Shown here in pieces: positions 1 through 64,000 of a stretch of 64,000 bases of DNA. This DNA is from Toxonevra muliebris. Taxonomy: Eukaryota > Arthropoda > Insecta > Diptera > Pallopteridae. Numbering within the stretch: position 1 is the stretch's first letter; each line of letters opens with the position of its first letter. Location of the stretch: NCBI GenBank assembly GCA_963691655.1, contig OY829326.1, positions 24,850,878 through 24,914,877 of the forward strand. Direction: 5' to 3'. The translations under genes and the position numbers were made by a program. Under the pieces are notes generated by a model. The model had not been told where the DNA came from, made no database searches, and was given only the letters and a program-made list of their open reading frames with translations.

Positions 1-140
1 AAACACCTTCTCCCCTATAGAAAAGGTGTCTCCGACAGTATAAAACGTCTTCTCCCCTATAGAAAAGGTGTCTCCGACAGTATAAAACGTCTTCTCCCCT
101 ATAGAAAAGGTGTCTCCGACAGTATAGAACGTCTTCTCCC

Positions 141-2866
141 CTATTGAAAAGTGTCTCCGACAGTATAAAACACCTTCTCCCCGATAGAAAAGGTGTCTCC
201 GACAGTATAGAACGTCTTCTCCCCTATAAAGGTGTCTCCGACAGTATAAAACACCTTCTCCCCTATAGAAAAGGTGTCTCCGACAGTATAAAACGTCTTC
301 TCCCCTATAAAAAAGGTGTCTCCGACAGTATAAAACACCTTCTCCCCTATAGAAAAGGTGTCTCCGACAGTATAGAACGTCTTCTCCCCTATAGAAAAGG
401 TGTCTCCGACAGTATAAAACACCTTCTCCCCTATAGAAAAGGTGTCTCCGACAGTATAAAACGTCTTCTCCCCTATAGAAAAGGTGTCTCCGAAAGTATA
501 AAACGTCTTCTCCCCTATAGAAAAGGTGTCTCCGACAGTATAAAACGTCTTCTCTACTATAGAAAAGATGTCTGCGACAGTATAAAACACCTTCTCCCCT
601 ATAGAAAAGGTGTCTCCGACAGTATAAAACGTCTTCTCTTCTATAGAAAAGATGTCTGCGACAGTATAAAACGTCTTCTCTACTATAGAAAAGGTGTCTG
701 CGACAGTATAAAACGTCTTCTCTACTATAGAAAAGGTGTCTGCGACAGTATAAAACGTCTTCTCCCCTATAGAAAAGGTGTCTCCGACAGTATAAAACAC
801 CTTCTCCCCTATAGAAAAGGTGTCTCCGACAGTATAAAACGTCTTCTCTACTATAGAAAAGATGTCTGCGACAGTATAAAACGTCTTCTCTACTATAGAA
901 AAGGTGTCTGCGACAGTATAAAACGTCTTCTCTACTATAGAAAAGGTGTCTGCGACAGTATAAAACACCTTCTCCCCTATAGAAAAGGTGTCTCCGACAG
1001 TATAAAACTTCTTCTCCCCTATAGAAAAGGTGTCTCCGACAGTATAAAACGTCTTCTCCCCTATAGAAAAGGTGTCTCCGACAGTACAAAACGTCTTCTC
1101 CCCTATAGAAAAGGTGTCTCCGACAGTATAGAACGTCTTCTCCCCTATAGAAAAGGTGTCTCCGACAGAATAAAACGTCTTCTCCCCTATAGAAAAGGTG
1201 TCTCCGACAGTATAAAACGTCTTCTCCCCTATAGAAAAGGTGTCTCCGACAGTATAAAACACCTTCTCCCCTATAGAAAAGGTGTCTCCGACAGTATAAA
1301 ACGTCTTCTCCCCTATAGAAAAGGTGTCTCCGACAGTATAAAACGTCTTCTCCCCTATAGAAAATGTGTCTCCGACAGTATAAAACGTCTTCTCTACTAT
1401 AGAAAAGGTGTCTCCGACAGTATAAAACGTCTTCTCTACTATAGAAAAGGTGTCTCCGACAGTATAAAACGTCTTCTCCCCTATAGAAAAGGTGTCTCCG
1501 ACAGTATAAAACGTCTTCTCCCCTATAAAAAAGGTGTCTCCGACAGTATAAAACTTCTGCTCCCCTATAAAAAAGGTGTCTCCGACAGTATAAAACTTCT
1601 GCTCCCCTATAAAAAAGGTGTCTCCGACAGTATAAAACTTCTGCTCCCCTATAGAAAAGGTGTCTTCCACAGTATAAAACGTCTTCTCCCCTATAGAAAA
1701 GGTGTCTCCGACAGTATAAAACGTCTTCTCCCCTATAGAAAAGGTGTCTCCGACAGTACAAAACGTCTTCTCCCCTATAGAAAAGGTGTCTCCGACAGTA
1801 TAGAACGTCTTCTCCCCTATAGAAAAGGTGTCTCCGACAGAATAAAACGTCTTCTCCCCTATAGAAAAGGTGTCTCCGACAGTACAAAACGTCTTCTCCC
1901 CTATAGAAAAGGTGTCTCCGACAGTATAGAACGTCTTCTCCCCTATAAAAAAGGTGTCTCCGACAGTATAAAACGTCTTCTCCCCTATAGAAAAGGTGTC
2001 TTCGACAGTATAAAACACCTTCTCCCCTATAGAAAAGGTGTCTCCGACAGTATAAAACGTCTTCTCCCCTATAGAAAAGGTGTCTCCGACAGTATAAAAC
2101 GTCTTCTCCCCTATAGAAAAGGTGTCTCCGACAGTATAAAACGTCTTCTCCCCTATAGAAAAGGTGTCTCCGACAGTACAAAACGTCTTCTCCCCTATAG
2201 AAAAGGTGTCTCCGACAGTATAAAACGTCTTCTCCCCTATAGAAAAGGTGTCTCCGACAGTATAAAACGTCTTCTCCCCTATAGAAAAGGTGTCTTCGAC
2301 AGTATAAAACACCTTCTCCCCTATAGAAAAGGTGTCTCCGACAGTATTAAACGTCTTCTCCCCTATAGAAAAGGTGTCTCCGACAGTATAAAACGTCTTC
2401 TCCCCTATTGAAAAGGTGTCTCCGACAGTATAAAACACCTTCTCCCCTATAGAAAAGGTGTCTCCGACAGTATAGAACGTCTTCTCCCCTATAGAAAAGG
2501 TGTCTCCGACAGTATAAAACGTCTTCTCCCCTATAGAAAAGGTGTCTCCGACAGTATAAAACGTCTTCTCTACTATAGAAAAGATGTCTGCGACAGTATA
2601 AAACGTCTTCTCTACTATAGAAAAGATGTCTGCGACAGTATAAAATGTCTTCTCTACTATAGAAAAGGTGTCTGCGACAGTATAAAACGTCTTCTCCCCT
2701 ATAGAAAAGGTGTCTCCGACAGTATAAAACACCTTCTCCCCTATAGAAAAGGTGTCTGCGACAGTATAAAACGTCTTCTCTACTACAGAAAAGGTGTCTG
2801 CGACAGTACAAAACGTCTTCTCCCCTATAGAAAAGGTGTCTCCGACAGTATAGAACGTCTTCTCCC
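141..2866. repeat. Higher-order repeat copy 1 (65 units, 2726 bp)
   Basis: The copy starts at a diagnostic variant unit, CTATTGAAAAGTGTC, which has lost one G. It is followed by a CCCCGATAG variant and a unit with a 3-bp deletion, CTATAAAGGTGTC. The same ordered trio recurs at 2867 and 5929. The distance 141 to 2867 is 2726 bp, exactly 65 x 42 minus the 4 bp lost in the two deletions. This shows amplification of a multi-kilobase block rather than of single units. Confidence 0.9.
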
Positions 2867-5800
2867 CTATTGAAAAGTGTCTCCGACAGTATAAAACACC
2901 TTCTCCCCGATAGAAAAGGTGTCTCCGACAGTATAGAACGTCTTCTCCCCTATAAAGGTGTCTCCGACAGTATAAAACACCTTCTCCCCTATAGAAAAGG
3001 TGTCTCCGACAGTATAAAACGTCTTCTCCCCTATAAAAAAGGTGTCTCCGACAGTATAAAACACCTTCTCCCCTATAGAAAAGGTGTCTCCGACAGTATA
3101 GAACGTCTTCTCCCCTATAGAAAAGGTGTCTCCGACAGTATAAAACACCTTCTCCCCTATAGAAAAGGTGTCTCCGACAGTATAAAACGTCTTCTCCCCT
3201 ATAGAAAAGGTGTCTCCGAAAGTATAAAACGTCTTCTCCCCTATAGAAAAGGTGTCTGCGACAGTATAAAACGTCTTCTCTACTATAGAAAAGATGTCTC
3301 CGACAGTATAAAACACCTTCTCCCCTATAGAAAAGGTGTCTCCGACAGTATAAAACGTCTTCTCTTCTATAGAAAAGATGTCTGCGACAGTATAAAACGT
3401 CTTCTCCCCTATAGAAAAGGTGTCTCCGACAGTATAAAACACCTTCTCCCCTATAGAAAAGGTGTCTCCGACAGTATAAAACGTCTTCTCTACTATAGAA
3501 AAGGTGTCTGCGACAGTATAAAACGTCTTCTCTACTATAGAAAAGGTGTCTGCGACAGTATAAAACGTCTTCTCCCCTATAGAAAAGGTGTCTCCGACAG
3601 TATAAAACACCTTCTCCCCTATAGAAAAGGTGTCTCCGACAGTATAAAACGTCTTCTCTACTATAGAAAAGATGTCTGCGACAGTATAAAACGTCTTCTC
3701 TACTATAGAAAAGGTGTCTGCGACAGTATAAAACGTCTTCTCTACTATAGAAAAGGTGTCTGCGACAGTATAAAACACCTTCTCCCCTATAGAAAAGGTG
3801 TCTCCGACAGTATAAAACTTCTTCTCCCCTATAGAAAAGGTGTCTCCGACAGTATAAAACGTCTTCTCCCCTATAGAAAAGGTGTCTCCGACAGTACAAA
3901 ACGTCTTCTCCCCTATAGAAAAGGTGTCTCCGACAGTATAGAACGTCTTCTCCCCTATAGAAAAGGTGTCTCCGACAGAATAAAACGTCTTCTCCCCTAT
4001 AGAAAAGGTGTCTCCGACAGTATAAAACACCTTCTCCCCTATAGAAAAGGTGTCTCCGACAGTATAAAACACCTTCTCCCCTATAGAAAAGGTGTCTCCG
4101 ACAGTATAAAACGTCTTCTCCCCTATAGAAAAGGTGCCTCCGACAGTACAAAACGTCTTCTCCCCTATAGAAAAGGTGTCTCCGACAGTATAGAACGTCT
4201 TCTCCCCTATAGAAAAGGTGTCTCCGACAGAATAAAACGTCTTCTCCCCTATAGAAAAGGTGTCTCCGACAGTATAGAACGTCTTCTCCCCTATAGAAAA
4301 GGTGTCTCCGACAGTACAAAACGTCTTCTCCCCTATAGAAAAGGTGTCTCCGACAGTATAAAACGTCTTCTCCCCTATAAAAAAGGTGTCTCCGACAGTA
4401 TAAAACTTCTGCTCCCCTATAGAAAAGGTGTCTTCCACAGTATAAAACGTCTTCTCCCCTATAGAAAAGGTGTCTCCGACAGTATAAAACGTCTTCTCCC
4501 CTATAGAAAAGGTGTCTCCGACAGTACAAAACGTCTTCTCCCCTATAGAAAAGGTGTCTCCGACAGTATAGAACGTCTTCTCCCCTATTGAAAAGGTGTC
4601 TCCGACAGAATAAAACGTCTTCTCCCCTATAGAAAAGGTGTCTCCGACAGTATAGAACGTCTTCTCCCCTATAAAAAAGGTGTCTCCGACAGTATAAAAC
4701 GTCTTCTCCCCTATAGAAAAGGTGTCTTCGACAGTATAAAACACCTTCTCCCCTATAGAAAAGGTGTCTCCGACAGTATAAAACGTCTTCTCCCCTATAG
4801 AAAAGGTGTCTCCGACAGTATAAAACGTCTTCTCCCCTATAGAAAAGGTGTCTCCGACAGTACAAAACGTCTTCTCCCCTATAGAAAAGGTGTCTCCGAC
4901 AGTATAAAACGTCTTCTCCCCTATAGAAAAGGTGTCTCCGACAGTATAAAACGTCTTCTCCCCTATAGAAAAGGTGTCTCCGACAGTATAAAACACCTTC
5001 TCCCCTATAGAAAAGGTGTCTGCGACAGTATAAAACGTCTTCTCTACTACAGAAAAGGTGTCTGCGACAGTATAAAACGTCTTCTCCCCTATAGAAAAGG
5101 TGTCTCCGACAGTATAAAACACCTTCTCCCCTATAGAAAAGGTGTCTGCGACAGTATAAAACGTCTTCTCTACTATAGAAAAGATGTCTGCGACAGTATA
5201 AAACGTCTTCTCTACTATAGAAAAGGTGTCTGCGACAGTATAAAACGTCTTCTCCCCTATAGAAAAGGTGTCTCCGACAGTATAAAACACCTTCTCCCCT
5301 ATAGAAAAGGTGTCTGCGACAGTATAAAACGTCTTCTCTACTACAGAAAAGGTGTCTGCGACAGTATAAAACGTCTTCTCCCCTATAGAAAAGGTGTCTC
5401 CGACAGTATAAAACACCTTCTCCCCTATAGAAAAGGTGTCTGCGACAGTATAAAACGTCTTCTCTACTATAGAAAAGATGTCTGCGACAGTATAAAACGT
5501 CTTCTCTACTATAGAAAAGGTGTCTGCGACAGTATAAAACGTCTTCTCCCCTATAGAAAAGGTGTCTCCGACAGTATAAAACACCTTCTCCCCTATAGAA
5601 AAGGTGTCTGCGACAGTATAAAACGTCTTCTCTACTACAGAAAAGGTGTCTGCGACAGTATAAAACGTCTTCTCCCCTATAGAAAAGGTGTCTCCGACAG
5701 TATAAAACACCTTCTCCCCTATAGAAAAGGTGTCTTCGACAGTATAAAACACCTTCTCCCCTATAGAAAAGGTGTCTCCGACAGTATAAAACGTCTTCTC

Positions 5801-5928
5801 CCCTATAGAAAAGGTGTCTCCGACAGTATAAAACGTCTTCTCCCCTATAGAAAAGGTGTCTCCGACAGTACAAAACGTCTTCTCCCCTATAGAAAAGGTG
5901 TCTCCGACAGTATAGAACGTCTTCTCCC
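2867..5928. repeat. Higher-order repeat copy 2 (73 units, 3062 bp)
   Basis: This copy has the same marker trio as the one starting at 141. The next marker lies at 5929, 3062 bp on, exactly 73 x 42 minus 4. It is therefore 336 bp, or 8 whole units, longer than copy 1, as expected from unequal exchange in register. Internal order of variant units (CTTCTATAG, CTCTACTATAG, CTTCTGCTCCCC and GTGCCTCC types) is largely shared with the copy that begins at 5929. Confidence 0.85.
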
Positions 5929-7567
5929 CTATTGAAAAGTGTCTCCGACAGTATAAAACACCTTCTCCCCGATAGAAAAGGTGTCTCCGACAGAATAAAA
6001 CGTCTTCTCCCCTATAAAGGTGTCTCCGACAGTATAAAACACCTTCTCCCCTATAGAAAAGGTGTCTCCGACAGTATAAAACGTCTTCTCCCCTATAAAA
6101 AAGGTGTCTCCGACAGTATAAAACACCTTCTCCCCTATAGAAAAGGTGTCTCCGACAGTATAGAACGTCTTCTCCCCTATAGAAAAGGTGTCTCCGACAG
6201 TATAAAACACCTTCTCCCCTATAGAAAAGGTGTCTCCGACAGTATAAAACGTCTTCTCCCCTATAGAAAAGGTGTCTCCGAAAGTATAAAACGTCTTCTC
6301 CCCTATAGAAAAGGTGTCTCCGACAGTATAAAACGTCTTCTCTACTATAGAAAAGATGTCTGCGACAGTATAAAACGTCTTCTCTACTATAGAAAAGATG
6401 TCTCCGACAGTATAAAACACCTTCTCCCCTATAGAAAAGGTGTCTCCGACAGTATAAAACGTCTTCTCTTCTATAGAAAAGATGTCTGCGACAGTATAAA
6501 ACGTCTTCTCTACTATAGAAAAGGTGTCTGCGACAGTATAAAACGTCTTCTCTACTATAGAAAAGGTGTCTGCGACAGTATAAAACGTCTTCTCCCCTAT
6601 AGAAAAGGTGTCTCCGACAGTATAAAACACCTTCTCCCCTATAGAAAAGGTGTCTCCGACAGTATAAAACGTCTTCTCTACTATAGAAAAGATGTCTGCG
6701 ACAGTATAAAACGTCTTCTCTACTATAGAAAAGGTGTCTGCGACAGTATAAAACGTCTTCTCTACTATAGAAAAGGTGTCTGCGACAGTATAAAACGTCT
6801 TCTCTACTATAGAAAAGGTGTCTGCGACAGTATAAAACACCTTCTCCCCTATAGAAAAGGTGTCTCCGACAGTATAAAACTTCTTCTCCCCTATAGAAAA
6901 GGTGTCTCCGACAGTATAAAACGTCTTCTCCCCTATAGAAAAGGTGTCTCCGACAGTACAAAACGTCTTCTCCCCTATAGAAAAGGTGTCTCCGACAGTA
7001 TAGAACGTCTTCTCCCCTATAGAAAAGGTGTCTCCGACAGAATAAAACGTCTTCTCCCCTATAGAAAAGGTGTCTCCGACAGTATAAAACACCTTCTCCC
7101 CTATAGAAAAGGTGTCTCCGACAGTATAAAACACCTTCTCCCCTATAGAAAAGGTGTCTCCGACAGTATAAAACGTCTTCTCCCCTATAGAAAAGGTGCC
7201 TCCGACAGTACAAAACGTCTTCTCCCCTATAGAAAAGGTGTCTCCGACAGTATAGAACGTCTTCTCCCCTATAGAAAAGGTGTCTCCGACAGTATAAAAC
7301 GTCTTCTCCCCTATAGAAAAGGTGTCTCCGACAGTATAAAACGTCTTCTCTACTATAGAAAAGGTGTCTGCGACAGTATAAAACGTCTTCTCCCCTATAG
7401 AAAAGGTGTCTCCGACAGTATAAAACACCTTCTCCCCTATAGAAAAGGTGTCTCCGACAGTATAAAACGTCTTCTCCCCTATAGAAAAGGTGTCTCCGAC
7501 AGTATAAAACGTCTTCTCTACTATAGAAAAGGTGTCTCCGACAGTATAAAACGTCTTCTCCCCTATA

Positions 7568-8733
7568 GAAAAGGTGTCTCCGACAGTATAAAACACCTTC
7601 TCCCCTATAGAAAAGGTGTCTCCGACAGTATAGAACGTCTTCTCCCCTATAGAAAAGGTGTCTGCGACAGTATAAAACACCTTCTCCCCTATAGAAAAGG
7701 TGTCTCCGACAGTATAAAACGTCTTCTCCCCTATAGAAAAGGTGTCTCCGAAAGTATAAAACGTCTTCTCTACTATAGAAAAGATGTCTGCGACAGTATA
7801 AAACGTCTTCTCCCCTATAGAAAAGGTGTCTCCGACAGTATAAAACGTCTTCTCTACTATAGAAAAGATGTCTGCGACAGTATAAAACGTCTTCTCCCCT
7901 ATAGAAAAGGTGTCTCCGACAGTATAAAACGTCTTCTCCCCTATAGAAAAGGTGTCTCCGACAGTATAAAACGTCTTCTCCCCTATAGAAAAGGTGTCTT
8001 CGACAGTATAAAACACCTTCTCCCCTATAGAAAAGGTGTCTCCGACAGTATAAAACGTCTTCTCCCCTATAGAAAAGGTGTCTCCGACAGTATAAAACGT
8101 CTTCTCCCCTATAGAAAAGGTGTCTCCGAAAGTATAAAACGTCTTCTCCCCTATAGGTGTCTCCGACAGTATAAAACTTCTGCTCCCCTATAGAAAAGGT
8201 GTCTCCGACAGTATAAAACGTCTGCTCCCCTATAGAAAAGGTGTCTCCGACAGTATAAAACACCTTCTCCCCTATAGAAAAGGTGTCTCCGACAGTATAA
8301 AACGTCTTCTCCCCTATAGAAAAGGTGTCTCCGAAAGTATAAAACGTCTTCTCTACTATAGAAAAGATGTCTGCGACAGTATAAAACGTCTTCTCCCCTA
8401 TAGAAAAGGTGTCTCCGACAGTATAAAACGTCTTCTCTACTATAGAAAAGATGTCTGCGACAGTATAAAACGTCTTCTCCCCTATAGAAAAGGTGTCTCC
8501 GACAGTATAAAACGTCTTCTCCCCTATAGAAAAGGTGTCTCCGACAGTATAAAACGTCTTCTCCCCTATAGAAAAGGTGTCTTCGACAGTATAAAACACC
8601 TTCTCCCCTATAGAAAAGGTGTCTCCGACAGTATAAAACGTCTTCTCCCCTATAGAAAAGGTGTCTCCGACAGTATAAAACGTCTTCTCCCCTATAGAAA
8701 AGGTGTCTCCGAAAGTATAAAACGTCTTCTCCC
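7568..8733. repeat. Tandem 583-bp duplication within the satellite
   Basis: A unit with a 5-bp deletion, CCCCTATAGGTGTCTCCG, occurs at 8151 and again at 8734, and nowhere else that I found. The spacing of 583 bp equals 14 x 42 minus 5. The units upstream of both markers match in order, including a CCGAAAGTATA variant followed by a CTCTACTATAG unit. Downstream of the markers the two copies agree for about 90 bp and then differ. Confidence 0.8.
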
Positions 8734-11700
8734 CTATAGGTGTCTCCGACAGTATAAAACTTCTGCTCCCCTATAGAAAAGGTGTCTCCGACAGTATAAA
8801 ACGTCTGCTCCCCTATAGAAAAGGTGTCTCCGACAGTATAAAACGTCTTCTCCCCTATAGAAAAGGTGTCTCCGACAGTATAGAACGTCTTCTCCCCTAT
8901 AGAAAAGGTGTCTCCGACAGTATAGAACGTCTTCTCCCCTATAGAAAAGGTGTCTCCGACAGTATAAAACGTCTTCTCCCCTATAGAAAAGGTGTCTCCG
9001 ACAGTATAAAACGTCTTCTCTACTATAGAAAAGGTGTCTGCGACAGTATAAAACGTCTTCTCCCCTATAGAAAAGGTGTCTCCGACAGTATAAAACACCT
9101 TCTCCCCTATAGAAAAGGTGTCTCCGACAGTATAAAACGTCTTCTCTACTATAGAAAAGGTGTCTCCGACAGTATAAAACGTCTTCTCCCCTATAGAAAA
9201 GGTGTCTCCGACAGTATAGAACGTCTTCTCCCCTATAGAAAAGGTGTCTCCGACAGTATAAAACGTCTTCTCCCCTATAGAAAAGGTGTCTCCGACAGTA
9301 TAAAACGTCTTCTCTACTATAGAAAAGATGTCTGCGACAGTATAAAACGTCTTCTCTACTATAGAAAAGGTGTCTGCGACAGTATAAAACGTCTTCTCTA
9401 CTATAGAAAAGGTGTCTGCGACAGTATAAAACGTCTTCTCCCCTATAGAAAAGGTGTCTCCGACAGTATAAAACACCTTCTCCCCTATAGAAAAGGTGTC
9501 TCCGACAGTATAAAACGTCTTCTCCCCTATAGAAAAGGTGTCTCCGACAGTATAAAACGTCTTCTCCCCTATAGAAAAGGTGTCTCCGACAGTATAAAAC
9601 GTCTTCTCCCCTATAGAAAAGGTGTCTCCGACAGAATAAAACGTCTTCTCCCCTATAGAAAAGGTGTCTCCGACAGTATAGAACGTCTTCTCCCCTATAG
9701 AAAAGGTGTCTCCGACAGTATAAAACGTCTTCTCTACTATAGAAAAGGTGTCTCCGACAGTATAAAACGTCTTCTCCCCTATAGAAAAGGTGTCTCCGAC
9801 AGTATAAAACACCTTCTCCCCTATAGAAAAGGTGTCTCCGACAGTATAAAACGTCTTCTCCCCTATAGAAAAGGTGTCTCCGACAGTATAAAACGTCTTC
9901 TCTACTATAGAAAAGATGTCTGCGACAGTATAAAACGTCTTCTCCCCTATAGAAAAGGTGTCTCCGACAGTATAAAACGTCTTCTCCCCTATAGAAAAGG
10001 TGTCTCCGACAGTATAAAACGTCTTCTCCCCTATAGAAAAGGTGTCTTCGACAGTATAAAACACCTTCTCCCCTATAGAAAAGGTGTCTCCGACAGTATA
10101 AAACGTCTTCTCCCCTATAGAAAAGGTGTCTCCGACAGTACAAAACGTCTTCTCCCCTATAGAAAAGGTGTCTCCGACAGTATAAAACGTCTTCTCCCCT
10201 ATAGAAAAGGTGTCTGCGACAGTATAAAACTTCTTCTCTACTATAGAAAAGGTGTCTGCGACAGTATAAAACGTCTTCTCTACTATAGAAAAGGTGTCTG
10301 CGACAGTATAAAACGTCTTCTCCCCTATAGAAAAGGTGTCTCCGACAGTATAAAACACCTTCTCCCCTATAGAAAAGGTGTCTCCGACAGTATAAAACGT
10401 CTTCTCCCCTATAGAAAAGGTGTCTCCGACAGTATAAAACGTCTTCTCCCCTATAGAAAAGGTGTCTCCGACAGTATAAAACGTCTTCTCCCCTATAGAA
10501 AAGGTGTCTCCGACAGTACAAAACGTCTTCTCCCCTATAGAAAAGGTGTCTCCGACAGTATAGAACGTCTTCTCCCCTATAGAAAAGGTGTCTCCGACAG
10601 TATAAAACGTCTTCTCCCCTATAGAAAAGGTGTCTCCGACAGAATAAAACGTCTTCTCCCCTATAGAAAAGGTGTCTCCGACAGTATAGAACGTCTTCTC
10701 CCCTATAGAAAAGGTGTCTCCGACAGTATAAAACGTCTTCTCTACTATAGAAAAGGTGTCTCCGACAGTATAAAACGTCTTCTCCCCTATAGAAAAGGTG
10801 TCTCCGACAGTATAAAACACCTTCTCCCCTATAGAAAAGGTGTCTCCGACAGTATAAAACGTCTTCTCCCCTATAGAAAAGGTGTCTCCGACAGTATAAA
10901 ACGTCTTCTCTACTATAGAAAAGATGTCTGCGACAGTATAAAACGTCTTCTCCCCTATAGAAAAGGTGTCTCCGACAGTATAAAACGTCTTCTCCCCTAT
11001 AGAAAAGGTGTCTCCGACAGTATAAAACGTCTTCTCCCCTATAGAAAAGGTGTCTTCGACAGTATAAAACACCTTCTCCCCTATAGAAAAGGTGTCTCCG
11101 ACAGTATAAAACGTCTTCTCCCCTATAGAAAAGGTGTCTCCGACAGTATAGAACGTCTTCTCCCCTATAGAAAAGGTGTCTCCGACAGTATAAAACACCT
11201 TCTCCCCTATAGAAAAGGTGTCTCCGACAGTATAAAACGTCTTCTCCCCTATAGAAAAGGTGTCTCCGACAGTATAGAACGTCTTCTCCCCTATAGAAAA
11301 GGTGTCTCCGACAGTATAGAACGTCTTCTCCCCTATAGAAAAGGTGTCTCCGACAGTATAAAACGTCTTCTCCCCTATAGAAAAGGTGTCTCCGACAGTA
11401 TAAAACGTCTTCTCTACTATAGAAAAGATGTCTGCGACAGTATAAAACGTCTTCTCTACTATAGAAAAGGTGTCTGCGACAGTATAAAACGTCTTCTCCC
11501 CTATAGAAAAGGTGTCTCCGACAGTATAAAACACCTTCTCCCTTATAGAAAAGGTGTCTCCGACAGTATAAAACACCTTCTCCCCTATAGAAAAGGTGTC
11601 TCCGACAGTATAAAACGTCTTCTCTACTATGGAAAAGGTGTCTCCGACAGTATAAAACGTCTTCTCCCCTATAGAAAAGGTGTCTCCGACAGTATAAAAC

Positions 11701-12460
11701 GTCTTCTCCCCTATAGAAAAGGTGTCTGCGACAGTATAAAACGTCTTCTCTACTATAGAAAAGGTGTCTGCGACAGTATAAAACGTCTTCTCTACTATAG
11801 AAAAGGTGTCTGCGACAGTATAAAACGTCTTCTCCCCTATAGAAAAGGTGTCTCCGACAGTATAAAACACCTTCTCCCCTATAGAAAAGGTGTCTCCGAC
11901 AGTATAAAACGTCTTCTCCCCTATAGAAAAGGTGTCTCCGACAGTATAAAACGTCTTCTCTCCTATAGAAAAGGTGTCTCCGACAGTATAGAACGTCTTC
12001 TCCCCTATAGAAAAGGTGTCTCCGACAGTATAAAACGTCTTCTCCCCTATAGAAAAGGTGTCTCCGACAGTATAGAACGTCTTCTCCCCTATAGAAAAGG
12101 TGTCTCCGACAGTATAAAACGTCTTCTCTACTATAGAAAAGGTGTCTCCGACAGTATAAAACGTCTTCTCCCCTATAGAAAAGGTGTCTCCGACAGTATA
12201 AAACACCTTCTCCCCTATAGAAAAGGTGTCTCCGACAGTATAAAACGTCTTCTCCCCTATAGAAAAGGTGTCTCCGACAGTATAGAACGTCTTCTCCCCT
12301 ATAGAAAAGGTGTCTCCGACAGTATAAAACACCTTCTCCCCTATAGAAAAGGTGTCTCCGACAGTATAAAACGTCTTCTCCCCTATAGAAAAGGTGTCTC
12401 CGACAGTATAGAACGTCTTCTCCCCTATAGAAAAGGTGTCTCCGACAGTATAGAACGTCT

Positions 12461-14308
12461 TCTTCCCTATAGAAAAGGTGTCTCCGACAGTATAAAACGT
12501 CTTCTCCCCTATAGAAAAGGTGTCTCCGACAGTATAGAACGTCTTCTCCCCTATAGAAAAGGTGTCTCCGACAGTATAGAACGTCTTCTCCCCTATAGAA
12601 AAGGTGTCTCCGACAGTATAAAACGTCTTCTCCCCTATAGAAAAGGTGTCTCCGACAGTATAGAACGTCTTCTCTACTATAGAAAAGGTGTCTGCGGCAG
12701 TATAAAACGTCTTCTCCCCTATAGAAAAGGTGTCTCCGACAGAATAAAACGTCTTCTCCCCTATAGAAAAGGTGTCTCCGACAGTATAGAACGTCTTCTC
12801 CCCTATAGAAAAGGTGTCTCCGACAGTATAGAACGTCTTCTCCCCTATAGAAAAGGTGTCTCCGACAGTATAAAACGTCTTCTCTACTATAGAAAAGGTG
12901 TCTCCGACAGTATAAAACGTCTTCTCCCCTATAGAAAAGGTGTCTCCGACAGTATAAAACACCTTCTCCCCTATAGAAAAGGTGTCTCCGACAGTATAAA
13001 ACGTCTTCTCCCCTATAGAAAAGGTGTCTCCGACAGTATAAAACGTCTTCTCCCCTATAGAAAAGGTGTCTCCGACAGTATAGAACGTCTTCTCCCCTAT
13101 AGAAAAGGTGTCTCCGACAGTATAAAACGTCTTCTCTACTATAGAAAAGGTGTCTCCGACAGTATAAAACGTCTTCTCCCCTATAGAAAAGGTGTCTCCG
13201 ACAGTATAAAACACCTTCTCCCCTATAGAAAAGGTGTCTCCGACAGTATAAAACGTCTTCTCCCCTATAGAAAAGGTGTCTCCGACAGTATAAAACGTCT
13301 TCTCCCCTATAGAAAAGGTGTCTCCGACAGTATAAAACGTCTTCTCCCCTATAGAAAAGGTGTCTCCGACAGTATAGAACGTCTTCTCTACTATAGAAAA
13401 GGTGTCTGCGGCAGTATAAAACGTCTTCTCCCCTATAGAAAAGGTGTCTCCGACAGTATAAAACGTCTTCTCCCCTATAGAAAAGGTGTCTCCGACAGTA
13501 TAAAACGTCTTCTCCCCTATAGAAAAGGTGTCTCCGACAGTATAAAACGTCTTCTCTCCTATAGAAAAGGTGTCTCCGACAGTATAAAACGTCTTCTCCC
13601 CTATAGAAAAGGTGTCTCCGACAGAATAAAACGTCTTCTCCCCTATAGAAAAGGTGTCTCCGACAGTATAGAACGTCTTCTCCCCTATAGAAAAGGTGTC
13701 TCCGACAGTATAAAACGTCTTCTCTACTATAGAAAAGGTGTCTCCGACAGTATAAAACGTCTTCTCCCCTATAGAAAAGGTGTCTCCGACAGTATAAAAC
13801 GTCTTCTCTCCTATAGAAAAGGTGTCTCCGACAGTATAGAACGTCTTCTCCCCTATAGAAAAGGTGTCTCCGACAGTATAAAACGTCTTCTCCCCTATAG
13901 AAAAGGTGTCTCCGACAGTATAGAACGTCTTCTCCCCTATAGAAAAGGTGTCTCCGACAGTATAAAACGTCTTCTCTACTATAGAAAAGGTGTCTCCGAC
14001 AGTATAAAACGTCTTCTCCCCTATAGAAAAGGTGTCTCCGACAGTATAAAACACCTTCTCCCCTATAGAAAAGGTGTCTCCGACAGTATAAAACGTCTTC
14101 TCCCCTATAGAAAAGGTGTCTCCGACAGTATAGAACGTCTTCTCCCCTATAGAAAAGGTGTCTCCGACAGTATAAAACACCTTCTCCCCTATAGAAAAGG
14201 TGTCTCCGACAGTATAAAACGTCTTCTCCCCTATAGAAAAGGTGTCTCCGACAGTATAGAACGTCTTCTCCCCTATAGAAAAGGTGTCTCCGACAGTATA
14301 GAACGTCT
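12461..14308. repeat. Higher-order periodicity of 44 units (1848 bp) in the right part of the array
   Basis: A rare TCTTCCCTATAG variant occurs at 12461 and 14309, 1848 bp or 44 units apart. A second rare variant, TCTGCGGCAG, occurs at 12691, 13405, 14581 and 14959; the pair 12691 and 14581 is 45 units apart. The flanking order of variants is similar around both sets. The right half of the array was therefore also amplified in blocks, with a period different from the left half. Confidence 0.75.
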
Positions 14309-16303
14309 TCTTCCCTATAGAAAAGGTGTCTCCGACAGTATAAAACGTCTTCTCCCCTATAGAAAAGGTGTCTCCGACAGTATAGAACGTCTTCTCCCCT
14401 ATAGAAAAGGTGTCTCCGACAGTATAGAACGTCTTCTCCCCTATAGAAAAGGTGTCTCCGACAGTATAAAACGTCTTCTCCCCTATAGAAAAGGTGTCTC
14501 CGACAGTATAAAACGTCTTCTCCCCTATAGAAAAGGTGTCTCCGACAGTATAGAACGTCTTCTCTACTATAGAAAAGGTGTCTGCGGCAGTATAAAACGT
14601 CTTCTCCCCTATAGAAAAGGTGTCTCCGACAGTATAAAACACCTTCTCCCCTATAGAAAAGGTGTCTCCGACAGTATAAAACGTCTTCTCCCCTATAGAA
14701 AAGGTGTCTCCGACAGTATAAAACACCTTCTCCCCTATAGAAAAGGTGTCTCCGACAGTATAAAACGTCTTCTCTACTATAGAAAAGGTGTCTCCGACAG
14801 TATAAAACGTCTTCTCCCCTATAGAAAAGGTGTCTCCGACAGTATAAAACGTCTTCTCCCCTATAGAAAAGGTGTCTGCGACAGTATAAAACGTCTTCTC
14901 TACTATAGAAAAGGTGTCTGCGACAGTATAAAACGTCTTCTCTACTATAGAAAAGGTGTCTGCGGCAGTATAAAACGTCTTCTCCCCTATAGAAAAGGTG
15001 TCTCCGACAGTATAAAACACCTTCTCCCCTATAGAAAAGGTGTCTCCGACAGTATAAAACGTCTTCTCCCCTATAGAAAAGGTGTCTCCGACAGTATAAA
15101 ACGTCTTCTCCCCTATAGAAAAGGTGTCTCCGACAGTATAAAACGTCTTCTCTCCTATAGAAAAGGTGTCTCCGACAGTATAAAACGTCTTCTCCCCTAT
15201 AGAAAAGGTGTCTCCGACAGAATAAAACGTCTTCTCCCCTATAGAAAAGGTGTCTCCGACAGTATAGAACGTCTTCTCCCCTATAGAAAAGGTGTCTCCG
15301 ACAGTATAAAACGTCTTCTCTACTATAGAAAAGGTGTCTCCGACAGTATAAAACGTCTTCTCCCCTATAGAAAAGGTGTCTCCGACAGTATAAAACACCT
15401 TCTCCCCTATAGAAAAGGTGTCTCCGACAGTATAAAACGTCTTCTCCCCTATAGAAAAGGTGTCTCCGACAGTATAAAACGTCTTCTCCCCTATAGAAAA
15501 GGTGTCTCCGACAGTATAGAACGTCTTCTCTACTATAGAAAAGGTGTCTCCGACAGTATAAAACGTCTTCTCCCCTATAGAAAAGGTGTCTCCGACAGTA
15601 TAAAACACCTTCTCCCCTATAGAAAAGGTGTCTCCGACAGTATAAAACGTCTTCTCCCCTATAGAAAAGGTGTCTCCGACAGTATAAAACGTCTTCTCCC
15701 CTATAGAAAAGGTGTCTCCGACAGTATAAAACACCTTCTCCCCTATAGAAAAGGTGTCTCCGACAGTATAAAACGTCTTCTCCCCTATAGAAAAGGTGTC
15801 TCCGACAGTACAAAACGTCTTCTCCCCTATAGAAAAGGTGTCTCCGACAGTATAGAACGTCTTCTCCCCTATAGAAAAGGTGTCTCCGACAGTATAAAAC
15901 GTCTTCTCCCCTATAGAAAAGGTGTCTCCGACAGTATAGAACGTCTTCTCTACTATAGAAAAGATGTCTGCGACAGTATAAAACGTCTTCTCTACTATAG
16001 AAAAGGTGTCTGCGACAGTATAAAACGTCTTCTCCCCTATAGAAAAGATGGCTCCGGCAGTATAAAACGTCTTCTCCCCTATAGAAAAGGTGTCTCCGAC
16101 AGTGTAAAACACCTTCTCCCCTATAGAAAAGGTGTCTCCGACAGTATAAAACGTCTTCTCCCCTATAGAAAAGGTGTCTCCGACAGTATAAAACGTCTTC
16201 TCCCCTATAGAAAAGGTGTCTCCGACAGTATAAATCGTCTTCTCCCCTATAGAAAAGGTGTCTCCGACAGTATAAAACGTCTTCTCTCCTATAGAAAAGG
16301 TGC

Positions 16304-16904
16304 TATAGGTCACTGGACTGTCAAGAATTACGGATAAAGTAGATTTCTAGTAAAGATACCAAAATCATCTACTTCATTCAAACTGAACTTCACGAAGTGC
16401 TTTGACACATTTTTCCTAAAAAAGTGGATTTGAGAAGAAATTTTGTCGGAACTATTTTTTTTATTTATACTGACAGATTCACAATAGATTGCAGGAGTCT
16501 ACTCAAAGCACCTCAATATTTTAATACTACTTCAAATTCCGGACAAAAGTCGAGTTTTCCAGTCCGAACAGAACAGTTAAATACACTGTTTCTAAATATC
16601 TAAACTCAGACTTAAAATCCTTTAAATTCATTAACCAGTGCACTAAACTTATTTTTCATGTAGAAAATAATATATTTTTGTATAATTAGTGCAGGTATTC
16701 CAATTAAAGTTCTCTGTATTAAAAGTAAGGAAATAAAGTTAAATTTAAGCAAGACAATAACATAAAAAAAATATGAAAAATAATAGAAATATTAATAGTG
16801 ATATTAGTTTTAAAACCTAGTAAAATAAATACCTAGCTACTATGGGAAAAAAACAACAACATAAGTGTGTAGAACGGTAGTGGTAGTTTCTTTCAATATC
16901 TCTA
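16304..16904. other. AT-rich flank of the satellite, no gene seen
   Basis: This is the unique-looking sequence immediately right of the array. It starts with GGTCACTGGACTGTCAAG and becomes strongly AT-rich. No reading frame, RNA gene or mobile element was recognised. Confidence 0.6.
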
Positions 16905-17002
16905 TTCAGTGAAGATATTTGGAATCAAATCCGTAATTCTGGGTTATGATTTCAAATATTAGTAGCTTATATAGGATATTGAAAGATTAAGAACTATCAC
17001 TA

Positions 17003-17051
17003 AGATCACTGATGAGGAATTGTGGCGGATTCCGAAACGGCCGTCTGATTT
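17003..17051 (+). ncRNA. Type I hammerhead ribozyme motif, copy A (intact core)
   Basis: Stem I is AGATCA (17003-17008) with TGATTT (17046-17051), six pairs including one G.U. The conserved CTGATGA is 17009-17015. Stem II is GGAAT (17016-17020) with ATTCC (17029-17033), closed by the 8-nt loop TGTGGCGG. GAAA is 17034-17037. Stem III is only A-C with G-T (17037-17038 with 17043-17044) around a GGCC loop. The cleavage-site base is C17045, so predicted cleavage falls between 17045 and 17046. All invariant hammerhead core bases are present, including the G10.1-C11.1 pair. Distal TATATAGG (16968-16975) could extend stem I by pairing with CCTATATA (17053-17060), though with a large bulge. Minimal hammerheads with very short stem III are known from Penelope-like elements and retrozymes. 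Activity is inferred, not shown. Confidence 0.8.
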
Positions 17052-17284
17052 GCCTATATACATTGTTGTTGTGATGACTACATTTGTTCATTAACCTGTT
17101 TATATGTAACTTCAAATAACGAAATTGACATGAACTTAAGTCATGACTTTGAAAAATTAACCTCTAGATTTAATTTTCATAGTCTCCTAAAAAACTATCA
17201 ATACTTATTTTGTTTGATTGATTTTATCAGGCTTAATGAACGTTTGTCAAAGTAATAAAGTGACAAAGTCACCACAGTATAGAC

Positions 17285-17333
17285 AAATCATACGGCGGTT
17301 TAGGAATCCGCCACAATTCCTTATCAGTGATCT
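17285..17333 (-). ncRNA. Decayed hammerhead motif, copy C (core mutated)
   Basis: Read on the minus strand, stem I (AGATCA with TGATTT), stem II (GGAAT with ATTCC) and the 8-nt loop TGTGGCGG are identical to copy A. However CTGATGA has become CTGATAA (invariant G8 to A), GAAA has become TAAA (invariant G12 to T), and the cleavage triplet is GTA. Loss of G8 and G12 should abolish catalysis, so this is a dead copy. Its perfect stems, retained while core bases changed, make the secondary-structure reading more credible. Confidence 0.6.
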
Positions 17334-17640
17334 TAGTTTTCAACGTCTTGTATAAATTATTTAAATTTGAAATCGTAATCCAGAATTACGGGATAAATGA
17401 CAAATTTGTTAACAGAATAGAGATGCTCAAATGAACCTACACAACTATTCCTTATACTTATTTTCGTTGTATGTCCCATTGCAACTAATCATATGATTCG
17501 CCTATCCTCTATACACTATTGTGCTTTTGTCACTTTGACAAACGTTCAATAAACCTGATAAAATTAATCAAACAAATTAAAGACATGAACTCAGATATAG
17601 AAATGAGCATCTTGACCTCATTTTCATAACCTCTAAACAA

Positions 17641-20600
17641 TACTTATTTACTATTGGACAGTAGGAAAAATAGTGTATAACTTATTATTTTTCACAACAC
17701 AAAAATATTTTGAAGTACAGGGACTGCCTCTTCAATTTATAGGCTTGACGTTGGCCTAATCTGGATTCGAGGGCATAGGAATATTAAAAGTAATAAAAGA
17801 GACAATGAATGAGTAAGGCGAGAATCAGGTGAAGACATTTTTCAGGCAAAAAAGGAATGGGTTCCTACTTGGCCCATGCCCATTCTGAGCTAAGTCAAGC
17901 TAACATTAGTGAAACATATCGACCAGATACTGCATCCTACACAATACTGATTTCAGATACAGACACTCTTTCTCAACCATTGTCGGAATCCTACCAAATA
18001 CAGACTGAACATTTTCCATTTCCAGAAATAAGATTTGAAAAGCTTGTTCAATGCCAAGGTGCCAATAAATAAATTGCGTTGGTTGGTCTTAGCATTCGAT
18101 GAATGTAGTCGCCATTGCTGGACTATTACAAGATGCCTTGGTTTGATACTCGTTACGGTGGAAACCAAAAAAAATAATTTCTCCTACTTTTTAAATAAAA
18201 GTTTTTGAAAATTGATATAAACTTGATATTATCGCCTTTTTTATGAAAATTATTTATTCGTTTTGATCCTAAGTTTTTCGTTACTTTTAAATTTATTTTA
18301 ATTAATTGAAACCTAATTATCTTTTTGGAGTATTCTGATGTGTACTGGATCATGATTTTCCCTTCTTGGTAGTAACATTTGAATAGCAAATTTTGTTGTT
18401 ACACCAATATTTGAAGTTTTTCCGTTCCGTTTTAAATTTGTAATCAATAGTTAGGCAAAGAAATACCAGGAATTGCTTTCAAATTTATCTCAAATTTTTT
18501 CTACAAATTTTAACCTCAGTAAACGTGAAATAATATGTTCAAGTGGTGTATGTTTGCATTACGTTTATATATGATTTAATTTACCTGCTTTCGTTCATTG
18601 ACTCATTCGCTCGTAATATAATAAATATCTTAAAAAGCAAAGAAATTTCATATCAAGAAAAAATACATTTTACTCTTGGATTTTACAAGAAAAATTTATA
18701 TGTGATTACTTACTAGCTCCATGAGTGCATAAGGGAGCCCCCGCTCAGTTTTAAACAATAATCGTTTTCCCACATTTTCTGCTAATACTATAGCAGTTTT
18801 TTCTGTTGCCGCTGCTGCTCCCTTTTCTACTTCTGTTCCATTTCATTAATGTTCGAAAGCACGGCAGCATTATTTGTGGTTTTCTGCACTAATGGAAATC
18901 TGCTTTCATTTTTATGTGTGTATGTGTGTGTTTGTTTGTTACGCTCGAGACTTTTCAGACTCCTACGTTTACTACGCGAGTAAATTCACTTCATTTTCTT
19001 TCGCCCTTGTAGCCCTTTGTACAAGGAATATTACAAGCAATTTTTTACCCGCTTTTACAATGCGCACAATTTTTGAATTTTAGCAACGCGCGTTTTGTTG
19101 CATTGGATTTTCTTTTCTTTTTTGTTTTTTTTGTTTTTTTGTTTTTTTTTGCCTTTTTTTACCCTTTACTCCATTTCGTTTTCTATTTTAATTTTACTAA
19201 CATCTAACAGCAGATAGTAATAATTTTTCGCTACTTCTTTAAGTATTTATCTAGCTAGCGATTCTCTGAATATATATGCACCTTCTCTATTATTTTAAAG
19301 TGCGAGCGTGGGAAAAGCTGGAAACTTTAGCATCGCACAGCAATTTGAAGAATATAACCAAGATTATAATTTCTCATTATGAATTCCATTTCATTTCATA
19401 TTATTTTTCTTTTTTTTTCCTTTCTCTTTTCATTTTACTCTTCCCTTTATATTTTGCAAACAATTTTCTGCTTTGGAATTTGCAATTTGTTTATTGTGCA
19501 ATTCTTGTGTACATATAAACAACACTTTAGTTTACACTGCTGGTTAAAAGAATGGGCCGGGCAGTTTTTAGATTTGAAATTATTAGGTGTGTGAAATTTG
19601 GTTGTGAATTAGAAATATCAGCTTTTTTTCATTTAATTTAATTGTTTTTTTTATCAACGTTTAATGTATCCTATGACACATTAAGTTTTCTTTATAAGTA
19701 CATAAAAAAGTAATTAAAATATGTTCATGAAAGTAATATTTTTAAAAATATTTTAATTGAATTTAATGTAATATCAGCAATACAAATTCAAATTCTGTGT
19801 CTGTTACTTTTCTGTCACTGTTACTTCTCAGCACATTTTTTCTCATTTTGCTGTTACTTTTCTGCTACCGCTACTTTTTAAGCTGGAACTGCTTAACTTG
19901 CGCTTGCGTCAGCTGGAATCTAAATAGAGCTAAATGTTTTGAAAATATATGCACTGAACTCCATTGTTTTCCGCATGTGCCGAATTGCCGCATTAAAACT
20001 TAAAAGGTTGGTCAAGTTTCAACTTTTTATTGCGGCAAATAAGGCGCATATATATTGACAGGAAGTTGTTTATATTTTATTAAAAGAAAAAGAATAAAAG
20101 GAAAGAAGATTTTATTTTTATTTATTTATTTGCTAGGAATAATATATAATAATAAAACAAGCTAAGCGGTAAGTGCCAGCTGCCAGGGCCTTCGACTCAG
20201 GAATGAAGATATATTCTGGAGGAGATACAAATTAATATAATTAATTAATCAAAATCAATTTTAGCATCAAAATGAGAGAAATTAGCTTATGAATATGCCG
20301 TAGAAGAACGCATATGTACATTGGAGTTGCTTTTCATAATGTACATAAACCGCAAATGCCGCAGTTAGTTCCACCTTTAGTCATTTCCATTTTTCATTGA
20401 CTGCAACTTTCCGCAAAAATTTTCTTCATAGCCTCTATTTCTTTCCAGTCACGGTTACTTTCAAGTCAATGTTACTTTTCAGTCAAATTTTGTCAACAGT
20501 TTCTGTTGCTTTCCAGTCAAGCTTTTATTGTAATTCCTACTACTTATCAGTTGCTATTAACTTTCAAACAAATTTTTCTTAACTGACTCTGATACTTTTC

Positions 20601-22829
20601 TAACACTGTTACACCATTTTGCAATCACTTTCAACTAAATTTTTTTACAGCAACAGAAGTGTTACTTTTCTGTAATTTAAACATCTAAGGGACTATTGCC
20701 TGCGAAAAGCTTGGTCTAGATCTACCGTAGGCTGTTGTGCAATGTAGTTGTCTGTTAGCTGTCAATCACATTGGCTTTTTAGTCTCCCTTACTTTAAGCT
20801 ATTTTTTTATTGTCTCTTTCTGTTATACTCGTTCTTTTCAGTCACTGTTGTTTTCAATAAATATTTTTTCACAGCTTCAGTTATTTTATTTATAGTTAGT
20901 TTAGTTTTTTAACTACTTTTCTTTCTAATCTATGTTACCTTTCAGCAATTTTTACTTCTCATTTACTTTTCAGACAATTTTTCTTCATAGTCAATTTTTT
21001 TCACTACCTTTCACAGTGCCATTGAATAATGAAGCACTAGAATATTCCCACTAACTTGTTATTTGTTTGTTTTAAACTATTGAAGTATATCTACGAACAT
21101 TTTAATGAAAGAATCCGAAGAACGTGTTATTTTAACAACCTATACTGTATAAAAACTCATACATATACCCGTTTGGTTAAGCTGAATCCATGTATATATA
21201 AAAGTAAATACGTATGTATAGTTTTGAATTTTATACCTTGAATGTATATACAGTTTTATTGCATACTTTTGGGAGTATTATAAAATTTAATGAGAATACG
21301 ATGTAATGAGAGAAACAAATGGATATACGTAAGAATAATCAGCGCAAAAGTTAAATAGCATTATACTTTAGTAACACACTTTGAGTTATAAATTTAAAGA
21401 ATAAACACATAAAAATTACAGAAATTTAAATAATTTACATAAAAAACTCGCCGCCTAAAAATATGCGTGAAAAAAATACAATCAAACAATTCACTTCCGC
21501 TTATGCAACAATTAAACAATAAACTTTTACATTGCTGTGCTGGGCTTAATTTTTTGTGTGAATGTTTTATGCCCCCAAACCGAGAGCAGAAATCTCTAAG
21601 GACAAATAAGCATAATTGCAATTAAAATGTTCAGAGTATTGTTGAATGAGTGGGGCTTGCGAGAGAGTGAACAGGAAGTTGCAATTCTCTAAAGGACACT
21701 TTTTTTGTTTTGTTTTTGGGGAAATTTAAATCCTAACTTTCGCATAGCTCTTTGCAAAGACTCTGGTTGAACTTTATTTTAAACAACAAGTTTTGTTTAT
21801 TTTTTCTGTTCTTTATTTATCATATTGTCTATTTTTATTATTGTTACTGTGTTATTCATATTTGTAGTTGCTGGATTTCGTGGTCGTTGTGGTCATTGGC
21901 CATTTCCTTGCATAACAAAAAACACTTAAATTTACATAATATCTGCACATCCTTCGCATTTCGTTTTCATAATTTCTTGTAGAACTTTTTCTTTGTTTTT
22001 TGTTTGTTTTTGAAACACATTTTAAAGTTTAATGTTATAAAATTTGTGTAGCTTCTTTGTTTTTTTTTTTTTTTTGTTTTTTTTAATACACAAAAGCAGC
22101 AGACTTTTTATAAAACTCCACTCCAACTGTTACCGCGTGCTTTTGGGAATTGCTTTTTAAAATCTTTGCTGACGTCGCTGTTGAGTGGAAAAAAACTAAT
22201 AGACAGAAAAAGATATGAGTGTTTTGGTGTATAATAAAATTACTTCCCTGAGTAACTTTACAGACGCGTCATATTTTGTAATTTGCGAAAAGAAAGTTTT
22301 CGCTTTGTTGCTATTAAAAATTGTTTCGTAGATAATGCAAAAATGAGAAAGTTGTAAATGTTGGAAGAGAAAAAGAAGACAAAAATACACACATAATCAC
22401 ATTTTTGCACAGTTACTTATACATATCTGGGTTCCAACAATTTTTAACTGAACTTTCTGAGTTTATACACTCCCAATTTGCATTTTGGTGGAAATTTTTT
22501 TAAAGTCTTCAGTGATTATTTTAATATATATTTATTGAAGTAAAATTTTATAATAAATAAGTTTGATTTTTTCTGTTTAACATTTTTGCTATTTACATAG
22601 ATAAAAAAGTGTTGCCTTTCTAAGGTTAATGCACAAAGCAAAGCCGTGGTTTGCTATCATTATCACTGCATTTTGTTTATACATTTGTTGAAACCTAGAT
22701 TCCTTATTACTTATTATTTTGTATTGTTTTTATATTTAAAAAAATATTTAATTTTAATGCGTGAGCTAAAATTTTTACACGTCAAAAACGCTTATCGCCC
22801 GTTTGTGGACTATATATTACTTTTACGCT
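17641..22829. other. AT-rich non-coding stretch, no gene supported
   Basis: There are long T-rich tracts (for example 19108-19160 and 22060-22085), and a degenerate TTACTTTTCAGTCA-like motif recurs in 19797-21015. Short reading frames such as 17857-18072 and 19276-19518 have low-complexity products with no recognisable domain. I see no tRNA, LTR or transposase here. Confidence 0.55.
19797..21015. repeat. Degenerate ACTTTTCAGTCA-type repeat
   Basis: Many imperfect copies of a pyrimidine-rich motif are present, for example CTGTTACTTTTCTGTCACTG near 19800, GTCAATGTTACTTTTCAGTC near 20465 and CTTTTCAGTCACTG near 20833. Copies occur at irregular spacing in two blocks (19797-19880 and 20395-21015). 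It may be a very old minisatellite or just a compositional pattern. Confidence 0.35.
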
Positions 22830-23685
22830 GAACAAAAACGTTTCTGAGGAACGTTGCCGTGTCTGCAGAAACCAAAACCGTTTTCTGCAAAAGATTTACA
22901 ATTTTATGATGAACGAAAATTCGTTCACGATAAAATTAAGACAATTTTCTTTTCTGGCAAATGAAAAAACCGTTTCTGCTAAACGAAAGTCCACAACTCT
23001 CTTCTCTTTTTATTTTTGTTTTCCTCTCATCTCGCTCTCGTCGCAAAAAGAAGCAGCAGCGACGCTTACATTCAAACTCCACACAACAACAAATCAACAC
23101 AACATAACGGGAAGTATCATTTGTCAACGCATTATTGAAGAATTTTGATTGTGCATTGAAATTATTTCATCATATTTCTTTTTATCTATAAAAAAGTGCG
23201 TGGTGTTTATAAAAAACAAATAAAAGTGTGTAATTTATAATAAATAATAATAATACAAAAATTGTAATAATATAATTTTATGTAAATTTCATACACTTTT
23301 TCTAGTTTTTAATCACAAAAACAAAAACCATAATAAAATGCCAATGTATATATGAAAATTGTGTTTGCTTTCTTGTTAATATTTTTCAGAGAAATATTGC
23401 ATTTTATTGCAAAAGTTTTTAGTTCATCGTAAAAGAATTGAAAAGTTTATGATGAATAAATCTTCGTTCATTGCAACCGAATAGAAACTTTTTTGGAAAA
23501 CGTTTTTCGGTTATTGTGAAAGAATTGAACCGTTTATGACGAATAAATCTTCGTTCATGGCAACCGAATACAGTCGTTTATGATAAATAAATGTTCGTTT
23601 ATCATGAAAACATTCCATGAACGAAGTTCGTTTAGTGAAAGTTTCGTTTCTGAGAAACGAATTTTTTTCTTTCCGTGTATGCCTG
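22830..23685. repeat. Palindrome-rich AACGAA/TTCGTT repeat region, possible non-autonomous element
   Basis: The region is bounded by near-identical self-complementary boxes: CGTTTCTGAGGAACG near 22840 and CGTTTCTGAGAAACG near 23645. In between lie many CGTTT, AACGAA and TTCGTTCA words, including the palindrome GAACGAAAATTCGTTC near 22912. The central part (22980-23330) is unrelated AT-rich sequence. A frame at 22906-23148 has no recognisable domain. No clear target-site duplication was found, so the class is unknown. Confidence 0.45.
23434..23600. repeat. Two-copy 87-bp direct repeat inside the palindromic region
   Basis: AGAATTGAAAAGTTTATGAT at 23434 and AGAATTGAACCGTTTATGAC at 23521 start two copies that continue through AATAAATCTTCGTTCAT and GCAACCGAATA. 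The period is 87 bp. A partial third copy follows, from about 23573. Confidence 0.7.
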
Positions 23686-23919
23686 AAGGATAGTCAGAAA
23701 CTATAGTACTTAACGAGTCTTATGAAATTTCTACATGTCAGCAGTATTATTTAGGTCGAAGTTTGAGTTCTTAACCTTGCTGTTGAAATCATAACCTCGA
23801 AATAGCTTTTGATCCTAGAAATAGGAATTTTTTTGACAGTCAAACAGTGAACAATGTATTGCGCTATCATATGTTAGACAAAATGATGTATTTCATTGTC
23901 GGCAGCAACTAATCTATAA

Positions 23920-24864
23920 CTGGGAGTTGATTGTAAGTGTATTTTCCCTGACGGCTCCAGAACAGAATTCGGTTCGGGTTCTGGGGTCTTTATTGAAAAT
24001 GACTCCCTTGGGTTGTATACTTCTGTTTCACAAGCAGAAATTTTTGCAATCATAAAGGCAATGGACCATGTCATTGATAATGGTTGGAGAGAAAGGAGTG
24101 TCAGTGTATTTAGTGACAGTCAGGCTGCGCTTAAATCCTTTCTTAATCCTCTAACCACGTCTAAACTGGTTATGCATTGTAAATTCTCGCTTGATTGTGT
24201 TGGAAAACACAATAGTCTGCTGTTGGTATGGGTCCCTGGACACTTAGGAATTTCAGGAAATGAATCGGCTGACCTTCTGGCCAGAAAGGGTTCGGAAACT
24301 GGTTTCCTGGGCCCAGAATCTGAATTCTCTTTGTCGTCTACAGCCATCAAGACCACCCTTAATGAGTGAGTCGACTTGACCCACAATTGTAAATGGGAGG
24401 ACCTGAGGGGCTTTAGACAGACAAAGACCATGTTACCTGTTATCTCGAAGCGTCTAACAGACTTTCTGATATCACTTAACAGAAAGAGCTGCAGGCAGCT
24501 GGTGGGATTATACATATACAGGTTATTTCTCTTGGGCCAAACATTTGCATATGATTGGCCTGGGAGCTAGTGCCTTCTGTGTTTCCTGTGGTTTGGAGGA
24601 AGAATGTGAGGAGACGGCGGACCACTTTCTTAGTGTCTGCCCCGCTTTCTGCCAGATCAGAGTAAGCATATTTGGCACTGGAGTGTTGGGAGACGAAAAC
24701 CTGAGCTCTTTAACACCGCAAGATGGTAAGATTTATTAATAAATCTGGTAGATTTGAAGAATAGCAAAAGGAAACACAAGATCTGGTACAATGGACGTAA
24801 AACATGTCAGAGTCCTGTATTCTTGAATACTTCTTTTGTCTGTTCCAACAAAAAAAAAAAAAAA
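23920..24864 (+). mobile_element. 5'-truncated LINE (I/LOA-type): RNase H, C-terminal zinc motif and poly(A)
   Basis: The region encodes the RNase H domain of a non-LTR retrotransposon ORF2. All four acidic catalytic positions are visible: Asp in IFPDGS (codon 23950), Glu in SQAEIF (24037), Asp in FSDSQAAL (24115) and Asp in NESADLLARKG (24271). The last is preceded by the hallmark WVPGHLGISG, with its His at 24241. A nonsense TGA sits at 24367. The frame then resumes with WEDLRGFRQTK, and a frameshift near 24510-24550 leads into the C-terminal CVSCGLEEECEETADHFLSV motif (Cys-Cys-His-Cys). The C-terminus probably ends near 24764 after another shift. A 15-nt poly(A) at 24850-24864 marks the 3' end. 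Everything 5' of RNase H is missing. It is a dead copy; assignment to the I/LOA group rests on the presence of RNase H. Confidence 0.88.
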
Positions 24865-24879
24865 TCTATAACTATCCAT

Positions 24880-25149
24880 TAAAACTTGCTGAGTTTCTGG
24901 ATACTACAATGTAAAAGATAATGAACTAGCAAACGGGTGAATGTGATTTAAATTCAAAATCTCTTCTTCCTTCAGCCGAGTAAAAATCTTATAGAAAAAA
25001 ATTTAAATTAAAAATCTTACATCGGATGAGTAAGAACCATAGGACATAAAACTTTTCATTCCCTTTGGCCTATTTTGAATTGGAAACAAAATAAGCAGCA
25101 GTTGGTTGCAGATGAACACGTTGAACAGATAAAGCAAATGTCACATCTA
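24880..25149 (+). mobile_element. Second LINE RNase H/C-terminal remnant, interrupted by a MITE
   Basis: Directly behind the poly(A) of the previous element, translation gives SGYYNVKDNELANG, resembling the WVPGH-x-GNELAD signature of LINE RNase H. Further on comes SLWPILNWKQNKQQLVADE, resembling the following C-terminal linker. The copy contains stops and frameshifts. It ends at the TTAA target of the MITE that begins at 25154. The match is short, so confidence is moderate. Confidence 0.5.
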
Positions 25150-25153
25150 TTAA

Positions 25154-25706
25154 CCCTATAGTTCCCAAATTTTTGATTGAGTTAAAAAAATTATAAATCT
25201 GATCTCAAAAATCTGAAAAATTTAATGGCCGTGGTTTCATGGAGCCGGAAAGATTGAATGACTAAAAGTATTTGTTGTTGCAAAAACTTTTTATCAATTT
25301 GTTTTAAGTAATTAAATATTTCGTATAAAAAATTCAAATTCTTAGCTACCCACAGCTACTTTTTTTTATCTAGCTACTATGACCGGAAGTATTTTATTTA
25401 TTTTTTTCACTTTAATCTCAAATTCAATCAAAATATTTTATTTATTTTTTCATTTTTATCTCAAATTCAATCAAAATATTTTATTTATTTTTTTCATTTT
25501 TATCTCAAATTTAATCAAAATAATTAATTTTCCTGTTTTTCAAAAATTTTTGACTTTGACTGTCGCTAAAGTCTGTCATACGAATCATAACTAATGCATT
25601 TTTTTTTAAAAGCTTTGGCAATTCCATAAACGATATGATAAAATGTAGGAACAAAAAACTTATTTTGATGATGGTTGCCTAGAGGCAACGCTTGGGAACT
25701 TGAGGT
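25154..25706. mobile_element. piggyBac-like TTAA MITE (553 bp)
   Basis: TTAA flanks both ends (25150-25153 and 25707-25710). Ends are imperfect inverted repeats: CCCTATAGTTCCCAA at the left and, read inward from the right, ACCTCAAGTTCCCAA. A subterminal palindrome, GTTGCCTAGAGGCAAC, lies near 25674-25689, as is common near piggyBac-type ends. There is no transposase. The interior is AT-rich and holds a short tandem repeat. Confidence 0.65.
25391..25525. repeat. Three-copy tandem repeat of about 43 bp
   Basis: ATCTCAAATTCAATCAAAAT begins at 25415 and 25458 and, with one change, at 25502. Spacings are 43 and 44 bp, joined by TTTATTTATTTTTTTCA linkers. It sits inside the TTAA-flanked element. 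Confidence 0.85.
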
Positions 25707-25710
25707 TTAA

Positions 25711-27641
25711 CGCTGTTCTGTCTGCTCTTTCGGAACGCCAGCCTCACTTTTGGAGGCAAAATTCTTTGAAAAAATACCTACCTACCTACCTACATACCTT
25801 TCGTGGACATCTTTAAGTTTACAGGATTACAGGTTAGGGAACGGCATAATAGGTCAAGTAGGTCTCTGTTACTGACAATACACTTTTCTAATCTAATCTG
25901 TTTAAATGCACATCGCATTCAAAACCACCACTGAATTCATTTTGTTAATTCATATTAAGTTTCTAACTAAACTGAATTTATATGTAATCTATCTTAATGC
26001 TTGAACAGAATCTTAACTTTTTATTATGAATTAATTTACCTGTCTTCTTTTGTAAGCTGAATGTCAGCAACGATCCTTTGTGACCTTAATCAAGGTATCA
26101 TGAAGATTCATTCGATCTTGATCAGTAGGACGATCAACTCCTCTATCTCATCATAAATTTAACTCCAATTGTTAATTTCATTATTTTATTAAAATCATTG
26201 CTTGCTGTACTTTAAAAAGTTTATTACATCTTATTAAACCTTACTTGAATTATGTTAACCGAATCGTTTTTCATTTCGTTACGGACTTCACCACACCAGG
26301 AATCCTCTGTATAAACAATTATCCTATTCATTTTCCATAATTTTCCTCATGCAGACTTAATTTCCGCAAAGTCGTCATTCTTATTACAATTAACCACATT
26401 TCTCTCATCTTCATCAATCATACAGTCCACAGTTAAAACTTAACGCATTGGCAATTCTACCGCCGAAATTTACTCACGAACCTACGATTACGTCAAATAA
26501 CATTCAACCATTTTGTGCATAATCAAAACTATTCAATCTTCTAAGTTCTACTGTGCTCCTTGTTTTAAGAATTGTGTCTACATCCGTGTTTGAGGTGAAA
26601 ATTATAAAATTTGTATGGCAATTACATTTAAAAGTTTTACAAAAGAGTGTGAGTGTATTATAAAATTGAAGGTAAATTTAATGAAAAAAAAAAAAATTCA
26701 GACGCAACTAAGCTAATTTTCAATGAATTGTACATAATACTTGGAATTGAAGGGATTAAATTGTCATAAAAATGTACAAGATCTTTGATATTTATTGTAG
26801 TGCATAAAGAGTATTTAAATCAAAAAATACCCAGAAGAACAATACAGGACTTAAGTACTTATTTTCACATACAAATGCAACTACATATATGTATATTTTC
26901 TTAAAACCACTCAAGTTATGAACATGGGTAGAGCTGCTCTTCACTGTAAAAGCATATTTCAAATAAATACTTATTCAATATACGTAAATACGTTTGCAAA
27001 TAAATTTGAAATGTTGAAAGAATTTTATATTGAAATGGGAGAAAAGGATTAATGGACGTTGGTACAGAAATCTGTGCTGGACATTTCCGCTATAAGAGAA
27101 TAATATACGCACACACATACAAAATTATTTGTATAAATAATGCTCAACAAATATGTACACCTATGTACATAATAAAAAAAAAACCAAATGGAATGAGTTC
27201 AGCAGCAGCAGCAACAACAGCACAGAAGGAAGGAAATAACAATGTGAAAATTCAAACTAATTGAATTTTGAGTTGAGTTGAATGAACAATGGTTAAATAT
27301 TATAACTACTTAGGTATTTTTACAATAATGCATTAAGGTATTGAGGATTGACTTTTTAATGCGACTTAAAATTTAAACTTAGCAAGAAAAAGTTGAAAAG
27401 TAAGAGAAATGCAATGTTTTCCTGTCATTAGCATTAAATGATTTTTCATGTAGCTTGCCAAAAACAAAAAAAAAACAAAAAAATTTGAATATTCCATACA
27501 ATTCAAAGCAATTCAATTGTTCTTCCCACATTCGATTGTTGCCACTTACACATACAACACAACTTCAACAATATCAGCGCATTATGCTAAATAACAGCAT
27601 TTTGATTTTGCAGATACAAGCAGAAACACATGTACCCATTA
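25711..27641. other. AT-rich non-coding stretch, nothing recognised
   Basis: This is ordinary AT-rich sequence with CAG/CAA runs near 27190-27240. Short frames (27052-27264, 27455-27715) are low complexity. Nothing here can be supported as a gene or element. Confidence 0.5.
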
Positions 27642-27940
27642 GCGGATTCAGACATTTCCTAATGAGGGTTTATAGTTTTTTCACCCCTTTAAACTTTTTG
27701 TTTTTTAATCCTTGACTATAGATCGATTATGAGATTTGCAGGGGGGGATTCATCCCCAAGTTTTCCTCTCCCGTAGGATTCGTTAATACATGAACCTATA
27801 TAAATGTACACACACACACATACATACATATGTTCCTAGGCGGGGTTTTGAGAATAAACTCCTCAATTTTTCTTTACCTTACACTCATAAATTTTGGTTG
27901 TTCGTCAAATTCTCCCCTTTTTAGAAATGTCTGGATCCGC
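27642..27940. mobile_element. Candidate 299-bp terminal-inverted-repeat element
   Basis: GCGGATTCAGACATTTC at 27642-27658 is matched in inverted orientation by GAAATGTCTGGATCCGC at 27924-27940, 16 of 17 positions. A weaker resemblance (AGGGTTTA against AGGGGAGA) continues inward. No target-site duplication is clear, so superfamily is unassigned. No coding capacity. Confidence 0.5.
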
Positions 27941-29429
27941 ATGTGTGTACTTAAATGTATGCATACCTAGATTTACAATTTGTATGAATAGAACATTATA
28001 CTGCATTGTTTCATGATGCTCTATGTTATTTGATTGTTGGTTGGCGGCTGCTAGGTTAAAACGGAATGAGAAATAGAATTTATGTTACGTAGCTAGATAC
28101 TATTTCGGGTAATATGTATCTGCATATATTTATGCATGCTCCCAAATATATATTTGTATGTATTTTGTATCTACGGTCTCAATAGACGATTTATTCGCGA
28201 TTTGTAGTATCCATAGTAAAAATGCTAATATTGCTGTTTGCAGCAAATTTTCTGCACACCCTCTCTTCCCCACTTCTCTGTTAATAAATTTGTAATTTGT
28301 ACGTGGGCAGTTGGCAAGCAGTTGCCCCGTTTAAAAGCTGAACATAGAAACTGTAGCACAAAAATGAAAAAAGAAATTTTGCAAAACTTGCAGCAGCTGT
28401 GTTGCTATTTTATTGGTTGGTATTGTATTAAAATTAACTTTTTTTTTTTTATTTATTTTTGATTTCACAAGGCACCTTGAAAATATCGAATTTTAAATAC
28501 GTAGAAGTCTGAGATTATATTGATCTTTTAATAAGCTGTAATGGTTGTACGTGTACTATGCTCAAAATCATATTTTAAATAAGTAGTGGAGTTTTCGAAA
28601 GATATATTAATAAATCAAATACGTGCATATTTTTTATGAATATATTTCTATAGATATATAGATACTATACCTACCCAAATCAAATAGTAAATTAGTATTT
28701 AAATTTATTGTATGTTTCATGTCTTAGAATATTAAGTTTGTGTTTAATAGAAATTATGTTTGCAAGAAATATATTATACATATATTTGAGTGAATTAATT
28801 TTGTAGCCCCGCCATTGCAGCGTATTTACCCCTTTTTCAAAAATGAATAAATGCTATCATGATGGGAGCTACAAAAGTTACCTGTTTGATGACTCTTTCT
28901 TACTTATATAAGTTAATGTAAAGCATTCAGCATTCAGCCTGAAATGCTGAACGTACTGCTCGAAGTCCTGCTTAAAATCTGCAAGAAATATTACACAAAA
29001 AAATTGCTGCACTTTATTGAAGAGCGCAAAGTACTGTACGCGAATAGATACACTAACTTAGCTGAGTACCTACTACTATGAATTTGTAGACGAATTATTA
29101 AGTGGGTCTTCTTAATTCTATCACCAAAACGTAAAGAGATGCATAGCTCTCCTAAATTAAACTAAATTAAGAAAATCAATAAATGATTTGTAATAAAATT
29201 TAAATATATAATTAAAGACTTTTAATAAAATTTAACTTATACGACAGAACAGCCGCACAAATTCTAGTTGGCATTAGCTAAAATTATGTGATTTGAGGTA
29301 AAACTAAAAAAAATAAAGTCTCGTGGCAACTGATATAGTTTTGGAACTCGCTCATGAGCCCTAAACTTTTGAAATTTTTTAATAATTCTTCATGATTTTC
29401 AACCATATAATCACTTTAAACAGCTCATC
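27941..29429. other. AT-rich non-coding stretch, nothing recognised
   Basis: This holds AT-rich sequence with ATATAT and TATGTA words. A frame at 28238-28462 has no domain. No mobile element was identified. Confidence 0.5.
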
Positions 29430-30211
29430 TGAAATAGTTCAAACACGGACGGGTCTAAAATGAACTGTGGAATGGGCGCTTATGTCTTCTCGAGGGTCTA
29501 GACTTGTCTAGTTTTTTCCGTTTGTCAGACTCTTCTAGCGTGTTTCAGATGGAAGCATTCGCTATTTTACAAGCTAGTAGGACAATTGGGGATAATGTAC
29601 CGAAAGGGAAAAATGTACCAATTCGTTCTGATAGCCTATCCATGATCAGTCATGATCTCAAGAATTTTCAAATCAAAACTAGTTGATGAGTGCAAGAGGG
29701 AACTTGTCAGACTTTGACAGCACATTAATTTAACTCTCATTTGGGTACCTAGACATAGGAACATTAGCGGAAATGAGAATGCCTATGTTCTTTACTGAAT
29801 ATTTCTTAGTCGAAATAGACTCTACCTTCCTTAAATTTCATAAAGAAAGACATTTTCATATACTTCTATCAGCAATCCGACTTCAGATGAAGAGGCTTGA
29901 CAACTTGCGCCACATCAAGAACGATGTATCCTCAAAAAACTAAAGAACTCTAATCTTTTTCCAGGGTGAAAATCGCACAAATTACACCACTTTATACGGG
30001 ACACTGGATGATTGGCTCGCATGCAGCGAAAATAGGTGTCCCTCAAAATGATTGCTGTTGAGATTGAAAATTTGAAACACTTCCTGTGTGACTGCCGGCT
30101 TTAGCAAGATATAGACTCAAAACCTTTGGCAAACCTTTTCTATGCAGTATAGAAGAGGCTGCTAATATCAATCTCAGCGTTCTGTTGAACTTTTGTGATT
30201 TGAATAAATAG
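29430..30211 (+). mobile_element. Decayed LINE RNase H and C-terminal region
   Basis: The start of RNase H is visible as TDGSKMNCGMGAYVFS (Asp codon at 29448). After a frameshift come RLSDSSSVFQMEAFAIL (Glu of the active site) and IRSDSLSMISHDL (Asp). Then LIWVPRHRNISGNENA replaces the usual WVPGH...GNE.AD. Downstream, TPLYTGHWMIGSHAAKIGV and LKTFGKPFLCSIEEAANINL match the C-terminal domain that follows RNase H in I/LOA-type LINEs. Stops and frameshifts are frequent, so it is an old dead copy. The last frame ends at 30211. No RT domain remains on this strand. Confidence 0.8.
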
Positions 30212-30255
30212 TTTGTGGAGGTCTAACACACAGACTTAATCATTGAGATAATATT

Positions 30256-31045
30256 GTTGTATTGTATTGTATTAGAGGTTTCTGTCGTTGTACCGCGACC
30301 TATAAGATCTATTGTACGTCCCTCTTTTTTATCTAGTCTAATCTGCCTAGAGTACCTCATCCAGTCCAGTCTCTCTCAAGAATTTGAGTATTGCGTGTTC
30401 AGTCCAACACCAACTTAGAGGTGATCTCAAAGGAACATAATGCTCGAATGGCTGCCTGGCTGTCCGACATGATAGCGATATCTTGCCGTTTGTACATTCT
30501 GTCCAGGTTGAATTGCACACATATGGTAATTGCGTGAAATTCAAGTGTTTCTCAAAACTATACTGTTTGTCCAGTCTCTCCTGGGGACAGTCCAAGAGAT
30601 AGTTGTCTTTCGCCGGGTTATCTCGGTTTCCAAGCCCTATGGATCTCCTTGTCAACCTTTTATTTCTTGTTGCTCTTACGATTGCTGCCTTGGAAGCACC
30701 CTCTACCACGAAGTGCAATGGAGTGAACTCTAATAGTACCTCTAGTGCAGCAGTCGGACATGTTCTCATCGTTCCTGTTATACAGATACATGCCAACCTT
30801 TGAACTTTCCCTAATTTAGCTTTCGCTGTTTTTAGTTGAGTTCTCCTTGCCCACGCTAATGCTTCATATGTAATGATTGGCCTTACCATCATTGTGTACA
30901 TCCAGCGCAGTACACTTGGTTTACATCCCCAAGTTTTCCCTGCTAGCCTTCTGCATACCATTAGAGCGCGAGTGGCTTTACTTGTCACTGCCTCAATATG
31001 CGATTTCCATGTGAGTTTACTATCTAATACTAAGCCCAGATAATG
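30256..31045 (-). mobile_element. LINE fragment: RT thumb plus C-terminus, RNase H deleted, TACAA-repeat tail
   Basis: On the minus strand, 31044 to 30347 is nearly continuous. It begins with YLGLVLDSKLTWKSHIEAV, the RT palm/thumb motif of non-LTR elements, then CRRLAGKTWGCKPSVL and MYTMMVRPIITYEALAW. After CPQERLDKQYSFEKHLNF the sequence jumps to a short tail ending HAILKFLRETGLDEVL, which resembles the extreme C-terminus. The RNase H domain expected between them is absent, implying an internal deletion that kept the frame open. The 3' side carries GGTCGCGGTACAACGACAG and a short run of TACAA units (plus strand 30256-30279), a microsatellite tail rather than poly(A). The 213-residue frame is intact but far too short to function. 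Confidence 0.82.
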
Positions 31046-31130
31046 GTATCAAAAAGGCGTTATTGCGCTAATTGGGCTTCTTCAGATAATCAGAGGAACA
31101 GCCACTCAACCTAACCTATATAAAAAAAAT
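31046..31130 (+). mobile_element. LINE 3'-UTR fragment in the opposite orientation
   Basis: GGTATCAAAAAGGCGTTATT then GCGCTAATTGGGCTTC matches, on the opposite strand, the 3' UTR of the LINE at 44814-45850 (GGTATCAAAACGGCGCATTA, then GCGCTAATTGGG). It ends in an A-rich tail near 31120-31130 and directly abuts the 5'-truncated minus-strand LINE. It is a separate truncated insertion. Confidence 0.6.
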
Positions 31131-31340
31131 TTCTTGCACTTCCTCCTCAACTCAATATTTGAGTGCTTGTCCTCTTATCAGATTCCAGGTCTTTAAAACC
31201 AATTGGCATGTAAAAAAAAAATATTTTCAGTAGTTGAAGTCTTATTATAAAGTATTGTTTTGTTTTTTGTAGACAATGAAAATTAAATCTAGTTTTAATT
31301 TTCAAGTCGTGACTACTGTTCCATGTTTTTAGTGAATTAA

Positions 31341-31607
31341 GGTAATGTATAACAGGCTTATGGAACGTATATATGTAGTCATCACAACTATTCAGTGAAG
31401 ATATTTGGAATCAAATCTATAATTTTAGGTTACGATTTCAAACACCAGTACCTTATATAGGATATTGAAAGATTAAGAACTATCACTAAGATCACTGATG
31501 AGGAATCGTGGCGGATTCCGAAACAGCCGTCTAATTTGCCTGTCTCTGTATACACTGTTGTTGTGACGACTACATATATACGTTCCTTAAGCCTATTATA
31601 CATTACC
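31341..31607. mobile_element. 267-bp TIR element carrying a hammerhead motif
   Basis: Left end GGTAATGTATAACAGGCTTA and inverted right end GGTAATGTATAATAGGCTTA agree at 19 of the first 20 positions. The match continues through GGAACGTATATATGTAGTC and TCACAAC, giving inverted repeats of about 47 bp with three mismatches. TAA flanks both ends (31338-31340 and 31608-31610), compatible with a 3-bp target duplication. The body is homologous to 16905-17110. No protein is encoded. A PIF/Harbinger-type MITE (TWA target) would fit the ends; a Penelope-like terminal repeat would fit the ribozyme. Which is right cannot be settled here. Confidence 0.8.
31489..31537 (+). ncRNA. Type I hammerhead ribozyme motif, copy B
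   Basis: AGATCA (31489-31494), CTGATGA (31495-31501), GGAAT/ATTCC stem II (31502-31506 with 31515-31519) around CGTGGCGG, GAAA (31520-31523), a two-pair stem III (AC with GT) around AGCC, and cleavage base C31531. The core is identical to copy A. Changes from A fall in the stem II loop (T to C), the stem III loop (G to A) and stem I (TGATTT to TAATTT, one mismatch at the second pair). Predicted cleavage lies between 31531 and 31532, inside the 267-bp TIR element. It is probably weaker than A because of the stem I mismatch. Confidence 0.75.
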
Positions 31608-32571
31608 TAAAGTATTGTTTTATTATAGTATTATTGAGTATTATTGAGATGTGAAACCTCAAAATCATGAAATCTGAAAAGTTAAAATTTCCTTGCGGTC
31701 ATTATTTCTAGTTTTATACATTTGTTGAGATTTATCAATAAAATATCATAAGCTTAAAAAATAAATTAGGTATATTTGGTATGCGCACTTTCATATTTTG
31801 TAGTTCGTTATGTATCAATATATAATAAAGAGGCAATAAAAAGCATCAGCTGAAAATGGTACAAGAAAAATCATCATAAAAACTGCATATGATTTTTCCG
31901 CCACAGATGAATTTTCTTATTTTGTGAATATTGAATCTCAAATTTTCAAGCTGCAAATCTGCATACAGATTTTACCATAATTTTTTTTTTTTTTTTTTTT
32001 TACCGCAATGTTCCACTTACTTCTTACTTCATCATTTCAGGTTGCTGCTGTTCACGCATTCTATTTCTTTTAATTTTTCTTCGACTGAATGTCGCAACAT
32101 TTTATGAGAATTTATTTGTTTCACGTGCCACATTTACATCTAAGTTCACGACTATCATCGCCATCACTTCCATATTGACCACAAAATTCATATGATTGCG
32201 TTGATACTCATCTGGATGTTGAATGTTGATGCGCTTCGGCCGGTTTTATCAAAAATTTCGTTGTTACGTTTGCTATAGAAAAATGGCTGCCTGCATGTTT
32301 TTGTTACTTTTTTCTTTGCATGTGTATGGACATATTTGATACCCTACATAAATACTTTAGTGTTATATACTATTGCTTCTTTGCGATTTTTACTTACATT
32401 TGCTGAAATCTTTTTCAAACTTAAACTATTTGTCCTATTTTAAAAGTATAATTTATTTTCACATCTGAGAAAGTTCTCTTTGAACTTTTTTAAACGAAGT
32501 GTATACTTCTATTGATGGCATTACTATTCTTATGTGATCATTTTGGTCTTAATATTGTGTCCTGGGTTTGA

Positions 32572-32711
32572 CCCATATCTGCCCAATGGCATATTTCTAG
32601 TACACATCAAAAAGTTTTTATTTGGATTGAATACCTATTTAATCAAAAATACCACATTTAATCAAAAATCAAAAAAAGTGACCTTCTTATAGGACAATGG
32701 GCATATCAGGG
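32572..32711. mobile_element. Candidate short TTAA-type MITE (140 bp)
   Basis: Left end CCCATATCTGCCCAATGGC and inverted right end CCCTGATATGCCCATTGTC agree at 14 of 19 positions. The right flank is TTAA (32712-32715); the left flank is TTGA (32568-32571), one change from TTAA. Ends resemble those at 25154 and 59686. No coding capacity. Confidence 0.45.
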
Positions 32712-34734
32712 TTAAAATAGTGACAAAAACATATACAAAAAATTTCTTTTGCTCTTGTGTACGTCTACTACTCTTTAGTTCACGTTACTTGAACAGCTAA
32801 AAACAGCTTTTTCAGCAATGCTTCATAATGCGAGCGGGAAACAGAAAAAAGAAGCAAAACTAAAAAGTTTTTAGTTTTAATGAGACTAACGAAATGAGGA
32901 GCTTTTGAGAGCGCATTATTGCTCTCAGTGCAGTTTTATGGTATAAACACAACCAAGGCAGCTGACCTCTAACCGCTTACTTCTTCTGAGAAAATAAACA
33001 CAATAAGCGCGTCGACCTCTAGCGTCAAAAATATGTAAAAGGAAAACAAAGTTGAGAAAATTTGAATTGAATCTAGTGTAGCGTCATTGAGGCGGCAGCA
33101 AGCCGCAGAAATTTGTTCCCATACAAATTCGTAAAATTCTGTGTGTTTGTTGTTGAAGCTGAGGCCGGCTGCTTTGGTTGTGTTTATATCATTACACCAA
33201 ATCAGGAATAATGATGAGAACAAAATCGTTAGAGCATAAGAACAAATAACGTAATTGGTGTGTTCACAGTTGATTGTTAATTTGTTGTGAATCGATATAA
33301 AATTTCATAAGAAAAATTAGAAGTGCTTGATGTGAAATTGAGAGAGCCAACATCGGGGTCGGACTTTTTCCATATGAACCAATGGGAATCGAACACATAC
33401 TTAAAAATAAACAGAGACGTTAACGTTAGTGTTTCATCTTAAGTGCTCTAAAAATCTTTTCTCATTTCCATCGTAGCCAAATTTTTTATTTTTTCTATGG
33501 ATTAAAAAGAAGACAGACGGCTTCAAATGACGGAGGTGAAGATGGCACGATAGTCATGCAGTGTGACTAGGTTGCACAAATTTGAAACTATTTAACTATA
33601 TACATCCGCTAATTATGGTTAGGTTATACATTGAGTTTTCAAAGTAAAAATCAAATTACTTTCACCATTTAGCAGTTTTTGTTCTCTTTTTTTAAATTTC
33701 GGCATGCAATCTACTGAATAGTTTTTTGGCAAAGTTTACCTTTAACCAATATTTTATATCGTTTTTAAAATTGCAGGATGTGATTATGCCAATTTTCATT
33801 CTGAAACGAGTTGTGCGATTTTTTTTCTCGTTTTCAAATCCCGCTCAAATCAATGTAGTGCATTCCAAATTTTCAGCATGATCGACAGAAATTATTTTTT
33901 CTTTTTTCCTATTCGCTTTTTTTATTTTGTTATAACAACATGATTTATATGCTGATTGCGGTTTTATTGGCCTCACCAACATCTCAGGTAATCGTGTGTG
34001 CATATGGATACACATTCAAACACATACATTATACACACATTCATACGAACATTAGCCATTTGAAACATATGCTGTCCTTGCACTAGAACCTTACCGTATT
34101 TTACTTATACCTAATGCAAACTTCTATTGTTCCTGCTGGTTGTTGGCTACTATCTGCTGTTTTTGCTTTTACTGTTGTTGCTATGCATTGCTGCTGTTGT
34201 CGTTACATACATATATATTATTTCATAGCGATGGCTACCACACATTGATGTAACCTAAGTTGAATTACCTTTTGTTGTATGCTGTTTTGCTGATGTTGCT
34301 GATTCTTAGCAACTTAAATTCATCGCAGCTATAAGCTTTTGGAGAAACAACAACTACAACAACACAATTTTTGCAACATTTTGCCATTTTGCATATGTAT
34401 GTATAGGTAAATGTATAGGTAAATGTATAGGTAAACATTTACGTGTAATGGTTTAGCAGAGTTTATTGTATTATTGTGCAGTCATTTTTGTTGCTGTTGT
34501 TATATTATTTTCTTCCTATTTATTTATTCTCTTTTTTTTTTTTTTTTTGTGTAGTATTTTGTTGATCTTCTTCTATTGCCAGACAGTTGCCAAGAATTTT
34601 AAGTATGTAGGCATGTGATGGAATGTTTATTGTACATATGTGTACAGGATGTTGTTGAACTTTGCAGCAGCGATTTGCGATTGTAGTGATTTTCATATTA
34701 AAATTGCATATAATCTATAGATGGCTTCCATGTA

Positions 34735-34758
34735 TGTGTGTGTGTGTGTGTGTGTGTG
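34735..34758. repeat. (TG)12 microsatellite
   Basis: Twelve uninterrupted TG units. Similar CA/TG runs occur elsewhere on the right side of the window. Confidence 0.95.
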
Positions 34759-35891
34759 CATATAATCACTACTTGTTCCACACACCCTGTTTTTTTTTTT
34801 TAACTATCTGCATAAAGTGTTTTGCTGACGATGGCAATATGTTGTTGTTGCTATTACTGCTGTTTGTTGTTGTTGTGTAAGCAGCATTTGATTTTATTTT
34901 TATAGGTAATCTGCAGCTTCTGTTTAGTTTTTTTTTTTTTTTGGTTGATGTTGGCAAATGTTATTATGTTGCGACATAACATTATGTGGCCTCATAAAAA
35001 TTGACGCAGTGGTAGCATTTTGATTTTATTCATGAATTAAAATAACTGAACATCTACACTAAATTGAGACTTAACTAACGAGAAATTCGGTGAGAATCAA
35101 TAATCTTTAATTTAGTATATCTATGTTGTATTAGGATACATTAACTCCTATTATCTGTGCTTATGTGATAAGATATTGATGACTTGTTTATTCGATTGGA
35201 TGCAGGTACTTAACACAATAAACTCAACAGATTTCAGATAGCATATCATAAGTATTAATAGTTATAAATCTTAATTTTTGAATCTGAATTTGATTCTTAC
35301 TAATCATAGCATAGATGTTGGGGATACCCAAACAACAGAATCGACACAGCTTTTTTTTTTAGGAGTTAATCACCGTAGTAGTCTAAATAATTTGGCTCCA
35401 AATACGTAATACTTAAAATTATAGAACATAGTAAGTAGTATTAAAATGCAAGGCGATCATAGCATCATCATTATTGATTCCTGAGTTTGCGATTGAATTT
35501 GGAATATTAATAAGTCTACTTCATTTTGTTTTGTTTTTAAATAATAGTTTTATCTCGTTACGTGTCTTAATGAAGTCTTCAATTTCTTTTAGAATTAAGA
35601 TCCAGATCGGCATTTTTTACATCTTACTTGAGGGTCTTCTGTTGCAATTTAATGCTCACAACATACACACCGTCTCTCATTTGGATACATATGCTACAAG
35701 GGCTTTGCTTAACTCATTTTGCCTCACACTAAATGCCATTAATCCAAATTTGAAAATCTTTAAAATACAAATTTAGTATTAAAAAAAATAATAAAAATTT
35801 TTCTGAATTTTAGAGCATGCAGTAGTATTTGGCATACCGCGAAAAAATAAGAAAATATTTTATTAAAACTATTTCTACGGCAGGTCATGAG

Positions 35892-36659
35892 TACTGATGA
35901 TACAAGTAAATACAAGTAAAAACTCGATACTTTTCATTCGGTTCAAGTACTTTTTTTACTCGATGCTATAATATAAGTATTTTACTTGGTATCGGAAAAA
36001 GGGTCAGTATCGAATACTCGATACTTTTGCAAAATATTTATTTAAAAAACTGAAATATTGCTATACAATATTTAAAATTGTGGATCATTTTACAATATTT
36101 TACAGCAATCAATAATATATTTCAAAATGCTACTGCAGAATTATTCAAAATATTTCAGTCCATATTGCAATATTTCAATGTATGACATTATTGCAGTACA
36201 GTATTGAAGTTCTAGAAAATATTTTCGGCCACGCATGTAGAACATAATGTTTATTAAAACCTTTCATTAAAATAAAATATTTTTAACAAGCTTGCTGTTG
36301 ATTAGTTTTCCTGCTATTTTAAATTTTCTAGCGATTTGCCAAATTAAATTAACGTCATTTCTATATGATTCACGTGTTTTCAGTGGAAATAACTCAAAAC
36401 CATGATTTATTGGCGAAAAACTCGTGTTGAGTAGTGTAAACTGTAGGCTCAACCATATTGTATCACAATGGGCCGTTGTGGCCTGAATGTTTTCCTTGAC
36501 AACCACTTAAAAAAACAGTAATTTGTCTCTTTAAACGAGTATTCGATACAAGTACATATTCGATACTTTTTTCCGATATTTTTGCTAGCATCGATACTTT
36601 TATGCGATACAAGTAATGACTAAAAGTATCGGTACTATGTGGGTATCGAATCAACACTA
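35892..36659. mobile_element. hAT-like MITE with subterminal TCGATAC repeats (768 bp)
   Basis: Both terminal zones are crowded with TCGATAC/GTATCGA words, for example ACTCGATACTTTT near 35922, GAATACTCGATACTTTT near 36013, ATTCGATACTTTT near 36560 and ATCGATACTTTT near 36590. Ends are TACTGATGATAC at the left and, inverted from the right, TAGTGTTGATTCGATAC, consistent with hAT-style TAG starts. Flanks GTCATGAG (35884-35891) and GTCGTGAG (36660-36667) are an 8-bp duplication with one mismatch. The middle is AT-rich and non-coding. Confidence 0.7.
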
Positions 36660-36835
36660 GTCGTGAGCAATAAGTATTTCCTGGGATGAAATGTATTTAA
36701 CACAGTATTTTAGAAGCTATTATAAGTTAATAGCGAAATGTGGAATATATCCATTTTGTTTAATTTAGCCTCTTTATCCATGTTTGTTTTTTTTTTTTAG
36801 AAAAGTTTGGTCAGCTGTTGTCTCCTAAAAATATA

Positions 36836-38127
36836 CAGGGTGACAATCGTAAAGTGACGCACACATTTCAGCAGTTATTTTCAAAAGGACGTACTTCCAT
36901 TAAGTACAATTAAGTGTTAACATTGCTGAATATATAAGCATTCATCTGAACCCCACCTCATTCAAAATAACCTCTTTTAGCCTGCACACATGCCTTCAAT
37001 CGATCCGGAAATCGTAGGACTGTTCGCCGCAGGACTTCCTGATCAATTTCAGTTCAGGCTTTCTCTAATGAATTTGTCAGCGACTCCAGACTGTGGTGTT
37101 GAGATGCACAAGCCTTACTCTCTAAAATACTCCAAATAGAGTAGTCCATTGGATTCAAGTCTGGGGAGTATGGTGGCCATTCTTGAGATGTTATGAATCC
37201 AGAAAAATTGTCTTTTATCCATGTTTGCGTTAATTTTGCCATGTGGGAAAGTGCAGAATCTTGCTGGAAAGTCCAGTTTTCATTTCCAAATGTATCTTGG
37301 GCCCAGGGAAGAACATGTTCATTTAAAATGCTCCGATAAACAACCTGGTCAATTTTAACACCCTCTTCAATGAATATTAGAGGGTTTCTGGCATTAGCGG
37401 AAACTCCAGCCCATACCATAACGGAAGCTGGCTTTTGAACTCGGCCAACAGTCCTATTTTGTTGCGATGATGATGTTAGCCACATTCGGTCATTTTGCGC
37501 ATTGAAATGTTGTTCAACCGTGAAAATTTTTTCATCTGTAAACAAGATATTTTCAACATTTTTTAACACGGAGGAGCGTAGCAATGCCTTGCATCTTTGC
37601 AGTCGCAAATCTTTCTTTTTTTTGTGTCAGAGCTTTTTGAGCTTTTCGGAGCTTGTACGGCTTAAGATTAAGCTTTGATTTTGCAATGATTCGCACTGTT
37701 TCACGGTTTACTCCCACTTCCTTAGCGATTTTTCTCATTGAGCGATTTGGATTTCGCTTGATTCGTTTACGAATTTTTTCTGTTAAACCAGTAGTGGCAA
37801 CTGTTGAAAATGTTCCCCGGTCTCTATCTCCAAAACCCCCAGTTTCATTATATCGAATAATAGTTCGGTCTACCGTACGACTTGACAAATTTAAAGCCTT
37901 TGCAATTTGACGGCTACTATAATTTGCCAAATGAAATTTCATAATTTCACAACGAATATTTTCCTTGTCCATTTTTATGGAAATTTCAAAATATAATAAC
38001 AAAAATTCAAATGAAATTAAAAGCAAAGCCAATGATGAATGAAATTGCTTTTTAAATTAAAGTAACGGTAAATGGCAAAGCTTGCTGCAGAGTATTGAAC
38101 TTGCGTCACTTTACAATTGTCACCCTG
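36836..38127 (-). mobile_element. DD37D (maT-like) mariner transposon, near full length
   Basis: The element is 1292 bp with 26-bp inverted ends. The left end is CAGGGTGACAATCGTAAAGT and the right end, inverted, is CAGGGTGACAATTGTAAAGT; both continue GACGCA, with a single mismatch. TA flanks both sides (36834-36835 and 38128-38129), the Tc1/mariner target. The transposase lies on the minus strand and is described separately. Near-identical ends and only two disabling changes point to a fairly recent insertion. Confidence 0.93.
36958..37972 (-). pseudogene. mariner transposase, DD37D, one frameshift and one nonsense codon
   Basis: The start is taken at MDKENIRCEIMKFHLANYSS (37972) rather than an upstream in-frame Met, because the first 20 residues of the longer frame are not family-like. 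The N-terminal half holds two helix-turn-helix segments: SSRQIAKALNLSSRTVDRTI, then SMRKIAKEVGVNRETVRI. At the 8-nt T run 37616-37623 the frame shifts; the other frame continues with RLQRCKALLRSS. The catalytic triad is complete: LFTDEKIF, then WTFQQDSALSH, then SPDLNPMDYSIW. There are 37 residues between the second and third Asp. A TGA at 37054-37056, where the family has Trp, interrupts SLEKA...TEIDQEVL; the natural end after KACVQAKRGYFE is at 36958. The total is about 337 residues, normal for mariner. Confidence 0.92.
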
Positions 38128-38485
38128 TACAAGGAACTGTGAAGTTATAAATTCTACACCAAGTTTTCTATTCTTTCTATATGATTATCTCATTTCAAAA
38201 ACAAAATATTTAATTTTACTATTTATTGTTAATTCTTAAAACCACCTACCAAAAAAGTATATCTGTTCACCTGGCCGTTAAGTTAGGTGAAATACAATAT
38301 TTCTAAATTATCTAAATGCAATTTTTAAGCCAGTATATATAGAAAAGTTAAACAGTAATTACTTTTGAAATAAATCTATAACGGTATTTTTAACCAATTT
38401 TCAAAGTTTCTGGTAAATTAATCGACCAGCAGGCCAAAATGGGTTAATGTATGGCCAGTTAATTCCTATTTCTTCTTCGGGTTAA

Positions 38486-39181
38486 GGGGGTATTCTACCC
38501 GAGATGGTGCGAAATATCGATGTTCTCAAATCGTTGTAAATGAAAAGCTTTTAAATATTTTTATTCGAGGTTTTTCGCAAGTTTTTCTACAGGTTTTGAA
38601 CAATAATTTTCGTTTTTAATGTTAAAAATATCTTTGTTAATAATGGTTCATTCGACGCCTCGAACTTGAGCCTGCTGAAAATAGTTGCTCCATGGTGGAC
38701 ATGATATCTCTGGTTTAAATATTCTGAAACACAAAATGTAACCCATTTTGTAATGGTGAGACTTCCTGCTATCGCCTCATCTAGGGAATAAGAAAAAAAA
38801 TTTCAATTTAAATCAGACGTTTGAAAAAAATGACGATTTTTTGCACTGTTTTTGTTTATATTTTGCATTAAAAACATTAGTTAAACAAATGCTTTCGCCA
38901 TAATCCTAGATAAGGCTATACATTTGCTTAGTAGCTTTTCAAGTCAATTGGACAAGCGGTTTTTTTGTGAATCGTGTCCACCGTCCCGAAAAAATGGTTT
39001 CGAGAAAAACGAGTTTAAAGATTTACAAACATGGTACTTACAAATGATGTAACTTACGGTTAATCAGCGATTCCACGACCATAAATTGCCCCTCTTCTTT
39101 CTCATAAAACTCGTTGTCTACATCAAAAATATTAAATAAAAAAAAATCGATTTTACGGACTATCTCGGGTAGAATACCCCC
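38486..39181. mobile_element. piggyBac-like TTAA MITE, GGGGGTATTCTACCC ends (696 bp)
   Basis: TTAA lies at 38482-38485 and 39182-39185. Ends are GGGGGTATTCTACCCGAGAT and an exact inverted partner ATCTCGGGTAGAATACCCCC, so at least 20 bp match perfectly. The interior has no transposase. It contains the box TTTCGAGAAAAACGAGTTTA near 38999, shared with the element at 51507. Confidence 0.82.
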
Positions 39182-39185
39182 TTAA

Positions 39186-41518
39186 TGCGTTTTCTTATTC
39201 GCTCAACACCTCTGAAATTGTTGATTATATTGGGAATACAGAAAAGGAAACTGCTTGCAAACCTATGAATCGTTTTGTCCAAGAACTCTGTGATTGCAAA
39301 TCCATAAAAGAGAACAGCGAGCTAATTTAACTTGAAGATATATAACATATTCTTATATAGGTTGATAATACAAAAGTGTTTTATGCTGGGCAAAATTATT
39401 ATTGAATAGATGTAGCTTTATAGATTCATTTCGAGGCTTTTGTCTCCAGATATTACATTTCTAAGATATCCAAAATTTTAAGTGTTTTCTCTATTGCAAT
39501 CTATTCAATTGCTAAATTGGGCACAATGGGCACATATTCAAAAATTTCAAAAACGCTCTAGGCCTACACCAAGAAATAAATTTTTAGCCAATACTCATCT
39601 TTTTTGCAAATTGACAATGTACTCTGCAACACCATCGACGATGATCTCACTTTCTCAGACGGCATACACATGTCTGTTGCCGGTTAAAAACTCAAACATG
39701 TTAAGCAAAATCAACGATCTAGAGGTAAAGGCAGAGATTAAAAAAAAAATGCAAATGAAACTTAGCACCACCAACTCCACCAATGCCTTTGTATAACATT
39801 CAAGTTAATGGAAAATTTTGAAGGTGAAGCATAACTCCTCAACGAAACTCTTCCAATGGTTGCTATTTGGAATTCTTGAATGCTCTTCTTAGTTTTAGGT
39901 CTATTGCGTTTTGTTGTCCCCTGAGTTTCTCTCGAGTTTCTGCGGATATACATCTGAGGGTGATTTATGGAGAGTGTGTCCAATTTATTTTCGTCTAATT
40001 TGATCTGGATCACGATATCTCATAAATTGCATTTATGGCCTTCGAAAATTGCTGATGAAAACTTAGAGTTTATATGACAATTATAAATCTACTTGCGCTG
40101 CCATATAGCAATACGAACTTCATATTGAAAACAATCTTTTTAAACTTCCGACTGCGGGTAGAGTAATGTGCCATATTTTGAAGAGTTGAACGAAGAAGGT
40201 ATTAGCTTCGTCAATTCTAATAAGGATTTGCTAAGTACAGCATAGAGTTTCAATAGTTTTAAGAGTGATTTAAAGAGTGTGTGCCCGATTTGTTTGGTTC
40301 TTTCGGGAAGTTTAGTATTGCTAACCATTTGACAGAGTGTCAGTTGTCAATGGTTTTCACATTGGGCTTGAATATATTGATCTTGATTTCGACTAACGGT
40401 ACAGCAGAGTTTCGTATTTTATGTAGTCAAATGTTTGTGTCCTGCCTTTGATTGATTTAATTATTCACATACGAAGATTTGAAGAAAAGTGCAGCACTCA
40501 TTTGGCATTTTCTCCCATAGTAGTAAAAAAATTATTTTATACATTCAAATACGAAATAGAAAATAGGTAGTAAAATTAGGTTTTTCATTATACATAAGAT
40601 AAAGTATTTCTATTTCTCTTAAAAAATTCAACAACCACTTTGCTTTGCTCACTTGCAGCAATATGAATCTGACGAATTAAAAAATATAAAAATATATTTA
40701 AATATTTTTTCATTATGTTTTGCAAAAAGCTGCAATAAAAACAGTGCAAGGAAATCTATGGCAATGAAATTTAAATTTAATCTTTGACGTAAAGTTTTCT
40801 TACTCCTACACGAATTTTCTAGGTATTTTTATTTACTCTTTCTATTGCCAGCTATATTCCGGCTTGGAACAGAAACTTCTTTGCCTTAAAATCGCAATAA
40901 AAATAGTAAGACTCTTGATTTATATACCACCAAAATTTTTGGCCTACCCTGGATTTACTAATATATCAAGTTCTTCTTTCCATTTTAATCTCGTATTGTT
41001 ATTATGCTCTAATAATTTGTTTTATTAGAAACTACTATTTCTCCTTTTTTTTAATTGAGAAAATTATCCAAAAATACCATAAGTTTTTAAAGAATTATTA
41101 AGCAAATATTTACTTCATTCATTTACTTAAATTTTTTTTAAAAAATAAACAAACTAAGAATATCTTAGCGCTATTGGTTTAATAAAAAATATCTTCATTA
41201 TTATCTTTCCACTAAAATTTGTTATAATGCATTACCTTCTTTATAATTTCAGCAATGTGATCTAGATTTCTGTAGCTTATATTTGTAGAAATCTGCATTA
41301 TTATCAACCTTTATCATACTTTCTTTACACATTTGTCATTTCCGTTTCGTTTATGAGCTTCTTCCCTACATACACATTCAAACGTTAGTTACAGTGAGTG
41401 CTTAATGTGCACGTACATACAAGCATAGATACATCAGTTACACCTACGATATGTGTGTGTTGTTCATTATGCGTAGCTAGAATATATTGCACATTTGTAT
41501 TAGACTGAATTCACATTC
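39186..41518. other. AT-rich non-coding stretch, nothing recognised
   Basis: Frames at 39482-39796 (plus), 39762-40013 and 40140-40328 (minus) show no domain I recognise. The remainder is AT-rich with no repeats of note. Confidence 0.45.
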
Positions 41519-41860
41519 GTACATACCCAGCGGTAAATGGAAGCACTAGAATAGCGCTAAACAAGTGCTTGATTGCAAGCACTTAAGTGCACTACAAGCA
41601 CATGTGTTCCATATAAATTTTAACATTGCATGTCCTAGGAGACAAGCACTTGTTTAGTGCAATACTTTTATCGCTAAACAAGCGCAAGAAAGAATGCGTC
41701 AGGTAGGCACTTCTGCTCATTCATTCGCTGCTTCGTGCTTACTTTAGTTGAGAAAGAGAGGAGAGAGAAAAAATATCGAGTACCGATTCATGCATTCATA
41801 ATTTTTCATTGCTGCGTCACTTTAGTTTATTCTTTTCTTTTGCTTTTTAGTATGTTTTAA

Positions 41861-41895
<35 letters not shown>

Positions 41896-42202
41896 TATTT
41901 TTATTTATTTTTTATAAACAATTGCAAAAAAGAAATAAAATAAAACACACACACTTTTCGTGAAATTTCACAACCGCTTTACTTCGCTGTTGCTTTGCGT
42001 GAAAACTAACGCGCTTCGTTTCTCGCTCAGTCAATATTTCGTAGCGTCTCGCTGAACGATACTCGTTTTTATTACTCAATAGAAAACTAAATTTGTTGTT
42101 CGCATGGTTGCTTTGTAATTTCCGGTTGAAATGGTGCACTTGCAAGCACTTTTTAAGCATTTAATTTTCAAGCACTTGTCTGAAAAACCGCTGGGTATGT
42201 AC
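41519..42202. mobile_element. TIR element with CAAGTGC/GCACTTG subterminal repeats (684 bp)
   Basis: GTACATACCCAGCGGT at 41519-41534 is repeated exactly in inverted orientation at 42187-42202. Inside each end lie many copies of GCACTT or AAGTGC, for example CAAGTGCTTG near 41570, CAAGCACTTGT near 41644 and CAAGCACTTGTC near 42170. Subterminal repeat clusters are typical of hAT elements. However, I could not find a direct 8-bp target duplication, so the class is open. The core includes an AT dinucleotide run. Confidence 0.65.
41865..41891. repeat. (AT)13 microsatellite
   Basis: This is an uninterrupted AT run inside the TIR element at 41519-42202. Confidence 0.95.
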
Positions 42203-44813
42203 AAACACACACATACATCTAAATATTATTGTACTCATACATACATATACACGTATCCATACGCACACACGCATTTGTCTATATCAGATACAGTGCTGCG
42301 TTTAACAACTCACATGGAAAAATTATGTTGCACGTGATATGGTTGAGTAATTTGCTAAAAATTTTCTGCTTGCAGCATTTTCATATATGTATGTAGTTAT
42401 CAGCGAAGGCAGTAAAAGTAGCAATAGCAACAACAACAATAACAACAACATTAGCAAAAAAACACACCAACATCAACAGTAGGTAACATCATGAAGAGCA
42501 GCCCAGCTACCAGCAAAAACTACGGTAACGCTACTCAACACAGCACCAAGGAAGTGCAAATTTATATTTATAAAGTCTGAAATCTTCTTCCACGCTGCTG
42601 ATCATCTTCATCATATTTCGCTACATTGCTTGCTTCACATGCTGCTGTTGCTGCTCCTTCTGCTTTAGCTGCAGTAGGAAAAATATGTAAGCGTTACCTT
42701 TAGTAATCGTATATGAGGTATATTCGTCCTTTTTGACTGCTGCTGTTGCGATGCTGCTGCACTAAATTTAGAAAAGCATGTTAGTATAAAGGAAAAGAAC
42801 CTTTGCTGCTGATGAAAAAAAAGTTAAGAGAAGTTGAGTTGAGTTAAGTTGGCGCGAAATCGCTTTCACGTGCTGATTTAAATGGCACACTGCAGATGAG
42901 TTATGTGCGTGTGTGTTTGTACACATACATATGCATGGATACGTGTAAGAATCTGTGTTGGAATGAAGTGGTTTAACTGGCTGTACCGTATATATTCCTG
43001 CTGCCACCATCAAAATATTGAATGTCGTAAAACGTGATATTTGCTTAGAAGCAAATTTTTTTATGCACCATAAATAATTCTACTTTAAATTATTATTATA
43101 CAAAATATAGATAGAAACGTTTTGATACTAACAAAGTGTGAAAATATTATTTTAAGTTAATATTTTTCAGTTTCAAAGTTTATGTTGCCCTAGCTTTAAG
43201 TATACCAATTACTCGATATTTCTTTTCTATATATGTATGTATTCATTAAATTTTGAATTCAATTTCAAGTTTAATTTATAATTCTTTACGTTTTTTTGTC
43301 TAATTGACACACCTAAATATTTTCAGGCATAGACGCAAACTTCATTTGGCGCCAAATTCGCTGTGCTTGACTGCTCTAACGCTGCTACTTCTGCTGTTTA
43401 CTACCAATTGTGTTGCACGTAAATGGCGCTTTCAGTAAGACAACAACATTCGCTCTTACCTACGCGTTTCGCATTAATTAATTTCATACACACACACACA
43501 CACACACACAACACTCTCACACACAATTTTCTATGGTAAGGAAACCATCCTTTTGCTTTCTCTTTTTCATTTCTTTCAATGCAATAAACATAATTTTGCA
43601 ATAAATTATCAGATCTGCATTCACCTACGCTCCATTTCCATTTGCAGCTCAAATGCCAACGTTTCAATTACTCTATAGTACTTACTTAGGTATACGATTG
43701 TACTTTTGCTTTTCTTGTTGCTTTTTCTGTTGAATGCTTGTCTATTTATTAGTAAATTTTCTGATTTGCAGGCAGGCATTTGCTGTGTGTTTGTGTCTGT
43801 ATTTGTCGTATTTATTTGTGTTTACTTCCCAGCTTGAACTTACTGCATTTCAGTATAATAGTATCTGGAAAATGTGTGTGCGTGTAGATTATGTTGATGA
43901 AATCATAAGAGTTTATAAAATCAGAAATACTTCCAGTTAGGAATTTTGAAAATTTGTTCTCAATTTACCATATGTCTCAAAATTTTGTCAAAAAAGAACT
44001 TTAGTACTTTATTATGCAAATTAAGAATACAAGTCATCAAGTTTTGATGAAAATTTGTACTAGAAAAATGTTTTAAGTGTTATAGAGTGCTGATTTTTAC
44101 TGAGTGGAAATTTGTGGCATGTATATCAATTGAGGCTGTTCATAATTGAATGGAAATTAAAGAAATAGAACTAAATTTTCTTTGAATTTCGACTAACTGT
44201 GTATAATGTAAAAATCCTCATGGATCTCCAGTTGAACTTAAGATGATCGCAGGAGTAATCATCGAGTGTTCCAATGCGATCAATGGATTAACGATTTAGC
44301 TCCCTTTTCAAAATTAGCAGTTGAGTGGAATTCATTTGCGCTTCAATTATTTTCCCCTCTTTGCCTTGTTATTATTGCTTTGAGTGAAAAAAAAATTTCC
44401 TTAATAGTGCAATAATGGTTAAGTCAAATTCTATTTTATTATTGATTTTTATTATTCCTCGATGTAACTCTGTCAGTACGACATATCTATATTCAAATGA
44501 AATTGAACTTACATTGTATCAACGACTAATCTGAAAGAAAATTAGTTTTTTAGACAATAATCTTCATTGATTTCCACATGCAAACTTTTGATGTTATTCA
44601 AATATAAATAGTGGAAATATTGGATTTAGTTATGCCCATCCTCCTCAATTATGCCCATGCTAGTTTGATCAATTAGAACTTTCATCCATAAACTTTGCTC
44701 GAAACGTTCGACATCCAAGATATTCGAGTACATATGTGAACCAAAGAGTACCAACCAAGAGAATATAGCATTCAATTTTGTGATCCGACACTAATTTATT
44801 CAAATATTGTTGT
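42203..44813. other. Non-coding stretch with triplet and CA repeats
   Basis: It holds CAA/CAG/CTG-rich sequence (42420-42780) and a CA run at 43488-43511. Frames at 42768-43013, 43401-43667 and 43734-43940 are low complexity. Nothing is supported as a gene. Confidence 0.5.
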
Positions 44814-45850
44814 TGTTAAAGTGGCGGTTCATGCCACGAACCCAATTAGCGCTAATGCGCCGTTTTGATACCACATCCTCAGTTGTTTTTGGTTTGTATG
44901 GTTCTATTGTTCAGGCGGAGGAATCAGATCCATCCCAACTGGTTTATGAAGCTTAGAAATTCGTTTGGACTTCTTTCACCTAGTTCCCTAAGGTTGTTGA
45001 AGTAAGGTTTGCCTAGAGATTTCATCCTGGTTCGTCCCAGAGTCGGGCATTCACAGAGAAAGTGAGAGATAGTCTCTTTTTACGCCGGATAATCGCAGCT
45101 GCGGCAAGTGGTGTTATGCAGAATTCTCATTTTGGCTGCTTGCTCACCAATGAGCCAGAAACCCGTGATGACCGTCCTTCCGGTTTTTGTGTATGAGTTG
45201 CACCGTTTTTTCCTGCTTATATTGCAGGTCGGTAACCTGGTCTATCTACTATTGGCTCTTGCGAGGTATTTTATAGAGATTTCCCGCTTGACTGAGTTTA
45301 GTGGTGTGAGTACCTGCTCAACCAAGGATTCCTGCATTGTAGAACCTTTACGGGCTAGCTCGTCAGCCATTTCATTACCATCAATGTCCCGGTGACCCGG
45401 GACCCATATCAGGGTAAAGTTGTACTGTTGGGCTAGGTCCGTAAGACTATATTTGCTTTGCATTACCAGGTTATATGATATGACGGCCGAATCAAGAGCA
45501 ATAATTGCAACCTGGCTATGCGAAAAGATAGCAATATGTGCCTTAAAGGTGTGATCTGTCTTAAGCATCCTATTATTGCTAGCATCTCAGCCTGAAATAC
45601 ACTAGCAGAGTTAGGGAGGCGGACAGATCGATTAAAGCCTAGTTTTCCTGAAAAGATTCCTGCTCCCACACCTCAGTTCATCTTGGATCCGTTCGTAAAT
45701 ACTATTGTGTCGAAGTTATTTACTATCATGCCGTTGTTGCATTCATTCCGCGATGGTATCCATACCTTGAACTTCTTGGAGAAGGTCATGGTAGGGATAA
45801 TGTAATCTGTCTTATCTGAAATCTGTCGCTCGTTTTTCCATGTTCACTTG
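44814..45850 (-). mobile_element. Minus-strand LINE remnant: RNase H, C-terminal zinc motif and 3' UTR
   Basis: From 45850 downward the strand reads WKNERQISDKTDYIIPTMTF, then FTNGSKMN, then SVFQAEMLAIIGC. After a frameshift come IAIFSHSQVAIIAL and LIWVPGHRDIDGNEMADELA, the RNase H signature, then a Cys-Cys...HFLCECP zinc motif. The C-terminus ends FLSFINQLGWI at 44924. Damage is clear. The first catalytic Asp (usual FTDGS) is Asn (codon 45691-45693). A TGA interrupts at 45673-45675, and the SDSQ Asp has become His (SHSQ). The 3' UTR (44814-44923) contains GGTATCAAAACGGCGCATTA, inverted relative to 31046. The upstream RT is absent. Confidence 0.83.
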
Positions 45851-46480
45851 TTTATTGAAATTCTTCACTGTTGTTTTAATTTACACTTGATTCGTTAGTA
45901 TTTTTATTCTTGGTACCTCGTATATTGTTTGTTCGTTCACCTTCGCTGGTGCTTGTCTCACTTTGTTTGCCTTTCTCTCGGCACTCGGATTTCTTACTGT
46001 GGCTTCGTTGCCGCTTGTTCCTGTTCCTGTATTTACGATGCGTATCCTCGTGACACGATGGCTAACTCTTTGTCGTTTGCTGTATGGTCAGTGGCAACTT
46101 TGTTTGTACTACACCAGTGAGGCTGTCGCACACCTTGGTGTTTAATGAATACCTGATCTTTTTATACCTTGGTGTAATGTCTCACTCGCAAGGTCCAATA
46201 ACTACCTGACCGATTTCTGAGAATTAAAGAGGAATCAAACGTGCTGTCGCTTCGTTTGATATTAGCTACCAATGTCAAAGCCTTATCCTTCCGTGCTGAC
46301 GCAACCGTAAGGAGTATTCCATATAATCTAACAAAGAGAAGAAGAATTAACCTGTGCCACAGTCTAAGTCTGAATAATTTCTTCTGTGTACTGCATGTCC
46401 TTTTATACTTATTCTTTCTGTATATGTCCAGTACTGTTTCCGTTTGTTTATTGTGTTGTTAATGTTAAATATGTAATTAT
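45851..46480. other. Unassigned, less AT-rich block upstream of the LINE
   Basis: Overlapping short frames (45929-46120, 45963-46145, 46241-46462) arise from TTCGTTGCCGCTTG and GCTGTCGCACACC type sequence. Composition differs from the neighbouring AT-rich DNA and a TTTTTATACC box lies near 46158. It may be an LTR or another element, but no paired repeat or conserved domain was found. Confidence 0.3.
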
Positions 46481-49005
46481 GTTTTTATAAATTCAATATT
46501 TAATTCTTTCAATGTAAAAATATGTACAAAATAATATCAATTGTGGGGTCGAAATTGATGAAAATTTCGGATCCTTACACCTTTTCGCTTCGAATATCAA
46601 CTTGCAAACTTTTTCATTTACATAAGTTTAAGGGACGATTTCTGCATTTTCAAATTGAAAAGTTTATATGTCCATATGGTTTCAAAACGCAAATAAAATA
46701 CATTTTTTTTGCGGTGCATTATAATCAACTACATTCTCTTTTGCAAAGAAAATATGTTGTAAAACAAAGATGTGAAAAATAAGTAAGTTCAAACTAAAAG
46801 CGTTTAGATAATTACCTTCTCTTAAGGGGCAATGAGTAGATAGTTAGTAGTACATACAAACATATTTACAAACTTACAATACTTGTAAGATCTTGTGGGT
46901 GTGTGTGTATTTGAATATGTCAAAGTTTGTCTTTTGCTGTTTTTTTTTTTTTTTTGTTTCTGCTGCGCTTTTCACAGTAGCAGCAACAATTTTCGATTTG
47001 CATACTTATCTCATTAACACAGAAAGGGCAAAGGAAGTAGCGAAAGAAGAAGGAGAAGAGGAAGCAGTAGAAAGAAACTTCATCTGTCGCACGGGCGCAC
47101 AAAATGTGTTCTTTGACGTTTTTATAACAACAACTACAACGACAACAAGCATTAACAGCAATATGCTCTGTTTGTTATGCCACGGAGACAGCAATTGCAG
47201 TTGTTGTTCTTGTTGTTGTCGGTTGCATCATTTGCATGTAAATAGCACTCTGTTGATCCATTAGATACACTATCCCAACAACAACTACAACAATATGTAC
47301 TTTTCAAACTTTGCTGTTTTATATACTTCATAGTTAATGCTTGCTGTCGTTGTTGTTATATTTGTGTCTTTTCGTGTACACAGTTGTAGTTGTTCTTTTT
47401 TTTTGTCATTTGCCAATATTGACTGTGAGCGAGAGAACACAATAAGTTTTCTTTATAAAATGGTCTGTCTATTACTGTTGTTGTTTTGGCCCTTGTAAGT
47501 GAGAGAATGAGAGAGTGAGGGAATCTCTCAGTTATACATTGCTTGTTACAGTTAAACTTCTTATTTTCTCTGCTGCTGGCTACCTCGAGTACACACACAC
47601 ACGCATAAAAATTGTTATCCATCCCTGTAGAAGTTGCAGTATTACAGTGAGAAAGTTTACTAATATTTTAGTATTGGCGTAATTGCTACTCATTAGTGAC
47701 ACTTTCCTTGTAGTTGCAATTTATTTTATTTTTTTTTTTTTTTTTGAGAATTTAATTTGTTGTAGATCTTGTTGTTGTTTATTTCTTTTGAGTTTTCTTT
47801 TTTTTTTCTCTCGTAACTTTCCTAAGAGTCAACAACAAAAGTATTTTTCTGAAGGCAAAGACAAACTTTTTATGAGTGTGGCTTTTTTTGAACTAGCTGA
47901 GTTTTTGTTTTTTTGATCTTGTTTGTGTGTGCATCTGTGTTGGTTTGGTGCACGTTTTAACAAGCAATCTTGATGCACTGTTAATGACCATTTTAGAAGC
48001 GATTACAAAGGCAACTCATGTGGAAAGTAAGAATGTTTAGAAACCTTGTTTTTGTGTAGTTTGGTTTTTACAGTAAAAAAATAATAAGGAATTTTTTTTT
48101 TTGGTCTGTTAAAAAAAGAATAAATATTTGTTATCTATGCACAGATTTGTTTGCAATCATTAAACCTTTAGCTGAAAAAAAAATTTGGTTGTTCCTGTTT
48201 GAAAAATCAGGAATAAAGTTCATTATTTTTTTAGATTCTGAAAGATTTTTCGATGAAAATACTAAAGCGATTGGAGTTGAGAGAGTAAAATATTAATATG
48301 AAATATTAAGTTTTTATATTCCTTGATAAAGTAAAGTAATATAAGTTGCATTAAATTCGATTTTTGGTAAAAAAAATTACAAGTAGGTGAAACTAGATTA
48401 GGGATATGCACAGTAGATGCCTTATTTGCTCCATACATTTTGCTAAAGTAATTCAGATCTTCATTGTGACAGCAGAATATGAATATAGGGTGCCAAAAAT
48501 CAATTAAAATGAAATAATAAAAACCGTGATTTTAAGCGATGTTTTACAATAGGTTTGGGATTTTGTATGGAAAAAGCATTAAACTTGCATATAAAATTAT
48601 CGTGGAAATTTGTAGTCTTTATTTTCGTCTGTCAATTACAATATTATGCCATATGTACAGGTTTCTCACGTACAACACGGCACTCGTAGAGCACGATTTC
48701 GCTCCAACACGGTTTGTTAACAATTGTATTTTAAATAAATTAAATTGAATTACCTACAATCCTACGTATTTTAATTTAAAAAAAAAATACCGCTATCTTC
48801 AAAATCCTAACGGGTGAATTTAAAAATTCGTAAAAAAGTACCAAATGGTTACTTTAAGCCTATTGTAAATCACGGTTTTCGGAGTAGCGCATCCAGTTTT
48901 CGCAAATTCAAATTTTTTTTTCTAAAGCACAGCTGTCACCGGTAGACTGCGTGGGCAGGGCTGATAATGGGTGCAAATTAAAAAACGAGCAGAATTGGTA
49001 TTCTA
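46481..49005. other. Non-coding stretch with triplet repeats
   Basis: It contains ACAACAACTAC and TTGTTGTTG runs (47120-47400) and T tracts near 46940 and 47731. Frames such as 46893-47264 are translations of these runs. Nothing else was recognised. Confidence 0.5.
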
Positions 49006-49013
49006 GTGAGTTC

Positions 49014-49493
49014 CAGTAATGAAAAGTGGTAGGTACAATTATACCTTTTTCCGACTTTTTTGAACTACAAAGTACATTAGATACAATTGGCACATTTTAG
49101 GCACAATTTATCATTGGTCAGAATAGGTTCAAACTCATAAGAAGATATTTGAAATTTAGCTAAAATTTTTTGAAATGTAAACTTCTTATGACATTGAACT
49201 TACATTATATTGAACATTATGCGATTCCAAAAATTTGTTTTTGCATTATCTGAGCTTTGAAACAAATATTGGGTGAAAATTTTTGAAAAATCGGTAATTA
49301 TGATAAAAACTTCGGAAGTTTCATGATCAATGTGGGGTCCAAAGATATTATGAGTTTTAAAAAATTGTTTTCCCCTCGTATTTATCTGGATGACTAGAAA
49401 CTTACCTCCTCTCTTAGTTACCGATTTGTCGTGCTTAGGTACAACTTTTTTGGTAAATTAGGTACAATTTGAAATTTGGAAATTTCATCACTG
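49014..49493. mobile_element. hAT-like MITE with GGTACAA subterminal motifs (480 bp)
   Basis: Left end CAGTAATGAAA and inverted right end CAGTGATGAAA differ at one position. Flanks GTGAGTTC (49006-49013) and GTGAGTAC (49494-49501) form an 8-bp target duplication with one mismatch, as expected of hAT. Subterminal GGTACAATT, GGTACAACTT and GGTACAATTTG boxes lie near both ends. No coding capacity. A related end, ATTTCATCACTGG, is seen near 58400. Confidence 0.72.
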
Positions 49494-49501
49494 GTGAGTA
49501 C

Positions 49502-51502
49502 AAATTTTCGATCACACACTCTTATACATATGTAGTGAGTACAAAATAAAGTTATCGTTTTTGAATGTATTTTCACTCACACGTGTACACGAAACTTTCA
49601 AGTTCGTAGCTCTTTCTTTTTTTAAAAAACATGAGCTCGAAGTACACTTGCATTTTAAACAAGGGCGAGTTCTATCTAATCTAGTGTTAAGTAATAAAGA
49701 TATTGAAAAATGTTAATAGATTTTGCTGTGCTGATTTCCGAACCTCTATTATTTATTTCATTCGTTCATGCACGAACTATTAACTATATACGTCGTGTTT
49801 AAAATACACATTTAGCTCGGATTTTAATTTATCGTTTGTTTTTTTTAATTTATGTGCATTCATGCTACATGAACCTTCCCAATGTAGAACAAATTAAATA
49901 TGGATTTATATGTGGAAAGCACTAATTAGAAGAAAATAGTGTTATTCGATTTGTTTAGATCATAAACACAACGGTTTTAGTGCAAACGAGAGCATTGGTG
50001 TCAGCTGATGCTCTCTTTTCGCTCTCTAGAAGTAATAACCTATGAAGGTAAGTAGAAACATTTTTCATACGCAGTAAAGCATGAGTGAAACAAGATAAAG
50101 GACTAGGTTTTATTTTTATGTATTCACACCAACTTCAGTAAGCAATAACTAACATTTTCTGCTATGAAGTACCCTACATATTTGAATACAATAAATCACT
50201 CATACTTTCACACAAAAACACCTTTTTCTTCTCAATACAACAACACACCACGTGCAGATCGTATCGCTCATTTACTAAAAGACTGTCGTAAGTGAAAAAA
50301 CACGATTTTTGAGTTAATGATGCAGAATTATTCATTATATCACGCTTCATATTGTGTAAAAATTATAAGATTTATTTTTTTTTTCCTTAAACTTTAACTT
50401 TAAACGCGTTTTCTGCAAATCGCGTTTTTTGAGTTATGACAGTTTTTTAGTAAATGAGCGGTATGGACTAAAGTGCACATCTCTAACTAGGCTAGACGAA
50501 GCTAGTATAGGTTTAGGTTCAGTAGACTTAGTTCCAGTAAAAAATATCTGTAAAAATGAAAAACAGCCTAACTCAACTTAAGATTTAAATGTTTTATTTT
50601 GTATTTTTGATTATAAATGTTACACTGATGCGAATTCTTGAATAATTTTTAGAATTTTTTACAATCATTTCAAGAATTGTCTTTGATTTGGGCATAGAGT
50701 TTTTGAAACAATGCCATAGTTTCTTTAATATTTATATTCAAAGCTATTAAGCACGGCTGACAAGAAAATAAACTTAAGCTGCTATTCCTTTTTACCACAG
50801 AAATAATGCCAGCTAAGTTTTCATATACTTAAAGAATTTATGAAAATGTCTTGAAAGTGTCTTGAACACCAACAACAAAGTCAATCTAGATGCTAAATGG
50901 AGAAAAATTCTTCCTCCTAGGTATCACTAAGGCGCAATAGATAATTGAAATACATTGATTGCTCTCTATGAACAAAAATAAATGTGCCAAATACATTGAA
51001 TCCTGCAGCGACGTGATGACAAAATGTCGTAATTAATTTGATCCCGATGAAGTTATCAGCAACTAGTTGAATTTATTTGAACTCTTGAATTAATATTTCG
51101 CCAACATTAATTTGATTTTTTACTTTTGAAAAATTAAAAAAAAGTGACATGAAAATATTCAAAGTCTTTGGCAAGTCAAATAATAATAGACTGAAGTCTG
51201 TGATTGCATAAGTTTTCGACGTTTTAGCGTCATGAGTTTTAATCGTTTTCCCGTTCTAATTAAAATTTTTATTCGAAAACTATTTGCAATCCATTGTAGG
51301 TCTCTGCATTTTGTGTTTGGAACATTTATTTAGCAGTTCCCTTCATAAGTCCAGAGACAGAGTGCTTGGCTCGATTTCCAGACTGCGAATAATTACTGAA
51401 ATAAATTTCGAAACGATTATAATAAGTAAGCCACTTAGTGAATATTTTAATAAGTCCGAATCCAGTTGGTATTCTTTACAAATTTCAGCAAATCTCGAAA
51501 CT
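49502..51502. other. AT-rich non-coding stretch containing one MITE
   Basis: Apart from the 198-bp element at 50264, nothing was recognised. The frame at 51284-51562 runs into the TTAA element and shows no domain. Confidence 0.5.
50264..50461. mobile_element. 198-bp MITE with long inverted ends and TA target
   Basis: Left end CGCTCATTTACTAAAAGACT and inverted right end CGCTCATTTACTAAAAAACT continue through GTCGTAAGT/GTCATAACT and AAAAAACACGATTT/AAAAAACGCGATTT. The inverted repeats are about 43 bp with six mismatches. TA flanks both sides (50262-50263, 50462-50463), the Tc1/mariner signature. The transcript could fold into one long hairpin. Confidence 0.82.
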
Positions 51503-51506
51503 TTAA

Positions 51507-52160
51507 GGGAGAAGGCCACTGTAACGGCTGAAAAAATGAGTGATTTTCGGGAATTTTTTTGAAATAAAAAAATATGGGAATCGTTTTATATTCATTTTAT
51601 TAAGTGCTCTTCCAACAATATTTCCACATATTTTTAATAAAAAATACTGAATAGTTTGAAGATATGGGCGTTGTCGTGGAGCCAGAAAGAAATTTCCCCC
51701 TCCATGCTCTCGTCGATTTTTCAAGAACGGATTTTCTGAAAAAAAAAATGTTAGTTTTTAATAATCTAGATGAGTATAATTCTCGTCGTATGCAGCGTTT
51801 TTTTTTTTAATTTTCCACAAAATGGCGACGGATTGAAAATTTTTTCATGTTTTCGATCCTTTTTTTTTATTCAAAAGAGCTTAAAAAATAGAGCTTGAAG
51901 ATAGTCACTGCAAAGAAGAACAAACCAATTGAAAATCGGTTAATATTTGATGGAGTTATTGACGCGACCAGTTCGAAAAAAGTCGTTTCGAGAAAAACGC
52001 ATTTAAAGTTTTCAGTCCATTAAGTTTTTAGTCTACTTATTATCACTTAAAATGGCAGTAACTCAAACCATTTTTGGAATTTTGACTTGAAATTTTGTAC
52101 ACATATTTTCGAATATATAAACTTTAGTTTAGTTGTGATCCGTCACAGTGGCCTTCCTCC
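51507..52160. mobile_element. piggyBac-like TTAA MITE, GGAGAAGGCCACTGT ends (654 bp)
   Basis: TTAA lies at 51503-51506 and 52161-52164. Left end GGGAGAAGGCCACTGTAACG and inverted right end GGAGGAAGGCCACTGTGACG match at 17 of 20 positions. The interior carries TTTCGAGAAAAACGCATTTA near 51984, nearly the same box as in the 38486 element, so the two belong to related families. No transposase. Confidence 0.8.
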
Positions 52161-52164
52161 TTAA

Positions 52165-54984
52165 CCCGGTAATAACTGACAGGTTGTCAAAAAACCTTAC
52201 ATTCAGTGCATGGTGACATCATTCTTGAAATAGAGGGCGCCCGCAGACTATTACATATGGTATATTCAACTTCCGCTGTAATAATAATAACATAGTACAA
52301 TTGTTTGATTGGCAATAATATCATTACATCTGCTTTGATATGATGCATTTTTGAAGCCTGCCGTGCCAATGCGACTGCAATTGTTCTACTTCTATTTCTC
52401 TTTGTCCGGAAATCCAGCATAGTTTGTTCCTGTCTGTGTTGGTTTCGCCTACTTCGACATTCGTAACGCCAGCAGAATTTTCCCGTGGAGGGTCTTTGAA
52501 TAAAAAATATATAAGAAATACATAAATTTATAAAAAAAATAAGTTAAGGCTCTTCCAGTCACAATGGAAGGGTGTAACATCCAAACCCCCCAACTTATAT
52601 CCAATTAAACAAAATTAAACCATAACCAAATGGAGTTGCTCTTAATTCTCTACTGTTTGTTACCTATACTCAAAAGCACGAACACACACAAATTTCACAT
52701 TTCGCAAAACATTAAAATGCTGTTTAAATTACCAAATTCATTCAATTCAATTTCTAAGTATTAAGCACGTACATGAGCACGCTCGAACATACAGAAAAAA
52801 TACAGAAACAAATATCGACTTGTTGCTTTTTTATTCACTTAAAATAGATTGCGATTAAATTGAAGTGGATGCCGACAGACAAACACACAGAAATGCATAC
52901 ATGCATGCTCATATACTCACACATGCTCACATACACTTGCATATATGAAAATCAATACATTCACATGATGAAATAATGTTAAAATGGAAAACGGTTTCAA
53001 ATCACAATGTTAGAATATAATTCTAAAAGGTAAAAGAGAAAAATAGTGAGGGAGGAAGAGAATTAAACTAGGGGGAGCTAAATGGAAAACGACGGTATCA
53101 CATAATGTGACCACTTAATGTCAAGCAACAACAGAAACAACTACACATCATTCACACGTCCCTTTAATTCAACACCAATAGCAACAACAACAATAGTAGC
53201 TGCAATAACAAAAACAACAACTGCAAGCATAATAATATACCATAAGTAAATCTGCAAGGCTAAACAAGTCATTAAAACGTCAAAAGTAAGCAGCAATACA
53301 TAGTTAAACAACAACAGCAATATAGAAGATAGAATACATTAAAACTTCATCATCATTAAAAACATTTTGTAGAAGCAATAGCTGCAACTGTAACTGCAAT
53401 GAACGTTAAGGATAAAATATCAAAATAAATTTGCTTTCGAGCAAATTAAAAATAAACATTGGCAAATCAAACAATAATACACCAACAACGCCAGAGCGAG
53501 AGAGTATCGATAATACACACACACACACAGTTACTTACTTGTATACTTATATATATACAAAGAGAATCAGTGTGATATTGCTGCTGGCTGTGAAGCTAAC
53601 CGGTAAGAAGATGATGATAATGGTGGCGATATTGAATAGCAATGGTGTCAATGATATCATAAGCATATGCAAGCAACACCAGCAGCACATACACACATAT
53701 AGAAAAGAGTAAAATATCCAACACATACATATAATACATAAATGAAGAAAGGAAGCAGAGAACGAAACAGGAAGTAAGTAAGTGAGTAAGTAAGCTGCAT
53801 TTGTTGCATAATAAAACTGACAGCAATCGGAGAAAACTCAGTTGCAGCAGCAGTGGCAAACACATACTCTCATTCATATATACATACTTTCATACATACA
53901 TACATACACACATATATAGCTTGACACTGACAGCATATAAGTGTTTGTGTAAGTGTGTGAATATGTTGCTACTGCTATTTTGTTGTTGTGTTGAATATGT
54001 TGTCGCACGCTTTGCCATTAAGCAGAAAATCCTTGTTGCATACAAATGACACTTAACCAAATGTCAAATGCAGTTGGCATCTTTTGGTAGTAGTAAGTAC
54101 CAACTGCAACTACGACACACACTCACACGCACACACGTTGCTTGTTTTATCTCATATGTTCACTAGAGATATATTCATTTACAAATATGCAAACTATCTT
54201 GATGTGGTTGTGGTGTTATTGTATCCAATTTGGCACTTTACTTCTCAATCATAGTATCTTTTTGGTGGATTTTTAGTTCAAGTTAAGTTTCAACTTAAGC
54301 AAAACTCTAGGTTATTTTGTAGTTTTCAGTATTTAAGCAACTCTAAATACTACCTGTGTTTAATATGTCTCGAAAAGCTATGAAATTGTGAACGTTTTTA
54401 ATAGAAAATCAGTGAAAAATCGTAGGAAAAACATTTTTTTATTTGCGTTGCTAGAATATAACACCTGAATCTGTACATATTTATATGATGATAAACTCAA
54501 AACATCAGTCCAATTGATTCCAATGGTATACGAAAACTTGTTGAGTCATTTTATCTTCTCTATATACTAAGTTTGGCTCATTTTCATGCAACCAGCTTAG
54601 ATTCTATCAAATTATATAAATACACAGCCAACAAGTTGGAAATAAACTGACTACATCTTTCGTAAACCTCCGCCGAAATTTGCCTGGAGGATTGGAGTAG
54701 ACATGAAAAGAGGAAACACAGACGCCCCACAACAACCTGAAACCGTTCAAAGGATCGACAAATTCATAAATCAAGGAAATGTTAGACATTACCTGAGATC
54801 GATCACTATGAAAGAGTTTTGTAAAGGCCTAATTCCCACTAGGAGCTGTAGGTGGAGAGGAACGATCCATCACAACCCGTTTATTTTTTGCCCCAAAATG
54901 CTGAAAAAACTAAATTCTTGGTTCCAGTTCTGTTTTTGTCAAAAACATAAAGCGCTGAAAATATATTGAATAAACTATAATTTA
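52165..54984. other. Non-coding stretch with CAA triplets and CA microsatellites
   Basis: It includes AACAACAACA runs (53130-53330), a CA run near 53513, and ACATACATAC words near 53890. A minus-strand frame at 52187-52420 and a plus-strand frame at 54703-54969 are of ordinary composition, but I recognise no family in either; they are not called as genes. Confidence 0.45.
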
Positions 54985-55990
54985 TCGTATGTAACTGATT
55001 GGTTAACTTCTAATCGGCTTTGCGCCAATCCAATGAAAACCAAAGCAATCCCTTTCAACTTTCCTGAGCCATTGACCCGCCTGCTATTTTTCTCGGTAAC
55101 TGCCCAATACAGTTTGTGGATAATATGCGTTGTCTCGGCATTATAATTGATAGCAAACATAATTTTGACAAATATATTGCTAGTGTTTCATCGATAGTTG
55201 GATATCAGCTCAGAAAACTCTACAGCTTATATTACTCCTTGCCATTATTCATACGAATTAGAGTCGCTCACGCTATTCTTATGTCTACCATAGCATACGG
55301 TCTTGAGGTCTACTCAGGTGCCTCCCAGGGAAATTTTAAGGCAATTAAAATTATATTTAATAGAGTGCTAAGGTTTTTCTACAATTTAAAATACAGAGAC
55401 CATGTTAGTCCCTTCGAATCTAAGTTCCTGAAAATTGGATTTAAAGACTACATATATTCATTACAGATTAATCGCACTTTTACATAAGGTTATTTAAACT
55501 TGAGAGCCACCTTATCTCCTAGACCTTTTTCAGTTCTCTCGCTCTTGTACGCGATCTAACATAATCATCCTGAAAATTAACAATTCCACATTCGAACGGT
55601 TCTTTTGTGTGAGGGTGGCATGGTCATGGAATGCTCTCCCTCAACATCTCAAGTCTTTTTCTGAAGCCAATATGAAATTCAAGAACCGCTTAGTGGAGCA
55701 CCTTCGTCTCATAAATCGCTAGTGCTTTTTCTTTTTTTTTTTATTGTTCGGCTTACTCTGAGTGGGGCTTAGTACTATTAATTAATACGACTATACTAGT
55801 TACAAGGGAATGCAATTTAAGGTTTTTTTTCTTCAGTTTGAATATTTTAATCTATTTTCATTGATATATATGTGTATAATGTAATATTAATATTAATATT
55901 AAAAATATTTTGTACCTTTTTCCCAAGTTTACCCATTTATTATTCTGTGTAATCATATATGGCCTCTAAAGGCTCGATTATAAATTCTAA
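54985..55990 (+). mobile_element. LINE fragment without RNase H (CR1/Jockey-like RT C-terminus)
   Basis: The frames read YVTDWLTSNRLCANPMKTKA (RT motif with the Asn-Pro-x-Lys-Thr signature), then MRCLGIIIDSKHNFDKYIAS and LPLFIRIRVAHAILMSTIAY. After a stop and shift come STFERSFCVRVAWSWNALP and MKFKNRLVEHLRLINR, ending at 55722. The 'RSF..R....WN.LP' block directly before the C-terminus is typical of CR1/L2/Jockey-like LINEs that lack RNase H. The AT-rich 3' part with no clear poly(A) extends to about 55990. It differs from the RNase H-bearing LINEs elsewhere in the window. It is a 5'-truncated dead copy. Confidence 0.75.
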
Positions 55991-56089
55991 AAAATTAATA
56001 AAAAATAAGTTCAAGATTCTCAATTAAAAATTAAAAGACTATGATTAAAGCTTGGGCCAAAAGCTTGGCATGCGTAGAGAAATCATCAT

Positions 56090-56632
56090 CTCTAACCCTC
56101 TCCGCTCCTCGCTCTTCTCTCCCTTTTTCCTTAAATATATTTATATTACTCACTTCTTTATATCTATCTCTACCTCTCTTTCTCTGTGCAAACTTTGCAC
56201 CCTTTATTGTCTTCTCTTAATCTAAAACCAGTATGCCTAACATCAGTGTATGCAATTTATGCACCCCTATCTCTGCATCTCTTTCTTTTCAAAATTTTCT
56301 TTCATTACTTTTTTTGCCATTTTGTCATCTCTCATTACTTCTCCCTTAGGCACTGCTCTCCTCTCTTAGTTTTTTTTTTTTCTTCACTTATCCTCCCTTC
56401 TTTTTTTATTATCGCTTCATCCATCTCTCTACCACTACATCACACTTCCATTTCCCTGCTCTGTTTCTCCTCTCTCTAATTCTTAAATTATTTCCCGTCC
56501 TGCTTCATTCTCTCTCGCGTCCTGTCCCTTTCCACACTCCGTCTCTCCTCTTTCTAACTCTTCCAATATTTCCCTCCCTCTTTACCCTCTCTTCATCTCT
56601 CTTCCTTTCTCTCCTTCTTTTCTCTGAACAAG
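56090..56632. repeat. Polypyrimidine (CT-rich) low-complexity tract
   Basis: The plus strand is dominated by CTCTCC, TCTTCTCTC and CCCTCTT words for about 540 bases, with only short interruptions. It lies just 3' of the LINE fragment. The frame at 56186-56479 is a by-product of this composition. Confidence 0.85.
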
Positions 56633-59600
56633 AAATGGAAGTAAATGGTCAAGTATTCGTTGTAATCCCCATTCAAACCATAACAAAACAAGACGTCAAA
56701 AATTAAATGGGTCAATGCTTTCAAAGTTTGGCTCAATACATAATTATGATTTCTATAAGTTATTGACATCTAAATTAGAGGAATGACTTTCCAGAGATTT
56801 TTAAAATATGCCAATAAATTTGGATACCAACAACCTATTTCTATCATACAGCATGCACCTAGGTAAAGTAATCAAAAATCAAACCACCATTTAATATCAG
56901 TTTAACATTTATAAATATTTTAATATTTAAAACACATAATTGCAACCGACTCTGTAGAAAAATAGAAATCCTAAGTACAATGAAATCTCAAACATAAACA
57001 AACACAAATAATGTACATTCTTAATTTCAATTAGCATTTTAATGGAGTCGTAATTAGAAAATAGCTTTAAGAATAATTTATAAGTTCAGTGCGCCCACAC
57101 GCACCAAACACACAACCATACATACACACACACACACACATATACACAAATGTAGCATACCAGCAGCCGCAGATGAAGAAGCAGTAAAACCGGAACTGAG
57201 CCCGCAATGTCTTTAAGTTGTGGCGGAATGGTCTGGTGGTACTTTGGTCTAGTAGCGCGGCCTAGTCCGCACTTACAAACGAGCTGCCATAATGTTAACT
57301 CATGTTTGTTGTAATGTATTTGCGTGTTTTCTTCTTCGGGAATTTTTTTCTCTACATACCATGTACCAATATTTTTATGTTTTTAGTAAAAATGGAAAAA
57401 AAGGAAAAAGGAGGTACTGCTACATCGTATACCATAACTCTGTGTAGCGTAATATTTTGTTATTATCTTCATTTAAAGTAGAATTATTAATAGCCTTGTC
57501 CATTTGATGCTATTTAAGTAGAGGCGGTGGAAGAGGTGGTGTGATAGAAGAAGTGAGGGTGAAGTTAGTGGTGGTGGAGGTGGCGATGTTGTATCGAAAA
57601 TGTTTTGCGGCGTAATTTTGTTTCTCTTCCATTCACGCTCGGTTCATGTGCTTTTTCTGCACTTGCTGGCTGTGTGTATGGTATTATTTGTTTAGAGTCA
57701 TTTACGCTGGGATTTAAAGCAGGGTGCTCTAAATTTAAGTAGCTAACAAAAAAAAAAAAAAACAAAATAAGAAATGTAGTGCAAAAAACATAAGCAAAAT
57801 GTGTTAAATTGTTGTGGACAAACGCGCGGAGAAACCCAAGAAAAAACAATGAAGGAAAACAAAAATAGAGAACAAAGATGGGAAACAAAAATATGAAGGA
57901 AAAAATGGGGAACGAACTGTTTGTTTCTAAAGAGAGAGGGTAGCTTTGGGGGTCCTGTGTGCTGCTGGCTTGGTGTTCAAGCATGAAGCTTTAATGGCTT
58001 TCTGCCTGAATGGCTTTACTTTAGTTATTTATATTTATTTGGTCCGCTGAAAAAAAATACGCATACACATACATGCACAAGAAGGAAGCCAGTTACCGGG
58101 ATTAAATAATAACAATAATATTTGCAACTTTTTTTCTTATGTTTTTTTGTTTGCTTCTTTTTTTACTTGAGGTTTAATTTTTATTTTTTTTTTTAGCTTA
58201 TTGTACAAGCTTTTGCCTGATGCTGCCTAAGTGTTCATAAATTGCATGGCTTAAATAAAAATTTATTAAGTTAAATAAAAACAAAATAAAAATTATTAAT
58301 ATTTTTATAAATTATTTAATGGCATTTTCATAAACTTTGGTGTATGTGTATAGCTAAATACAAATATTGTTCCATTCAAGAGGGCTGCAGAGGGAAAAAA
58401 TTTCATCACTGGCGATCTAAGTTTTCAATCAGTACAAAGAGAGGAAGAGAGCAAGCACAAATTGTTCTGCATGGTTGCTCCGAAAGAAAATAGTTATTCT
58501 CTCTCTATTAGAAATAAATGTTTGCATATAAAATCAAATTTTAGCTATGGCTTTGATTTCTCTTTTTCTATGTATGTATGTAGAAAATGGTAGGTATTTG
58601 ACTTTTGACATTAAAGACCAACCACACTTGAGTACACACACACACACACACACACCACTTCAATGAGAATGTGCACTTTATTATTTTTTACTATTTTAAA
58701 ATTTTACAACTACTTTTTTTCCACTCTCTCATTCACACACAAATGCACATGTGCAACCAATTGACTTGACAGCACATAGCAAGTAGGAACAAAAACAAAA
58801 GCAAAACAAAAAAAAAGTAATGGCTGTGACTTCAAAACTGACTCTGTTGTGTGAGTGCATATGAGTGAATGTGTTACTGAGTCTCTATGTATGTGTGCGT
58901 TGGTTGAGCTTGAGTGGCTGTGGCTTCTGGCATTCAGCCAAAACTTTAGTTTACTCGCCGCCACTCAGTTTTTTTTTTTTTTTTTTTTTAATTTTTGGAA
59001 AGAAGTTTATAACTTCCCTTTTCTACATGCATGCACATATCTATCTACACTTGTATGTGTGTATATATAAACTACTAGCACCTTCTACCTATAATTTAAA
59101 GGAAAACGAAAACGAAAAAATAATCAAAGTGTGTGAAATACTTTCTGCATATATTTGCTGCATACAAAGCCGATCAAGCAAATGAACAAAAAAAATAGCA
59201 ACTGACTCATTTCATGAAGGTGCATACATAGGCTCCATCTATGTAGATATTCGTGTGCCAGAATGGCAAAGGAATGCGTAGCAGTGTTTGACTATAGCAC
59301 ACATACAAAGAAGGTGTCAAAAAAGTGCTAAAGCTGGCAGTATTAAAATGCCACAAAGTCACAAAATAATGAAGATTAAACACTGATGAAAAAATATTAA
59401 AACATAAACTAACAACAGCAAAGGAGTATAATATTAAAATTTTTTGATGAGCGAAACTTTATTTTAACAAAAAAAACAATTTTTCTTTAAAAAAAATTTA
59501 AATAATTCTCTTTAAAAATAAAATTACATGAGCTATATTTTATTCACTAGTAATATGTGATATATGCACTGCACATTCTTTCAGAGAGTTTTCCAGACAG

Positions 59601-59681
59601 GTTTTTAGACAAAAAAACATTTTTTCATCTTGTGGCTATCAAGGATAATGTTTCTTAATAAATTTAACGTTATATGCCATT
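56633..59681. other. AT-rich non-coding stretch with CA runs
   Basis: CA microsatellites lie near 57125-57140 and 58633-58653, with A/T homopolymers near 57749, 58182 and 58969. The frame at 57565-57984 (minus) is translated from homopolymer-rich sequence. A short fragment resembling the end of the 49014 hAT element (ATTTCATCACTGG) lies near 58400. Confidence 0.5.
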
Positions 59682-59685
59682 TTAA

Positions 59686-60203
59686 CCCTTAAATGCCCAA
59701 TACGTCCGATTTCAATTAAAAACGTACCCAGAGGTTGTATTTGTAATTCCGAACAACGTTTGTTCTACGTGTTTTCAAATAAATTAGTTTAAGGTGCAGT
59801 TATTTTAATTTACATGGTTGACCTCTGTAGTTACCTTTGGCGATTATCTGGAGAATAAATTAAAAACATTCGCAATAATTTTTAAAAACAGTTATTTGGT
59901 GTTATCTCATACCTTCTGACACAAATTTGTTCACACGGCAATATATTTATTACACAAAATTCGAAAATAAAAACACCTTTTTTTCAGTTAGTTGTTTAAA
60001 ATTTTTGCAAAACATGCTTTTCGAGCTAAAAATAACTGTAACTGAACGACAGTTGTCATTTTTCCATTCTTATTTATACGTATCGATAAAGAAAACTTTA
60101 GACTGTAAGATCAGATGTTTATTTTAAATGGCGAACGTAAAATGGTGGCACAGGCAGCCGCGGAAGTGGTTGGTCACTGCAGTGACCAGTGGGTATTTAA
60201 TGG
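59686..60203. mobile_element. piggyBac-like TTAA MITE with subterminal palindrome (518 bp)
   Basis: TTAA lies at 59682-59685 and 60204-60207. Left end CCCTTAAATGCCCAAT and inverted right end CCATTAAATACCCACT match at 13 of 16. The perfect 16-bp palindrome GGTCACTGCAGTGACC occupies 60172-60187, close to the right end. The frame at 59927-60127 has no transposase features. Ends resemble the elements at 25154 and 32572. Confidence 0.72.
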
Positions 60204-60207
60204 TTAA

Positions 60208-62121
60208 GATCAAGATTGGAGTTCAGTGATTTTGATTTAGAAAAACTATCCCTGTTAGCTGTAGATTTCTTTTATTGTGCTCGTACTGTGTATTGCTCCC
60301 TAGCTTGACCTTGTTCTATTAGAAAATATAGCATAAGATATTTTTATTTATTTGCGATAAATCTCTTTCTGGAACGAAAAATATTGAAGGAGCAGCTTGG
60401 ATAATTAAACTGGCTTAGTTCCATTGAAAAATATTTCATAATGTAAAGTTTGAGTGAATTTCTAAATCCATCACTTATCATTTTCGAGAATCAAACAATT
60501 ATAAATAATATTATAAAAATTAAAAATTATTTTTAAAAATATTGCCTGAGTTTTTTTGTCGCTGTATGTGAAATAAATCGCTGGAGTGAAAAGAAAACCA
60601 CACAGTCTTTGTTTTTTTTTAACAAAACTTAAAATTTTTTAGGGAAAATTGGACAAATTAGTGAAGAAATAAGCTTAACTTGGTTCTATTAAAAGTATCT
60701 TAAGCGACATTTTTCTTGCATGTTTTAAATCTTTCAGAAAATGTTTGAGAACCAAAAATTTTAAGGAGCAATAACGAAAATTGTTCTTTTAATATAAAAC
60801 GCATGAGAAAACTTTTATTTTCACATGATTGGTCCTTCACAAAATTTTCCAGAACAATTAATACAGCTTTGGAAAAATAAAAAAAAAAGCTTGAAAGAAC
60901 AACAAGTGGATTACTTTGCCCTTGTTATGTTTTCAAAAACTTTTTAATGAGTGTTTTACTTATGAAAATGAAAAAGTAAATGCTAAAGTAAACCAGTAGC
61001 AGGATACATTTCATATGAAAAATTAAGTACATATGTACGTATGCATGGAATTTAAAGCCAATCATCAACTGCAGTTATGATTTTTCATTGAAAAAACCAA
61101 AGCTTTAATATAAAAACTGTTGTTGTTGTTATCATTATTTATCTCTTACCATCCCTTTGGATAGCATATGCTTTAAAAATGTGCTATATATATAAATGAA
61201 TAAACGATGCTTTCTTATACTCGTATATATTTTTATAATATTTAAATATGTACGTATTTGTATGTAGATGCATTTGCAACTAACCGCAACAACAACAACA
61301 ACAAACAATAAGAAACTATGTACATCCTTGCAAATTGCTCCCGCAAGTTAAATCCCATTGAATCCTGAAACTCATTTTGTATTTTTGATGCAAAGCACGT
61401 ACGCTATAATGACATCAAAGACGTCAGAGTGACAGAAGTGACGATGACGATGAAGTTGCATGAATTGGCATTTTGACACGAATGCAATTTGAGCAATTGC
61501 AGAATATATACTATATGCATATGTATATAATCACATATATACATATATGATTTTACGTTTATATAGTTGTGTTTTGTTGAAATTATATATTGTATACAGA
61601 TAAATGGCATTCCAATTCATTTAATGACTAATGATTTTATAACAATTTATGCACATATATATTTCTGGCTATTCATTCAGATTGTTTATACATTTATACT
61701 TATGCAATATTAATATATAAGTACCGAGTCCTTAAGAGTTTCAATTTCGAAATTAATTTAATTATACATGTATAATATTATCATAGTTATTTGCAAATTG
61801 TCTGTTTAATTGTTTTTCTTCTTTTTGAAATGATGGTCGGTTTTTTCGATTACTCTGGTAATCTATTGGCTATTTTCCCATAAAAGGCTTCCATAGGGAA
61901 AGTGACAAAATTAGATTGCTACCGACTAGTGGTGGTTCTCTAGGACTAGCAAAATCGCTAGCTTAGCATAAACTATGTGCACTAACCCCAGGGTAACGCA
62001 CATCTCAGTTGATTTTAGGATCATTGTTTGAGTAATCATCGAACGCTCAAAACTGAGCCAAATTTTAATCCTGCTTTACTTTGAGTCCTTACATTTGATA
62101 CTCCTTTTACACATTACATGT
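60208..62121. other. AT-rich non-coding stretch, nothing recognised
   Basis: It contains long AT-rich sequence with CAACAACAAC near 61285 and GACGATGACGATG near 61440. No gene or element was identified. Confidence 0.5.
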
Positions 62122-62129
62122 CCATAGAG

Positions 62130-62206
62130 CAGCGGTGGCCACCTATACATACACAATGAATTTTCTTACGCTCCTTTGCCTGCGTGCAAGGTTTTTGCCT
62201 AAGCTG
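62130..62206. mobile_element. 77-bp hAT-type miniature element with perfect 8-bp target duplication
   Basis: CCATAGAG occurs immediately before (62122-62129) and after (62207-62214). The insert begins CAGCGGTGGCCACC, a typical hAT-style CAG...GGCC start, and ends with AAGCTG (inverted, CAGCTTAGGCAA). Terminal similarity between the two ends is limited, so it may be an internally deleted remnant. Confidence 0.6.
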
Positions 62207-62583
62207 CCATAGAGTAATCATTTTAAATTATTTTAGCCTCCGAAAGGAGAAATAAATGAGGACACGATTGCTTCTTCATTATGGGCTCTCTCTTTCGATG
62301 ACTGTCTAGGTAGACTTTTTTACACTTTAAATTAATTAGCAAAATTATGTTTTGCTTTTCTAGTTTTCAACACATAACACTTAATACTTTATTGTTTATC
62401 TTAATTGAATTAAGAAGTAATAAAATTTAATTTATATTACTTTGTATAATTTAAGTTTTGTACATATTCATTACACATTATTATCATGTATTTTCACATT
62501 ACGCAAAAACAAAAAATGGTTGACCAAAACGATAAGGTCCTCAACTTGGGGAGAGTTGAAGAGGCATTTACTGTTTTATTATA

Positions 62584-63516
62584 CCACTTTGATCGAAAAG
62601 CTCCCGGAATAACCACCGTGTGGCGCTCCCATCGTTTCGATTTGAGTTCTGTTTTTTTTTTTTGTTAAGTTGGCACATCGGTTTTTGATATTCCCTCTAA
62701 ATCTTAGCGTCAGAGCTTGACATTTGCGTACGCATTTGCGTTACGTAGCTAAGAGTACATATATCTCTGTGTGTGTTTGTGAGTGATTTTTTACAATTTT
62801 ATTAAATTGCATTGTATTAAACTTTGCGTAAAAAACGGATTTAATGCTGCGCGAATGTTGGAAAAGTTGTTGTAAAAGTGTTTCGGCAACGATTCTCTAC
62901 AGAAAACGGTCGTTTACCAGTGGCACGAGCGGTTCAAAAGTGGTCGTGAGTCAATCGAAGATGATGAACGCACTGGAGAACATTGACATCGAAAACCGAC
63001 GAAAACGTTGATAAAGTAAAAGAAATTTTGGTCAATAACGACAAATTAACCATCATAGAGTATTATTTAAGCGTTATGAGGCGTTTGCGTGAAGCAATTC
63101 GCCGAAAAAGACCAGAATTGTGGACAGAAAACTCGTGGATTTTGCACCATGATAACGCACCGTCGCACAGTGCCATCATTATTCGTAATTTTTTGACAAA
63201 AAATGCAACAAATACCATCCAACAGCCACCGAATGCACCTGATTTGGCTGCTTGTGATTACTTTCTGTTAAATCGAGTTAAAAAACCATTACGGGGAACG
63301 CATTTCAGCAGCCGAGAGGAAGTAATGGAAAAATCGCAGGAAGCATTGATGGGCATACCGAAAACCGAATATAAAAAATGTTTCGAGAATTGGATCAAGC
63401 GCTGGCATAAGTGTGTTGCAGTCGTTGGAGATTACTTTGAAGGGGACAATATTGATTTAGATGAATAAACTTGTATTTTTAATAAATAAACTTCGGGAAC
63501 TTTTTGATCAAGGTGA
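62584..63516 (+). mobile_element. Internally deleted DD34D mariner (933 bp)
   Basis: TA flanks both ends (62582-62583, 63517-63518). Left end CCACTTTGATCGAAAAGCTC and inverted right end TCACCTTGATCAAAAAGTTC are imperfect 28-bp repeats. The element is about 350 bp shorter than a usual 1.3-kb mariner, which fits the missing transposase segment. It is non-autonomous. Confidence 0.88.
62816..63468 (+). pseudogene. mariner transposase DD34D with central deletion
   Basis: The N-terminal DNA-binding part is recognisable as KLCVKNGFNAARMLEKLL, then YQWHERFKSGRESIEDDERT. A TAA interrupts at 62873-62875, and a frameshift falls near 62978-62985. After TSKTDENVDKVKEILVNNDK the sequence jumps from LTI to EYYLSVMRRLREAIRRKRPE. 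In intact relatives these are separated by roughly 115 residues that hold the first catalytic Asp (TGDETW). The remaining two Asp are present in HHDNAPSH and APDLAACDYF with 34 residues between them. The C-terminus RWHKCVAVVGDYFEGDN ends at 63468. With one catalytic Asp deleted it cannot be active. Confidence 0.9.
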
Positions 63517-63811
63517 TATGGCAAACGACTTTTCTTGTTATTAATGCATCTCAGATTCGAAAAAAAGAACGAATTCATTAAGTCTCGTTTATTGCTCTAG
63601 AAAATCGACGAATACGTTGGCTGAGAAAACTTATTTATACGATAAGCGCAAAAAAGTTCTTCAAGCCGTGGTATATACCATTCTACTCTGCTTAAATTAG
63701 CATGTAAACAGATCTTTGTCAAGCAAACAAGTTGTCGCAAATGAATATATAAAATAACATTGACCTCTTTCAACAGATAATCTGTATAGCTCCATAACAA
63801 GGCCATATTTA

Positions 63812-63828
63812 GGGGGGGGGGGGGGGGG
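63812..63828. repeat. 17-nt guanine homopolymer
   Basis: Seventeen consecutive G follow CCATATTTA, with a run of seven or more C about 20 bp downstream. It is unusual in this AT-rich context and error-prone for sequencing. Confidence 0.9.
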
Positions 63829-64000
63829 TTTGAGGTTCTGACCCCCCCAAATGTGGAAACTTTCTTCTAATTTTTTATATTAATTTCCAGTGGATGGGAA
63901 AAAAATAGAAAATAAAATCTATTGGAAGATTTTTGAATATTTTTTACTTCCATCGGTTTTTTCTAAAAAGTCAAGTAAATTTGAAATCTTAGTTACACTA

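Follow-up and report, generated by a model that had tools for sequence, protein, structure and literature searches.

A type I hammerhead motif conserved in a dispersed family of short repeats that look Penelope-like in the fly Toxonevra muliebris

The 64,000-nt stretch of Toxonevra muliebris DNA analysed here (the window) carries, at positions 17003 to 17051 of the forward strand, a type I hammerhead motif that is real and conserved, and that is carried by a large dispersed family of short repeats. The layout of the repeat copies matches that of Penelope-like elements (PLEs), and as far as sequence can tell the motif appears to ride on a short element of PLE type. The reading that we favour, with rather more confidence than doubt, is that of a non-autonomous PLE-like retroelement, which would obtain its reverse transcriptase in trans and whose RNA would cleave itself as a hammerhead dimer.

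The motif reads AGATCA-CTGATGA-GGAAT-TGTGGCGG-ATTCC-GAAA-CGGCCG-TC-TGATTT exactly, and all hammerhead core positions read from it are correct. Stem I is made of six pairs, one of them G.U, stem II of five pairs plus a possible U.G, and stem III of two pairs (A-U and C-G) with a GGCC loop. The features by which type I hammerheads are recognised (CUGANGA, GAA, the A15.1-U16.1 pair, an NUH triplet and three stems, with the motif open at stem I) are all found in it. The original prediction of a complete type I hammerhead is confirmed, since the core and the three stems are all right in the sequence, and the GTC cleavage triplet (17043-17045) with a predicted new 5′ end at 17046 lies where it had been placed. 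When both strands of the 64 kb were scanned with a hammerhead descriptor, this motif was the single match. Dinucleotide shuffles gave matches in none of 150 when stems I, II and III were required to hold at least 4, 4 and 1 pairs, in none of 150 at limits of 5, 5 and 1, and in 2 of 150 at 4, 3 and 1; the chance occurrence of the full motif is improbable. Pattern scans of viral contigs returned no match. The CTGATGA core contains an ATG, which stays in frame for about 22 codons, as counted by eye, before a stop; the ATG-initiated stretch in the copies ends within about this length, and the copies are short and apparently non-coding.

Table 1. Repeat copies, hammerhead motifs and probable target duplications in the window.
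Feature	Position	Strand	Basis or remark
Repeat copy A, 5′-truncated, long 3′ end ...CTCCTAAAAAACTATCA, left end approximate	16833..17198	+	alignment ends against other fetched A loci
Imperfect palindrome (long hairpin) upstream of the ribozyme	16878..17002	+	self-alignment; fold z -12.9 against 40 shuffles
Type I hammerhead motif, copy A	17003..17051	+	sequence, descriptor scan, RF00163 match of 23.8 bits, under the Rfam cut-off
Copy A stem I	17003-17008/17046-17051	+	sequence
Copy A CTGATGA	17009-17015	+	sequence
Copy A stem II	17016-17020/17029-17033	+	sequence
Copy A GAAA	17034-17037	+	sequence
Copy A helix III palindrome ACGGCCGT	17037-17044	+	cleavage predicted 3′ of 17045
Likely target duplication CAATACTTATTT bordering copy C on the left	17199..17210; second copy 17638-17649	.	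12-bp direct repeat
Repeat copy C, older subfamily, with inverted 5′ piece	17211..17637	-	inverted repeats; between 12-bp direct repeats
Hammerhead of copy C, decayed at G8 and G12	17285..17333	-	sequence; GTA triplet usual for subfamily C
Likely target duplication TAAAGTATTGTTTT bordering copy B on the left	31248..31261; second copy 31608-31621	.	14-bp direct repeat
Repeat copy B, opening with an inverted 5′ piece (31262 to about 31387) that is followed by the direct, ribozyme-bearing part and a short 3′ end	31262..31607	+	inverted repeats; 14-bp flanking direct repeats
Copy B hammerhead with an intact core, a single C-A mismatch within stem I and a broken palindrome ACAGCCGT	31489..31537	+	

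Three copies of the repeat lie in the window (Table 1). Copy C adjoins copy A, while copies A and B share 84% identity over 227 nt. The direct repeats of 14 bp around copy B and 12 bp around copy C are probable target duplications. In copy B, both the stem I mismatch and the broken palindrome deviate from the subfamily B consensus. The window copies are self-paired on the ribozyme strand, with z-scores from -3.8 to -9.0; for the whole of copy B, the values are -9.0 on this strand and -14.0 on the other, and two control stretches gave -0.9 and +0.6.

A search of the genome (491 Mb in 96 contigs) for repeat copies returned 143 candidates with the A query, 2924 with the B query and 821 with the C query, 40 being scored in each case; these counts are lower bounds from overlapping sets, at least two A loci (L002 and L015) recurring in the C list. 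The loci taken were all 40 for A, 30 of 41 in the B list and 24 of 42 in the C list, the window's own copy being in each set. In the 70 A and B loci, core and stems are about 2 to 4 times less diverged than the flanks, with the proviso that candidates were picked by similarity, which may bias all divergence rates. Differences from the consensus number 17 of 1478 in core and stems versus 241 of 4899 in the flanks for the 40 A loci, and 23 of 1110 versus 313 of 5742 for the 30 B loci. Compared with the upstream flank alone, the counts are 17/1478 versus 45/2113 in A (p 0.027) and 23/1110 versus 144/3270 in B (p 0.00026). Loop II varies at a flank-like rate. Of the A loci, 33/40 keep an intact core, 31/40 keep core and stems together and 32/40 keep the palindrome ACGGCCGT; for B, the corresponding figures are 24/30, 19/30 and 24/30. 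The A and B consensus sequences are the same at 48 of 49 positions of the ribozyme and at 52 of 53 of the upstream flank, compared with 58 of 72 of the 3′ flank. The ribozyme-like agreement of the upstream flank indicates that the constraint is not confined to the ribozyme.

Across the A and B set of 70 copies, the stems hardly vary, and such invariance alone is poor evidence on pairing. Possible covariation is limited to two places, namely a U.G versus C-G alternation at the end of stem II and a double change in L027. In the second motif of this locus (at about 1264, 202 bp from the first), the stem II pair 18-27 is C-G in place of U-A, which is the most clear-cut compensatory change found. 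This second motif is of the same type and much more divergent, a hint of a fourth subfamily. The C set contains 26 rows (23 loci, the second L027 motif, window copy C and window copy A, copy B being left out), of which several are A- or B-like and 12 pass the strict core test. Among the 15 rows with a GTA triplet, 6 pass this test (L083, L084, L087, L090, L100 and L101), and the majority base, judged by eye, is correct at each core position although many rows are decayed. In this old subfamily, the core is hence still visible, usually with a GUA triplet, and the notion that copy C stands for a catalytically dead subfamily was rejected, as its relatives keep the core as the majority. The original prediction had set the stems against the flanks in genome-wide copies; the comparison came out in its favour, core and stems changing less in both sampled subfamilies, A and B, with the core of subfamily C and the compensatory pair of L027 pointing the same way.

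The conserved block could instead be a binding or priming signal, a DNA or RNA hairpin used by the transposition machinery, with the hammerhead likeness being incidental or a relic. Copy C differs from copy A at 4 of the 49 nt, all outside stems I and II and three of them at core or cleavage positions, which fits such a signal, as do the conserved upstream flank, the masking of the core in the single-copy fold and the inverted junctions of L007, L008 and L029 at the palindrome (both described below). This is however very unlikely, given the low chance of a full motif and the fact that subfamily C as a whole does not share the core losses of copy C, its GUA triplet being one that hammerheads allow.

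The whole window gave no match against Rfam at the gathering score, and a 3.5-kb slice searched at E<=10 had 4 matches listed, none of them a hammerhead; the snoRNA matches in that slice, SNORD24 and SNORD5, were dismissed as far under the cut-off. In a 91-nt slice, where the Rfam filters are laxer than in longer stretches, Hammerhead_1 (RF00163) matches over model positions 1-45 of 45 with an E of 3.6e-4, at 23.8 bits for a cut-off of 34, and the copy B motif scores 15.6 bits (E 0.19). A genome-wide search with the Rfam family gave no match among the 73 scored of 52362 candidates, and 14 control genomes were likewise silent. The original prediction had named the lack of a hit above threshold as evidence against it, and the motif does formally score below that threshold. 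Nevertheless, the hammerhead-like motif of L074, beside a PLE with an open frame of 866 aa, gave no Hammerhead match in a same-type slice either (one PLE tested). The threshold is hence judged an unfair test here, which suggests that it may miss hammerheads of this sort.

The 49-mer of copy A folds no better than its own shuffles (z -0.5), so that stability alone gives no support for a hammerhead; the 49-mer of the window's copy B reaches z -2.1. As single molecules, the 49-mers of subfamilies A and B are predicted to hide the core, the best folds being -11.2 kcal/mol for A and -13.6 kcal/mol for B versus -5.0 and -7.4 kcal/mol for the respective hammerheads. Helix III is an 8-nt palindrome, ACGGCCGU, from which two B-consensus copies can build an 8-bp helix III, and the resulting double hammerhead is their best predicted fold (-33.9 kcal/mol). 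With two copies of subfamily A, the double hammerhead (-29.1) does no more than draw level with a different fold (-29.3), and with a pair of window copies B it is not preferred (-22.7 versus -33.4). The palindromic helix III, the masked single fold and the double hammerhead formed by two copies in these models imply that one motif alone is unlikely to be the functional unit. The type I hammerhead with a minimal stem III of the original prediction is supported, with this refinement. A single motif is present in 66 of the 70 loci and two motifs in 4 (in direct order in L027 and L054, inverted in L001 and L009), so that few loci could supply a dimer template in cis, a point against the dimer reading. 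In L009, two intact ribozyme motifs lie head to head at 845-1095 within a 407-bp palindrome of 90% identity.

Under the favoured model, a short, apparently non-coding element with a PLE layout would be reverse transcribed in trans, with an enzyme that most likely comes from a PLE resident in this genome. The RNA of the element would carry the type I hammerhead near its 3′ part, and two motifs would pair via ACGGCCGU into a double hammerhead. This would cut the RNA after GUC (GUA in the oldest subfamily) and trim the transcript into units for reverse transcription. While the motif, its conservation, the copies with their ends, duplications and inversions, and the presence of PLEs are seen directly, dimer action, cleavage in cells and a PLE as helper are what we infer.

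The copies are short (about 0.35-0.5 kb) and, together with their genome-wide dispersal and apparent lack of coding capacity, support the earlier description of a dispersed repeat without reverse transcriptase. Their 5′ ends are ragged, beginning at many different points, and subfamily A shows two alternative 3′ ends, ...AACTTCAAAT or ...CTCCTAAAAAACTATCA, B having corresponding ends. Once the 3′ ends were fixed, the two sides shared a direct repeat of at least 11 nt in 17 of 70 loci versus 55 of 700 swapped-locus controls; with the ends unfixed, the count of 23/70 versus 34/210 stands out less from its control, because the copies share internal sequence. The target duplications at the repeat copies measure 10-16 bp. 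Direct repeats of 19 nt in L010 and 34 nt in L003, considered as duplications, were left out of this range since they lie outside the usual ends. Inverted 5′ pieces occur in 14 of 70 loci and derive from the ribozyme-bearing end, from 60 nt upstream to about 225 nt downstream. The inverted junctions of L007, L008 and L029 fall at the palindrome, about 10 nt upstream of the cleavage site, while the 5′ end of L011 falls some 10 nt downstream of the predicted site. The idea that cleavage sets the 5′ ends was dropped, all these being about 10 nt off.

Direct and inverted terminal pieces, an optional 3′ tail, 5′ truncation and target duplications (TSDs) are thus each found in part of the 70 loci. 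Published PLE copies have pLTRs in both direct and inverted orientation, TSDs and in some cases a 3′ tail (PMC3846280), and are also described in tandem or partial tandem order (PMC11167929).

Inverted repeats flanking copies B and C first raised the idea of a DNA fold-back element or MITE with terminal inverted repeats. This was dropped on the ragged 5′ ends and the duplications of varying length in the 70 loci; moreover, 56 of these carry no inverted 5′ piece and the inverted pieces differ in extent, so that we give this explanation hardly any credence. LINE-driven insertion commonly leaves TSDs of 10-16 bp and truncated 5′ ends. A SINE-like element moved by a LINE, which keeps its hammerhead only for RNA trimming, would hence account for both features of the repeat. 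However, no A-tail was seen at the 3′ ends inspected, there are two alternative 3′ ends, and the inverted 5′ pieces and partial tandems are as in PLEs, making a SINE-like origin quite improbable.

A metazoan non-LTR retrozyme proper, in which tandem units are cut by each hammerhead, ligated into small circular RNAs and reverse transcribed, would also be short, AT-rich and apparently non-coding, with a type I hammerhead and TSDs, all of which describe the repeat. The self-pairing of the window copies on the ribozyme strand goes with this reading, as do direct pieces upstream of the copy in at least six loci (L007, L011, L022, L061, L066 and L069), one of which, L011, has a period of 482 bp. Tandem hammerhead-bearing units, in the sense of two motifs in direct order, are however confined to 2 of the 70 loci and most loci hold one motif, whereas retrozymes are described as tandem repeats whose hammerheads, in invertebrates, are usually efficient as single motifs (PMC7229834, in the sections available). 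Inverted 5′ pieces go unmentioned in those sections. We regard a retrozyme proper as unlikely.

Autonomous PLEs encode their own reverse transcriptase, mostly together with a GIY-YIG endonuclease. A search of the genome for GIY-YIG domains gave 2 matches from 13 scored candidates. L071 was taken as a host SLX1-type gene from its frames, read by eye, and L072 is a broken PLE. With the reverse transcriptase piece of L072 as query, 147 of 179 candidates were scored and gave 148 matches, the longest open frame being 866 aa. This genome houses several families of PLEs whose open frames are long (827, 859 and 866 aa), and three frames of 866 aa score equally against L072. Direct pLTR-like repeats were found in two of the three PLE loci fetched (602 bp in L075, 344 bp in L076), as were inverted 5′ pieces (714 bp in L074, 310 bp in L076). 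A CTGANGA..GAAA motif is present in all three, within the direct repeats of L075 and L076 and just past the frame in L074; these are minimal hammerhead-like motifs with CTGAAGA or CTGAGGA and GAAA, and their sequences are unlike that of the repeat hammerhead.

The repeat was compared with four PLE loci out of the 148 matches, namely L074, L075, L076 and L073, the last being of one family and comprising the region around L072. No common ends were found in these four, which weighs against the favoured model. L074 gave no match at all, while L073 and L076 gave weak AT-rich matches of 19-88 nt, the best being 88 nt at 66% in L073 (E 6e-5) and the one in L076 being 43 nt at 74% (E 0.002), on the opposite strand and in both pLTRs. 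A whole repeat copy lies 1.3 kb downstream of the PLE in L075; as it is missing at the matching place of three loci of equal reverse transcriptase score, it was taken as a chance neighbour and not as PLE-linked.

Minimal hammerheads of Penelope-like elements were reportedly described by Cervera and de la Pena in 2014. Like the hammerhead of the repeat, they are type I with a near-absent helix III, dispersed or in pLTRs, and probably act as dimers, according to the portions available of PMC11167929, PMC7761336 and PMC6155905; unlike them, the repeat has no long ORF and its helix III is a clear 8-nt palindrome. One published PLE has its start codon inside the hammerhead (PMC11167929, in part), which the in-frame ATG of the repeat echoes, except that the frame of the repeat soon stops. 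Most repeat-associated eukaryotic hammerheads are of type I, and those of Aedes aegypti resemble the present one in lying in insect interspersed repeats and in having a palindromic stem/loop III through which two molecules would pair, the dimer being proposed for them in the legend of Fig S8 (PMC3088659). Inverted pieces, TSDs and alternative 3′ ends, in contrast, are not described in the portion of that paper available. An Aedes RNA was among the 4 of 18 without detected cleavage (PMC3088659), a warning for this repeat too. The satellite hammerhead of newt and axolotl also combines a single base-paired stem with a palindromic tetraloop in helix III and works as a dimer, but it belongs to a tandem satellite whereas the repeat is dispersed (PMC7229834, in part), and a similar dimer logic is reported for the newt and ASBVd hammerheads in the available text of PMC6155905. 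Metazoan non-LTR retrozymes share with the repeat the small non-coding element, the type I hammerhead and the TSDs (PMC7229834, same sections), and differ from it in that the repeat occurs mostly as single dispersed copies with PLE-like inversions. The repeat thus seems a good but not unprecedented example of a hammerhead-carrying PLE-like element. The phrase "non-autonomous Penelope" was not found in a literature search of a narrow combination of terms, which shows little.

What moves animal retrozymes is not settled; the 2020 NAR paper (PMC7229834, section 17) proposes PLEs as helpers and names them a strong candidate. The bridging layout of the repeat bears on this question. The coexistence of a short hammerhead element with PLE-type ends and of PLEs with long frames makes the idea of PLEs as retrozyme movers testable. 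In a bolder version, which we put forward tentatively and consider doubtful, the repeat would link retrozymes and PLEs as a non-autonomous PLE derivative of perhaps thousands of copies, in which ACGGCCGU would serve both as dimer interface and as the template-switch point creating inverted copies, so that dimerisation and PLE-style insertion would form one cycle. For biochemistry, the repeat offers a natural double-hammerhead candidate in three subfamilies.

Upstream of the repeat copies, the window begins with a 16.3-kb array (7-16302) of about 388 copies of a 42-bp unit with 94% matches. This array leaves frames open over up to 2720 codons on the reverse strand and 755 codons on the forward strand, with no obvious gene. 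Two other open frames, at 37054-38032 (-) and 62983-63468 (+), resemble by eye pieces of mariner-type transposase.
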